From Manis javanica (lineage: Eukaryota; Chordata; Mammalia; Pholidota; Manidae), in the NCBI RefSeq assembly GCF_040802235.1, contig NC_133158.1:164397401-164461400 (forward strand): a stretch of 64,000 nucleotides of DNA, read 5' to 3'. Below are positions 1 to 64,000 of the stretch, piece by piece. The position numbers and the translations under genes are program-made. The notes under the pieces are model-generated. The model had not been told where the DNA came from, ran no database searches, and saw only the letters and a program-made list of their open reading frames with translations. The first letter of the stretch is position 1. Each line of letters starts with the position of its first letter.

Positions 1-395
1 ACTGCAAAATAATCCAAAATCAACTGAAAGTAAACTGCATACGGTTGATGTTGGTGGGTTAAATAAGCCGTTTTCATATTTTTCTTTTTTTAAATGAAAA
101 GGCTATATTTCAGGGTTTGAGTTAATCAGTTGATTTGCATCTAAAGTCTACTGGGTATCAGATAGATTAAAAAAACCAGGTCCTGAAAGCTGTTGGTTCT
201 TTCCTTTGCTTTTCTTAGTTTTACTTTTTAACTCAATCACCCTTCCATATGGTAAAAGATATCTCAGGAAAAGGGGGAAAGCTAGCCCAACATTGGGAAC
301 AATCTTCCAATATTTTAAGAAGTGAGCAGGTGGATAGATTAAGGCATGAAAAAGTAGCAGAGGTTATGATCCACACAAAGGATGAGCTAGGTAAG
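1..395. other. Unassigned AT-rich sequence
   Basis: No convincing gene or repeat was recognised here. The short open frames lack any family resemblance. The segment ends where a minus-strand LTR begins. Confidence 0.5.
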
Positions 396-1240
396 TGTCT
401 TGTCACTGGGTTTCAGCCCCGGGCAAGTTCACTATGGATTCAGTGAAAAGGAGAAATGACAATGGGATGTTTTCAGGGTTAAAAGAGTTTATTACCCAGC
501 TTTGTTCTCCCAGCTATAGGTCGACCATTAGAATTATGTCTGCAATCCTCTTTCATCCCTGCCTCCTCCCAGAGCACTGGGCAGAGCTCTTTATGTAGTG
601 AGTGTCTTGCCAGTGGGTTTCAGCCCTGGACAAGTTCACTATGGATTCAATGAGACTAAAAAAATGACTGTGGAACGTTCTTGGGATGAAAGGGTTTATA
701 CTTATCTTGCCAATGGGTTTCAGCCCCAGACAAGTTCACTATGGATTCAATGAGACCAAAGATGACAATGGAACATTCTTGGGGTGAAAGGCTTATACCC
801 AACTTCATTTCCACAGTGGCAGGTCAGTCACTAGAATCCCATCCACTCAGAGCAAGTTTGCATACAGCAAGTAGGTCTCTGCCTCTGGGCCTCTCTCCCC
901 GTACAGCCGTCTCAGTCTCTGTCCTCAGTATTGCCACCTCTCGAGTCTCTGCTCTCCTGCAACCTTGCAGCTGTGCCATGTCTACCAGGGCACTGGATGG
1001 AGCTCTTTATAGAGAGTCAATAACAACGTATGGCCCACATGTGTGTAGTGAGCTAGCCAACCAGGGCCAGGTGAGAATCCTGGCCATAGGAACCTTCACT
1101 TTATCCACAGTGACTCAGTCAATAATAGCTTATTGCCTATGGGTGTGGAAGTACTGGCCTAGCAGTAGGCCAATTACATCATCAAGTCATTTAGGTTCAG
1201 GTGAGGATCCTGGCCATAGGGACTTCAATATTTCCCCACA
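396..1240 (-). mobile_element. Outer solo LTR (short subtype), split by a nested LTR
   Basis: On the minus strand, 396-602 and 1110-1240 together match the LTRs of the provirus at 16391-22650. They share the terminal tgtcttg / ccaca ends, the block around gagctctttat, and the segment agtgactcagtcaataatag. The element is interrupted after 602 by another LTR and resumes at 1110. No internal retroviral sequence lies beside it, so it is a solo LTR formed by LTR-LTR recombination. Its own target duplication is unclear: gtaag at 391-395 against gcaga at 1241-1245. Confidence 0.8.
603..1109 (-). mobile_element. Nested solo LTR (long subtype) with a partial internal duplication
   Basis: This element reads on the minus strand and matches the plus-strand LTR at 14232-14667, including the extra central block found only in the long subtype. 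It interrupts another LTR of the same family. The host sequence gtga(g/c) appears on both sides, at 598-602 and 1110-1114, and marks the target duplication. The terminal ~100 bp occurs twice in tandem, 603-704 and again from 705, so the LTR end was duplicated during or after insertion. Confidence 0.8.
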
Positions 1241-1437
1241 GCAGAGTAACTGGCTTTAATCTCCAAACATACTTAATTGATCTCTCTCTTTTTTGTTTTT
1301 TTCTCTCTCTCTCTCCAGCTTTAATTTTTTTCTTTTTGTTTCACTTTTTATCACTCCCTCAATTTCACTCAAGGGGATTTTTACATGAAAAAATGACCAA
1401 AAGGCATTCAGCCATTAACAGAGTTAAAGAGGCCTCC

Positions 1438-1797
1438 TATGTATAAAAACAAAGCAAAACAAAAGGAACAAAATAGCAGTAGACTCACAGACTTAGAGAA
1501 GGAACTAGTGGTTACCAAAGGGGAGGTATTGGGGAAGGTGAGTGGGGAAGGAGGGAAAAGGAGATTAAGGGTCACTATAACTCACAATCATAATATAGGT
1601 AGATCACGGGGGAAGGCAGTACAGCACAGAGAAGACAAGTAATGACTTCTCTATTCAACATCTTACTACACTGATAGATTGTGACCGCAGTGGAGGCTGA
1701 GGACTTGATAATATGGGTGAATGTTGAAACCACTGTGTTGTTTATGTGAAACTATCATAAGATTGTATATCAATGATACTTTAATAAAAAAAAAAGG
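1438..1797 (+). mobile_element. 5'-truncated LINE-1 3' end
   Basis: The sequence matches L1 3' UTRs elsewhere in the window (compare 37980-38310): 'caaaatagcagtagactcacag', 'agaagacaagtaatgac', 'ttgtatatcaatgatac', then an A-tract at about 1785-1797. The flanks ggcctcctatgta (left) and gacctcttacata (right) look like a decayed target duplication. No coding capacity remains. Confidence 0.85.
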
Positions 1798-4027
1798 ACC
1801 TCTTACATAGTTCATTACTCAGCCAACATAACAAAAACTCCCTGATTAATAATGTTCATTAGAATCTGCATTATCTTAAGTGACATTTTGATTATACGAT
1901 TTCATTTGTTAGAGTGGTTTTTGTTGAAAGGCATTCAGCCATTCCTTGCTGTCATCCCTTTGAGAGTGTGGTCTTGAACGTCTCTTTCAATGACAGGTTC
2001 CCAGAGGATGGCAAATCCAGTGCCACAGACCTGGGCAAGGGGAAGGTGACTTGAATGTCTGAAAAGAAAGCTTGGCTCTCTCTAGCTCAGAATGCAACAA
2101 TCATTATTACAAGTTATCACTGTTAACTCAGCCCCAGGGGCTCACTCGAGCTTCTAACAACTAGGACTGTGAGAGCTGAACTTCAGTTTTGCCAGTTGAG
2201 GGGACAGAGTGAATCACGTAGCACCCCCAGACCCTAACAAGCCTCTGTATTGAAGGCTGCTTATCTGATTTTGCACCAAAACCTTGACTGTGCTTGTCAA
2301 GTAGAGTCAGCACAGTTTTAAGAATCACTAAGTCAAAATTACGGCTGAAGTTATGAAGATTCCAAGAGGATTTATTGGAAATAGTTGAATGCACTCTATT
2401 AAGTGAGAAGGATAGAGATTTTACAAACCATTAATTTTTCCCATAACACATGAAATAACTACAAACATATATAATAGGAACCAAATAAATAATTCCAGTT
2501 CTGCCTCCCTGAGGAACTGATTTGATAGCAGCCCAGCCTTCAAAGCGCCAATTTCATTTATGTCCCATTCTGCTTTCTGTTATCCCTCTTTCCTCTTTGT
2601 GACCCAGAACATGACAAGAACAGAAACTGTCTAGGATCACTAAAGCAAGCTATTGCAGGAGCTGGGCTGTTGATTCAGCATTTGGCAGAGGAATAGAAGA
2701 TGTTCAGTAAAAGCCTTTATTTCATTTTTTTTAGGCCAGCAAACAAAAACAGCACATTGGCTTCGCTGTTAAAAAGAACAGAGAAGACAAACCAATACCT
2801 ATTGCTGACATTTCTGTTTCTAATGCAAAAGAGGAAAGTGTTTTCTCCCTTTTCCACCCTTTTCTGGCATCAGGAAGTCTTAAGGAGTCAGACCAAGAAC
2901 ATGGTCCAGGATCTCTCTGCTAGTAAAGGCTTAAAAATAAAATCCATAAAAATAAGTAAATAAAAGAAAGGATTGTCTTTCTCCCAGCTCTTCACTTCTG
3001 ATCCTGTTCGGCTCCAGACTCTCTCCTCTTCCCACTGTGATCCACACTGTTACCTGCCCAATACAATTACTCTCTTTATAAGCTGGACTATTTAGAGAAG
3101 AAAGATGTTTACTCTTTGCAAGCTACCTGCTGCCATAAGCAGTGCTGTGGCTTACAGTTCTGAGCTGACATCGCTGAGGACAGGCTCTTCATAATTAAGC
3201 CACAATGCCTCTCACAAATCTACCATTTCCTTGCTTATGTTTTGCTGAACTCTCAGTGCTGCGTATTTCACCAGCCCAATTTTCTACAGCAGAGGGAGTT
3301 TGAGTTCAAAATAAAGGACAAAAGTCTCCTTCTCCTTTTGTACCATCTCTGGTAAAACTACCAACACTCTGGGCCAGCCAAAGGTTTGCTCTAGAGAATA
3401 AACAGGTGTTCGATTCTCTCTCTTTGGGAAAGGTGTTTTGAGATCAGCATTATCATATATTGTAATTTTCAGAATTATGCCTGCTCTGAGCCATCTCTCT
3501 TTCTTATAAAAGTAGAGAGCAATGAAATAGTTGGCTTGGAGAGCGTTTCTTCTTGTTGCTTGTCAATGGTGCTATTAGTGTTTCCTTTCCATCTTCTTCT
3601 GTTTCTTCAGGTGTTCCTTATCATTTCTGTTGTGTCCATGCCCTCCAGGAATTTCTGCTGCCATTTTCCTTCAACTGGAAGTTTCTTTAGACTTTGCTTA
3701 TTTAGAAAGGGAAATAGCTTTCCTAAAATGTGTGAGATCCAAAGAAATTTTTCTTGTGGAAATTATTGACTAGTTAAATGATTATTGCCAGTATTGAGAT
3801 GATAAAAGCTTTGTCTATCTTGAGTATTTTAGAATCCTAGGATCATAGAATGTATGTCATTTTTCTTTAAAATGTTAATGCATTTCACAGACATTCCTCA
3901 CAGTGCTCATTAAAGTTTTCTGAGGTAGGGTTAGGTCAGCATTTCAAGTGTTGTATTCAGACAGAGTGACCAAGGAATTATCCTGGCAGGGGTCCTGCTG
4001 AAATTAGATGAGCACTTGAATGATAAA
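1798..4027. other. Unassigned intergenic sequence
   Basis: About 2.2 kb without a recognisable gene or a repeat I can name. Open frames at 2161-2394, 2700-2963 and 3536-3769 have low-complexity or hydrophobic composition and no family motif, and are judged to be chance. Confidence 0.5.
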
Positions 4028-4041
4028 AATGATAATCCTGG
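4028..4041. repeat. Target-site duplication, left copy (composite L1, plus)
   Basis: aatgataatcctgg occurs here immediately before the L1 5' end and again at 12527-12540 immediately after the final A-tract. The pair brackets the full 8.5-kb L1 plus env/LTR unit, so the whole was inserted in one target-primed reverse transcription event. Confidence 0.93.
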
Positions 4042-5428
4042 GGCGGAGCCAGGATGACGGCGTGAGTAGAGCAGTGGAAATCTCCTCCCAAAAACACATA
4101 GAGATATGAAAATATAACAAAGAAAAATCTTCTTAAAATAAAGACCACAGGACATAGGACAACATCCAGACCACATCCACACCTGCAAGAACCCAGCGCC
4201 TTGCAAAGGGGGTAAGATACAAGCCCCGGCCCGGCGGGACCCGAGCGCCCCCACCCCCGGCTCCCGGCGGGTGGAAAGAAACTGGAGCGGTTTTTTTTTT
4301 TTTTTGGCGAGTGCTTTTTGGAAGCCTTAAAGGGACAGGGACCCCGTTGCTAGGAAGGCAGGGTGGTGGGACCGGTGAGCGGGTGCCTGGGACCGGCACC
4401 TGAGGACAAAGAATATCCCACGTTTTTCTCTGTGGGACCGGAGGGTGGGTGCCTGAGACCGGCGCCTGAGGACGGAGGAAATCGTGCGTTTTTCCCCCTT
4501 TTTTTTTCTCTCTTTTTGGCGAGTGCTTTTTGGAAGCCTTAAAGGGACAGGGACCCTGGTGCTAAGGAGGCAGAACAGCAGGACTGGTGAGCGTGTGCCT
4601 GGGACCGGCGCTTGAGGACAAAGAATATCGCGTGTTTTTCCCTGTGGGACCGGTGGGAGGGTACCTGAGACCGGAACCTGAGGACAGAGGAAATCGTGCG
4701 TTTTCCCCCTTTTTTTTCTCTTTTTGGCGAGTGCTTTTTGGAAGCCTTAAAGGGACAGGGACCCCGGTGCTAGGGAGGCAAGGTGACGGGACTGGAGAGC
4801 GGGTGCCTGGGACCAGGGCCTGAGGACAAAGAATATCGTGCGTTTTTCCCTGCAGGACCGGTGGGCGGGTGCTTCTTGGAAGCCTTGAAGGGACAGGGAC
4901 CCTGGTGCTAGGGAGGCAGGGCAGCAGGACCAGTGAGCAGGTGCCTGGGACCGGCGCCTGAGGACTAAAAAAAAAATCGCATGTTTTTTCCTTTTTTTTT
5001 TTCTGTTCCCTCTGTCATTGTTGCTGTTGTTGTTTCGGTTTGGAGAGTGCTTTTTGGACGTCTTAAAGGGGCAGGACAGGTCACTTAGACCAGAGGCAGG
5101 GAATCTGGGGATCTCTGGGCACTCTAACCCCCTAGGCAGCAGGGAGCACAGAGGCCTCTTACGGAGATAAATAGCCTCCCAGGCGCTCCCCCTCCAACAG
5201 GGCTCCACCATTTTGGAGGAGCAGCCCCAGCCAGGCCACACCCACAGCAACAGCGGAGATAAACCCCATAGCAACGTGGCAGGAAGCACAAGCCCTGTCT
5301 GCGCACAACTGCACAGCATAAGCCACTAGAGGTCGATATTCTCCCAGGAGAGGAAGGCCACAAACCAACAAGAAGGGAAGCTCTTCCAGCAGTCACTTGT
5401 ACCAGCTCTGCAAACTATCTCTATCACC
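4042..5428 (+). promoter_or_regulatory. L1 5' UTR with tandem monomer-like repeats
   Basis: It opens with ggcggagccaggatgacggcg, matching the 5' end of the minus-strand copy near 56208. A GC-rich unit starting ggcgagtgctttttggaagc recurs at 4306, 4518 and 4726, with partial units near 4867 and 5043. The first three are spaced about 212 and 208 bp. In mouse L1s such monomers form the internal promoter; the same role here is inferred. The rest up to the ORF1 ATG is a non-repeated tether. Confidence 0.8.
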
Positions 5429-6319
5429 ATGAAAAGGCAAAACTACAGGCAGACAAAGATCACAGAGACAACACCTGAGAAGGAGACAGACCTAACCAGT
5501 CCTCCTGAAAAAGAATTCAAAATAAAAATCATGAACATGCTGACAGAGATGCAGAGAAAAATGCAAGAGCAATGGGATGAGATGCAGGGAAAAATGTAAG
5601 AGCAATGGGATGAAGTCCAGAGGGAGATCACAGATGTCAGGAAGGAGATCACAGAAGTGAAACAATCCCTGGAAGGATTTATAAGCAGAATTGATAAGAT
5701 GCAAGAGGCCATTGAAGGAATACAAGCCAGAGAGCAGGAACGTATAGAAGCTGACATAGAGAGAGAAAAAAGGATCTCCGGGAATGAAACAACACTAAGA
5801 GAACTATATGACCAAACCAAAAGGAATAATATTCGTATTATAGGGGTACCAGAAGAAGAAGAAAGAGGAAAAGGGATAGAAAGTCTCTTTGAAGAAATAA
5901 TTGCTGAAAACTTCCCCAAACTGGGGGAGGAAATAATCGAACAGACCATGGAATTACACAGAACCCCCAACAGAAAGGATCAAAGGAGGACAACACCAAG
6001 ACACATAGTAATTAAAATGGCAAGGATCAAGGACAAGGAAAGAGTTTTAAAGGCAGCTAGAGAGAAAAAGGTCACCTATAAAGGAAAACCCATCAGGCTA
6101 ACATCAGACTTCTCGACAGAAACCCTACAGGCCAGAAGAGAATGGCATGATATACTTAATGCAATGAAACAGAAGGGCCTTGAACCAAGGATACTGTATC
6201 CAGCACGACTATCATTTAAATATGATGGCGGGATTAAACAATTCCCAGATAAGCAAAAGCTGAGGGAATTTGCTTCCCACAAACCACCTCTACAGGGCAT
6301 CCTACAGGGACTGCTCTAG
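5429..6319 (+). pseudogene. L1 ORF1 (RNA-binding chaperone), broken by a nonsense codon
   Basis: The frame from ATG 5429 to the stop at 6317-6319 is 296 codons, the same length as the intact ORF1 at 53885-54775. Codon 57 (5597-5599) is TAA where the intact copy has CAA, a single C-to-T change inside the coiled-coil region. Downstream, the RRM-like and C-terminal domains remain open from 5657, including the conserved LYPARLSF-type stretch. ORF1p normally trimerises through its coiled coil and coats L1 RNA. Confidence 0.9.
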
Positions 6320-6514
6320 ATGGGAACACTCCTAAAAAGAGCACAGAACAAAACACACAACATATGAAGAATGGAGGAGGAATAAGAAGGGAGAGAAGAA
6401 AAGAATCTCCAGACAGTGTATATAAGAAGAGCTCAATAAGCAAGTTAAGTTAGGCAGTAAGATACTAAAGAAGCTAACCTTGAACCTTTGGTAACCACGA
6501 ATCTAAAGCCTGCA

Positions 6515-9500
6515 ATGGCAATAAGTACATATCTCTCAATAGTCACCCTAAATGTAAATGGCCTTAATGCGCCAATCAAAAGACACAGAGTAATAGAATG
6601 GATAAAAAAGCAAGACCCATCTATATGCTGCTTACAAGAAACTCACCTTAAACCCAAAGACAAGCATAGACTAAAAGCCAAGGGATGAAAAACATATTTC
6701 AGGCAAACAACAGTGAGAAGAAAGCAGGGGTTGCAGTACTAATATCAGACAAAACAGACTTCAAAACAAAGAAAGTAACAAGAGATAAAGAAGGATACTA
6801 CGTAATGATAAAGGGCTCAGTCCAACAAGAGGATATAACCATTCTAAATCTATATGCACCCAATACAGGAGCACCAGCATATGTGAAGCAAATACTAACA
6901 GAACTAAAGAGGGAAATAGACTGCAATGCATTCATTTTAGGAAACTTCAACACGCCACTCACCCCAAAGGATAGATCCACCGGGCAGAAAATAACTAAGG
7001 ATACACAGGCACTGAACAACACACTAGAACAGATGGACCTAATAGACGCCTATAGAACTCTACATCCAAAAGCAACAGGATATACATTCTTCTCAAGTGC
7101 ACATGGAACAATCTCCAGAATAGACCACATACTAGCTCACAAAAAGAGCCTCAGTAAACTCCAAAATATTGAAATTCTACCAACCAATTTTTCAGACCAC
7201 AAAGGTATAAAAGTAGAAATAAATTCTACAAAGAAAAAAAAAGGCTCACAAACACATGGAGGCTTAACAACATGCTACTAAATAATCAGTGGATCAATGA
7301 ACAAATCAAAACAGAGATCAAGGAATATATAGAAACAAATGACAACAACAACACTAAGCCCCAACTTCTGTGGGATGCAGCAAAAGCAGTCTTAAGAGGA
7401 AAGTATATAGCAATCCAGGCACACTTGAAGAAGGAAGAACAATCCCAAATGAATAGTCTAACATCACAATTATTAAAACTGGAAAAAGAAGAACAAATGA
7501 GGCCTAAAGTCAGCAGAAGGAGGGACATAATAAAGATCAGAGAAGAAATAAACAAAATTGAGAAGAATGAAACAATAGCAAAAATCAACGAAACCAAGAG
7601 CTGGTTCTTTGAGAAAATAAACAAAATAGATAAGCCTCTAGCCAAACTTATTAAGAGAAAAAGAGAATCAACACAAATCAACAGAATCAGAAATGAGAAT
7701 GGAAAAATCACAACAGACTCCACAGAAATACAAAGAATTATTAAAGACTACTATGAAAACCTATATGCCAACAAGCTGGAAAACCTAGAAGAAATGGACA
7801 ACTTCCTAGAAAAATACAACCTTCCAAGACTGACCAAGGAAGAAACACAAAAGTTAAACAAACCAATTACGAGCAAAGAAATTGAAATGGTAATCAAAAA
7901 ACTACCCAAGAACAAAACCCCGGGACTGGACGGATTTACCTCGGAATTTTATCAGACACACAGAGAAGACATAATGCCCATTCTCCTTAAAGTGTTCCAA
8001 AAAATAGAGGAAGAGGGAATACTCCCAAACTCATTCTATGAAGCCAACATCACCCTAATACCAAAACCAGGCAAAGACCCCACCAAAAAAGAAAATTACA
8101 GACCAATATCCCTGATGAATGTAGATGCAAAAATACTCAATAAAATATTAGCAAACAGAGTTCAACAGTATATCAAAAGGATCATACACCATAACCAAGT
8201 GGGATTCATCCCAGGGATGCAAGGATGGTACAACATTCGAAAATCCATCAACATCATCCACCCCATCAACAAAAAGAAAGACAAAAACCACGTGATCATC
8301 TCCATAGATGCTGAAAAAGCATTTGACAAAATTCAACATCCATTCATGATAAAAACTCTCAGCAAAATGGGAATAGAGGGCAAGTACCTCAACATAATAA
8401 AGGCCATATATGATAAACCCACAGCCAGCATTATACTGAACAGCGAGAAGCTGAAAGCATTTCCTCTCAGATCGGGAACCAGACAGGGATGCCCACTCTC
8501 CCCACTGTTATTTAACATAGTACTGGAGGTCCTAGCCACGGCAATCAGACAAAACAAAGAAATACAAGGAATCCAGATTGGCAAAGAAGAAATTAAACTG
8601 TCACTATTTGCAGATGATATGATACTGTACATAAAAAACCCTAAAGACTCCACTCCAAAACTACTAGAACTGATATCAGAATACAGCAAAGTTGCAGGAT
8701 ACAAAATTAACACACAGAAATCTGTAGCTTTCCTATACACTAACAATGAATCAATAGAAAGAGAAATCAGGAAAACAATTCCATTCACCATTGCATCAAA
8801 AAGAATAAAATACCTAGGAATAAACCTAACCAAAGAAGTGAAAGACTTATACTCTGAAAACTACAAGTCACTCTTAAGAGAAATTAAAGGGGACACTAAT
8901 AAATGGAAACTCATCCCATGCCCATGGCTAGGAAGAATTAATATCATCAAAGTGGCCATCCTGCCCAAAGCAATATACAGATTTGATGCAATCCCTCTCA
9001 AATTAACAGCAACATTCTTCAATGAATTGGAACAAATAATTCAAAAATTCATATGGAAACACCAAAGACCCCGAATAGCCAAAGCAATCCTGAGAAAGAA
9101 GAATAAAGTAGGGGGGATCTCACTCCCCAACGTCAAGCTCTACTACAAAGCCATAGTAATCAAGACAATTTGGTACTGGCACAAGAACAGGGCCACAGAC
9201 CAGTGGAACAGATTAGAGACTCCAGAAATTAACCCAAACATATATGGTCAATTAATATTTGATAAAGGAGCCATGGACATACAATGGCAAAATGACAGTC
9301 TCTTCAACAGATGGTGCTGGCAAAACTGGACAGCTACATGTAGGAGAATGAAACTGGACCATTGTCTAACCCCGTATACAAAGGTAAACTCAAAATGGAT
9401 CAAAGACCTGAATGTAAGTCATGAAACCATTAAACTCTTGGAAAAAAACATAAGCAGGCAAAAACCTCTTAGATATAAACATGAGTGACCTCTTCTTGAA

Positions 9501-10332
9501 CATATCTCCCCGGGCAAGGAAAACAACAGCAAAAATGAGCAAGTGGGACTACATTAAGCTGAAAAGCTTCTGTACAGCGAAAGACACCATCAATAGAACA
9601 AAAAGGAACCCTACAGTATGGGAGAATATATTTGAAAATGACAGATCCGATAAAGGCTTGACGTCCAGAATATATAAAGAGCTCACATGCCTCAACAAAC
9701 AAAAAACAAATAACCCAATTAAAAAATGGGCAGAGTAACTGAACAGACAGTTCTCTAAAAAAGAAATACAGATGGCCAAGAGACACATGAAAAGATGCTC
9801 CACATCGCTAATTATCAGAGAAATGCAAATTAAAACTACAATGAGGTATCACCTCAGACCAGTAAAGATAGCTGCCATCCAAAAGACAAACAACAACAAA
9901 TGTTGGCGAGGCTGTGGAGAAAGGGGAACCCTCCTACACTGCTGGTGGGAATGTAAATTAGTTCAACCATTGTGGAAAGCCGTATGGAGATTCATCAAAA
10001 TGCTCAAAACAGACCTACCATTTGACCCAGGAATTCCACTCGTAGGAATTTACCCTAAGAACGCAGCAATCAAGTTTGAGAAAGACAGATGCACCCCTAT
10101 GTTTATCGCAGCACTATTTACAATAGCCAAGAATTGGAAGCAACCTAAATGTCCATCAGTAGATGAATGGATAAAGAAGATGTGGTACATATACACAATG
10201 GTATACTACTCAGCCATAAGAAGTGGAAAAATCCAACCATTTGCAGCAACATGGATGGAGCTGGAGAGTATTATGCTCAGTGAAATAAGCCAAGTGGAGA
10301 AAGAGAAATACCAAATGATTTCACTCATCTGA
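6515..10332 (+). pseudogene. L1 ORF2 (endonuclease-reverse transcriptase), multiply disrupted
   Basis: Starts at ATG 6515. All parts are recognisable: AP-like endonuclease ([20 protein letters not shown]), reverse transcriptase with FADDM, and the C-terminal Cys-rich knuckle. Against the intact copy there is a 1-bp deletion near 6686, another in the A-run near 7230-7242, a 4-bp insertion near 9453-9456, and a GAA-to-TAA change near 9737. The longest open piece, 7272-9488, spans the reverse transcriptase domain. It cannot encode full-length ORF2p. Confidence 0.92.
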
Positions 10333-10698
10333 GGAGTATAAGAACAAAGGAAAAACTGAAGGAACAAAACAGCAGCGGAATTACAGAACCCAAAAATGGA
10401 CTAACAAGTACCAAAGGGTAAGGAACTGGGGCGGATCGGTGGGCAGGGAGGGATAAGGGGGGAGAAAAGGAAGGGGGGTATTAAGATTAGCATGCATGGG
10501 GGGGAGGGAGAAAGGGGAGGGTGGGCTTCACAACACAGAGAGGACAAGTAGTGACTCTACAACATTTTGCTAAGCTGATGGACAGTAACTGTAATGTGGT
10601 TGTTAGGGGGGACCTGATATAGGGAAGAGCATAGTAAACATAGTATTCTTCATGTAAGTGTAGATTAAAAATTAAAAAAAAAAAAGAAAGAAAGAAAA
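10333..10698 (+). other. L1 3' UTR with G-rich tract and internal A-rich tail
   Basis: After the ORF2 stop comes a G-rich polypurine stretch (about 10429-10522) typical of mammalian L1 3' UTRs, with quadruplex-forming potential. The UTR ends in attaaaaatt followed by an A-run and (aaag)n at 10664-10698. Its last ~60 bp differ from other L1 3' ends in this window, which finish like ttgtatattaatggtacc. The A-rich tract looks like the poly(A) tail of the source L1, now internal. Confidence 0.8.
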
Positions 10699-11080
10699 GG
10701 GGGATTACTCCTTGATAGGATAAAACTTGGTAAATCAAAGATCAATGCATGCTTTAAATATCCTTAATGTTGATCACTTAAAGGGTGTCAGATGATCACC
10801 TATGGAGGTACTCTTTTCTGATAATATTCCTTTCTCTTAATAAAAAAAAAAAAAGCAGTTACTGTGTGCTGACCTCCAATGAGTTCTGCACAGTGGTATA
10901 GAGGGCATGTCAAAGTGTGGGCAAAGGGTCTGTTTGTTTCTATGCTGAAGATCAAGGCCTAGCTTGGATACCCAGAAAATGAACCAAGATACGATATGAG
11001 GAGGAGCTTCCGGCATCAGCACTCTCTGGAGGACTTGTGCCGGGGGATGATCATCAAAAAGCCTCCACAGGGATCCGGAT

Positions 11081-11545
11081 GATGCTGCGGTTGTGGCTGC
11101 ATCCAGCCCACCGTCTCCTGGACTTGCCGTAGGAATGAGGAGGGAGATGTCTAGGCTGGCATGTGCATACATTGAGACAACAAATTTGATCGGATCTGTA
11201 CTGTTGGAACTCAACCAGGAGTTGGGAGGGGTGCAAGTTGTAGCATTCCAAAACCTTATGACTATAGACTATCTACGGTTGAAAGAACATATGGGATGTG
11301 AACAGATCCCAGAAATGGGCTGCTTTAATTTGTCTGATTTCTCTCAGACTGTTCAAGCACAGCTGGACAATATCCATCATATCATAGACAAATTTTCACA
11401 AATGCCTAGGGTGCCTAAATGGTTTTCTTGGCTTCACTGGAGATGGATGGTAATTATAGATTTGCTTTGTTTATGTCACCGTATTCCTATTATGTTAATA
11501 TGTGTGTGCAAATTAGTTAGTAGTTTAAAACCTATACATACTTAA
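11081..11545 (+). pseudogene. Retroviral env transmembrane-subunit fragment
   Basis: An open stretch of about 150 codons reads as a TM ectodomain: a leucine-rich helix, a QNLMTIDYL-type segment resembling the immunosuppressive region, two cysteines seven residues apart (CEQIPEMGC), a membrane-proximal tryptophan-rich part, and a hydrophobic membrane span near the end. Upstream frames towards 10855 contain stops, so no SU subunit or signal peptide can be made. The two close cysteines without a CC doublet suggest a betaretrovirus-type rather than gammaretrovirus-type TM; this class assignment is tentative. Confidence 0.7.
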
Positions 11546-12186
11546 GGTACCCTACAAGAAGATATGTCAAAGAAATAATCAATCCTCCCATGTTTTCTTC
11601 CATATGCTACCTCTATAGCTCTTCTTCTTCCTTCCTAATTACAACTCTTAAATAGAATTCATGTCTCATATCGAATTTACCGAGCATCATAATTCCTCCA
11701 GGTGGTGAAGATACCTCGAGACAAGTGCTGGGCATAGAAGCCACAGGGCATAAATCTGCAAAGGAGTAAAAAGCTAACCTTTTCAAACAATATGGCTTCT
11801 CTCTCACTTACCAACTTTACATCTCCCTGTATGGCCCCGGAAGATGACTGGTTAGCCAGAGACGGGTAAGATTCCTCAAGGGAGGAACAACCTCAGACAG
11901 GCACAGTCGCAGGGGGGCCATCAGGTGAGAATTTGGGGATCAACAGAGGTGAGGCTCAGAACCTCACCCCCCCTGCTTTGAGAGAAATCTTCTGCATCTG
12001 TGGATGTTTTGCTGCCCTTGTCTAGCTTGGATTAATACTTAGTCCATAGGCACACACCTGATCATCTGATCATCTACATTTGCCCTCTTACAGCACTAAA
12101 CTATGTTTTCTACCTTTATCTTGCATCTACGTACCACTTCAGCATTTTATTAAAAATAAAAATAATAATAATAATAAAGGGAGAAA

Positions 12187-12510
12187 TGTGGGATCAACAT
12201 ATAAATCAAGTACAAAAATCAAACGAATATTCATATTTGACCTGATTGTTTATAGTTCATAATTCGTGATCAAAACCAGAAGTTTCTGTGATGAATGCCC
12301 TTGTACTGTTCACCATGTAAGAATTTATTCACTATGTAAGAATTCGTTCACCATGTAAGAACTTGTTCGTTATGCTTCAGAAGATTGGAGACTGACGAGA
12401 ATTAGGCTTGAGATGGATTAATGATTGTACATTGAGCACTGACCCCCCTATACAGAATTTTATTGTTGTTAACAACCATTTGATCAATAAATATGAGAGA
12501 TGCCTTCTCA
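12187..12510 (+). mobile_element. Retroviral LTR remnant (U3-R) with polyadenylation signal
   Basis: A purine-rich tract (aaagggagaaatg) precedes tgtgggatc at 12187, the expected polypurine tract-U3 junction. The LTR contains three tandem copies of a short caccatgtaagaa-type motif (about 12310-12367) and an AATAAA at 12486-12491. It stops 19 bp later at the poly(A) tail, so U5 is absent, as expected if copied from a polyadenylated transcript. Confidence 0.8.
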
Positions 12511-12526
12511 AAAAAAAAGAAAAAAT

Positions 12527-12540
12527 AATGATAATCCTGG
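12527..12540. repeat. Target-site duplication, right copy
   Basis: aatgataatcctgg, identical to 4028-4041, directly follows the terminal A-rich tail of the composite element. Confidence 0.93.
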
Positions 12541-12589
12541 TTGAGTGAAGAACACAGTCACAGTCCACACTTCACTTCAGAGAGGGCAG

Positions 12590-12790
12590 AAAGAGTTAGG
12601 CACGTTATCCAGTCTCGCCATGCCTCAGTTTCTTCATCTTAACGTGAATAAAAATAACACATACATCATAGAGCTTTTGTGAAGATTTCTATGCATTCCC
12701 AAAGTGCATGGAAAAGTACCTGGAACATAGCAAGGGCTCAGAAAATACTGCAGCAGCTATTAGTACAACTACTGTAATTATAATTTGTTT
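12590..12790 (-). repeat. MIR SINE
   Basis: The string cctcagtttcttcatctt, followed by a region like 'catagagcttttgtgaagatt' and then 'acctggaacatagcaagggctca', is the reverse complement of the MIR core and its flanks. Confidence 0.85.
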
Positions 12791-12944
12791 CATTGAAGTG
12801 CCAATAAAGCTAAAGGTCTCTAAAAAGATGACACTTAAAAAACTGATAGCATTTACATTTTCTTTGTTTTTTAAAAATCCAAGCTATTATAGGATGTTAC
12901 AAGAATGAGAACTAGAAAGCACCAACCATTCCATGATTCTGAGT

Positions 12945-13075
12945 ATCTTATACACATATATAAATGTATATACATGTATAATGAATATATGTGTGTGTAT
13001 GTTTATATATATGTATACATACACATTATATAATATATATACTTGAATATATATGTGCATATAAATGTATGTACA
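12945..13075. repeat. Degenerate TA/TATACA-rich microsatellite
   Basis: Alternating tata, tgta and cata words without a strict period run from about 12950 to 13075. It has no coding potential. Confidence 0.8.
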
Positions 13076-13089
13076 TGAAGTTGATTTTT

Positions 13090-13340
13090 ACACAAATGAT
13101 AGCAAACCACACCCATAATTCAGTATCTTACACTTTAGATTAACAATATATTTTTCAAAATTGGTTTATATAATTTGCCTCATTCTTTGCAAAGGCTGAT
13201 AATTATTCCATTGTACAGATGAATCATCATTCAATTTCTCTCTTATTGATGGACATTTAGGTTGTTTTCAATATTTTGCTCTTACAAACAAGGCTGGAAC
13301 AAACATCTCTGCACACAGGGCATTTCAAAAAATGTCTAGG
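13090..13340 (-). mobile_element. Old LINE-1 ORF2 C-terminal fragment
   Basis: The reverse complement matches the conserved end of L1 ORF2; compare 34735-34860 ('attccattgt', 'gatggacatttaggttgttt'). It is heavily diverged. Confidence 0.7.
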
Positions 13341-13769
13341 AATATCTCTTGACTTAAAATTATTCAATTTGGTACAGTTCTTTCTCACTCTGTAAATTGT
13401 AGTCTTCCTCGTGGTTTAAAATATCGTATAGTTATTTTATTTTTGTAATATGTAAATTTAATTTTATAATATGTGATATGTAAATACAATAATACCAATG
13501 AGTAATATGTTATTCTATATTAAATATGTCAAGCATTTAGCAAAAATAAAGTATAGGAACACACGGATAATGTCTATTAAGATTTCCTGTTAACAACTCC
13601 CAATTTTGGTGTTGATTATTAAGTTTCAATCCTGTGATCTAAGTGTCCTCTTTTTAATGGCTGTAGTCTCTGGTCATGTTTTATCCTAGATCTTCCTGGA
13701 GTTGGAATTGTTTACTATATGACTTGATCATCTCTCATAACCTATTCTTTTTTTTCTTTACAGTGTTTG
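13341..13769. other. Unassigned AT-rich sequence
   Basis: No gene or named repeat was recognised between the old L1 fragment and the next L1 3' end. Confidence 0.5.
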
Positions 13770-14005
13770 TTTATCTATTTTATTTTATTTTTATTTTTTA
13801 TTTTGGTATCATTAATATACAGTCACATGAGCAACATTGTGGTTACTAGATTCCCCCCATTATCAAGTCCCCACCACAAACCCCATTACAATCACTGTCC
13901 ATCAGCGTAATAAGATGCTATAGAGTCACTACTTGTCTTCTCTGTGCTATACTGCGTTCCCCGTGCCCCCCACCACATTTTGTGTGTTAATCATCTCATA
14001 CCCTA
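13770..14005 (-). mobile_element. 5'-truncated LINE-1 3' end
   Basis: Begins with an AT-rich tail and 'ttttggtatcattaatatac', then the 3' UTR in reverse ('tagattccccccattatcaag', 'tagagtcactacttgtc'). It closely parallels 34250-34440 but is short, a typical truncated insertion. Confidence 0.88.
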
Positions 14006-14231
14006 TATTTTATTGTTTTTATTTCCAGAAATGAAGATGGTGGGGGGTTTTTTTCTTTTAACCTCCAAAAGCGAGTAAGTTCTAAATATTTTGAAGACAA
14101 GAATTTCCAAAAGCAGTAAAGCAATCCTGATGAATTAAATATAATCACTGTTGAAAACATAAATATAAACTCACATAGAAAAAAAGATATATTCAATTGC
14201 ATTGAAAAAGGACATGATATTGGTTGAGAAG

Positions 14232-14667
14232 TGTGGATAAAATGAGAGTTCCTGTGGCCAGGATTCTCACCTGGCCCTGGTTGACTAGCTCACTGTACAC
14301 CTGTGGGCAATACATGGCTGTTGACTCTATATAAAGAGCTCTGCCCAGTGCTCTAGGTGTAACATGGTGGCAGGGCTGCAAGGCTACAGGAGAGCAGAGC
14401 AGAGGCTAGAGTGGTGGCAGCACTGAGGACAGAGGCCCAGAGGATGGCTGTGCGGGACAACTGTGCAAACAGACGGGCTCAGAGGCAGAGACCAGCTTGC
14501 TGCATGCAGACTCGCTCTGAGTGAACGGGATTTTAGTGACTGACCTGCTATCTGGAAATAAAGTTAGGTATAACCCTTTCACCCCAAGAATGTTTTGCTG
14601 TCAATTTCTTTGGTCACATTGAATCCATAGCGAACTTGCCCCAGGGCTGAAACTCATTGGCAAGACA
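14232..14667 (+). mobile_element. Solo LTR (long subtype)
   Basis: Runs from tgtggataaaatg to ggcaagaca, 436 bp, in the same orientation as the provirus at 16391-22650. It contains a TATA-like tatataaagagctc and an aataaag. The 4-bp word gaag flanks both sides (14228-14231 and 14668-14671). It carries a central block absent from the proviral LTRs but present in the nested LTR at 603-1109. Confidence 0.85.
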
Positions 14668-14739
14668 GAAGTACCATTAAGTCCAATATGTCCGGGCTCA
14701 GTTTTATACCTAACCCATTGAACAATCTCAAATAACAGC

Positions 14740-14945
14740 AGCAGATGTTTATTAATACAGTACCTACTTTTTTTCAGGCACTATGCTAATAACACTATAT
14801 ATGCATTACCTTATTTAATCTTCACAATAACTTATGAGAGAAATGCATTATTCTTATTTTACAGATAAGAAAACTTGCTTTAAACCATACACGTATAGAG
14901 CTAGAAATTGAACTAGTATTTTGTTCCAACACTTTTAACCACTTC
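14740..14945 (+). repeat. MIR SINE
   Basis: Contains 'ttatttaatcttcacaataac', 'ttattttacagataagaaaact' and 'ggcactatgctaata', all in MIR consensus order on the plus strand. Confidence 0.88.
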
Positions 14946-15443
14946 ACTTTATAAAGAAAATATATTTTCTAAAGTTTCCATTTGTAACTTGAATCGACTA
15001 CTGGCGTTTTTCCTTGTTTCTTTCATTTGGATTGCAACTGTTTCTGAACTCAGCAATCAAGGTTGGTGAGAAACAATGAGATGTTGAAACACAGTGTTTA
15101 AGCTGATTTCTAACTCCTGAGATTCTACTTTTTAATAGAAACCCTATATTACTGAATAAAATCAGATTGTCATGCTTCCATTTTATATATATTTGAAGTG
15201 TTACCTATTCCGTTTCTTCCAGCATAGGTTTATATACTTAACTGACTTACCAAAAACAATTTGTCTGAACAAAATGTAATGTAATGCAGGAAATATCAAT
15301 AACTGGCATTAAATTTTGGCAGTAAACTATAAATGTCAGCTGACCTCTAGACAGCAATAGCCAAGTTCACTGAAGATATTAAGTGTAACTATCGTTTGCT
15401 TCTACATTTAGAATCACCCCTTTGGCTTTATTACTAAGCCCAC
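14946..15443. other. Unassigned sequence
   Basis: About 500 bp between a MIR and a solo LTR without a recognisable gene or repeat. Confidence 0.5.
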
Positions 15444-15771
15444 TGCCTTGCCAATGGGTTTCAGCCCCGGGCAAGTTCACTATGGATTTAGTGAGACAGA
15501 GGAATGACAATGAAACGTTCTTGCAGTGAAAGGGTTTATCACCCAGCTTGTTCTCCCAGCGATAGGTCGAGCACTGGAATTACAGTCTGCAGGTATGTAA
15601 TCCTCTTTCGTCCCTGCCTCCACCCAAAGCGCTGGGCAGAGCTCTGACGCAGTCAGTAATAACTGATTGCCTACAGGTGTGGAGGCAGTAGCCTAGCAGC
15701 AGGCCAGTTACATCATCAAGTAGTTTAGGTTCAGGTGGATTCTGGCCATAGGAACTTTCACTTTATCCACA
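15444..15771 (-). mobile_element. Solo LTR (short subtype)
   Basis: On the minus strand this 328-bp element matches the proviral LTR: it starts ccttgccaatgggtttcag on the plus strand and ends ctttatccaca. The gagctct and caataactgattgcc blocks are present. No internal sequence accompanies it. Confidence 0.85.
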
Positions 15772-15774
15772 GAG

Positions 15775-15955
15775 AGTTTTAATATCTTGCCTAAATTCAG
15801 CTTTCTTAAGGAGTTATAAATTATAGAAATGGGATTCACATCCATGTAATCTGGCTCCAAAATTCATGCTCTAATCTGCTACCATATCAAAAAAGAAAAA
15901 AACTAAATAAAAAAATAAAAATGAGAAAAAAAATCTGCTACTGGAGTCCAGTAGT
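15775..15955 (+). repeat. MIR 3' part, carrying a 49-bp A-rich insertion
   Basis: The words 'gggattcacatccatgtaatctggctcc' and 'atgctctaatctgctacc' fit the 3' end of MIR. It is interrupted at 15883-15931 by almost pure A with a short catatc start. aatctgctac is repeated on both sides (15873-15882 and 15932-15941), a classic target duplication. Confidence 0.7.
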
Positions 15956-16137
15956 TCTTAAAGTTGAGTGTACATCAGAATCACCTGGCAGGCTTATTAC
16001 AACAGATTGTTGGGCCCCACCAACAGAGACTCTAATTCAGTAGGTTTAGGGTGAGATCCTAGAATCTGCCTCTCTAAAGTTCCCAGGAGATACTGATTCT
16101 TTGGGTCTGAGGAGCATGCTTTGAAAAACATTGCTAA
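15955..16137 (-). repeat. MER5-type nonautonomous hAT DNA transposon
   Basis: 'agtagttcttaaagttgag', 'catcagaatcacctggcagg', 'ggccccacc', 'attcagtaggtt' and the closing 'gctttgaaaaacattgct' follow the MER5A consensus in reverse orientation over nearly its full length. Confidence 0.85.
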
Positions 16138-16390
16138 ATGCATTTGAGAAGGGAACAAACTGTACCTGTGGACATCTTCTCTCTCTAGTCCTCTGTCTAA
16201 TCAGGAAGAGATTATTGATTCTGAACAGATATTGCTCAATTTCTAATGCAAACTGTTAAGAGCCTAGTGGATTTGGGTAAACTAAAGTATTTTTAAGTAT
16301 TTTCTCTCCCTACTGTTTAATCCTACCAAGTATTTTTTTTCTTCTTTGTGGTGATAACAAGGTCAGTTCTAGATTATAGCACTTACCCAC

Positions 16391-16743
16391 TGTGGGGTAA
16401 ATGGAAGTTCCTATGGCTAGTATCCTCACCTGACTCTAAACTACTCGATGATGGAATTGGCCTACTGCTAGGTTACTGCTTCCACACCCATAGGCAATAA
16501 ACTATTATTGACTGAGTCACTATATAAAGAGCTCTCTGCCCAGTGCTCTGGGCGGAGGCAGAGATGAAGGAGAATTACAGACCTGCAGACTACTGGATGC
16601 AGATGTAATTCTAGTGCTCGACCTCTCGACGGGTGAACAGGCCAGGTAATAAACTCTTTCACCCCAAGAACGTTGCATTGTCATTCCTTGGCTCACTGAA
16701 TCCATGGAGAACTTGCATCGGGGTGAAACCCACTGGCAAGACA
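16391..16743 (+). repeat. 5' LTR of the provirus
   Basis: Starts tgtggggtaaatgg and ends ggcaagaca. It contains a TATA-like ctatataaagagctc (about 16522) and an aataaa (about 16648). It aligns with the 3' LTR along its length, with scattered substitutions and small gaps, indicating an old insertion. Confidence 0.88.
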
Positions 16744-16745
16744 AT

Positions 16746-16765
16746 TAGCGACACTGGCAGGATTC
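16746..16765 (+). promoter_or_regulatory. Putative primer-binding site (tRNA-Leu-like)
   Basis: Two bases after the 5' LTR, the 20-mer tagcgacactggcaggattc matches the complement of the tRNA-Leu 3' end at about 13 of 20 positions, with most mismatches being transitions. Leucine priming is typical of ERV-L. The match is weak and was made from memory of the tRNA. Confidence 0.45.
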
Positions 16766-16800
16766 ATTGTTGACCAAGGAAAAGAACAGGCTGCCCTTGT

Positions 16801-18590
16801 ATGGGAAGGGTGCTTCAGCAGGCTGCCGCTATGAATGGAGAGACAGTCGATTGTCTCCCAGTGGGTATGTGGTCTGAGGTGGTTTGCCTCCTAGAGGTCT
16901 GGGCCCCACCCCAGGACTGGAGGCAGGTGGAGGTGGTACCTGAGGTAGTAGGGGTGGCCCTTGGTATTGCAAGAAGGTCCTTTGAGAAACAGGGTGCCCA
17001 TGAGGCAGTGGGGACTGTGGGTTGGTTGCTTCTCACAGTATTAAAAAAGCCTACAGATGAGAAGAACATGCTCTGGAAAGAGATGCAAGAAATGGCAGCA
17101 GGAGAATGTGAGCTGCAAACTGTTGTGGATTCATTGAAGAATGAAATGGCATTGATACCAGAGGAGGCAGCACAAGAGTGCTGGCTGCAAGGTGCCATTG
17201 AAGAGGTAAAAAATTTGTTGGTGACTGAAATGGCATTACTATGAGATACTGTGGAAGAGGTAAAGGCCATGAAGGAAAAGGACGGAACCCTGCAAAAAGC
17301 ACAAGAAGAGGCAGTGTGAGAATGTGAGCTGTGAAGTCCAGTGAAGGAGGAAAAATATTTCTTACAGAATGAGACAGCAGTGCTGCTAGGTGCTCTGAAG
17401 GAGGCAGAGGTCATGGAAGAGAAGGACGTACTGCTGAAGGGAGCACAGGAAGAAGCGGCATGAGAACACCAGCTGTGAGGCATTGAGGTGAAAGTAAGAG
17501 AGCTGATGAAGACTGAGCTACTAGCATTGCTGCGAGGTGCTGTAGAAAAGGTAAAGGATGTAGCAGAGGAGGTACTCGAGGGAGGGGAGAGAAAGGTGCC
17601 ATCAGGCCCGGAAATGGAGGAGCTGGGGAAGGATGAAGGGGTGGGGCTGGGGGCACCAATCCTTCCTCTATTGAAAGTACACCCAGTGGTTGTAAAGAAA
17701 ATAAAGACACAGCAACCGAGGGGTCCTCCAGGAGAGAAGCAGCCCCCTCCCCAGGTCATGGAGCACTCTGTGCTCTGCCCCTATACTCAGGCTGAGCTGG
17801 TGGATTTGGGCTCCTCATTTCAACAGAAGCCCTCGGGGTCAATATCAGCTTAGCTCCTGTGTCTGTGGCATTTAGGGTGTATGGCATTATTCTGTCTGGA
17901 TCAGAGATGGGAAATCTGGCTTCCCTGACAGTTCATCCTGCCTTGAGGCAACAATTACAAAAAGTACATCAGACCCCAGGAAATCACTCCCTACTTTATT
18001 AGCTTATGACTGCACTTCGTGCTGTATGGCCCAGTCAGGGTAATCTTCCATCATCCACTGTGAGATGGCAGATGTATGCTGAGCTCCAACAGGTGTTACG
18101 GGAGCTAGGCAAAAAAATGCCATCTACAGTCCAGAGAATCATGGCCCAGATGAGGAGCCTTTTGCTGCAGGGATGAGAAATGTGCTTCAAACAGCTCCCA
18201 CATTCTTCTTTGGGCCTTTAGTGGCCATTCTTGCCCTTCACTTAGGGCAGCCCATAAGTGAGGTTACCTATACAGTAGCAGACTTAGGAGAGGCTGAAGC
18301 AATGAGAGTATGGAAAGAAATAAGGTCTCCTACTCAGAGGAAGAATTTAAAGGGCCCCATGAAGGTTACAAGGACTCAGATGTGGGTTGACTTAATACAG
18401 GCAGGAGCAGACAGAAGGAAATTAGATGGGAAGTCAAATAGAATCTTACTGAAGCTGTGGCAACAACTGAAACCAGAGCAGCAGTTCCAGCCACTGAGAA
18501 CAAAGAGGCAGAGGCCACAGACAGAGCCACAAGTATGGTCTGTGTGTTTGCAAGACTTCCTGCTGGAGAGTGAGTCAACCTCGCTTTAAC
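16801..18590 (+). pseudogene. Gag-like gene remnant with long coiled-coil repeats
   Basis: An ATG at 16801 opens a frame that stays recognisable to 17853 despite in-frame stops (first at 17242-17244). Its middle is a run of imperfect, charged, heptad-like repeats in which glutamate-rich units with AQEE and MEEKD-type words recur, predicting a coiled coil. After a frameshift, 18173-18589 holds a capsid/linker-like part. No CCHC zinc knuckle is evident. Gag would form the particle shell; this copy cannot. Confidence 0.7.
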
Positions 18591-18619
18591 CCACACAAGA
18601 AGATGATTGAGAACATGGT

Positions 18620-19048
18620 TTGATTGAAGGGAAGGTCAAGGTACCTGCCCTGAGGGATCGGAGGCCACATGTTGAAATAGCTATCCACTGGTCCCCAGTG
18701 AACATACAATGTGTCCTGGCTCTGGTGGACACAGGGGCTGAACTTCCACTGATGCATGACAACCCTGAGTGGTTTCCTGGGACCCCTGCTATTATAGATA
18801 GATATGGGGGTAGGGCTATTGAAGTGAAACAAGCCCAAATCCCTTTGGTAATAGGGCATCTACCCCCAAAGGAATATACTGTGTATACCTCTCCCATCCC
18901 CAAATATATTTTGGGGATAGATATCCTGCAGGGTCTATGGTTGCGGACCACTGCAGGTGAGTTCAGACTGAGAGCACGTGTAGTGAAGGCAGTTCTGAGG
19001 GGACATGCTAGGCACCCACCCATCCTTTGCCTGTGCCTTGGTGGGTGA
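18620..19048 (+). pseudogene. Retroviral aspartic protease remnant
   Basis: An open stretch of 142 codons carries the catalytic LVDTGAE motif (near residues 36-42) and the ILGIDIL segment that follows the flap in retroviral proteases. It sits between gag and reverse transcriptase as expected. The frame is cut off from gag and from pol by stops. Confidence 0.85.
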
Positions 19049-19069
19049 CTAATACCAAACAATACAAAT

Positions 19070-19590
19070 TGCCTGGAGGGCATAAAGAAATTGGAGAAAC
19101 CCTCCAGGAACTGGAAAAGGTGGGTATTATGAAGCCCACCAATAGTCCTTTCAGTTCCACAGTGTAGCCAATAAAAAAGCCGGATGGCTCCTGGCATATG
19201 CCTGGATTATGGAGAATTGAATAAAGTCATACCTACTATGCATGCTGCTGTCCCCTCTATTTCAGGCCTGATGGATACCCTCAGCCATGAACTAGGAACA
19301 TACCATTATGTTGTAGATCTTGCTAATGCCTTTTCTGTTGACACTGAGCAGGAAAGTCATGAACAGTTTGCCTTCACATGGGAGGGATGGCAATGGACTT
19401 TCACCATCCTCCCACCGGGATACCTCCACAGCCCCACCATCTGTCATGGACTTGTAGCCCAGGACTTGGCCACATGGGAGAAACTGCCAATGGTGCAGCT
19501 GTACTATTATATTGGTGATGTCATGCTCATGTCCGGTTCTCTTTCAGATCTAGAAGGTGCAGCACCTAGACTGCTGCAAAATGTATAGGA
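19070..19590 (+). pseudogene. Reverse transcriptase remnant
   Basis: The 134-codon open part from 19184 includes the LDYGELNKV motif, a VVDLANAF block (catalytic D), LPPGY, and YIGDVM at the active-site loop. The usual second-site motif is YxDD, so the first catalytic aspartate of that pair is Gly here, an inactivating change. An in-frame stop lies upstream at 19166-19168. Confidence 0.88.
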
Positions 19591-19599
19591 GAAAGGATG

Positions 19600-20880
19600 G
19601 GCTGTGAACAGTACCAAGGTTCAGGGACATGGTTTGTCTGTCAAATTCTTGGGGGTCGTCTGGTCAGGTTAGACTTAAGTTATACCAGAAGCAGTCACAG
19701 ATAAAGTCCAGGCTTTTCCTTCCCCTACAACTATGGCATTGTTACAGGAGTTTTGGGATCTTCTAGGCTACTGGAGAGTGTTTATCCCACACTTGGCACA
19801 AATTCTGAAGCCCTTATTCTGGTTGGGCATATATATGAAAGAGCATCAGGTGGGACTGGGATGAGACATGTGCATCTGCCTTTACTACAGCAAAATGGGC
19901 AGTCAAGGCTATGTGGGCCTTGAGTGTGATAGACCCATCAAGACCCTGTGAGCTGGATGTTCATGTGACTGAAGATGGTTATGGCTGGGGTCTCTGGCAG
20001 TGGCTTGAACAAACTCGCCAACCTACTGGATTCTGGTTACAATTCTGGAAAGGGGCAGAGGTATACAAATACACCTTGACAAAAAAACAACTGGCTGCTG
20101 TGTATCATGCCTTTTTGGCTTCAGAACCCATCACTGGAATGGCCCCAATAAAGTAATAACTACCTGTCCCATCGCGGGGTGGGTATGAGACTGGACCCAA
20201 AAGCCAAGGAGTGGTGTGGCATAAACGCCCACATTGGCCAAGTGGAATGTGTACCAGTAGCAGTGTAGCACCCTCTCTAGTAGCTCCTTGAGTGAAGAAC
20301 TCCAACGCTTGTTGAGGCCAGTGACATATACTAGCGAAAAGCAGGAAGAATTTACTTTAGAACCATTAGTAGCAGAGAGTCCGTATCGGGAGGGATGAGC
20401 CCCTATATCCAAAGATGCATGGTACACAAACAGCATCAGCTGTGGGGAACCCCCAAAATGGAAGGCCATACTTTCCATCCTAAGACTGAGACAATATGGA
20501 TGGAAGATGGTGAGGGGAAGAGCAGTCACTGGGCAGAGTTGCGGGCTGTGTGGCTTGTGATCAGCCAGGAGCCCTCTCCAATAGTTGTCTGCACTGACAG
20601 CTGGGCTGTCTATTGGGGCCTGACCCTGTGGTTACTGACATGGTACTATGCCAACTGGCTGGTTGGTCACCAACCCCTTTGGGAGCAAGAATTGTGGCAA
20701 GACATTGGATTATTATCAGACTAAAACAGTTACAGTATATCATGTGACAGGTCATTTGCCACTGGCATCCCCAGGAAATGATGAAGCAGATGAATTAGCC
20801 CAGGTACATTGGCTAGAAGGAAAGCCTGCCTCTGATGTGGCCAATGGTTACATCAGCATTTATTGCATGTGGGGCAAAAG
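19600..20880 (+). pseudogene. Pol connection and RNase H remnant
   Basis: 19911-20156 matches the RT connection region (DGYGWGLWQ, YTLTKKQLAAVYHA). 20395-20724 carries RNase H signatures, with a WAELRAVWLV glutamate and VVCTDSWAVYWG. 20710-20830 in another frame gives the YHVTGH and NDEADELA blocks. Frameshifts separate the pieces. Confidence 0.8.
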
Positions 20881-21600
20881 ACAATGTGGACTGTAGCCCA
20901 TCGTGGGGCTTGCTTTTGACCTTTGAGGAAGTCAGCAGAGCCCAGAAGGAGTGCATTGTATGCTCTAAAAGGGACTTAAACTAAGTCCCACAGCAACATG
21001 GGACAATAGTTAAGGGGCCGATACACCCTCACCATGTGGCAGATAGGCTGTAGTGGGCCTCTGCCCATGTCAGAAGGGTACCAATATGCCATGACTTGTG
21101 TGGACACAGAAACTGGCTTTTCCTACATGTTGTGCAGACCAGCAGATGGCCAAAAGAGGCCTGGAGTGTCTCTTTGCAGCCTATGGCCAACCACAGGTGA
21201 TTGAGAGGATCAAGGCACCCACTTTACTGGACCTGCACTACAAGAATGGGTACAGTGGTTGGGAATCAAATGGAAATTTCATGTACAATACAATCCTACT
21301 GTGGCAGGAATGATAGAGAGGTACACTGGTTTGTTAAAATCCGGACTAAAGTCAGACACCAATTGTCTGTGGGGATGGTCAGTCTGCTTATGGGCAGTGC
21401 TATGGCGTTTGAACAAGAAACCCTGAAAGGGAACCCTGAGCCCCATAGACATGTTAACACATATTCCTGCCTCCCCTATACAACTGCAAGTACAAACCAA
21501 AAAAGAATCTTTGAAGCCGAGGTTCAGCCACCAGAATAATATCTTGCAGCCAGCACCAACTACACTAAACCGTGGAGACTGCATTGAGTGGACGTGGCCT
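20881..21600 (+). pseudogene. Integrase remnant
   Basis: A CIVCSKR-type zinc-finger end (about 20950) is followed by a stretch around 21040-21120 reading SGPLPMSEGYQYAMTCVDT, which fits the first catalytic aspartate region of the integrase core. Frames change repeatedly and stops are frequent. Confidence 0.7.
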
Positions 21601-22328
21601 TGGACATTTTGACACATAGACCAAAGATGGCTGGCCCTCCTGGTACCTTGGGGGCAAGGCCTGGAAGCTGACCTCATGTGTATTCCTGGAGTAACAGAGT
21701 GGCCCCCAAAGATTGCAGTAGTATATTCTGAACAGCCTGAAGGTAGGAGCATCTAACCAGGGAGTTTTATCATTATGGTCAGTGCATGCACCTCCAGTAG
21801 CACTATATATAGACCCCTCAGTAACCCCCATAAGGAGAAGGGTAAAGGTATTGTATTAGACCTGGATGGGACCCCCTTCCTGCTACAGTCCTATCACAGG
21901 ACCACTCTCTTGCATGCATACTACCCGATGGACAAGATTTGCCTATGTTGGTGTCATTAAAACATGTGTCTTATCGCCCTTAAAGTCTTTGTGGATTGAG
22001 CACACACCCTAGCAAAAAAACTGCCACTCACTGGGGTGCATTGCAGCTCCCTATCCATACCACTACTAAATGTGAGTTAATGACTCACCTGAGTAGAACT
22101 GGTTTTGAATACAGCTGAAATGACCTTCTCAGGCTTGAGGATTATTATAATTTTTGTTACCTGTACCAAAATCTTGTTGTATCTTAACTTTTGTTATTAT
22201 CTCTATGTTGTTATCCTCTATTGCTGTTGTGGAATCGGGTTACAAATGCTACAGCTTTCTCACACTGGCACCATTGTGGGAGATTGAGAGCATTTAGATT
22301 CTGAGGCAAGAGTCATGGAGGGGTGAAC
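21601..22328 (+). other. Proviral 3' non-coding region, no env
   Basis: No envelope motif (SU/TM cleavage site, fusion peptide, CX6CC) was seen. A purine-rich stretch, gtcatggaggggtga near 22311-22325, precedes the 3' LTR and may be the polypurine tract. A hydrophobic short frame at 22105-22287 is probably chance. Confidence 0.5.
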
Positions 22329-22650
22329 TGTGGATCAAGTGAAGGTTCCTATGGCCAAGATCCTCACCTGACTCTAAATTACTTGATCATGTAACTAGCC
22401 TGCTGCCAGGCTACTGCTTCCACACTGGTAGGCAATGAGCCTATATAAAGAGCTCTGCCCAGTACTCTGGGCAGAGGCAGAGACAAAGGAGGATTACAGA
22501 CTTGCAGACTGTAATTCTAGTGTTTGACCTATTGCCAGGAAAACAAGCTGGGTAATAAGCCCTTTCACCCCCAAAACTTTCCATTGTCATTCCTTGATCT
22601 CACTGAATCCATAGTGAACTTGCCCGGGGCTGAAACCCATTGGCAAGACA
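22329..22650 (+). repeat. 3' LTR of the provirus
   Basis: Starts tgtggatcaag and ends ggcaagaca. It shares with the 5' LTR the tatataaagagctctgccc region, ggtaataagccctttcacccc and the terminal block. About 30 bp shorter than the 5' LTR because of small gaps. Confidence 0.88.
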
Positions 22651-22870
22651 CCAAGTTTCTGACAGTCACATTAATGTTTCTATCAGATCACAGAATCTCA
22701 AATTTGCCATGAATCCAGCATATTTATATAAATATTTTCCTCCTAGAATTAAAAAAAAATATATTGAGAACTCCCAGGATGAGTTGCTCAGAAAACTTCT
22801 GCAGCTCACTGCTGCAGACTTGGAAATTCCCCATTGTTCAGACATGCATGATGTAAACTTCTCTGAGATC
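22651..22870 (+). repeat. Ancient repeat, copy 1 of an inverted pair
   Basis: Starting exactly after the 3' LTR, 'ccaagtttctgacagtcac', 'cacagaatctcaaatttgcca' and later blocks match the reverse complement of 24240-24455. The family was not identified. Confidence 0.7.
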
Positions 22871-22894
22871 AACCCAAACAGAATATTCAGGCTA

Positions 22895-23330
22895 GTAGAT
22901 GGGCGATGTCACAAAATAATTGTATCCATTATTTTTTTCAACAACTATTATGGGTTAGGTCCCATTCTGAGTACTGGGGATGTAGCAAAGAACCAAAGAA
23001 ATGGCCATTACCTCTAGCAGGTGTGGAGGTGGGGAGGGTGAAAAGCAATAGACACACTGACAAATAAATGGATCAGGTAGTTTCAGTTAGTGATGTGTTA
23101 TGAAGAAATAACAACAGGGTAATGGATTAGAGAATGATGGTGGGAGTTGGGGGGTGGATGGGGGAGGAGAGTGGCCACTTTACTAATGTGGTGAGGAAAG
23201 GCTCTCTAGGGAGTGACATTTGAGTTGAGATCTGAATGTTGATAAGAAAGGAACCTGGGGAAGATGTGGGGGCTAGAAAGTTCCAGGAAAAGATAAATGA
23301 AATAGGAAGGGCTTGGTCTACCATTTTCCT
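22895..23330. repeat. Old mammalian interspersed repeat (family unassigned)
   Basis: The series 'caacaactattatgggttagg', 'actggggatgtagcaaag', 'tgtgttatgaagaaataa' and 'gtgacatttgagttgagatctgaatg' is a familiar high-copy mammalian repeat. I cannot assign the family name with confidence. A related 3' part occurs near 40450-41100. Confidence 0.6.
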
Positions 23331-24239
23331 ATCTGCTCTTCTGCATTTCTGACCAAACAATTTAAATCTAGATGAGGAAAAGTTGTGTTTTTCTTCCCAC
23401 AGTAGCTGAAGACCTTAAATGAACCTCAAACTACACACAGGTAATAAGATACCTCAAAATTTGACTGATACAACCCCCTCTCTTGATAATATTTTTTCTG
23501 CAAATTAATGAACACCCAAGTTCTGGTCCAATATTAAGGGAATAAAGATGGTAAATTTTAGCTAGATATAATGTTTAGAATGAAGAAGGTAGATAATTGG
23601 ATTGTGGATTTAAAAACTCAAATTTGCTGTCTCATTCATTCATAAGCAATACCAAGACATATAATTTGCATTTTGAATCATTTTGAAACTATGAAAGCAT
23701 GCACAGTCCATTTCTGGACAGTAGATGGCAGAGTATACCTACAAACTAGTGGTTGAGTCCTCTGCGCACATTCAAATATTTGAGAAAGGAAATGTCCCAG
23801 CTTCAGGCATCACAATAATTAGATGATTCAAAGAGTATACATCAAGGAGATATATAAGTGTTGGAGCAATGAAAAGTTTTTGTATTCTAATACCACTGAA
23901 ATTACCTCCTCATAGTGAATTAGCATCTAAGAGGCTCTGATAAGTTGCATTTTAGTGACTAAAACATCCCAGACTCAGTCCATAGGATCTAAGATACTGC
24001 ATGTGGATCTTACAGACATTGATTCTTGTCTTTAATTAGGAATTTTTAAAGAAGGTGGGTGGGGTGATCTTTGAAGTCCTTAGCACTAGGTTGAAAGACA
24101 ATAGGTAGTATATTCAAGCTGAGTAGTTGAAAAAGGCAGCAAAATCTTCAAAAATGGCACTTTCATAAATGGCATGATATTGTGATATCTGCCATCTGCC
24201 AACCTAGAGATTCTATTTTGTTGGGTCTTAGAAAAGCAC
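23331..24239. other. Unassigned sequence
   Basis: About 900 bp with no gene and no repeat I can name. Confidence 0.5.
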
Positions 24240-24455
24240 ATATTGTGAATGATCACCCTAAGCATCTCTGAACTACAGGGAACTTCTGAGCCTGCAGAGG
24301 TTAAGTTTTATAGCAGCCCTTGCTAGAAGTCCTTGAGAGGTTTTGTTTGCTTTTAATTGCTGAAGGCAGATATGTAAATAGGTCAGATTAATGGCAAATT
24401 TGAGATTCTGTGATCCGGTAGGAACTTTAACATGACAGTCAGAAACTTGGGATCT
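24240..24455 (-). repeat. Ancient repeat, copy 2 of an inverted pair
   Basis: The reverse complement shows the same words as 22651-22870 ('ccaagtttctgac', 'cacagaatctcaaatttgcca') in the same order. The two translate similarly over about 35 residues, but this may only reflect DNA similarity. Confidence 0.7.
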
Positions 24456-24499
24456 GATCCCAAGATTAAGGGAAGCTATAAAAATAATTATTCCCAGAG

Positions 24500-26385
24500 T
24501 TCCAGTTACAGATAAAATGGAGTAAGCACACTTCATATCTTCTCTTTCATTGAATATAACTACAAAACCTGGACAGAAAGCATGGAACAACTACTTGAAG
24601 ACTCTAGAAAGTAAATAGAATTTGGAGAACCATCAATCTAAATCCAAACATGTCAATAAAAACACTAATATAAATGTTTATACTAATTTAAAAATCAAGA
24701 ACTGTCAGAATGAATTAAACATGACTCAATTCTATGCCATCTACAAGAACCTTAGTTCAAATACAATAATATACATATGTTAAAAGTAGAAGTATAGAAA
24801 AATATACCATATAGACACTAGTCAAGAAAACTGAAGTGGCTATATTGATGTCAGACCTACCTTACCTCAGAGAAAAAATCACTGGGGATAGAAAAGGATT
24901 TATTAACCAAGAAGCCATAACAATCCTAAATGTGTACGCAGCACTGAGCTTCTAAACACAGGTAGCAAAAAGTCACAGAACTGAAAAGAGTACAAATCCA
25001 TAATTAGAGTTGGAGACATTAACATGCCTTGCTGAATAATAAAACTAATAGAAAAGCAAGGATATAGAGTAACTGAAGAATGACATCAACCAACTGAACC
25101 TGACATTTCAAAAGTATTTCATCTAATAAGAACAGAAAATATGTTCTTTTTAGTGAACATGGAACATTTGCCAGATAAACCATACCCAGAGTAATAAAAC
25201 AAACTTTAGTAAATTTAAAAGAATTCAAAATATACAAAGTATATTTTTAGACCATACTGGAGTTAAACTAGGATTCAATAAAAGAAATATAACAGAAAAA
25301 TCTCTAAGCACTTGAAGTTAATCAATGCACTTCTAAATAATCAAGGTGTCAAAGAGAAACTCTAAGGATAAATTATAAAATATTTTGAATTAAATGAAAA
25401 TGAACATAACATCGAAATTTGTGGGATGCAGCTAATAAAGTACATAAAGGAAAATGTATAGCATTAAAATGCTTATGCTAAAAAAGAAAAAAGTCAAATC
25501 ACTTACTTTCATCTTAAGAAACTAGAAAAAGAAGAGCAAACTACTCAAAGCAAGGAAAATGAAGGGAAAATAAGATTAAAGTATAAATCAATAAAATTGA
25601 AAACAGAAAATATGGAAAATCAAGTAAACTGATTTTTAAGTCAATAAAACTGATCAACTTCTAGCAAGACTGATAATGGAAAATAGAAGATGCAAGTTAC
25701 CAATATCAGATTGAAAGAGGAGAGATCAGTCAGACTCTGAAGACATTAAAGGGATAATGAGAGAGAATAGTATGAATAACTCTATGTGCATACATTCAAT
25801 GCTTTAAGTGAAATGGACCAATTCCTCAAAAACCATAAACTACCTAAATTCAACCAAGATCAAATATTTAACTTGAGCTATCCTATCACTATTAAATAAG
25901 TTAATTTTATTTAAGTTAAACTAATTAAATAAATTAAATTTATAGTTAAAAACCTTCTAAAAAGAAATCTCCCAGCCCAGATGTTTCCACAGATGAAATT
26001 TGGGACATTTAAAGGAGAAATGGAATGAATTCTGTACAATAACTCCCATTCAATAGAAGAAGAGGGAATATGTCCCAAGTCATACCAAAACTTGGAAAAG
26101 ACACTATAAGAAAAGATAGCTACAAATATTTCTCATAAACATGAATGCAAATATGTTCAACAACTATTACCAAATTGAATTGAGAAATACAGTTTTAAAA
26201 ATACATCTCCGTAAGTAGAGTTTATCTCAGGATGAAAGGTTCAATATTAAGAAGTCAGTCAATGTAATCCACCATATTAATCTAAAGAAGAAAAACTTCA
26301 TGAGCCCATTAATTGATGTAGAAAAGTATTTGACAATATCCAACAACCACTCTGGATAAAAACTGCCAGCAAACTTTCTGCCTGG
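24500..26385 (+). mobile_element. Ancient LINE-1, left portion
   Basis: Diverged L1 sequence through the endonuclease and reverse transcriptase part of ORF2 ('catctacaagaacc', 'gtgggatgcagctaataaag', 'tgatgtagaaaagtatttgacaa'), full of stops and indels. It appears to resume at about 29960 after a younger L1 piece. Confidence 0.8.
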
Positions 26386-26860
26386 CAGGCAGGGGGAGAC
26401 TCTCCCAACTTGTCTGGCTCCATTTCAGCCCAACCAGAGAGGTGCCTAGAGGAGCCAGGCCCAAGAGCTCCTTCCTCCCTGCTGGTGTCCAAACCTAGTG
26501 TTGTGCAACCAGCCAGGGCACATCAGTACAACCACCCCATTAACCATGCAACCCTACCATTGCTGCAGACCAGGTAGAGGGCAGCCCCTCCCACAGTGAG
26601 CTCAACGGAGATTCCTGAGCTGATCACAAGGCAGAAGCTCAAGGAACCTTCCCACCCAGACTTAGACTACTACAAAAGCCAGACAGAAAGGTAGGCCCAC
26701 TCACAGCATGCCAACAACCGGGAACCCCACAAAATAGAACCAGGCACTAGAGAGTAAAGAATCGTGAGCTTCTGGGCACCATAGCACACCTCCTTCATAA
26801 AGCTATTATTCATAGCAGAGATATCTAACACAAAGGAGGAAATACAGAATCACTGACAAA

Positions 26861-27738
26861 ATGAACAGGCAGAGGAATTTGATCCAAACAAAACTACAAG
26901 ACAGAACCCCAGAAAGAGGGCTAAATGAAATGGATATCACTAATTTTCTTGATAATGATTCCAAAATAAAAGTCATAAACATGCTCGCAGATTTACAGAA
27001 GAGTGTTCAAGATCTCAGGGAGGACTTCAACAAAGAGACAGAAAACCTGAAAAAGAGTCACTCAGAGCAGAAGAATATAGTATCTGAAATGAAATACACA
27101 ATAGAGGGATTTAAAGGCAGATTATATCATGTAGAGGAGATAGTAAATGAAATACAAATTGGAGAACAGGAAAACACAGAAGCTGAGGAACAGAGAAAAA
27201 AGGATTTCTAGGTATGAAAAAATAATAAGAGAGCTATGCACCCAACCCAAGTGAAACAATATTTGCATAATAGGGGTACCAGTAGGAGAAGAGAAAGACA
27301 AAGGGATAGAAAGTCTCTTTGATGAAATTATTGTTGAAAACTTCCCCAATCTGGGGAAGGAAATAGACACTCAAGTCATGGAAGTGCAGAGATCCTTTAA
27401 AAAAAGGAACCCTAGGAAGATGGCACTAAGACATATAATAATTAAAATGCCAAAGATCAAAGGTGAGGAGAGAGTGTTGAAAGCAGCATGAGAGAGAGAA
27501 AAGATTACATATAAAGGAAATCCCATTAAGCTATCAGCAGACTTCTCAACAGAAACTCTACAGGCCAGAAGGGAGTGGCATGATATATTTAATGTACTAA
27601 AACAGAAGGACCTCCAACCAAGAACCCTCTGCCCAACAAGATTATCGTTGAAATTTGAAGTAGGAATTAAACAATTTTCAAATAAATAAAAGTTGAAGGA
27701 ATTTGTCACTACTAAGCCAGTCTTACAAGATATATGAA
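26861..27738 (+). pseudogene. L1 ORF1 remnant
   Basis: A coiled-coil N-terminal part is open for 116 codons, then a stop at 27209-27211 and frameshifts break the RRM and C-terminal domains (TLQARREWHD and TRLSLKFE-type blocks near 27560-27660). Diverged from ORF1 of the full-length elements. Confidence 0.82.
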
Positions 27739-28214
27739 AGGGATTGCTGTAGCTAGAAATGACCCTAAAGCTAAATAGCTGTCACCAGTGAAAATAAACC
27801 CATAGTAAAGGTATAGACCAAATAATTACCATGCAAGTACAAAATTTAAAAAAACAAAAGAAGTAAAATCAATTATACACAAAAGCAGTCAAGGGATACA
27901 CAAAAAGTACAGATTATGACATCTAATATGAAAAAAGTGGTAGAGGAAGAAGAAAAAAGTACCTTTAGATTGTGTTTGAAATAGAATATTCATCAATTTA
28001 AGATAGACTATTATATAGTAAAGAAACTGTCCTTGAACCTTTGATAATCACAAAACTAAAGCCTACAATAAGTACACATACACACAAATAAATAAATTTT
28101 AAAAAGAGAGAAATCCAATTATAACACTAAAGAAAACCATCAATAACAAGAGAAGAGTATAACAGAGGAAGAAAAGTACAGATAGGAGATATAAAAAACA
28201 GCCAGAAAACAATA

Positions 28215-29955
28215 AAATGGCAATAGGTACATATCTATCAATAATCACCTTAAATGTAAATGTACTGAATGCACCAACCAAAAGACACAGAATGGCAGAA
28301 TGGATAAGAAACCAAGACCCACTTGATAATGGAGGGAATCTAGTAACCAAAATGTTGCTCATGTAACTGTATATTAATGATACCAAAATAAAAAAAAAGA
28401 CCCAACTATATGCTTCCTACAAGAGACTCATTTCAGACCCAAAGACATATACAGACTATAAGTGAAGGGATGGAAAAAAATATTTCATGCAAATAATGAG
28501 AAAAAAGCAGGAGTAACAGTACTTAGATCAGAAAAAAATAGATTTCAAAACAAAGAAAATAACAAGGACAAAGAAGGACATTATATAATGAAAAGGGATC
28601 AGTCCAACATGAGGATATAACCATTATAAATACCTATGCACCCAACACAGGAGCACCTACATATGTGAAACAAATACTGACAGAATTAAAGGAGGAAATA
28701 GATTGCAGCACATTCATTTTAGAGACTTTAACATACCACTCACATTAACAGATCAACCAGACAGAAAATAAATAAGGAAACAGAGCCACTGAACAATACA
28801 TTAGATCAAATGGACTTAACAGATATCTATAGAACACCCCATCCAAAAGCAGCAAGATACACATTTTTCTCAAGTGTACATGGAACATTCTCCAGAATAG
28901 ATCACATGCTAAGCCACAAGAACAGCCTCACTAAATCAAAAAGACTGAAATTGTATCAGGCAGCTTCTCAGGCCACAATGGCATGAAATTAGAAATAAAT
29001 TACACGAAGAAAATAAAAAGACTTACAAACACAAGGAGGTTAAACAACATGGTTCTAAATAATCAAGGGATCAATGAGCAAATTAAAATAGAAATTAAGT
29101 AATAGATGGAGACAAATGAAAACAAAAACACAACAGCCTAAAATCAGTGGAATATGGTAAAGGCAGTTCTAATCGGAAAGTACATAACAATGCAGGCTTA
29201 CGTCAGAAAAACAAGAACAATCCCAAATAAACAGTCTAAAATCACAATTAAAGAAACTAGAAAAAGAACAAGTGAAACCCAAAGTCAGTAGAAGGAGGGA
29301 CATATAAATAAAATAGAGCAGAAATAAATAAAATAGAGAAGAACAAAACAATAGAAAAAATCAATGAAACCATGAGCTGGTTCTTTGAGAAAATAAACAA
29401 AATAGATAAATACCTAGCCAGAATTACCAAGAAAAAAAGAGAGAGTACACACATAAACAGAATCAGAAATGAAGAGGGAATAATCACATGGATACTGCAG
29501 AAATACAAAAACTATTAATAGTATGAAAAATTATATGACAATAAATTGGACAACTTCCTAGAAAAATACAACCTTCCAATACTGACCCAGGAAGAAACAG
29601 AAAATCTGAACAGACCAATTAGCAGCAATGAAATTGAACTGGTAATCAAAAAACTCCAGGTTCATATGGCTTCACATCTGAATTCTATCAAGCATTTAAG
29701 AAGAGCTAATACCCATCCTTAAAGTATTGCAAAATGTAGAAGAGGAGGAAATACTTCCAAACTCATTCTATGAGGCCAGCATCACTCTAATACCAAAAGC
29801 AGACAAAGACACTACAAAAAAAGAAAATTACAAACCAATATCCATGATGAACATAGATGCAAAAATCCTCAATAAAATATTAGCAGACTGAATCCAAAAA
29901 TACATAAAAAAGATTATCCATCATGACCAAGTGGGATTTATTCCAGGATTGGAAG
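28215..29955 (+). pseudogene. L1 ORF2 remnant, 3'-truncated
   Basis: Endonuclease (from about 28217) and N-terminal reverse transcriptase blocks are recognisable in shifting frames, with a 75-bp L1 tail insertion at 28322-28396. Sequence ends before the FADD motif. Confidence 0.8.
28322..28396 (+). mobile_element. Very short LINE-1 3' end inserted within an L1
   Basis: 75 bp of L1 3' UTR end ('gttgctcatgtaactgtatattaatgatacc' region) plus an A-run are inserted in ORF2. The target word aagaccca is duplicated at 28314-28321 and 28397-28404. Confidence 0.85.
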
Positions 29956-30185
29956 ACTCAGCAAAGCAAAGATATCAATTTTTCCAAATTGAAATATAGA
30001 TATAATGCAATTTTAATCTAAAGACAAGCAGGATTGTTTTTTAGATGTAGATAAACTGACCCTAACATTTATATGAAGAAGCAAAGAAACTAGAACAGGT
30101 AAAACAAGTTTTAAAAAGGAAGAATAAATTTGGAGCAATCTATGGAAAAGACAATTTGTGCTTCAGTGGAAAACTACACGTCTAT
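29956..30185 (+). mobile_element. Ancient LINE-1, middle portion
   Basis: 'gcaaagatatcaatttttccaaattg' and 'tttatatgaagaagcaaagaaac' correspond to the post-RT part of old L1 ORF2. It continues the element on the left after the younger insertion. Confidence 0.7.
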
Positions 30186-30515
30186 AACATACCTTTATAT
30201 TTTCTTAGATTCTGATTCTAAGGAGGCTGTCTTTAAGTCTGTAAGATAGACAGGGTTCTGTTTCATCTGGTAGAGGTTCAAATGTATTCCATCACACTCT
30301 GTGGAAAAACAAATTTTGTCTCCATTTGGAATTCTTTCATATTCTTTTATTCCATATAAATGTGTGCTCTTTAGGTCTTTCCTCTGAATGATTTATAGAA
30401 TCTGTTTGGTTTCCCTTATTAGCAAGTGAAATAAAGTATTTAACATGTTACTCATTTTTATATCTGTATGAGTGAGTCATGTTTTTATCTTTTTTAAATA
30501 CATTTTAACAAATCA
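30186..30515. other. Unassigned ~330-bp insertion in the ancient L1
   Basis: Not L1-like, while L1 sequence flanks it on both sides. It contains an aataaag near 30430 and could be an LTR or DNA-transposon remnant. The family is not recognised. Confidence 0.5.
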
Positions 30516-31830
30516 CACTATGTGATTTTAAAATGCACTATAAAGCTACAGTAAAGAAGACAATGTGGACTTAGAGAAGGGATAGACTCACAGATCAATG
30601 GAACAGAACAGAGAGTCATTTGTGGCTAATTTATAATTTTGACAGTTATAAAAGCCACTTAATGTATTAATAATAATTATTCAACAAATGATGTTGGAAC
30701 AATTGGACATCCAAAGGTTAAAAGAAGAAGGAGGATGAGGAGGAGGGAGGAAGGACTGAAGGAAGAGGAGAACTTTAGCCTAAACCTTATATATTATACA
30801 AAATTAATTCAAAACAGACCATAGACCTAAATATAAAATATGAAATATTACAAGATTTAGAAAAAAACATAGGAGACTTTGGATTTAGTAATAAATTCTT
30901 ATATGTGGCACCAAAATTATGATCCTTTAAAAAATTGATAAATTGAGCTTAATTATAATATAAAAAACCTTTGCAAGACACTGTTAGGAGAATGAAAATA
31001 TACGCTACAGATTGGGAGAAAATATTTGCAAATCACATAATGACAAAGAACTTTTTTCTAGATCATATAAAGAAGTCTTAAAATTTGACAATAAGAAAAC
31101 AAACACTCCATTAAAAATCCACTAAAGATATGAACAGACACTTCACCAAAGAGATAAAATGGATGGTAAAAAAAAAAACCTTGGAAAAATGTTCAACATC
31201 ATTACATATTAGGGAAATGCAAATAATCAATGAGATATCACTACATTTCTGAGCTGCTAAAATAAAAATTACCAACACCAAGAAGTGGTGAGGATGCAGA
31301 ACAACCCAAGTCTTATACATTGCTGCTAATGGGACTGCAAAATGGTACAGCCACTCTGGAAAACCATTTCACAGTTTCTTATAAAGTTAAACATAAAGTT
31401 ACTGTATGACCCCTAAATTCCATTCCTTGTAAGTGCTTTAAGAAATGAAAACATATGCCCCCACAAAAACCTTTACACAAATATTTATCATAGCTCTATT
31501 CATAATTGCCCACTATTGGAAAAAACACAAATTTTCTTCAGTGGGTGAGTAGATAAACTAAGTGTGAAACATGTATGCTAAGGAATACTACTCAGCAGTA
31601 AAAAGTAACAAACTCTTGATACACAGAACAACTTGGATGACTCTCAGAAGCTTGCTGAGTGCAAAAGTCAGTCTCCAAAGGTTACGTATGGTATGATTTC
31701 ATTTGTATGACTGTCTCCCAAGGACAAAACAATAAAGATGAAGGACAGATTAAAGGTTGGCAGAAGTATAATTCTTTAACTTCCTCCATTCTTCAGGTAA
31801 GACTTATTAAAAGTACATTTCAAAATGTGA
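30516..31830 (+). mobile_element. Ancient LINE-1, 3' portion
   Basis: From 'gcactataaagctacagtaaag' to 'ggaatactactcagcag' this follows the C-terminal third of L1 ORF2, then an old 3' region. Stops and indels are dense. Confidence 0.82.
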
Positions 31831-31984
31831 CCTCATTTCCAACTTCTTTTATGACTTAAAAAAAATACTCTTCAATGTCCACTTAATTAAGGCAGCTTTA
31901 GACTTCTGAGTTACTTCCCAAACCCAGTGAAGGAGATAGACCTGAAGTAGTAGATGAATATTCCACTCACCTGAAGGGCTATTG

Positions 31985-32100
31985 CATAGTTTAAAGCAAG
32001 GTTTCTCAAAACAAGGTCAGGAAGTGCCTATAGCAGAAAAACCTGTGGTACCTGTTAAAAAGATTCCTAGGATTACTGAATCAGAATTTTGAGGATCAAA
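31985..32100. repeat. MER5-like DNA transposon fragment
   Basis: 'aaggtttctcaaaac', 'acctgttaaaaagattcctagg' and 'tactgaatcagaat' fit a diverged MER5-type element. Confidence 0.5.
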
Positions 32101-32529
32101 GAAACAATTGAACATTAAGATTCAGGAGAACATACACTTACAAGAACTATAAAAGTGCCTTAAGGATGCCTACTTTCGTATTTCACACAATTTTATCAAA
32201 ACAATATTAGAAAGTGAATCTAAAATCTGTGACATCCCTCCCCATCTTTGTAAGTAAAACCGTAAGGGTGGCCTCATTTGTGAAGGTGTCCAACAGTAGA
32301 AATACTGTTGTGTTTCTTGTCCTGGAATTAAAGTAGCTCTTCATGATTATCTGCACACTAATACAAAATAAAAATCTTGCTTTAGATATTTCACATTAAC
32401 ATAAAACCAATTTTCAAGATATACTGATTAAATAGAAGATTTTCTGATACACAGTAGGACTTTTGCTGGTGTTCCCAAGAAGAGTCAAAGAAAGGCAAAG
32501 GCTGCAAGATCATAATTAAATACAAAGCC

Positions 32530-32655
32530 AAGGTGGGTTGGTGTCTGTCCCCTGAACACCACATTTGCTGGCACCTTGGTCTTGGACTTCCCAGGCTCCA
32601 GAATTGTGAGAAATAAATGTACTGTTTAAACGTCACTCGGTCTGTGGAGTATATG
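32530..32655 (+). repeat. MLT1-like LTR end (MaLR)
   Basis: 'tcttggacttcccaggctccagaattgtgagaaataaatgtact' followed by 'cactcggtctgtgg' resembles the 3' end of MLT1-type LTRs. Only the end is recognisable. Confidence 0.5.
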
Positions 32656-33960
32656 CAACTGTGTAGGGTAAGGTTTGGCGTTAGGCAGATGGCGGTACTC
32701 CCGAGCACCCTCTCCTGTGAACTGGCTTTACCTGACCTTGTCCTGACCAGCTCCTCCTGCACTCCCACATTCTGCACCCTATTGGCATTGGGCTGCAGGG
32801 GGCACTCCAGGCCTGCAGAGCTCCAGAGGACCCCAACCACCTGAATGGCTTCAGGGTGGAGGAAGCCCACACCAGAGGTTCTTCTAATGTGGCTGTTTAA
32901 AACTAGTGACACTCAATCCCCACAGGGCTGCCTGACGGGGTATCCAGATTCTCCAGAATCAAAGCTCCCTGGTGTCTCTTATTAGAGAGCACCCAGACCA
33001 TCCCGAGAAGGGCAGCCCCAGCCTCACAAGGCAGCCCAGTCTCCTCCAGCTCTGCCTTCAGGTGACAATGTAGGATAGGACTTAGAATTGGGCAGCTGCC
33101 AGGCACAGTGAGTAGCCTGCTCCTGTGGCTTCTCCCTATGGCTGTCTTGTTCCAGGTCCCTGGCTCCCACGACCTGTAATACCTGCACACGTGCAGTCTC
33201 CACTCTCTAAACCCGACTTTGGCAGCTGGAATGTCAGGTGTTCTTTAATGAAGGCTACCCCGACCTTCCCACTGGACCCTGCCTAGGCAAGGCAGTCCAG
33301 AATCCTCCAGCTCTACCTCCAGTGGGACTATGTGAATTTGTGTAGGCCAGTGCCTAGGATTAGGCAGATGCCATATACCCTGAATATCCTGCTCCTGTAA
33401 CTCAAGTCACTCAACAGATACCCTCTCTCACATCCTGGATGGCTTGACCTGATAGACACTGCATGCGCAGTCTGTACCCTCCAGCAGGTACTGTGCAGTT
33501 GGGGCCCTCAAGGCTGCGGAGTTCCAGCTGGTTCCCAATCAGCTGCACAGCCTCCTGGGCAGAGGGATTGCATCCCCAAAAATCTTACTTAGTCTGCAGC
33601 TATAAACAGTCACTCCCCATTTGGACTGGCTCTCTCTGCTGAGGTCCTGGGCTTGCCAGGTGTGTCTTACTGAAGAATATCCTGGCCAGTGTGCTGAGCC
33701 CCATTCTGGCAAAACAGTACAAGTCTTCTGGGAAGGACCAGGCTAGGCCTCATGCGGCCTGGACACTATGGGACTGGGATGAACAACTTCTCCCAGAAAG
33801 CTCAAGGCGTATCTGTCGTGGTCAGCACCACATCACACAAGATCTGGGGAAACTGGCTCATCACGCCATACCTTGCAAGAGAGGTGGGCCTGTAGGACCA
33901 GCCACAGATGCCAGTGTGGCTGGGGGCCATACTGCTGCATTCTCACAACTCCAACACTAG
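32653..33960. repeat. GC-rich degenerate long-unit repeat tract
   Basis: A block of about 65 bp of the type 'gtgtagg..agg.ttaggcagatg.c...gag.a.cctgctcctgt' recurs at about 32655, 33068 and 33336. A 'ctccagctctgcctcag' word precedes the second and third. Other parts also repeat loosely. Composition and CpG content differ from the surrounding AT-rich L1s. No convincing open frame is present. Confidence 0.5.
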
Positions 33961-34224
33961 CATGCCCTGAGACAGCTACTCAGTTTCTTGGACTGGCAGC
34001 TTATGAAAGTCTTCAGGCCAACAGAAGCTGGCAGAACCAAATTTCATCACTCACACATGCTATACACACATGCATATGTGTTCTATTTTCAAAACAAAAA
34101 TAACCCCACAGTATACAATTCACTTTACAACCAGCTTATTCTCTTTAACCTATCAGCTAACAGAGATCAGTCACTATTGACCCACCATGTGACTTTTTTA
34201 TCTGCCTAGTGCTTCATGGGTGGC

Positions 34225-34237
34225 TAGACATCCATTT
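34225..34237. repeat. Target-site duplication of the minus-strand L1, left
   Basis: tagacatccattt occurs here and at 39178-39190, flanking the whole nested L1 block. Confidence 0.88.
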
Positions 34238-34892
34238 AAAAATTTTTCTTATTTATTTTTTATTTTGGTATCATTAATATAAAATTACATGAACAACACT
34301 GTAGTTACTAGATTCCCCCCATTATCAAGACCCCACCACATACCCCACTACAGTCACTGTCCATCAGTATAGTAAGATGCTATAGAGTCACTACTTGTCT
34401 TCTCTGTTATACTGCCTTCTCCATGTCACCCCCCTCCATTATGTGTGCTAATTGTAATGCCCCTTTTTCCCCCTTATCATTCCCTTCCAACCCACCCTCC
34501 CCAGTCCCTTTCCCTTTGCTAACTGTTAGTCCATTCTTGGGTTCTGTGAGTCTGCTGCTGTTTAGTTCCTTCAGTTTCTGCTTTGTTCCTATGTTCCACA
34601 GATGAGTGAAATCATTTGGTACTTGTCTTTCTCTGCCTGGCTTATTTCACTGACCATAATATCCTCTAGCTCCATCCACGTTGTTGCAAATGGTAGGATT
34701 TGTTTTCTTCTTATGGCTGAATAATATTCCATTGTGTATATGTACCACATCTTCTTTATCCATTAATTAACTGATGGACACTTAGGTTGTTTCCATTTCT
34801 TGGCTATTGTAAATAGTGCTGTGATAAACATAGGGGTGCATATGTCTTTTTGAAACTGGGCTCCTGCATTCTTAAGGTAAATTCCTAGGAGT

Positions 34893-37800
34893 GTAATAGC
34901 ATAACAAGTGAGTTAAGTTAAACAGTAAAGAAGCTACCCTTGAACCTTTAGTAACCACGAATCCAAAGCCTGCAATAGCAATACGTACATATCTATCGAA
35001 AATCACCCTAAATGTAAATGGACTGAATGCAACAGTCAAAGGAACAGAGTAACAGAATGGATAAAAAGCAAGACCCATCTATATGCTGCCTACAAGAGAC
35101 TCACCTCAAACCCAAAGACATACACAGACTAAAAGTAAAGGGATGGAAAAATATATTTCATGCAAACAATAGGGAGAAAAAACCAGGTGTTTCAGTACTT
35201 GTCTCAAACAAAACAGACTTCAAAACAAAGAAAGTAAGAGGAGATAAAGAAGGACATTATATAATGATAAAGGGGTCAGTCCAACAAGATGACATAACCA
35301 TTATAAATATCTATGCACTCAACACCTACATATATGAAACAAATACTAACAGAATTAAAGGAGGAAATAGAATGCAATGCATTCATTTTAGGAGACTTCA
35401 ACACACCATTCACTCCAAAGGACAGACCAACCATACAGAAAATAAGTAAGGACACAGAGGCACTGAATATCACACTAGAACAGATGGATCTAACAGACAT
35501 CTACAGAACTCTACACCCAAAAGCAGCAGGATACACAATCTTCACAAGTGTACATGGAAGACTTTCCAGAATAGACCACATACTAGGCCACAAAAAGAGC
35601 CTCAGTAAAGTCAAAAAGATTGAAATTCTACCAACCAACTTCTCAGATCACAAAGGTATAAAACTAGAAATAAATTGTACAAAGAAAACAAAAAGCCTCA
35701 GAAATACATGGAGGCTTAACAACATGCTCCTAAATAATCGATGGATCAATGACCAAATTAAAACAAAGATGAAGCAATATATGGAGACAAATGATAACAA
35801 CAACACAATGCCCCACTTTCAATGGGATGCAGCAAAGGCAGTTCTAAGAGGAAAGTATATAGCAATCCAAGCCTATTTAAAGAAGGAAGAACAATCCCAA
35901 ATAAATATTCTAAAGTCACCATTATTGAAACTGAAAAAAGAAGAACATCTGAGGCCCAAAGTCAGCACAAGATCAGAGAAGAAATAAATAAAATTGAGAA
36001 GAATAAAACAATAGAAAAAATTAGTGAAACCAGGAGCTGGTTCTTTGAGAAAATAAACAAAATAGATAAACTCTTAGCCAGACGTATTAAGAGAAAAATG
36101 GAATCTACACACATAAACAGAATCAGAAATGAGAAAGGAAAAATCATGACAGTCACCACAGAAATACAAGGAATTATGAGAGAATACTATGAAAATCTAT
36201 ACACTAACAAACTGGATAACCTAGAAGAAATGGAAAACTTTCTAGAAAAATGGAACTTTCCAAGACTGAACAAGAAAGAAACAGAAAATCTAAACAGACC
36301 AATAACCAGCAACGAAATTGAATCAGTAAGCAAAAAACTACCCATGAATAAAACGCCCAGGCCAGATGGATTCACAACCGAATTTTATCAGACATTTAGA
36401 GAAGACATACTACCTGTTCTCCTTAAAGTTTTCCAAAAAATAGAAGAGGAGGGAATACTCCCAAACTCATTCAATGAATCCAGCATCACTCTAATACCCA
36501 AACCAGGCAAAGACACCATTAAAAAAGAAAACTACAGACCAATATCCCTGATGAACATTGATGCAAAATTACTCAACAAAATATTAGCAAACCTAATTCA
36601 AAAATACATTTAAAAGATCATCCATCATGATCAAGTGGGATTCATCCCAGGGATGCAAGGATGGTACAACATTAGAAACTTCATCAACATCATCCACCAC
36701 ATCAATAAAAAGGACAAAAACCACATGATCACTTCCATAGATGTGGAAAAGCAGTCAACAAAATTCAACATCCATTCATGACAAAAACTCTCAACAAAAT
36801 GGGTATAGAGGGCAAGTACCTCAACATAATAAAGGCCATATATATAAACCCATAGCCAACATCATACTTAACAACAAGAAGCTGAAAGCTTTTCCTTTAA
36901 GATTGGGAACAAGACAAAGATGCCCACTCTCCCCACTTTTATTCAACATAGTCCTGGAGGTCCTAGCCACAGCAATCAGACAACACAAAGAAATAAAAGG
37001 CATCCAGATTGGTAAGAAAGAAGTCAAACTGTCCCTGTTTGCAGATTACATGATATCATACATAAAAAACCCTAAAGAATCCACTCCAAAAAACATAGAC
37101 AAAAATCTCTTGGACATAAATATGAGCAACTTCTTCATGAACATATCTCCCTGGGCAAGGGAAACAAAAGCAAAAATGAACAAGTGGGACTATATCAAAC
37201 TAAAAAGTTTCTTTACAGCAAAGGACACCATCAGTAGGACAAAAAATCATCCTACAGTATGGGAGAATATATTCATAAATGACATATCAGATAAGGGGTT
37301 GACATCCAAATTATATAAAGAGCTCACACACCTCAACAAACAAAAAGCAAATAAGCCAATTAAAAAATGGGCAGAGGAGCTGAACGGACACTTCTCCAAA
37401 GAAGAAATTAAGATAGCCAACAGGCACATGAAAAGATGCTCCACATTGCTAATCATCAGAGAAATGCAAATTAAAATCACAATGAGGTATCACCTCACAT
37501 CAGTTAGGATGGCCAACATCTAAAAGACAAACAACAACAAATGTTGGCGAGGTTGTGGAGAAAGGGGAACCCTCCTACACTGCTGGTGGGAATGTAAATT
37601 AGTTCAACCATTGTGGAAAGCAGTATGGAGGTTCCTCAAAAAACTAAAAATAGAAATACCATTTGACCCAGGAATTCCACTCCTAGTAATTTACCTTAAT
37701 AATGCAGGAGCCTAGTTTGAAAAAGACATATGCACTCCTATGCTTATCGCAGCACTATTTAAATAGCCAAGAAATGGAACCTAAGTGTCCATCAGTAGAT

Positions 37801-38311
37801 GAATGGATATAGAAGATGTGGTACATATACACAATGGAATATTACTCAGTCATAAGAAGAAAACAAATTCTACCATTTGAAACACCACGGATGGAGCTAG
37901 AGGGTATTATGCTCAGTGAGACAAGCCAGGCAGAGAAAGACAAGTACCAAATGATTTCACTCATCTGTGGAGCATAAGAACAAAGCAAAAAACTGAAGGA
38001 ACAAAATAGCAGCAGACTCACAGAACCCAAGAATGGACTAACAGTTACTAAAGGTAAAGGGTGGGGGGAGGATGTGTGGGAAGGAAGGGATAAGGGGGAA
38101 AAAGGTGCATTACAATTAGCACACATAATGGAGGGGGGTGACATGGGGAAGGCAGAATAGCACAGAAAAGACAAGTGGTGATTCTATAGCATTTTACTAC
38201 ACTGATGGACAGTGACTGTAATGGGGTATGTGGTGGGGACTTTATGATGGGGGGAGTCTAATAACCCATATGTTGCTCATGTAATTGTATATTAATGGTA
38301 CCAAAAGAAAA
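34893..38311 (+). mobile_element. LINE-1 (inner), 5'-truncated with a large internal deletion
   Basis: Starts just upstream of ORF2 and runs to a 3' end 'gtatattaatggtacc' plus A-tract. The flanking words tcctaggagtg (left) and ccctacgagttg (right) are its diverged target duplication in the outer L1. ORF2 jumps from the post-FADD region (about 37090) directly to the [12 protein letters not shown] region, so roughly 300 codons are missing. Confidence 0.9.
34965..37980 (+). pseudogene. L1 ORF2 remnant, frameshifted and internally deleted
   Basis: Endonuclease (35027-35700), linker and early RT (35740-36613), RT core (36741-37080) and C-terminal pieces (37100-37523 and the CWRGCGER-type knuckle at 37543) are open in different frames. 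The active-site motif reads FADYM instead of FADDM at about 37038, an inactivating change. Confidence 0.9.
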
Positions 38312-39190
38312 AAATCCCTACGAGTTGAATTCCTGGGTCAAATGGTATTTGTATTTTGAGTTTTCAAGGAACCTCCATACTTCTTTCCACAATGGTTGAA
38401 CTAGTTTACATTCCCACCAGCAGTGTAGGAGGGTTCCCCTTTCTCCACATCCTTGCCAACATTTTTTGTGTCTTTTGGATGGTGGCCATCCTAACTGGTG
38501 TGAGGTGATATCTCATTGTGGTTTAAATTTGGATTTCCCTGATAATTAGTGATGTGGAGCATCTTTTCATGTGCCTGTTGGCCATCTGAATTTCTTCTTT
38601 GGAGAATTGCCTGTTCATATCCTCTGCCCATTTTTTAATGGGATTATTTGCTTTTTGGGTGTTAAGGCATGTGAGTTCTTTATATATTTTGAATGTTAAC
38701 CTCTTGTTGGATATGTTATTCACAAATATATTCTCCTATACTGTATGATGCCTTTTTATTCTGCTGATAGTGTCCTTTGCTGTACAGAAACTTTTTAGCA
38801 TGATGTAGTCCCATTTATTCATTTTTGATTTTGTTTCCCTTGCCCAAGGAGATGCATTCAGGAAAAAGTTGCTCATGTTTACATTCAAGAGATTGTTGCC
38901 TATGTTTTCTTCTAAGAGTTTTATGGTTTCATGACTTACATTCAGGCCTTTGATCCATTTTGAGTTTACATTTGTGTATGGGTTTAGACTATAATCCAGT
39001 TTCATTCTCTTACATGTAGCTGTCCAGTTTTGCCAACACCAGCTGTTGAAGAGGCTGTCATTTCCCCATTGTATATCCATGGCTCCTTTATTGTACATTA
39101 ATTGACCATATATGCTTGGGTTAATAGCTGGACACTCTCTATTCTGTTCCACTGGTCTATGGTTCTGTTCTTGTGGATAGACATCCATTT

Positions 39191-39829
39191 TTATTTAAGT
39201 CACACCTGCTATTAAAGAAAGTTGTTTCCATTTTCTTGTTTTGCATTTGTTAGAAACAACACTGAGATGAAATCATAATCTAAAATGGAAATGACATCAA
39301 AGTGTGTGGCCATTTTAAGAACTTAATATATTGCTGCTCTACTATCTAGAGTGGGGTAGAACTCTTCTGGCTGTTTTATTGATGCCACTGGAAAGTAGGG
39401 AATTGCTTAAGTGCTCAGTAGGGGAACAATCAAGTTGTTTGTGTTACATATCCACTGGATGGAATATTGTACACCCTTTAAAATAAATTTGAAGACAGTG
39501 TTACATCAAGGAAATGCTTGTGTTAGAATACCTAAAGCCTTTTGAAGCCTGATTAAGGGCAAGAAGAGTTCAAGTTATACGTAAGGGGATAACCAGAGAT
39601 AGAGGAGTGAAGAATTTAAGAGCTTATAACTATTTGCCACTCTCCTGCAGAGAATGTGAAAAGCTGGAAGAAATGAATGATTTCCCAGCTTAGTATGAAT
39701 TATCAACATTAAGCCAGGACCAGAAGGGGAAAATACAAGTCCAATTTATTCAGAAGAGCCTGGAAAGGTAATTAGAGTTCCAGGACCAGAGGGTCTAAAG
39801 GTGAGATTCACCTAGTCTTCAGAGTAGGG
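39191..39829. other. Unassigned sequence
   Basis: About 640 bp to the right of the nested L1s without a recognisable gene or repeat. Confidence 0.5.
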
Positions 39830-39990
39830 CTTCCTAGTGTGCACGAACCATCTGAGGAGCCTTATTACAATACAGATGTGGTGCAGCAGGCCTGGCTGGG
39901 TCCCAGGAATCTGCTTTTGTAATTAGCTTCCAGGTGACGCTGAAGCTGATAGCTCATGGACCACACTTGAAGTAGTGAGGCTTTAAAGGA
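39830..39990 (-). repeat. MER5-type DNA transposon
   Basis: 'tcccaggaatctgctttt', 'agcttccaggtgacgctgaagctgatag' and 'ctcatggaccacacttgaagtag' match MER5 in reverse orientation. Confidence 0.8.
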
Positions 39991-40021
39991 CATAATTCCA
40001 GTTATTTAAACTTTGTTAATA

Positions 40022-40370
40022 CAGATGGTGCCTAACTTACGAAGGTTCAACTTATAATTTTTTGACTTTATGATGGTGCAAAAGTGAGATGCATTCAGTA
40101 GAAACCATACTTCAAATTTGGAATGTTGATCTTTTCCCATGTTAGCAACATGTGGTGTGATATTTTTGTGACAGTGGGCAGTGGCTGTGGGCCACAGCTC
40201 TCAGTCAGTCACATGATTATGAGGGTAAAGAACCAATACACTTAAAACCATTCTGTACCCATACAACCATTCTGTTCTTCACTTTCAGTATAGTATTTAA
40301 TAAATTATATGAACTATTCAACACTTTATTTATGAAGCAGGCTTTGCATTAGATGATTTTGCCCAACTGC
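40022..40370. repeat. Old DNA transposon remnant
   Basis: Begins cagatggtgcctaacttacga and contains 'gcattcagtagaaacc' and 'acttaaaaccattctgtaccc', words of a common nonautonomous mammalian DNA transposon. I do not assign the family. The opposite terminal repeat is missing. Confidence 0.55.
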
Positions 40371-40449
40371 AAACTAGTGTTAAGTTCCAGGGGTCACACA
40401 TTTTATCTGTTAGAGGAGCTGTGTCTGAACTGTCCCCAAACCATCCCAA

Positions 40450-41120
40450 CAGAATGGGGCCTGAGGCCCTGGGGAAGCCATTGGAGGGGTCTGAGTAGGG
40501 GAGTGACAATATTTGATTTACAACTTTACAGTTTCACTTTAGCTGATCTTCTGCCTATAGACTGTAGGGGTGCAAGGGTGGAAGCACGGAGACTAGTTAG
40601 GAGGCCACTTAGTGATCCAGGTTCTAAGGGATATGCTGATGGTGTGGACTAGTGTGGAAGCAGAGGAAAGAATTGGCTGATGGAGAAGATAAATGACTCT
40701 CATCCCTTCCTTACTCCAAAACCCACCACTGGGTTCCTGAGTGAGCAACTGAGAAGACAAGAAATGCACTATGTGCATGAGGAAAGCTAGGAGGTAAGCA
40801 GGTTTGAGGTTCTATTTTGGACATGGCCATATCAGTACATGATACAAGTAAATATATGAATCTGTGCCAGCCCAGAGATAAGACTGCGGATGCCTTCCTC
40901 ACATGTAGGAAAGGGCACTATTAGCTAGAGAGAGTGTATGGAATGAAACAGAGCCCAGGAGAGAGCTCTGATGCCTCTCATATTTGGAAGTTAGAAAGAG
41001 GTGAAGCTGGGCAGTACAAGTGGAGAGTAGAGATGATCTTTGAGACAAGGAGAGGCAAGCATCCCCAGACTAGGGAGAGAGGAAAAGTGAAGAGTTTGTA
41101 AGGACACAGACCCAGCTCAC
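40450..41120 (+). repeat. Old mammalian interspersed repeat, 3' part (family unassigned)
   Basis: 'gaagccattggaggggtctgag', 'gactgtaggggtgcaagggtggaagcacgg' and 'gttaggaggccact' belong to the same common repeat as 22895-23330, from its distal part. The decay is strong towards the right. Confidence 0.55.
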
Positions 41121-41228
41121 ACTGGTTATCTCAATTGCTGATGATGTGGCAAGCATTTCCCTAATCATAAGAGTCCAAAGAAGCAGGTATTTACCCTCAG
41201 GGGGCCCCCTCACAAGTGAAGAACTGAG

Positions 41229-41360
41229 TTAGAAATTTAAAATCTTCCCTCAAATAAAAGACCAGATAGTTTCACTGATGAATTCTATCAAATATTTTAA
41301 AAATAATACCAATCTTTTACAAACTCTTTCAGAAATATAGAAGAAACCCTCTAGTCATTC
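41229..41360 (+). mobile_element. Ancient LINE-1, fragment left of the ALKBH5 insertion
   Basis: 'agatagtttcactgatgaattctatcaa' corresponds to the L1 ORF2 block just before the reverse transcriptase core. The element resumes at about 44326 at the next ORF2 block, which shows the ALKBH5 copy is inserted in it. Confidence 0.75.
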
Positions 41361-44325
<2,965 letters not shown>

Positions 44326-46440
44326 CCAGCCAGAGACATCACAAGAAAGCTACAGAAAATATCTCTAGTAAACATGGATGCAAAAATACTTAAAATATTG
44401 GCAAACCACATCCAACATAGAAAGGATTATATACCATGAGTGGGGTTTATCCCAGAATGCAACATCAGACCAACATCTTGAAAATCAAATATCATATACC
44501 ATCCTAATTAAAGGACACAAGCCATGTGATCATCTCAATAGATGCAGGAAAAGCATTTGATAAAATCTAATACCCATTCATGACAAAAACCCTCAACAAA
44601 CTCAGAATTGAATGAAAATGCATCAACTTGGAAAAGGTCATTGATGCAAAACCCATAGTTTAACATATTTAATAGTAAAGGACTGAAGGTTTTCATCCCC
44701 AAGATTGAGAAAAAGGCAAGGATGTGTCACTTCTGCACAACAATGTACTGGAGGTTCTAGCCACTGCAGTAAGGCAGAACAAAATAAAGGCATCTAGATC
44801 ACAAAGGGAAAGAAAAACTGACACACACACATGAAATAAAAAAATAATAAAAACTAGTAAATGAGTTTAGCAAGGTCACAGGATACAAGATCAATACACA
44901 AAAAAAATCAGTGGTACTTCTGTATACTAGCACCAAAAAAACCCTCTGAAAATAAAATTAAGCAATTCCATCCAGAAGAGCATAAAAAATAAAAATACGT
45001 AGGAACATTTTTTTAAAAGTGTAAGACTTTGTCTCTCCAGAGGGTTTCAGCCCCAGGCAAGTTCACTCTGGATTTGGTGAGACCAAATAATGTACAATGG
45101 AACATTGCAGGCAAAAAGGTTTATACCAAGCTTTATTCTCACGGTGGCAGGTCAAGTGCTAGAATCATGTCTGCATCCAGCAAGTCTGCGATCCGTCTCC
45201 ATCTCTGGCCTCTGGTGGGGAGCAACTGGGCAGAGTTTTTGATACAGCAACGCAGTCAATAGCTCACTGCCAACACATATGAAAGCCTACACCTGCGAGT
45301 ACTGCACGTGTACAGTGGGGAAGTAGGTTAGGGTCAGGTGAGGATCCTGGCCATGGGACTTGTATACTGAAAATGACAAAATATTGCTGAAAGAAATCAA
45401 GGAAGAGCTGAACAAATGACAAACATTCTATGTTCATGGATTGGAAGACTTTACATTGTCAGGATGGCAATTTTCTTCAAACTGATCTAGAAATTGGACA
45501 CAGTAGCCATTAAAACATTAGAATGTTTTTATGTAGAAACTGACAAGCTGACCATAAATGTTATATGGGAATGCAAAGTTTCTAAAATAGTCAAAAGAAT
45601 TTTGAAAAACAACAAAGGTCATAGACTTACATCATCTAATTTTAAGACTTACTTTTAAGCTGGAGAAATCAATGCCATATGATCAGTGTGGTACTGGCTC
45701 ATGGCCAGATATATAAGATCAATGGAACATAACTGAGAGTCTAAAAATAAATTTATGGTCAACTAATTTCAACAAAGGTAGCAAAGCAATTTACTGGAAG
45801 AAGAGAGTCTTTACAACAAATGTACTGAGACAAATGGATATCCATGCACAAAATGATTTTTAAATATTACTAAAAATAGATCAATACATCTATATATGAG
45901 CTCAAACTATAAAACTGGAATAATTTCTTTAGGACATTGAATTAGGCAAAAAGTTCTTAAAATATGACACCAAAAATATAATCTGTAAAGGAAATAATTC
46001 ATAAACCAAACTTCATTAAAATTAAAAACTTCTATAATTCAAGACACCATTATGAAAATGAAAAGACAAGCTACAGACTGCTTGCAAATCATATCTCTCT
46101 TAAAGGATTTATATCCAGAATGTGTAAAGAATTCTTACAACTCATTAATTAATAAGACAATGTGACCTGGTTGAAAAATGGGCAAGATTTGAATAGATAT
46201 TTCACTAAATACATACAAATGACTGAAAAAGCACATGAAAAGATGCTCAAAATCTTTAGAGAAATGCAAATTAAAACCACATTGAGATGCCATTAGAATG
46301 GCTATAATCAAAGAGACAATTCCAAGAGTTGGAAAGAATGTGGAGAAACTTGAACCCTCATACATTGCTGGTGGGAATGTAAAATGGCACAGACATTTTG
46401 GAAAAGCTTGTCAGTTTCTTAAAAAGTTAAACATACCAGG
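44326..46440 (+). mobile_element. Ancient LINE-1, right portion, interrupted by a solo LTR
   Basis: From 'aacatggatgcaaaaatact' through 'gatgcaggaaaagcatttga', 'gtcacaggatacaagatcaa' and 'catacattgctggtggg', this follows L1 ORF2 to near its C-terminus, with heavy decay. A solo LTR sits at 45030-45357. Confidence 0.82.
45030..45357 (-). mobile_element. Solo LTR within the ancient L1
   Basis: The minus-strand match includes 'gggtttcagccccaggcaagttcactctggat', 'cagtcaatagctcactgcc' and 'caggtgaggatcctggccat'. The 4-bp word actt occurs on both sides (45026-45029 and 45358-45361), and the L1 reading kdlytend-type sequence resumes correctly after it. Confidence 0.85.
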
Positions 46441-47659
46441 CATGCTTTCTTGCCAGGGTGGCATCTAAACTGACACTCTAAGGACTATTTCAGGGAGGCT
46501 GAGTGGGAAGAAGTGTCCGATCACAGTAGCCTTCTCTGTCATCCTGTGGAATTTGGTTTTTATCCTGAACTACAAACCTAGAAAAAGATGATTGATTGGG
46601 GAACTGAGCTCCGTTAAAGAGAAAAACATCTGTGTACCACTAGAGATGAAATAGGGAAGTTAAGTCAGAGATACTTGCTATGAGAACTGTGTGATTCTGT
46701 TGTCAGTTTTTTGGTTGTGAAATGTTACATTGCTGTGATCAGTAGTAAAAACCAGTAGTGCTCGCCTCTGGGTGAAGAGGAATAGGCTCTGCTGCTAGTT
46801 GTGAGGGGAGAAGAGTCCAAAGAACAGTAAAGAAAGGAAACAGAAAGTCAGACTAGCCTTTGAGTCTAGTTAAAGCTCACCGGCCCACTCTTGACTCATG
46901 GGCTGTTCAGTTCTGAGTAAAAGGGTATATAGGCTACGTGGAAAGGGCTGTTCTTCCTTCACAGGCATTTGACCTTTCTCCCAAGGCCCAGCGCCTGCAG
47001 ATAATCTGGTTTCGTTTCAGCACAAAGGGGCCTGCTTCTATAATCCGAAGTTTCTTCTCTTTCCCTCACTACCCAGTGGGCTGCTTCCAGCGTCTAAGAC
47101 ACAGTTCCTCTCAGGCGAACTGGATTGAGTATGGAGACCTGGTCTCAATAATTCTTGACACTACTACTTAGTTGATGAATCAGGTCAGTTATCCAGCCCC
47201 TCTAAGGCAGTGTTTTTTTATGGTAAAATAAGCTATGCTACCTACTCGGGGGGGATTCCTGAGAGGACCAAGTGAGAATCCATAGTTAATGTGTGAAACG
47301 TGCTGGCGTGGTGTATGTAGGAGCGATGTACCCTTCCTAAAACTTACAAATAAAGCTGCCATCCGAGTAGTCATTACCCAATGGATAAGACTGACCATAA
47401 GCTGACTTTTGGAAAAGCGTGAAGTGCTTCCTAACATTCACAACCGCAGAAAGCAGGGTGTAATTTCAGGCAGGCAGATCTGGAATGTGGCTATATTTGG
47501 AGAAGCGGAAACTACATGCAGGAGTCCAGTCCTCACACTCTGATGAACATACAGACCACAACAGAAACTTGTCTGCACCAGAGTGCCTGAGCTGCTCCCC
47601 AGCCCTAGGGAACCAGTTTCAGGAGAGGACCTACAAATGAATCTGTGGCTTAAGGATTT
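46441..47659. other. Unassigned sequence
   Basis: About 1.2 kb without recognised repeats or coding motifs. Confidence 0.5.
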
Positions 47660-47672
47660 TCCAGTGACTTTT
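47660..47672. repeat. Target-site duplication, 3' side of the minus composite
   Basis: tccagtgactttt here, adjoining the poly(T) (reverse of the poly(A) tail), is repeated at 56209-56221 directly beyond the L1 5' end. Confidence 0.9.
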
Positions 47673-47706
47673 TTTTTTTCCTTTTTTTTTTTTTTTTTTT
47701 TTTTTT

Positions 47707-48029
47707 GAGAGGGCATCTCTCATATTTATTGATCAAATGGTTGTTAACAACAATAAAATTCAGTATAGGGGGGTCAATGCTCAATGTACAATCATTAATC
47801 CATCTCAAGCCTAATTCTCGTCAGTCTCCAATCTTCTGAAGCATAACGAACAAGTTCTTACATGGTGAACGAATTCTTACAGAGTGAATAAATTCTTACA
47901 TGGTGAACAGTACAAGGGCATTCATCACAGAAACTTTCGGTTTTGATCATGCAATATGACCTATAAACCATCAGGTCAAATATGAATATTCATTTGATTT
48001 TTGTACTTGATTTATATGTTGATCCCACA
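47707..48029 (-). mobile_element. Retroviral LTR remnant at the end of the composite
   Basis: Reverse-complement counterpart of 12187-12510. It starts tgtgggatc at 48029, keeps the repeated catgtaagaa-type motif, and ends 3' of an AATAAA at the poly(A) tail. Confidence 0.82.
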
Positions 48030-48662
48030 TTTCTCCTATTATTATTATTATTTTTATTTTTAATAAAATGCTGAAGTGGTAGGTAGATGCAAGATAAAGG
48101 TAGAAAACATAGTTTAGTGCTGTAAGAAGGCAAATGTAGATGATCAGATGATCAGGTGTGTGCCTATGGACTAAGTATTAATCCAGGCTAGACAAGGGCA
48201 GCAAGGCATCCACGGATGCAGAAGATTTCTCTCAAAGCAGGGGGGGTGAGGTTCTGAGCCTCACCTCTGTTGATCCCCAAATTCTCCCCTGATGGCCCCC
48301 CTGCGACTGTGCCTGTCTTAGGTTGTTCCTCCCTTGAGGAATCTTACCCGTCTCTGGCTAACCAGTCATCTTCCGGGGCCATACAGGGAAATGTAAAGTT
48401 GGTAAGTGAGAGAGAAGCCATATTGTTTGCAAAGGTTAGCTTTTTACTTCTTTGCAGATTTATGCCCTGTGGTTTCTATGCCCAGCACTTGTCTCGAGGT
48501 ATCTTTACCACCTGGAGGAATTATGATACTCGGTAAATTCGATATGAGGCATGAATTCTATTTAAGGTTTGTAATTAGGAAGGAAGAAGAAAAGCTATAG
48601 ATGTAGCATATGAAGGAAACTTGGGAGGATTGATTATTTCTTTGACATATCTTCTTGTATAG

Positions 48663-49150
48663 TACCTTAAGTATGTATAGGTTTTAAACTACTAATTTGC
48701 ACACACATATTAACATAATAGGAATACGGTGACATAAACAAAGCAAATCTATAATTACCAGCCATCTCCAGTGAAGCCAAGAAAACCATTTAGGCACCCT
48801 AGGCATTTGTGAAAATTTATCTATGATATGATGGATATTTTCCAACTGTACTTGAACCATCAGACAAATTAAAGCAGCCCATTTCTGGGATCTGTTCACA
48901 TCCCATATGTTCTTTTAACCATAGATAGTCTATAGTCATGAGATTTTGGGGTGCTACAACTTGCACCCCTCCCAACTCCTGATTGAGTTCCAACAGTACA
49001 GATCCAGTCAAATTCGTTGTCTCACTGTATGCACATGCCAGCCTAGACATCTCCCTCCTCCTTCTTATGGCAAGTCCAGGAGACGGTGGGCTGGATGCAG
49101 CCACAACCGCAGCATCGTCCGGATCCCTGTGGAGGCTTTTTGATGATCAT
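48663..49150 (-). pseudogene. Retroviral env TM fragment (second copy)
   Basis: Counterpart of 11081-11545. The N-terminal part (48817-49104) and the membrane-spanning part (48684-48899) are open in different frames because of a frameshift near 48850. The paired cysteines and tryptophan-rich membrane-proximal part are retained. Confidence 0.75.
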
Positions 49151-49503
49151 CCCCCGGCACGAGTCCTCCAGAGAGTGCTGATGCCGGAAGCTCCTCCTCA
49201 TATCGTATCTTAGTTCATTTTCTGGGTATCCAAGCTAGGCCTTGATCTTCTGCGTAGAAACAAACAGACCCTTTGCCCACACTTTGACATGCCCTCTATA
49301 CCACTGTGCAGAACTCATTGGAGGTCAGCACACAGTAACTGCTTTTTTTTTTTTTTTAATTAAGAGAAAGGAATATTATCAGAAAAGAGTACCTCCATAG
49401 CTGATCATCTGACACCCTTTAAGTGATCAACATTAAGGATATTTAAAGCATGCGTTGATCTTTGATTTACCAATAGTTTTATCCTGTTAAAGAGTAATCC
49501 CCC

Positions 49504-49873
49504 TTTTCTTTCTTTCTTTCTTTTTTTTTTTAAATTTTTAATCTACACTTACCTGAAGAATACTATGTTTACTATGCTCTCCCCTATATCAGGTCCCCCC
49601 TAACAACCACATTACGGTTACTGTCCATCAGCTTAGCAAAATGTGGTAGAGTCACTACTTGTCCTCTCTGTGTTGTGCAGCCCACCCTCCCCTTTCTCCC
49701 TCCCCCCCATGCATGCTAATCTTAATACCCCCCTTCTTCTTCCCCCCCCTTATCCCTCCCTGCCCACCCATCCTCTCCAGTTCCTTTCCCTTTGGTACCT
49801 GTTAGTCCATTTTTGGGTTCTGTAATTCTGCTGCTGTTTTGTTCCTTCAGTTTTTCCTTTGTTCCTATACTCC
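49504..49873 (-). other. L1 3' UTR with internal A-rich tail
   Basis: Counterpart of 10333-10698, with G-rich tract (C-rich on the plus strand, about 49680-49770) and terminal aaattttta/A-run/(aaag)n at 49504-49538. Confidence 0.8.
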
Positions 49874-52800
49874 TCAGATGAGTGAAATCATTTGGTATTT
49901 CTCTTTCTCCGCTTGGCTTATTTCACTGAGCATAATACTCTCCAGCTCCATCCATGTTGCTGCAAATGGTTGGATTTTTCCACTTCTTATGGCTGAGTAG
50001 TATTCCATTGTGTATATGTACCACATCTTCTTTATCCATTCATCTACAGATGGACATTTAGGTTGCTTCCAATTCTTGGCTATTGTAAATAGTGCTGCGA
50101 TAAACATAGGGGTGCATCTGTCTTTCTCAAACTTGATTGCTGCGTTCTTAGGGTAAATTCCTAGGAGTGGAATTCCTGGGTCAAATGGTAGGTCTGTTTT
50201 GAGCATTTTGATGCACCTCCATACTGCTTTCCACAATGGTTGAACTAATTTACATTCCCACCAGCAGTGTAGGAGGGTTCCCCTTTCTCCACAGCCTCGC
50301 CAACATTTGTTGTTGTTTGTCTTTTGGATGGCAGCTATCCTTACTGGTGTGAAGTGATACCTCATTGTAGTTTTAATTTGCATTTCTCTGATAATTAGCG
50401 ATGTGGAGCATCTTTTCATGTGTCTCTTGGCCATCTGTATTTCTTTTTTGGAGAACTGTCTGTTCAGTTCCTCTGCCCATTTTTTAATTGGGTTATTTGT
50501 TTTTTGTTTGTTGAGGCGTGTGAGCTCTTTATATATTCTGGACGTCAAGCCTTTATCAGATCTGTCATTTTCAAATATATTCTCCCATACTGTAGGGTTC
50601 CTTTTTGTTCTATTGATGGTGTCTTTCGCTGTACAGAAGCTTTTCAGCTTAATGTAGTCCCACTTGCTCATTTTTGCTGTTGTTTTCCTTGCCCGGGGAG
50701 ATATGTTCAAGAAGAGATCACTCATGTTTATGTCTAAGAGGTTTTTGCCTATGTTTTTTTCCAAGAGTTTAATGGTTTCGTGACTTACATTCAGGTCTTT
50801 GATCCATTTTGAGTTTACCTTTGTATATGGGGTTAGACAATGGTCCAGTTTCATTCTCCTACATGTAGCTGTCCAGTTTTGCCAGCACCATCTGTTGAAG
50901 AGACTGTCATTTTGCCATTGTATGTCCATGGCTCCTTTATCAAATATTAATTGACCATATATGTTTGGGTTAATTTCTGGGGTCTCTAATCTGTTCCACT
51001 GGTCTGTGGCTCTGTTCTTGTGCCAGTACCAAATTGTCTTGATTACTATGGCTTTGTAGTAGAGCTTAAAGTTGGGGAGTGAGATCCCCCCTACTTTATT
51101 CTTCTTTTTCAGGATTGCTTTGGCTATTCGGGGTCTTTGGTGTTTCCATATGAATTTTTGAATTATTTCTTCCAGTTTGTTGAAGAATGTTGCTGGTAAT
51201 TTGAGAGGGATTGCATCAAATTTGTATATTGCTTTCGGCAGGATGGCCATTTTGACGATATTAATTCTTCCTAGCCATGAGCATGGGATGAGTTTCCATT
51301 TATTAGTGTCCCCTTTAATTTCTCTTAAGAGTGACTTGTAGTTTTCAGAGTATAAGTCTTTCACTTCCTTGGTTAGGTTTATTCCTAGGTATTTTATTCT
51401 TTTTGATGCAATGGTGAATGGAATTGTTTTCCTGATTTCTCTTTCTATTGATTCGTTGTTAGTGTATAGGAAAGCTACAGATTTCTGTGTGTTGATTTTG
51501 TATCCTGCAACTTTGCTGTATTCCGATATCAGTTCTAGTAGTTTTGGAGTGGAGTCTTTAGGGTTTTTTATGTACAGTATCATATCATCTGCAAATAGTG
51601 ACAGTTTAACTTCTTCTTTACCAATCTGGATTCCTTGTATTTGTTTGTTTTGTCTGATTGCCGTGGCTAGGACCTCCAGTACTATGTTAAATAACAGTGG
51701 GGAGAGTGGGCATCCCTGTCTGGTTCCCGATCTCAGTGGAAATGCTTTCAGCTTCTCGCTGTTCAGTATAATGCTGGCTGTGGGTTTATCATATATGGCC
51801 TTTATTATGTTGAGGTACTTGCCCTCTATTCCCATTTTGCTGAGAGTTTTTATCATGAATGGATGTTGAATTTTGTCAAATGCTTTTTCAGCATCTATGG
51901 AGATGATCATGTGGTTTTTGTCTTTCTTTTTGTTGATGTGGTGGATGATGTTGATGGATTTTCGAATGTTGTACCATCCTTGCATCCCTGGGATGAACCC
52001 CACTTGGTCATGGTGTATGATCCTTTTGATATACTGTTGAATTCTGTTTGCTAATATTTTATTGAGTATTTTTGCATCTACATTCATCAGGGATATTGGT
52101 CTGTAATTTTCTTTTTTGGTGGGGTCTTTTCCTGGTTTTGGTATTAGGGTGATGTTGGCTTCATAGAATGAGTTTGGGAGTATTCCCTCTTCTTCTATTT
52201 TGTGGAACACTTTAAGGAGAATGGGTATTATGTCTTCTCTGTGTGTCTGATAAAATTCCAAGGTAAATCCGTCCGGCCCCGGGGTTTTGTTCTTGGGTAG
52301 TTTTTTGATTACTGTTTCAATTTCTTTGCTTGTAATTGGTTTGTTTAACTTTTGTGTTTCTTCCTTGGTCAGTCTTGGGAGGTTGTATTTTTCTAGGAAG
52401 TTGTCCATTTCTTCTAGGTTTTCCAGCTTGTTGGCATATAGGTTTTCATAGTAGTCTTTAATAATTCTTTGTATTTCTGTGGAGTCTGTCGTGATTTTTC
52501 CATTCTCATTTCTGATTATGTTGATTTGTGTTGACTCTCTTTTTCTCTTAATAAGTTGGGCTAGAGGCTTATCTATTTTGTTTATTTTCTCAAGGAACCA
52601 GCTCTTGGTTTCGTTGATTTTTGCTATTGTTTTATTCTTCTCAATTTTGTTTATTTCTTCTCTGATCTTTATTATGTCCCTCCTTCTGCTGACTTTAGGC
52701 CTCATTTGTTCTTCTTTTTCCAGTTTTAATAATTGTGATGTTAGACTATTCATTTGGGATTGTTCTTCCTTCTTCAAGTGTGCCTGGATTGCTATATACT

Positions 52801-53689
52801 TTCCTCTTAAGACTGCTTTCGCTGCATCCCACAGAAGTTGGGGAGTAGTGTTGTTGTTGTCATTTGTTTCTATATATTCCTTGATCTCTATTTTGATTTG
52901 TTCATTGATCCATTGATTATTTAGTAGCATGTTGTTAAGCCTCCATGTGTTTGTGAGCCTTTTTGTTTTCTTTGTAGAATTTATTTCTACTTTCATACCT
53001 TTGTGGTCTGAAAAATTGGTTGGTAGAATTTCAATATTGTGGAATTTACTGAGGCTCTTTTTGTGAGCTAGTATGTGGTCTATTCTGGAGAATGTTCCAT
53101 GTGCACTTGAGAAGAATGTATATCCTGTTGCTTTTGGATGTAAAGTTCTATAGATGTCTATTAGGTCCATCTGTTCTAGTGTGTTGTTCAGTGCCTGTGT
53201 GTCTTTACTTATTTTCTGCCCGGTGGATCTATCCTTTGGGGTGAGTGGTGTGTTGAAGTCTCCTACAATGAATGCATTGCAGTCTATTTCCCTCTTTAGT
53301 TCTGTTAGTATTTGCTTCACATATGCTGGTGCTCCTGTATTGGGTGCATATATATTTAGAATGGTTATATCCTCTTGTTGGACTGAGCCCTTTATCATTA
53401 TGTAGTGGCCTTCTTTATCTCTTGTTACTTTCTTTGTTTTGAAGTCTATTTTGTCTGATATTAGTACTGCAACCCCTGCTTTCTTCTCACTGTTGTTTGC
53501 CTGAAATATGTTTTTCCATCCCTTGACTTTTAGTCTATGCTTATCTTTGGGTTTAAGGTGAGTTTCTTGTAAGCAGCATATAGATGGGTCTTGCTTTTTT
53601 ATCGATTCTATTACTCTATGTCTTTTGATTGGCGCATTAAGTCCATTTACATTTAGGGTGACTATTGAAAGATATGTACTTATTGCCAT
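49874..53689 (-). CDS. L1 ORF2p, endonuclease and reverse transcriptase (intact)
   Basis: 1271 codons from the ATG at 53687-53689; an in-frame TTG lies 27 bases upstream but the ATG is preferred. ORF2p nicks target DNA and reverse-transcribes L1 RNA there. The endonuclease (residues 1-240) has LNVNGLNAP with Asn13, CLQETH with Glu42, GDFNTPL and SDHKG. The reverse transcriptase has [11 protein letters not shown] and the FADD active site at about residues 699-702 (51584-51595). The C-terminus has the Cys/His-rich [14 protein letters not shown] segment. The length matches the usual ~1275 aa and no stop or frameshift was found. Expression is not shown by sequence. Confidence 0.95.
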
Positions 53690-53884
53690 TGCAGGCTTTA
53701 GATTCGTGGTTACCAAAGGTTCAAGGTTAGCTTCTTTAGTATCTTACTGCCTAACTTAGCTCGCTTATTGAGCTGTTATATACACTGTCTGGAGATTCTT
53801 TTCTTCTCTCCCTTCTTATTCCTCCTCCTCCATTCTTCATATGTTGTGTGTTTTGTTCTGTGCTCTTTTTAGGGGTGCTCCCAT

Positions 53885-54775
53885 CTAGAGCAGTCCCTGT
53901 AGGATGCCCTGTAGAGGTGGTTTGTGGGAAGCAAATTCCCTCAGCTTTTGCTTGTCTGGGAATTGTTTAATCCCAGCATCATATTTAAATGATAGTCGTG
54001 CTGGATACAGTATCCTTGGTTCAAGGCCCTTCTGTTTCATTGCATTAAGTGTATCATGCCATTCTCTTCTGGCCTGTAGGGTTTCTGTTGAGAAGTCTGA
54101 TGTTAGCCTGATTGGTTTTCCTTTATAGGTGACCTTTTTCTCTCTAGCTGCCTTTAAAACTCTTTCCTTGTCCTTGATCCTTGCCATTTTAATTACTATG
54201 TGTCTTGGTGTTGTCCTCCTTGGATCCTTTCTGTTGGGGGTTCTGTATAATTCCATGGTCTGTTCGATTATTTCCTCCCCCAGTTTGGGGAAGTTTTCAG
54301 CAATTATTTCTTCAAAGACCCTTTCTATCCCTTTTCCTCTTTCTTCCTCTTCTGGTATCCCTATAATACGAATGTTTTTCCTTTTGTATTGGTCACATAT
54401 TTCTCTTAGTGTTGTTTCATTCCTGGAGATCCTTTTATCTCTCTCTATGTCAGCTTCTATACGTTCCTGTTCTCTGGCTTCTATTCCTTCAATGGCCTCT
54501 TGCATCTTATCCATTCTGCTTATAAATCCTTCCAGGGATTGTTTCACTTCTGTGATCTCTTTCCTGACATCTGTGATCTCCTTCCGGACTTCATCCCACT
54601 GCTCTTGCATTTTTCTCTGCATCTCATCCCATTGCTCTTGCATTTTTTTCTGCATCTCTGTCAGCATGTTCATGATTTTTATTTTGAATTCTTTTTCAGG
54701 AGGACTAGTTAGGTCTGTCTCCTTCTCAGGTGTTGTCTCTGTGATCTTTGTCTGCCTGTAGTTTTGCCTTTTCAT
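53885..54775 (-). CDS. L1 ORF1p, RNA-binding nucleic-acid chaperone (intact)
   Basis: 296 codons from ATG 54773-54775, 195 bp upstream of the ORF2 ATG. ORF1p trimers coat L1 RNA. A coiled coil (about residues 25-110) includes a duplicated KMQEQWDEMQ-type 11-mer and a duplicated VRKEIT unit. An RRM-like core (about 130-220) carries the IIGIPEEEERGKG stretch, and the C-terminal domain includes ARREWHD and LYPARLSF. Somewhat shorter than human ORF1p (338 aa), mainly in the N-terminal part. Confidence 0.94.
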   Translation of the reverse strand: MKRQNYRQTKITETTPEKETDLTSPPEKEFKIKIMNMLTEMQKKMQEQWDEMQRKMQEQWDEVRKEITDVRKEITEVKQSLEGFISRMDKMQEAIEGIEAREQERIEADIERDKRISRNETTLREICDQYKRKNIRIIGIPEEEERGKGIERVFEEIIAENFPKLGEEIIEQTMELYRTPNRKDPRRTTPRHIVIKMARIKDKERVLKAAREKKVTYKGKPIRLTSDFSTETLQARREWHDTLNAMKQKGLEPRILYPARLSFKYDAGIKQFPDKQKLREFASHKPPLQGILQGLL

Positions 54776-56208
54776 GGTGATAGAGATAGTTTGCAGAGCT
54801 GGTACAAGTGACCGCTGGAAGAGCTTCCCTTCTTGTTGGTTTGTAGCCTTTTCCTGGGAGAATAGCGACCTCTAGTGGCTTGTGCTGGGCAGCTGTGCGC
54901 AGACAGGGCTTCTGCTTCCTGCCCAGTTGCTTTGGGGTTTATCTCCGCTGTTGCTGTGGGCGTGGCCTGGCTGGGGCTGTTCCTCCAAAATGGTGGAGCC
55001 CCGTTGGAGGGGGAGCAGCCAGGAGACTATTTATCTCCGTAAGGGGCCTCTGTGCTCCCTGCTGCCCAGGGGGTTAGAGTGCCCAGAGATCCCCAGATTC
55101 CCTGCCTCTGGTCTAAGTGACCTGTCCTGCCCCTTTAAGATTTCCAAAAAGCACTCTCCAAACCAAAACAACAACAGCAACAATGAGAGAGGGAACAGAA
55201 AGAAAGAGAAAAAAAAAAAAGGAAAAAAAAGGAAAAAACAAGCGATTTTTTTTTTTTTTTTTTTTTTTTTGTCCTCAGTTGCCGGTCCCAGGCACCCGCT
55301 CACTGGTCCTGCTGCCCTGTCTCCCTAGCACCAGGGTCCCTGTCCTTTCAAGGCTTCCAAAAAGCACCCACCCACCGGTCCCGCAGGGAAGGAACGCTCG
55401 ATATTCTTTGTCCTCAGGCACTGGTCCCAGGCACCCGCTCACCAGTCCCGCCGCCCTGCCTCCCTAGCACCGGGGTCCCTGTCCCTTTTAGGCTTCCAAA
55501 AAGCACTCGCAGAGAAGAGAAAAAAAAAAGGGGAAAAACGCGCGATTTCCTCTGTCCTCAAGTGCCGGTCTCAGGCACCCGACCACCGGTCCCGCAGGGA
55601 AAAACGGGGGATATTCTTTGTCCTCAGGCGCCGGTCCCAGCCACCCGCTCACCAGTCCCGCCACCGTGCCTCCCTAGCACTGGGGTCCCCGTCCCTTCAA
55701 GGCTTCCAAAAAGCGCTCGCCAAAAAGAGAAAAAAAAAAAAAAAAAAAAGGGGAAAAACGCGCGACCTCCTCCGTCCTCAGGCACCGGTCTCAGGCACCC
55801 GCCCCCCGGTCTCACAGGGAGAAACGCGGGATATTCTTTGTCCTCCGGCGCCGTTCCCAGGCACCTCCTCACCGGTCCCGCCACCCTGCCTCCCCAGCAA
55901 CGGGGGCCCGTCCCTCTAAGGCTTCCAAAAAGCGCTCGCCAAAAAAAAAAAAAACTGCTCCGGTTTCTCTCCACCCGCCGGGAGCCGGGGGGAGGGGCGC
56001 TCGGGTCCCGCCGGTCTGGGGCTTGTATCTTACCCCCTTCACAAGGCGCTGGGTTCTTGCAGGTGTGGATGTGGTCTGGATGTTGTCCTGTGTCCTGTGG
56101 TCTCTATTTTAGGAAGATTTTCTTTGTTATATTTTCATAGCTCTATGTGTTTTTGGGAGGAGATTTCCACTGCTCTACTCACGCCGCCATCCTGGCTCCG
56201 CCCCCCTC
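54776..56208 (-). promoter_or_regulatory. L1 5' UTR with tandem monomer-like repeats (intact copy)
   Basis: The unit whose reverse complement is ggcttccaaaaagcgctcgcc recurs ending near 55940, 55721 and 55511, about 219 and 210 bp apart, with partial units near 55370 and 55160. The extreme 5' end reads ggcggagccaggatggcggcgtgag (reverse of 56184-56208). Confidence 0.82.
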
Positions 56209-56221
56209 TCCAGTGACTTTT
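56209..56221. repeat. Target-site duplication, 5' side of the minus composite
   Basis: tccagtgactttt, identical to 47660-47672. Confidence 0.9.
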
Positions 56222-56640
56222 ATGTGCACCAAAGTGAAGTACCTCTGGCCTGAAGTATAAAAAAGGAGCTGAACGTTTGGTTCCAGTCATAGGTGAGCCA
56301 CATGCCAGGGGGATTTCTGGTTATACAGCAGTGAGTGAAGAAAAGGAGAAATCCAAAATGTGTTCTCTGAACACCAGCAAATATGCAACATGCTAATTAA
56401 GTGTTCTGCATAGCTTTTCCCAGAACCCTTTCTTTTTTTTTTAAATGTATTAAAAGTAAAGACTTAATTGTTTGTTACTTACATATTTTAGGAATGTCTG
56501 TGACAAAAAATGATATTTTGAGATTTATCAGTGTCTCAGAAAGTTACATTATATGCACATTCCAGTCATATGAATGTCAGTATTCCAAATATAATCTGGC
56601 ATAACCCTTCAACATTCTAATTTCAAGATTATATTAACTT
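56222..56640. other. Unassigned sequence
   Basis: About 400 bp of AT-rich sequence between the composite L1 and an L1 3' fragment. No gene recognised. Confidence 0.5.
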
Positions 56641-56644
56641 AAAA

Positions 56645-57060
56645 ATAATTTTTTTTATTAAGGTATGAGTGATACACACTTACGAAAGTTTCACATGAAA
56701 AAGCAATGTGGTTACTACATTTACCCATATTATCAAGTCCTCACCCATACTCCAATGCAGTCACTGTCCACCAGTGTAGCAAGATGCCACAGATTCACTG
56801 TTTGCCTTCTCTGTGCTGCACTGTTCTCCCCGTGATTCCCCCACACCAGGTGTACTAAACATAATACCCCTCATTCCCCTTCTCCCTCCCCTTTGGTAAC
56901 CTCTAGTTCGTTCTTGGAGTTTCTGAGTCTGCTGCTATTTTGTTTCTTCAGTTTTGCTTCGTTATTATACTCCACAAATGAGGGAAATCATTTGGCATTT
57001 GTCTTTCTCCGCCTGGCTTATTTCACTGAGCATAATGTCCTCCAGCTCCATCCATGTTCT
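56645..57060 (-). mobile_element. 5'-truncated LINE-1 3' end
   Basis: The reverse complement matches L1 3' UTR and the last codons of ORF2 ('ctgagcataatgtcctccagctcc', 'gagggaaatcatttggcatttg'). More diverged than the full-length elements. Confidence 0.88.
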
Positions 57061-57244
57061 CAGAACCTGTTCTTATAAAATAAGTTACAAAAGTCTCTCC
57101 ACAGACTGATTTTACTATACATCTGGCTTTTCCTTTATTTTCACAGGAATATTTTTACTTTGTTCAGTGTATTTTTTCACTGAACTGCAATAAAAACATG
57201 TCTGCTTCTAATATTTAAAAAATAAATCAGGAAAGAGCAAGGAG

Positions 57245-60065
57245 ATATTAGGAGTATAGTCTTTATTTCTCTTTGGTTTGTTAACACAAAAGACATGCAT
57301 TCTATAAATAAAAGGAAGTAAGATTTTTCTGGGAAACAATAAATTGGGGGAGAGGAGAATTTCTACCTACTCACATCTCTGTGACCAAGTCAAAAGGCTG
57401 CTCTTCAGCTCCCATCCTGGTTTTGATTTCAGAGGAACCCCAGACGAGAAGGTTCTATGTGTCATCTAAGAAGAGAAAATGCCCAAGGATAACATATGTC
57501 ACGGTCCTCTGCTCAGAGCTGGGCTAGAGCCCAAGGCTCAGTGAGTGCCGTATCTGTCTTACCTCACTGTTACACCCTTTTTACAATATCCTTGGGTGAC
57601 ATCTTTTTTTTCACGGTGCTATTGGAAAGGATCCAACACCAAAGAGCCAGACCAGCCATTTGCAGTCATTCACCATCAGACTGAGGAATTGACTGAAGAG
57701 TGTGAAAATTGACTGAAGAGTCTGTTAATTTGTGCTCACAGCCCAGATCAAAGCACTGGCTTCATCTTACTTAGAAACACTGACCATGGGTGCAGCAGTG
57801 TGACTTCCACACCAGGTTGTGGGAGTGGACTCAGGAAGGCCACTACAAGAATAGCAGATGATGGAAAAAGGACTTAGCATCCCCAGTGGAAAAGTCTGGA
57901 CTGGCATCCTAAGGACATGCTGAGGCCCACTCATTTAGCCCACTGACTGACTCTTAATACCTTCACAATCCAGCTTGTCAATGCTGCTTCAAATCCACAA
58001 ACGGAAAGGGCTTATAAGACGATGAGCACTGATATCTCCTCTCTAATGGGAAACACAGACCCCAACCACGTTCCAAGTCTACCTCTGTAGGCTAACCGAG
58101 GAGTAAGAAACACTGGAGCTCCACTGGGAGCCCAGGCTAACCTGTATCAGGTTGTTGAGTCTTTTAAAATAAAAACATCATTTTCAAGTGCTTGTAGCAG
58201 AGGTCCAGCTCCTAAGTGGCAGGTAGCAAAGGTACTTCCCTCTGGCTACATGGCGATTGCACACACTGGTGAATCTCACAGTCCTGGGATGGGAGAGACA
58301 TCTCAGGATCCATCCACACTGTGCCTTTCTTAACAGGCTTCCAGGCCACCCCAGGCAGCAGCAAAGAAAACCAACCAGGTGGAGAACCAATCTTGCATTA
58401 AAGGAATTGTATCCTCTTCGGGTTACTACTGGAAGATTTTAGAAACCAGATTTTGGCAGCAGCAGTTGAAGGACAGCCCCACTGCCCAGTGCGCTGGTAA
58501 TAGGAAGTGTCCTCCTGTTTGGGTCCTGCTGTGCTACATGAGGGGTCCATCCACTGAGGAAGGAGGAGCATGGAGTCTCTTCAAGAGGTCATATGCTAAG
58601 ATCAGCGGAAGAAATATAAAATCTGTTCTTTGCAGCAGCAAGAGATTCTTTCGGTCTTCAGTTCTTTATGTCATGAAGTCAGCTTTGCTTGAACATAAAG
58701 GTTCACCTTGCTGGTCAGTTAGCCAGGGGCTGGAGGGAAGCCAAACCCTGGGCATTGGCGAGTGGATGGAGGAGCAGTGGACTGGCAGGGCAGCGAGATT
58801 ACTGGACCAAGCCAGACCATGGCTGGTGGGAGGACCATGTCCCTGGTTAGGTTATAGAGGTACAAATGGTTAATGTGCCCCAGAAGCATCATAAAGAGGA
58901 ACATTATTCAAGAATGATAGACAGGCAAGTGATAATCTAGCCAGACCTGCTGTCTCCTGCTGGTCAAATAAGGAAGGAACATGGGGACAGGGAATGGGAA
59001 TGAGGGCCATGGTGGCAGTGGGAGGTAACCAGAGGGCATCTGGAGCCTCCAGCAATGAGCTGGGAGCTCCCACCCAGAAGAGTGGCAGTAATTCAGCCAA
59101 CTCACTATGCTTAACATTAAAAAAGTCCTCTGATGGTGGGTGTGAAGACAAACCCCATGAGCACCTTGCTACAGGACCAGTCGAGAGCACTGATCTCAGA
59201 CATGCTGGGGCTCAGAGGGAACCCCAAGTGCTATGCGAGGCCTCAGGACCCTAGGATCCAAATGTGGGGGTGGATACCACCCTTTTCATGTTGGGTGGTC
59301 TTCAATTTAAACACTTATTTGCCTTCAGCATCTTTTGTTTTCTTCTTGCAAAAAAATGTTCACTTAAAAAAAAAAGTAGTTTTCTTTCCAGTTTCTTTCA
59401 AGTATTTTTCTTTTGTTTTTTTGTTACTTCTGAGCAAGATGAAAAAGACCGCACTGAAATCCCAAAATCAGACACAGGAAAAGCTTCCGTTCTTCCTGGT
59501 TACCCAACAATGAGGACAAAATCCTGTGTCCTGAATGGAAGGAGGAGGTGCTTATGCGCAGCCAGCACACTGCTGTGGCTGCATCACTGGAGGCAGTGAG
59601 AACACCTGGAGTGTCCTTCCTCTCCCAGCCACACCCTGGTTTCCAACAGGCTTGACCACTGCAGCCGTCCCATCAAATTGGCCACAGTATGGCCGGAGGA
59701 TAGCGGGCGAGAAGGAGAATCAGATGGAAGGTGTTCTGCAAGGGGGTGGCCCACAGAGCTGTGGCAGGTGGGAGCTGGCTTGGATGGAGCCTGTGTATGT
59801 GCAGACCTGCAGAGCAGTCCTGTGTCACCAGCTGTGAACCCAGAGGGGCTTGCTTCTGTCCTGTGCATTGTGATGACCTCAGTCTGACGGTCACAAGGGC
59901 AGCACAGTGAGGGAGGACCTAAGCACCTGGAGAAACTGTTCCTCCAGCGAGCTCACATTTCACACCTTCTTCTGATCCACCGCCTCTCCCGTGAAGGACG
60001 GTCCCTGGAAGGAAGTGCCTATATTTGTACCACATCCCTACTCCACACATCCCACCCTCTCTGCC
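57245..60065 (-). other. KLHL18: KLHL18 3' untranslated region (predicted)
   Basis: The sequence from the KLHL18 stop towards lower coordinates lacks transposable elements over about 2.8 kb, in sharp contrast to the rest of the window. An AATAAA in reverse at 57262-57267 is a reasonable polyadenylation site about 2.8 kb after the stop. The exact end needs transcript data. Open frames on the opposite strand, such as 58379-58873, have no family features. Confidence 0.55.
57262..57267 (-). terminator. Candidate KLHL18 polyadenylation signal
   Basis: AATAAA on the minus strand, at the boundary between repeat-free 3' UTR-like sequence and AT-rich sequence near an L1 fragment. Confidence 0.4.
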
Positions 60066-60452
60066 TTAGATGGTGAGGAGAGGGATGCAGCCTACACCGA
60101 CCCCTCCCTCATGACAGGCCATGGGGGCCATAAATGTCCAGCGCTCTGTCTCTGGGTCATACATCTCCACTGAGCTTAGGTTCGACTGTCCGTCATAGCC
60201 CCCCACAGCGTAAAGACGCCCACAGCTGGCCACCAGGGAGACACGGCTCCGGCGTGTGTGCATGGGGACTATCAGGCACCACTGGTCTGCCACACAGCTG
60301 TACACCTCAGCAATGCTGAGGAAGCCGGAGCCATCATAGCCCCCGCAGACAAACATCTTGCTTCCCAGGGAGGCAGCTCCATGGCGGCAGCGCTTGCTGA
60401 GCATGCCGGCTGCTGGATGCCAGGTGGCTGTATGGTGATTGTAGTGCTCCAC
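60066..60452 (-). CDS. KLHL18: KLHL18 terminal coding exon (Kelch repeats)
   Basis: Encodes the last 128 residues and stop of Kelch-like protein 18, a BTB-Kelch substrate adaptor of CUL3 E3 ubiquitin ligase. The exon starts at 60452 after a ctgctgcag acceptor, in phase 0, with VEHYNHH. It contains Kelch units with [13 protein letters not shown] and [13 protein letters not shown] and ends [14 protein letters not shown] doublets and the spaced Tyr/Trp residues are in place and no disruption was found. Identification rests on my memory of the human protein, which it matches nearly throughout. Confidence 0.95.
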
Positions 60453-61201
60453 CTGCAGCAGGGAGAGAGGCACAGACGTAGGACAGTCAGAGCCAAAGCA
60501 CAGTCATCAGAGTGATATCATGGGGCACAGTGTCAGACTCCAGCAGGAGGCCTGGGACAAGGAGCTCAGCCAGTGTGTGATCTGGCTCTGATGCCCGGTG
60601 TCCTCAGTGGCATTCCTGCTTTTGGGCTTTATGGGGATGGTGAGAGGTCACCTAGACTGACCCTCTCTGGAAACAGATAAAGGACTGGCCAAGGACGCAA
60701 TGCTATGCAGTGACAGAGCTGGAATGGGGTGGGGGTCTCCTAAAATCTGTCTAGTGTGCATTCCACCACAGAGCTGGCTGACTCCATGCAACTACTACTA
60801 AATGGCTGTTGAAGTTTTTTTAAAAAACAAATCCAATTTCAAACAAAGAATCTGGGAGAATACAACTGCAAACTCACAGTACATAACTGCAAACTCAGTC
60901 TGTAACTGAGCTCACTGTAGGCAGGAATTTCACCAAGTCTCATGCAGCATTTGATGGAGAACTGAAGAGGGTGAGGGTGGTGGAGTTGAAAGTATGTGTA
61001 TAAATGTGGCTACACTTCCTCCCACTTTTACACACACTGATTCCCATTCTCAAAATTTTAGGGCAAGTGGGAGATGGTCTGAAGCTTCACTAGGGGATGC
61101 TTCACCCAGCAGTGGCAAGGCTGAAGTTTCTTCCCAAAGAACTGCCTTTCAAAATAACTCTCAAAGATGGAAGGAGTAGCCCAGGAGAAGCCCAGACTCA
61201 C
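60453..61201 (-). other. KLHL18 last intron
   Basis: Bounded by GTGAGT (61196-61201) and ctgctgcag (60453-60461). No interspersed repeat was recognised in it. Confidence 0.85.
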
Positions 61202-61313
61202 ACTGTTGAAGATCTGCAGACCGTCGTGGCCACCCGACACATATATCCTGCCCTCAAAGACTGTAACCCCAGCAGCACTGCGATTCGAGCTCATCGGGGT
61301 CACCACTGTCCAC
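61202..61313 (-). CDS. KLHL18: KLHL18 penultimate exon (Kelch repeat)
   Basis: 112 bp. Acceptor cctgaag precedes 61313; the exon starts with the last base of a Lys codon, then TGG. It reads [20 protein letters not shown] and [11 protein letters not shown], a Kelch blade. It ends at 61202 before a GTGAGT donor (61196-61201), phase 0, joining NS to VEHY of the last exon. Confidence 0.93.
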
Positions 61314-62902
61314 CTTCAGGGAAGAGCCAAAGTAGGAGGGGAGCCATGAGATTTGATGTGTTATCTTCACAAGACAGCCTAAGTGGGTTTGGGCAAACTG
61401 TGCTGTGTTCCCTTGTGCCCTGGACAACCTCCCCACCTCCTACTGCCTCTACCACTACTGCTGCTGATGGTTCTCTCTGGCTGCTCTCACCCAAACTTCA
61501 GACCCACAGCTGGTCTCCGCTCATCTCTACAGGTACTCAAAATGAGCATGTCCCAAACAAGGCCTCTCTTTTACAGATCTGCTCTTCCCCTGCACTCCCC
61601 AGTCTTGTTAATGGGACTGCCAGCTATCTAGTTGCTGTACTTACAAACTCTGCTTTTGTGTGGCCTCTTCTCCCTCATTCTCAACATTCCTGGGGCCTCA
61701 CCTGAACTCCTGTACCAGCCTCCTTATAGGTGGTCTAGCTCTCAGACCATTCCCATCCCAACCCTGGGCAGCTTGTCCCCCTGGTGGCCCCTTACTGTTG
61801 CCTCTAAGGAAGAGTCCAAGTTCCCTAATGCGGTTTCTCACCACTTGTTCCTCATCTACTTTCCAGTTTGACATCCTGTCATGTGCCATGCACACCTGCT
61901 CCTCAAAAACACTGAGCACTTCCTCATCTCTGAGCCTTTCTTCTTACTGTTTCCCTGCCTATGATGTGCAGTGCATCTCCTACCATCAATGATGGGTCTC
62001 CTCTCAGAAGACATCCCTGCAACCCTGCCTCTCCCCTGACTACGGCAAAGATGAAGGTGCTCCCCACTTTGTGCCCACAAGCTCCAGACACAAATCTCCA
62101 GGGTTGGATGATCAGGACGCACCCATGGCCCCAGCAGACAGGGTGCTACTTAGGATCTTGGATATCCAGCTTGCTGCCCAATGCACAGTGAGTTGGTTAA
62201 GTGAATGGCATATTGGCTTAACAGCATTCTGATGAATCCACTCATCTAATTTGCTTATATTTTTTATATAGTGTGAGAAGATTCAATTTCATTTCAAATT
62301 GAAATGAAAAATTCAGGCTAACCCTGTCAGTGTTTTCCAAACAGTATTCCACAGTGTAATTCCACAAGATGGTGAGAGGTGTTAGATTAGATTAAATTGG
62401 TTTCTTTACCACAGAATTTTTTCAGTCTTTAAAATATCAATATGTATTATGAAAAGATAAGGACTCAGATGGTATAGACATCATTGTTTTCTGAGCTCAT
62501 TTTGCCATTTGATCACATAACTTTCTCTCCTTCCTTTTTTTTTCAAATCATATCTTATCCAAATCATACCTATACTACTTAAAAAAGTGCTGCTCATCTA
62601 TTTCTTATCCCCTTTCACCAGCATTTCCATTAAAAAGGGCTGATTTAGCTAAGAGGTGCAGGCCATTGTTTCCAAGTACATATATATATATATATATATA
62701 TAGACTATTTGTTTTAGAAATTTATTTAGTTATTCATTCATTTAACCGAAGGTTATTACAAACCTATTATATGCAAGGTACTACAGGGGTTGAAAAGGTA
62801 AGATATTCTCTATCCTTGAGAAGCTCAAATAACAAACTGCAGTTCTCATTTTTATACTCTGTTTAACAAGCTCCAGTTGCCCCAGGGGATCTGGAGTCTT
62901 AC
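61314..62902 (-). other. KLHL18 intron with a (TA)n microsatellite
   Basis: Bounded by GTAAGA (62897-62902) and cctgaag. It holds a (TA)n run at 62678-62702 and a possible old repeat near 62310-62420. Open frames on the opposite strand, such as 61097-61705, are not gene-like. Confidence 0.85.
62678..62702. repeat. (TA)n microsatellite
   Basis: About eleven consecutive TA/AT dinucleotides, likely polymorphic. Confidence 0.95.
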
Positions 62903-63007
62903 TTGTCCGTCTCAGGTGAGTAGGTCTCCACAGAGTTGAGAGAGGAGTTGCCATCATAGCCCCCACAGACGTAGATCTGCCCATCCAGCACGACCGTCCC
63001 CATGGCA
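62903..63007 (-). CDS. KLHL18: KLHL18 antepenultimate exon (Kelch repeat)
   Basis: 105 bp. Acceptor ctgtttcag precedes 63007; the exon starts with the last base of a Ser codon, then [19 protein letters not shown], and ends ETD plus two bases of a Lys codon at 62903, followed by a GTAAGA donor. The phase matches the next exon exactly. With the other two exons it gives the C-terminal ~200 residues of the 574-aa protein; the BTB, BACK and first Kelch units lie beyond 64000. Confidence 0.93.
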
Positions 63008-64000
63008 CTGAAACAGACAGAGCTGTCATCCCAGGTGGGTCTGACTTTCTGTGGCAGCCTCTCATGCCCACGGAGAAATAAACCTAACCATCAGCTGTCT
63101 CTTTCTAGAAGAGAGCTAAATCTTATTATATTATAATGTGACTAAGTAAAGGTGTACAATGTGGGGGTGGGGGTGGGGCAGGGGGAGGGAGAGAGAAATA
63201 AGTAAATAATATCAAGGGGAAAGAAGCTGCCCTGCAGTTCCTCTTGTCTCCCTCCCTCTCTTCTCAGGGCTTGATTTGTCTGAGATGCTCTTCTTCTCCC
63301 TTGCTGTGCTCAGGGACAGATTTATCTTTAAGGCCCAAATCACATTTTTCTCTCTCCTCTTCACAAAGCCACCCTCGATCCCTTAGCAAGAATCACTTTC
63401 TCCCAGCCCCACACTGCCAGAGCAGCTTCATTACAGCACCTGCCATAGCCAGTCAGTCATCAGATTTTCACCAGATATTCAGGAGGCACTAGTTTCAGAG
63501 CAGTGAGCAAATGAAAGCTCCTACCCACAGATGCTACATTCTAGCACCACAGGGTACTGCGAATTTAGCTGCTACCTCTTAACAAGTGAGGACCTCCTGG
63601 AAGATGGGGATCTTCATCTGTGTTACTCTGACAGTGCTTAGCATGGTGTTTTGTACAGACAGGCCTTAAACATGTTTGTTTGATTATCCTGATTTTTCTC
63701 ATTTCACTATCAAGTCATTATAAACGTGGTCCTGCGTAGCCCCTAATTTGTCCCAGTGGATAATGCTACAGGCTCCTGTTTGTTGCACATGTACTACATG
63801 TATCAGGTATTCTATGCTTGATGTTTCCCACCCTCACCACACCCTCTGAAGAAGTATCACCATCATTACCGTACAGACATGCGGCCGAACACTGGGAGGC
63901 TGGGCTCTCTTCTCAAGGCTGCCCAATGACAGGCATGCCTTAGATTTATTTATTAATGCCCACCCCAACTATATTGTTACTATCTTTCAACACAGATGTT
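63008..64000 (-). other. KLHL18 intron, partial
   Basis: No further Kelch exon was recognised up to the window end. A G-rich stretch (tgggggtgggggtggggcaggggg, about 63160-63185) could form a quadruplex on the plus strand. Confidence 0.7.

What the first reader, a model, noticed from the sequence alone, without database searches (positions are those of the whole stretch)
47660..56221. Second, independent copy of the same L1-env-LTR composite
The minus-strand unit has the same order of parts and the same internal A-tracts, but different flanks and its own 13-bp target duplication. Two independent insertions within 36 kb show that the composite is itself a propagating lineage, not a one-off event.
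Basis: partly seen in the sequence, partly recalled or inferred. Interest (0 to 1): 0.92.

Follow-up and report, generated by a model that had tools for sequence, protein, structure and literature searches.

The report
Pangolin LINE-1 with a retroviral tail
A family of self-copying LINE-1 elements in a pangolin genome carries the end of an old retrovirus as its own 3' end, and this fused element has been copied many thousands of times.

Summary
Confirmed and much enlarged. Window 47660-56221 (minus) is a full-length LINE-1 with open ORF1 and ORF2, an L1 poly(A) seam, 1.8 kb of a class II-like endogenous retrovirus (integrase end, transmembrane env, LTR U3-R), poly(A) and a 13-bp target duplication. 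The copy at 4028-12540 is an independent insertion: different 14-bp duplication, flanks not duplicated. The host is a pangolin (ORF1 95% identical to Manis javanica). Genome-wide, with up to 2 mismatches, the seam has 13,695 matches (control 12) and the LTR end plus A's 27,148 (control 0). 30 of 30 seam loci read are L1 joined at that base. Proviral copies run uninterrupted through the seam (40 of 40 read, of 190 candidates), and proviral LTRs continue into U5 where L1 copies have poly(A). Best explanation: an L1 landed in a provirus's integrase gene, was read through to the LTR poly(A) signal, and this 3' transduction became a large, recently active L1 lineage. Source locus not found. Ten capped open-access literature searches listed no earlier report.

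The parts
56209..56221 (-). 5' copy of the 13-bp target site duplication of unit 2
   Evidence: AAAAGTCACTGGA
54776..56208 (-). L1 5'UTR of unit 2, with ~220-bp tandem repeats (55364-55954)
   Evidence: starts GAGGGGGGCGGAGCC
53885..54775 (-). L1 ORF1, open, 296 aa
   Evidence: Pfam Transposase_22 9.4e-25 and dsRBD 3.7e-18; 95% to a Manis javanica L1 ORF1
49874..53716 (-). L1 ORF2, open, 1,280 aa as listed (endonuclease and reverse transcriptase)
   Evidence: Pfam RVT_1 6.9e-47, Exo_endo_phos 1.3e-22; dN/dS against unit 1 0.42 or 0.29 by method
49537..49873 (-). L1 3'UTR
   Evidence: aligned to the same part of unit 1; older tail-less L1s in the window end here
49504..49536 (-). A-tract 1, the seam: read as poly(A) tail of the founding L1 running into its target site in the provirus
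   Evidence: the provirus alignment of unit 1 begins at the matching place, 10691
49147..49503 (-). retroviral tail, part 1: integrase (pol) end, with A-tract 2 at 49343-49359 inside it
   Evidence: unit 1 counterpart aligns to provirus L069 1344-1707, 74%; the L069 open piece 1199-1624 matches retroviral integrases, best E 2.6e-9
48667..49146 (-). retroviral tail, part 2: env transmembrane subunit, frame broken
   Evidence: unit 1 counterpart 11051-11545 matches ASLV TM, E 7e-7; no relevant Pfam hit
48030..48666 (-). retroviral tail, part 3: sequence between env and LTR, ending in a purine run
   Evidence: unit 1 counterpart aligns to provirus L068
47706..48029 (-). retroviral tail, part 4: LTR U3 and R; AATAAA at 47725-47730; U5 absent
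   Evidence: proviral LTRs continue into a shared U5 at this point, L1 copies into A's; coordinates
47673..47705 (-). poly(A) tail of unit 2 (with an internal GG)
47660..47672 (-). 3' copy of the 13-bp target site duplication
4028..12540 (+). unit 1: independent insertion of the same composite with a 14-bp target duplication (4028-4041, 12527-12540); tail 10699-12510

Best explanation
The unit is an autonomous LINE-1 whose 3' end is the last 1.8 kb of a class II-like endogenous retrovirus. An L1 inserted in sense orientation into the integrase region of a provirus (inferred from the provirus alignment and the TT|AAAA site). Transcription from the L1 promoter ran past the L1's own poly(A) tail, through the rest of the provirus, and was cut and polyadenylated at the R/U5 border of the 3' LTR (the end point is shown by where the copies end; the transcription itself is inferred). 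L1 target-primed reverse transcription copied that RNA elsewhere as a 3' transduction. Since then the fused RNA has been the replicating form: L1 promoter and proteins at one end, retroviral poly(A) signal at the other. It has spread as a large L1 lineage that includes young copies such as unit 2. The env and integrase remnants show no sign of being kept as coding sequence.
For: Seam pattern, up to 2 mismatches: 6,777 + 6,918 matches against 7 + 5 in the control; 30 of 30 seam loci read, all exact matches on contig C1, are L1 joined to the tail. Of 8 loci found with a tail-only piece (unit 1 among them), 7 cross the seam and one is truncated inside the tail. LTR end + A's, up to 2 mismatches: 13,565 + 13,583, control 0 + 0. 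Of 19,335 exact LTR ends, 68 have non-A letters at the three downstream positions asked for; 54 of those 68, by my reading, continue into one shared U5, and seven pairs lie 3.7-15.5 kb apart on one strand as proviral LTRs do. Provirus L068/L069 aligns to the tail from window 10691 to the LTR end and is uninterrupted at the seam; so are the other 39 of the 40 scored among 190 candidates. 27 of these 40 read TTAAAA at the seam, the L1 endonuclease site (recalled). L1 part and tail diverge together: r = 0.835 over 22 copies, 0 of 2,000 permutations reach it. Mean divergence is 4.1% in the ORF2 end but 6.6% in L1 3'UTR, 6.1% in the tail and 7.0% in its TM part. A 583-base piece of unit 2's tail has 39 other places at 98-99% identity among the 40 scored of 551 candidates.
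Against: The source locus (an L1 inside a provirus at this site) was not found among the 40 of 190 candidates read. The tail is only 73-82% like the proviruses read at the seam, so the donor subfamily was not identified. The tail lacks about 900 nt of env present in L069, and that relative shows no clean splice sites at the edges. 948 of 4,944 exact L1 3'UTR ends lack the exact tail start; in a hand-checked stretch 4 of 34 show no mark of the tail. 13 of 40 proviruses do not read TTAAAA at the seam. Target duplications stood out in only 1 of 5 truncated copies (the other 23 rows there are proviral LTR loci) and 2 of 3 full-length copies testable (7 of 10 not testable). There is no RNA evidence.
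Confidence: 0.9

Rival explanations
1. Template switching: during one reverse transcription the L1 enzyme started on a retroviral mRNA and jumped to the poly(A) tail of an L1 RNA, fusing the two; the fusion then propagated.
For: It would also give L1 + A-tract + retroviral 3' end + poly(A). No source locus was found in 40 of 190 candidates.
Against: The retroviral side of the seam starts at TTAAAA in 27 of 40 provirus copies, which an insertion predicts and a jump does not.
Confidence: 0.12
2. The pair in the window is a segmental duplication of one insertion.
For: Near-identical copies with the same spacing, which look like segmental duplicates of tailed L1s, do exist elsewhere in this genome.
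Against: Flanks unlike, different target duplications, opposite strands, about 5% divergence.
Confidence: 0.01
3. A single fixed source L1 inside a provirus made all copies directly; the copies themselves never propagated.
For: Classical 3' transduction families work this way (recalled). ORF1 differences alone do not depart from neutral (dN/dS 0.70, p = 0.23).
Against: ORF2 differences between the two copies are depleted of amino-acid changes: dN/dS 0.42 with transition weighting (p = 3e-5) and 0.29 by NG86 (200 bootstraps, 0.19-0.44); a static locus would evolve neutrally. Unrooted trees of 22 copies nest them in successive subgroups, with support from weak to full.
Confidence: 0.06

Closest known systems
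L1 3' transduction
   Same: Downstream DNA is carried after the L1 poly(A) tail and ends at its own poly(A) signal.
   Different: Here the transduced DNA is a retroviral 3' end, it follows 3,996 of 4,944 exact L1 ends of this type, and it supplies the lineage's usual 3' end.
SVA elements (SINE-R module)
   Same: The 3' end is derived from an endogenous retrovirus (HERV-K) and the element is mobilized by L1 (abstract and passages of PMC7353768).
   Different: SVA is non-autonomous and has hexamer, Alu-like and VNTR parts; this is a full L1 with its own ORFs.
ERV-Gamma.b9-Mpen (Manis pentadactyla provirus with an almost complete L1 between env and 3' LTR; passages of PMC12584738)
   Same: An L1 sits inside a pangolin provirus upstream of its 3' LTR, close to the layout inferred for the founder here (its orientation is not given in the passages read).
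   Different: It is a gamma-type provirus; the tail here is class II-like and its seam lies in integrase. No mobilized fusion is described in the passages read.
L1 chimeras with other RNAs (PMC13174262, abstract, section list and passages)
   Same: L1 fused to foreign RNA sequence.
   Different: That catalogue, by its abstract and section list, deals with small RNAs, Alu and mRNAs joined mainly to the 5' side of L1; 'ERV', 'pangolin' and 'Manis' had no occurrence in its main text.

Membership tests
LINE-1 | ORF1 with L1 RBD and dsRBD; ORF2 with endonuclease and RT | tested here: met
LINE-1 | Poly(A) tail and target site duplication | tested here: met
L1 3' transduction | Foreign 3' segment after the L1 A-tail, ending in its own poly(A) after a poly(A) signal | tested here: met
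L1 3' transduction | A source L1 with the same segment as its downstream flank | tested here: inconclusive
   the uninterrupted provirus is found, the L1-occupied one is not (40 of 190 candidates read)
Endogenous retrovirus (provirus) | Two LTRs with U5, gag-pol-env between | tested here: not met
   one U3-R piece only, U5 replaced by A's
SVA | Non-autonomous (no ORF1/ORF2) | tested here: not met
   open ORF1 and ORF2
SVA | Hexamer, Alu-like and VNTR modules | not tested
   no comparison with SVA sequence was made; the unit is accounted for by L1 and the retroviral tail, with L1-type 5'UTR tandem repeats
Segmental duplication | Flanking DNA duplicated with the element | tested here: not met

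The most novel reading that the evidence does not exclude
An autonomous LINE-1 lineage has permanently exchanged its own transcript end for a retroviral one: the LTR poly(A) signal is the working, retained 3'-processing signal of a large and young L1 lineage in a pangolin, and each insertion also plants a retroviral LTR piece in the genome.
Probability: 0.65. Interest if true: 0.85.

Novelty: new variant of a known kind. Interest (0 to 1): 0.77.

Why it matters
Transduced tails are usually treated as labels of a source L1 (recalled). Here a transduced retroviral end seems to have become a standing part of a very successful autonomous L1. That makes it possible to test whether L1 3' ends can be replaced wholesale and whether a stronger poly(A) signal helps a lineage win. 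It also means that many stretches in this pangolin genome that look like LTR or env remnants arrived as L1 3' ends, so ERV and LTR counts in pangolins may be inflated (inference).

Tried and rejected
Exact DNA patterns from the tail and the L1 3'UTR in viral contigs gave 0 matches in 3 scans; one tail pattern in genome contigs gave 0; the tool warns that records of the window's own genome may be left out there. A protein-guided scan of viral contigs found 5 pattern matches, none confirmed, and phage records held no match to the tail. Pfam on the short integrase-side pieces gave nothing relevant (one chance-level hit) and PDB nothing convincing; the integrase reading rests on the provirus relative instead. 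The idea that A-tract 2 marks an earlier transduction round was rejected because the provirus has an A-rich stretch there. Splicing as the cause of the env gap was considered; the relative shows no clean splice sites at the edges, left open. No tRNA (bacterial settings) or Rfam match at gathering score was found in the window. 26 TM-like proteins on short ENA contigs show that the TM piece is multi-copy; at residues that set the two units apart P0001 agrees with them in 15 of 17, P0007 in 7 of 14, P0025 in 5 of 10 and the rest in fewer than half; none could be placed in context. The promoter/terminator scan of the LTR is for bacterial signals and was not used.
Full report
What is there. The two units align as one block, 4040-12528 (+) against 56204-47688 (-), at 95.2% over 8,549 columns. 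Unit 2 carries open ORF1 (296 aa) and ORF2 (1,280 aa as listed) with L1 RNA-binding, endonuclease and reverse transcriptase domains. Unit 1 has frameshifts in ORF2 relative to unit 2. After the L1 3'UTR comes an A-tract, then 1.8 kb of other sequence, then poly(A). Target duplications are AAAAGTCACTGGA (unit 2, 47660-47672 and 56209-56221) and AATGATAATCCTGG (unit 1, 4028-4041 and 12527-12540); 0 of 2,000 shuffles reach either. Flanks of 1.5 kb show no duplication; the only significant match is an older L1 fragment in inverted orientation, at different distances from the two units.

Host. ORF1 of unit 2 is 95% identical to a Manis javanica L1 ORF1 and 89% over 88% of its length to a Manis pentadactyla protein. 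The genome holding the window has 2,559,957,944 bases. The M. javanica assembly of PMC11825179 (passages only) works out to about 2,560 Mb (1,260.92 Mb of repeats being 49.25%), so Malayan pangolin is likely; this is inference.

The tail. The piece 11051-11545 matches the ASLV transmembrane subunit (E 7e-7; nothing relevant in Pfam). A provirus relative on contig C11 (L068, L069) settles the rest: it aligns to the tail from window 10691 to 12510 in two parts (74% and 79%). Its open pieces match RNase H (Pfam 7e-13) and integrase core (2.1e-7, 31.5 bits, just under Pfam's cut-off of 32.6). The open piece that spans the seam position has no Pfam hit but matches retroviral integrases in the PDB (3jca 2.6e-9, RSV 7.7e-7). 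The RNase H piece is closest to 7sr6 'Polymerase' (2.2e-29). 3jca and 7sr6 are MMTV and HERV-K by recall, hence class II-like. So the tail is integrase end, transmembrane env and LTR U3-R. About 900 nt of env present in L069 is absent from the tail. A-tract 2 lies in retroviral sequence that is A-rich in the provirus too, so only A-tract 1 is a retroposition seam.

Where the tail ends. The 24-base LTR end occurs 19,335 times exactly. With non-A letters required at three downstream positions there are 68, of which 54 by my reading continue into one shared sequence and 14 are A-rich tails; of the 30 read as loci the split is 23 and 7. Seven pairs of the 54 lie 3.7-15.5 kb apart on one strand, and in four of them a place of the pol query lies between. 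These are proviral LTRs with U5. The L1 copies have poly(A) at exactly that border: the fused element ends at the LTR polyadenylation site. In 23 proviral LTRs the 25 bases before the AATAAA, which were not part of the search pattern, are 94% like unit 1, while the stretches upstream are 45-77% alike.

Where the tail begins. Proviruses run through the seam uninterrupted: L069 and 39 more, 40 of the 40 scored among 190 first-look candidates. At the seam 27 of 40 read TTAAAA, the cut site preferred by the L1 endonuclease (recalled). This fits an L1 insertion at that site whose own poly(A) tail is A-tract 1. Older L1s in the window end at this same place without a tail.

How many. The seam pattern with up to 2 mismatches has 6,777 + 6,918 matches against 7 + 5 for the reversed control. 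The 30 loci given (all exact matches, contig C1, 0.9-10.2 Mb) are 30 of 30 L1 3'UTR joined to the tail. Several look like segmental duplicates; after dropping 6 rearranged loci and copies under 1% apart, 22 sequences including the two units remain. Of the 8 loci given for a tail-only piece, unit 1 among them, 7 cross the seam and L002 is truncated inside the tail; that search had 1,709 first-look candidates, and the 39 other places scored are 97-98% identical. LTR end plus A's with up to 2 mismatches: 13,565 + 13,583, control 0 + 0. Exact L1 3'UTR ends of this type: 4,944, of which 3,996 have the exact tail start 8-38 nt on. In the first 12.72 Mb of C1, 30 of 34 such ends are joined by one of three marks, 4 are not. 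As a control, the older tail-less L1 end has 2,703 exact matches, and 0 of 9 in the same stretch have an exact LTR end 1.5-2.3 kb downstream.

Is it a lineage? Between the two window copies ORF2 has dN/dS 0.42 with transition weighting (p = 3e-5) and 0.29 by NG86 (200 bootstraps, 0.19-0.44). ORF1 is not significant (0.70, p = 0.23). Polarised with older L1s, changes are 14 silent / 22 replacing on unit 1, 16 / 14 on unit 2, 13 / 14 unassigned. Over 22 copies, L1 and tail distances correlate (r = 0.835, 0 of 2,000 permutations), so they have travelled together. Mean divergence is 4.1% in the ORF2 end, 6.6% in L1 3'UTR, 6.1% in the tail and 7.0% in the env piece: the tail behaves as unconstrained DNA. 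A 583-base piece of unit 2's tail has 39 other places at 98-99% identity among the 40 scored of 551 candidates, which points to recent activity. Target duplications: significant in L034 (13 nt) and L035 (17 nt), not in L033, the other 7 of 10 untestable; 1 of 5 truncated copies (L048, 15 nt).

Mechanism. Shown: a fused L1-retrovirus element with one seam, an end at the LTR poly(A) site, many copies, and constraint on ORF2. Inferred: the founding event was an L1 insertion into a provirus with read-through to the LTR signal. Template switching is less likely but not excluded, as no L1-occupied provirus was found.

Literature. Searches (open-access full text only; one search listed 20 of 929 papers, 10 of 22, 12 of 14) listed no report of this fusion by title or by the starts of abstracts shown. 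Nearest in print: an L1 inside a gamma-type provirus of M. pentadactyla (PMC12584738, passages), SVA's retroviral 3' end (PMC7353768, passages), L1 chimeras with other RNAs (PMC13174262, abstract, section list and passages) and an engineered L1-LTR chimera in mouse (PMC6500023, passages). Passages only were also seen of PMC9604959, PMC1764860 and PMC10435555. Repeat databases such as Dfam and Repbase could not be searched, so the family may already be listed there under another name.

Noticed in passing
L129, L130 (G000:C1:2241650-2242700 and C1:6426250-6426850): Two of three stretches fetched for closely spaced LTR ends show three and two tandem LTR units about 370-378 nt apart, each followed by an A-tract, perhaps slippage between A-rich runs; the third (L131) shows two LTR ends 657 nt apart.
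   Followed up: partly
L080/L081 (copy L034, G000:C1 near 8.82-8.83 Mb): One full-length tailed L1 appears to have inserted into the LTR part of another tailed copy; its 13-nt target duplication consists of LTR letters.
   Followed up: no
G000:C1 near 1.8, 4.5 and 23.4 Mb: Clusters of tailed L1s with the same spacing recur, partly near-identical, which points to large segmental duplications.
   Followed up: partly
window 12461-12485: The 25 bases before the LTR AATAAA, containing the palindrome GTTGTTAACAAC, are far better conserved between 23 proviral LTRs and the L1 tail than the LTR stretches upstream.
   Followed up: partly
window 34244-39175 and 27086-29955: Older L1 copies without the tail; one has neighbouring parts in opposite orientation (37088-38295 and 38312-39175), as in twin priming or two insertions.
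   Followed up: no
window 391-838, 14218-14667, 15444-15777, 16371-16747, 22327-22651, 45029-45358: A repeat in at least six places, 67-87% alike, unidentified.
   Followed up: no
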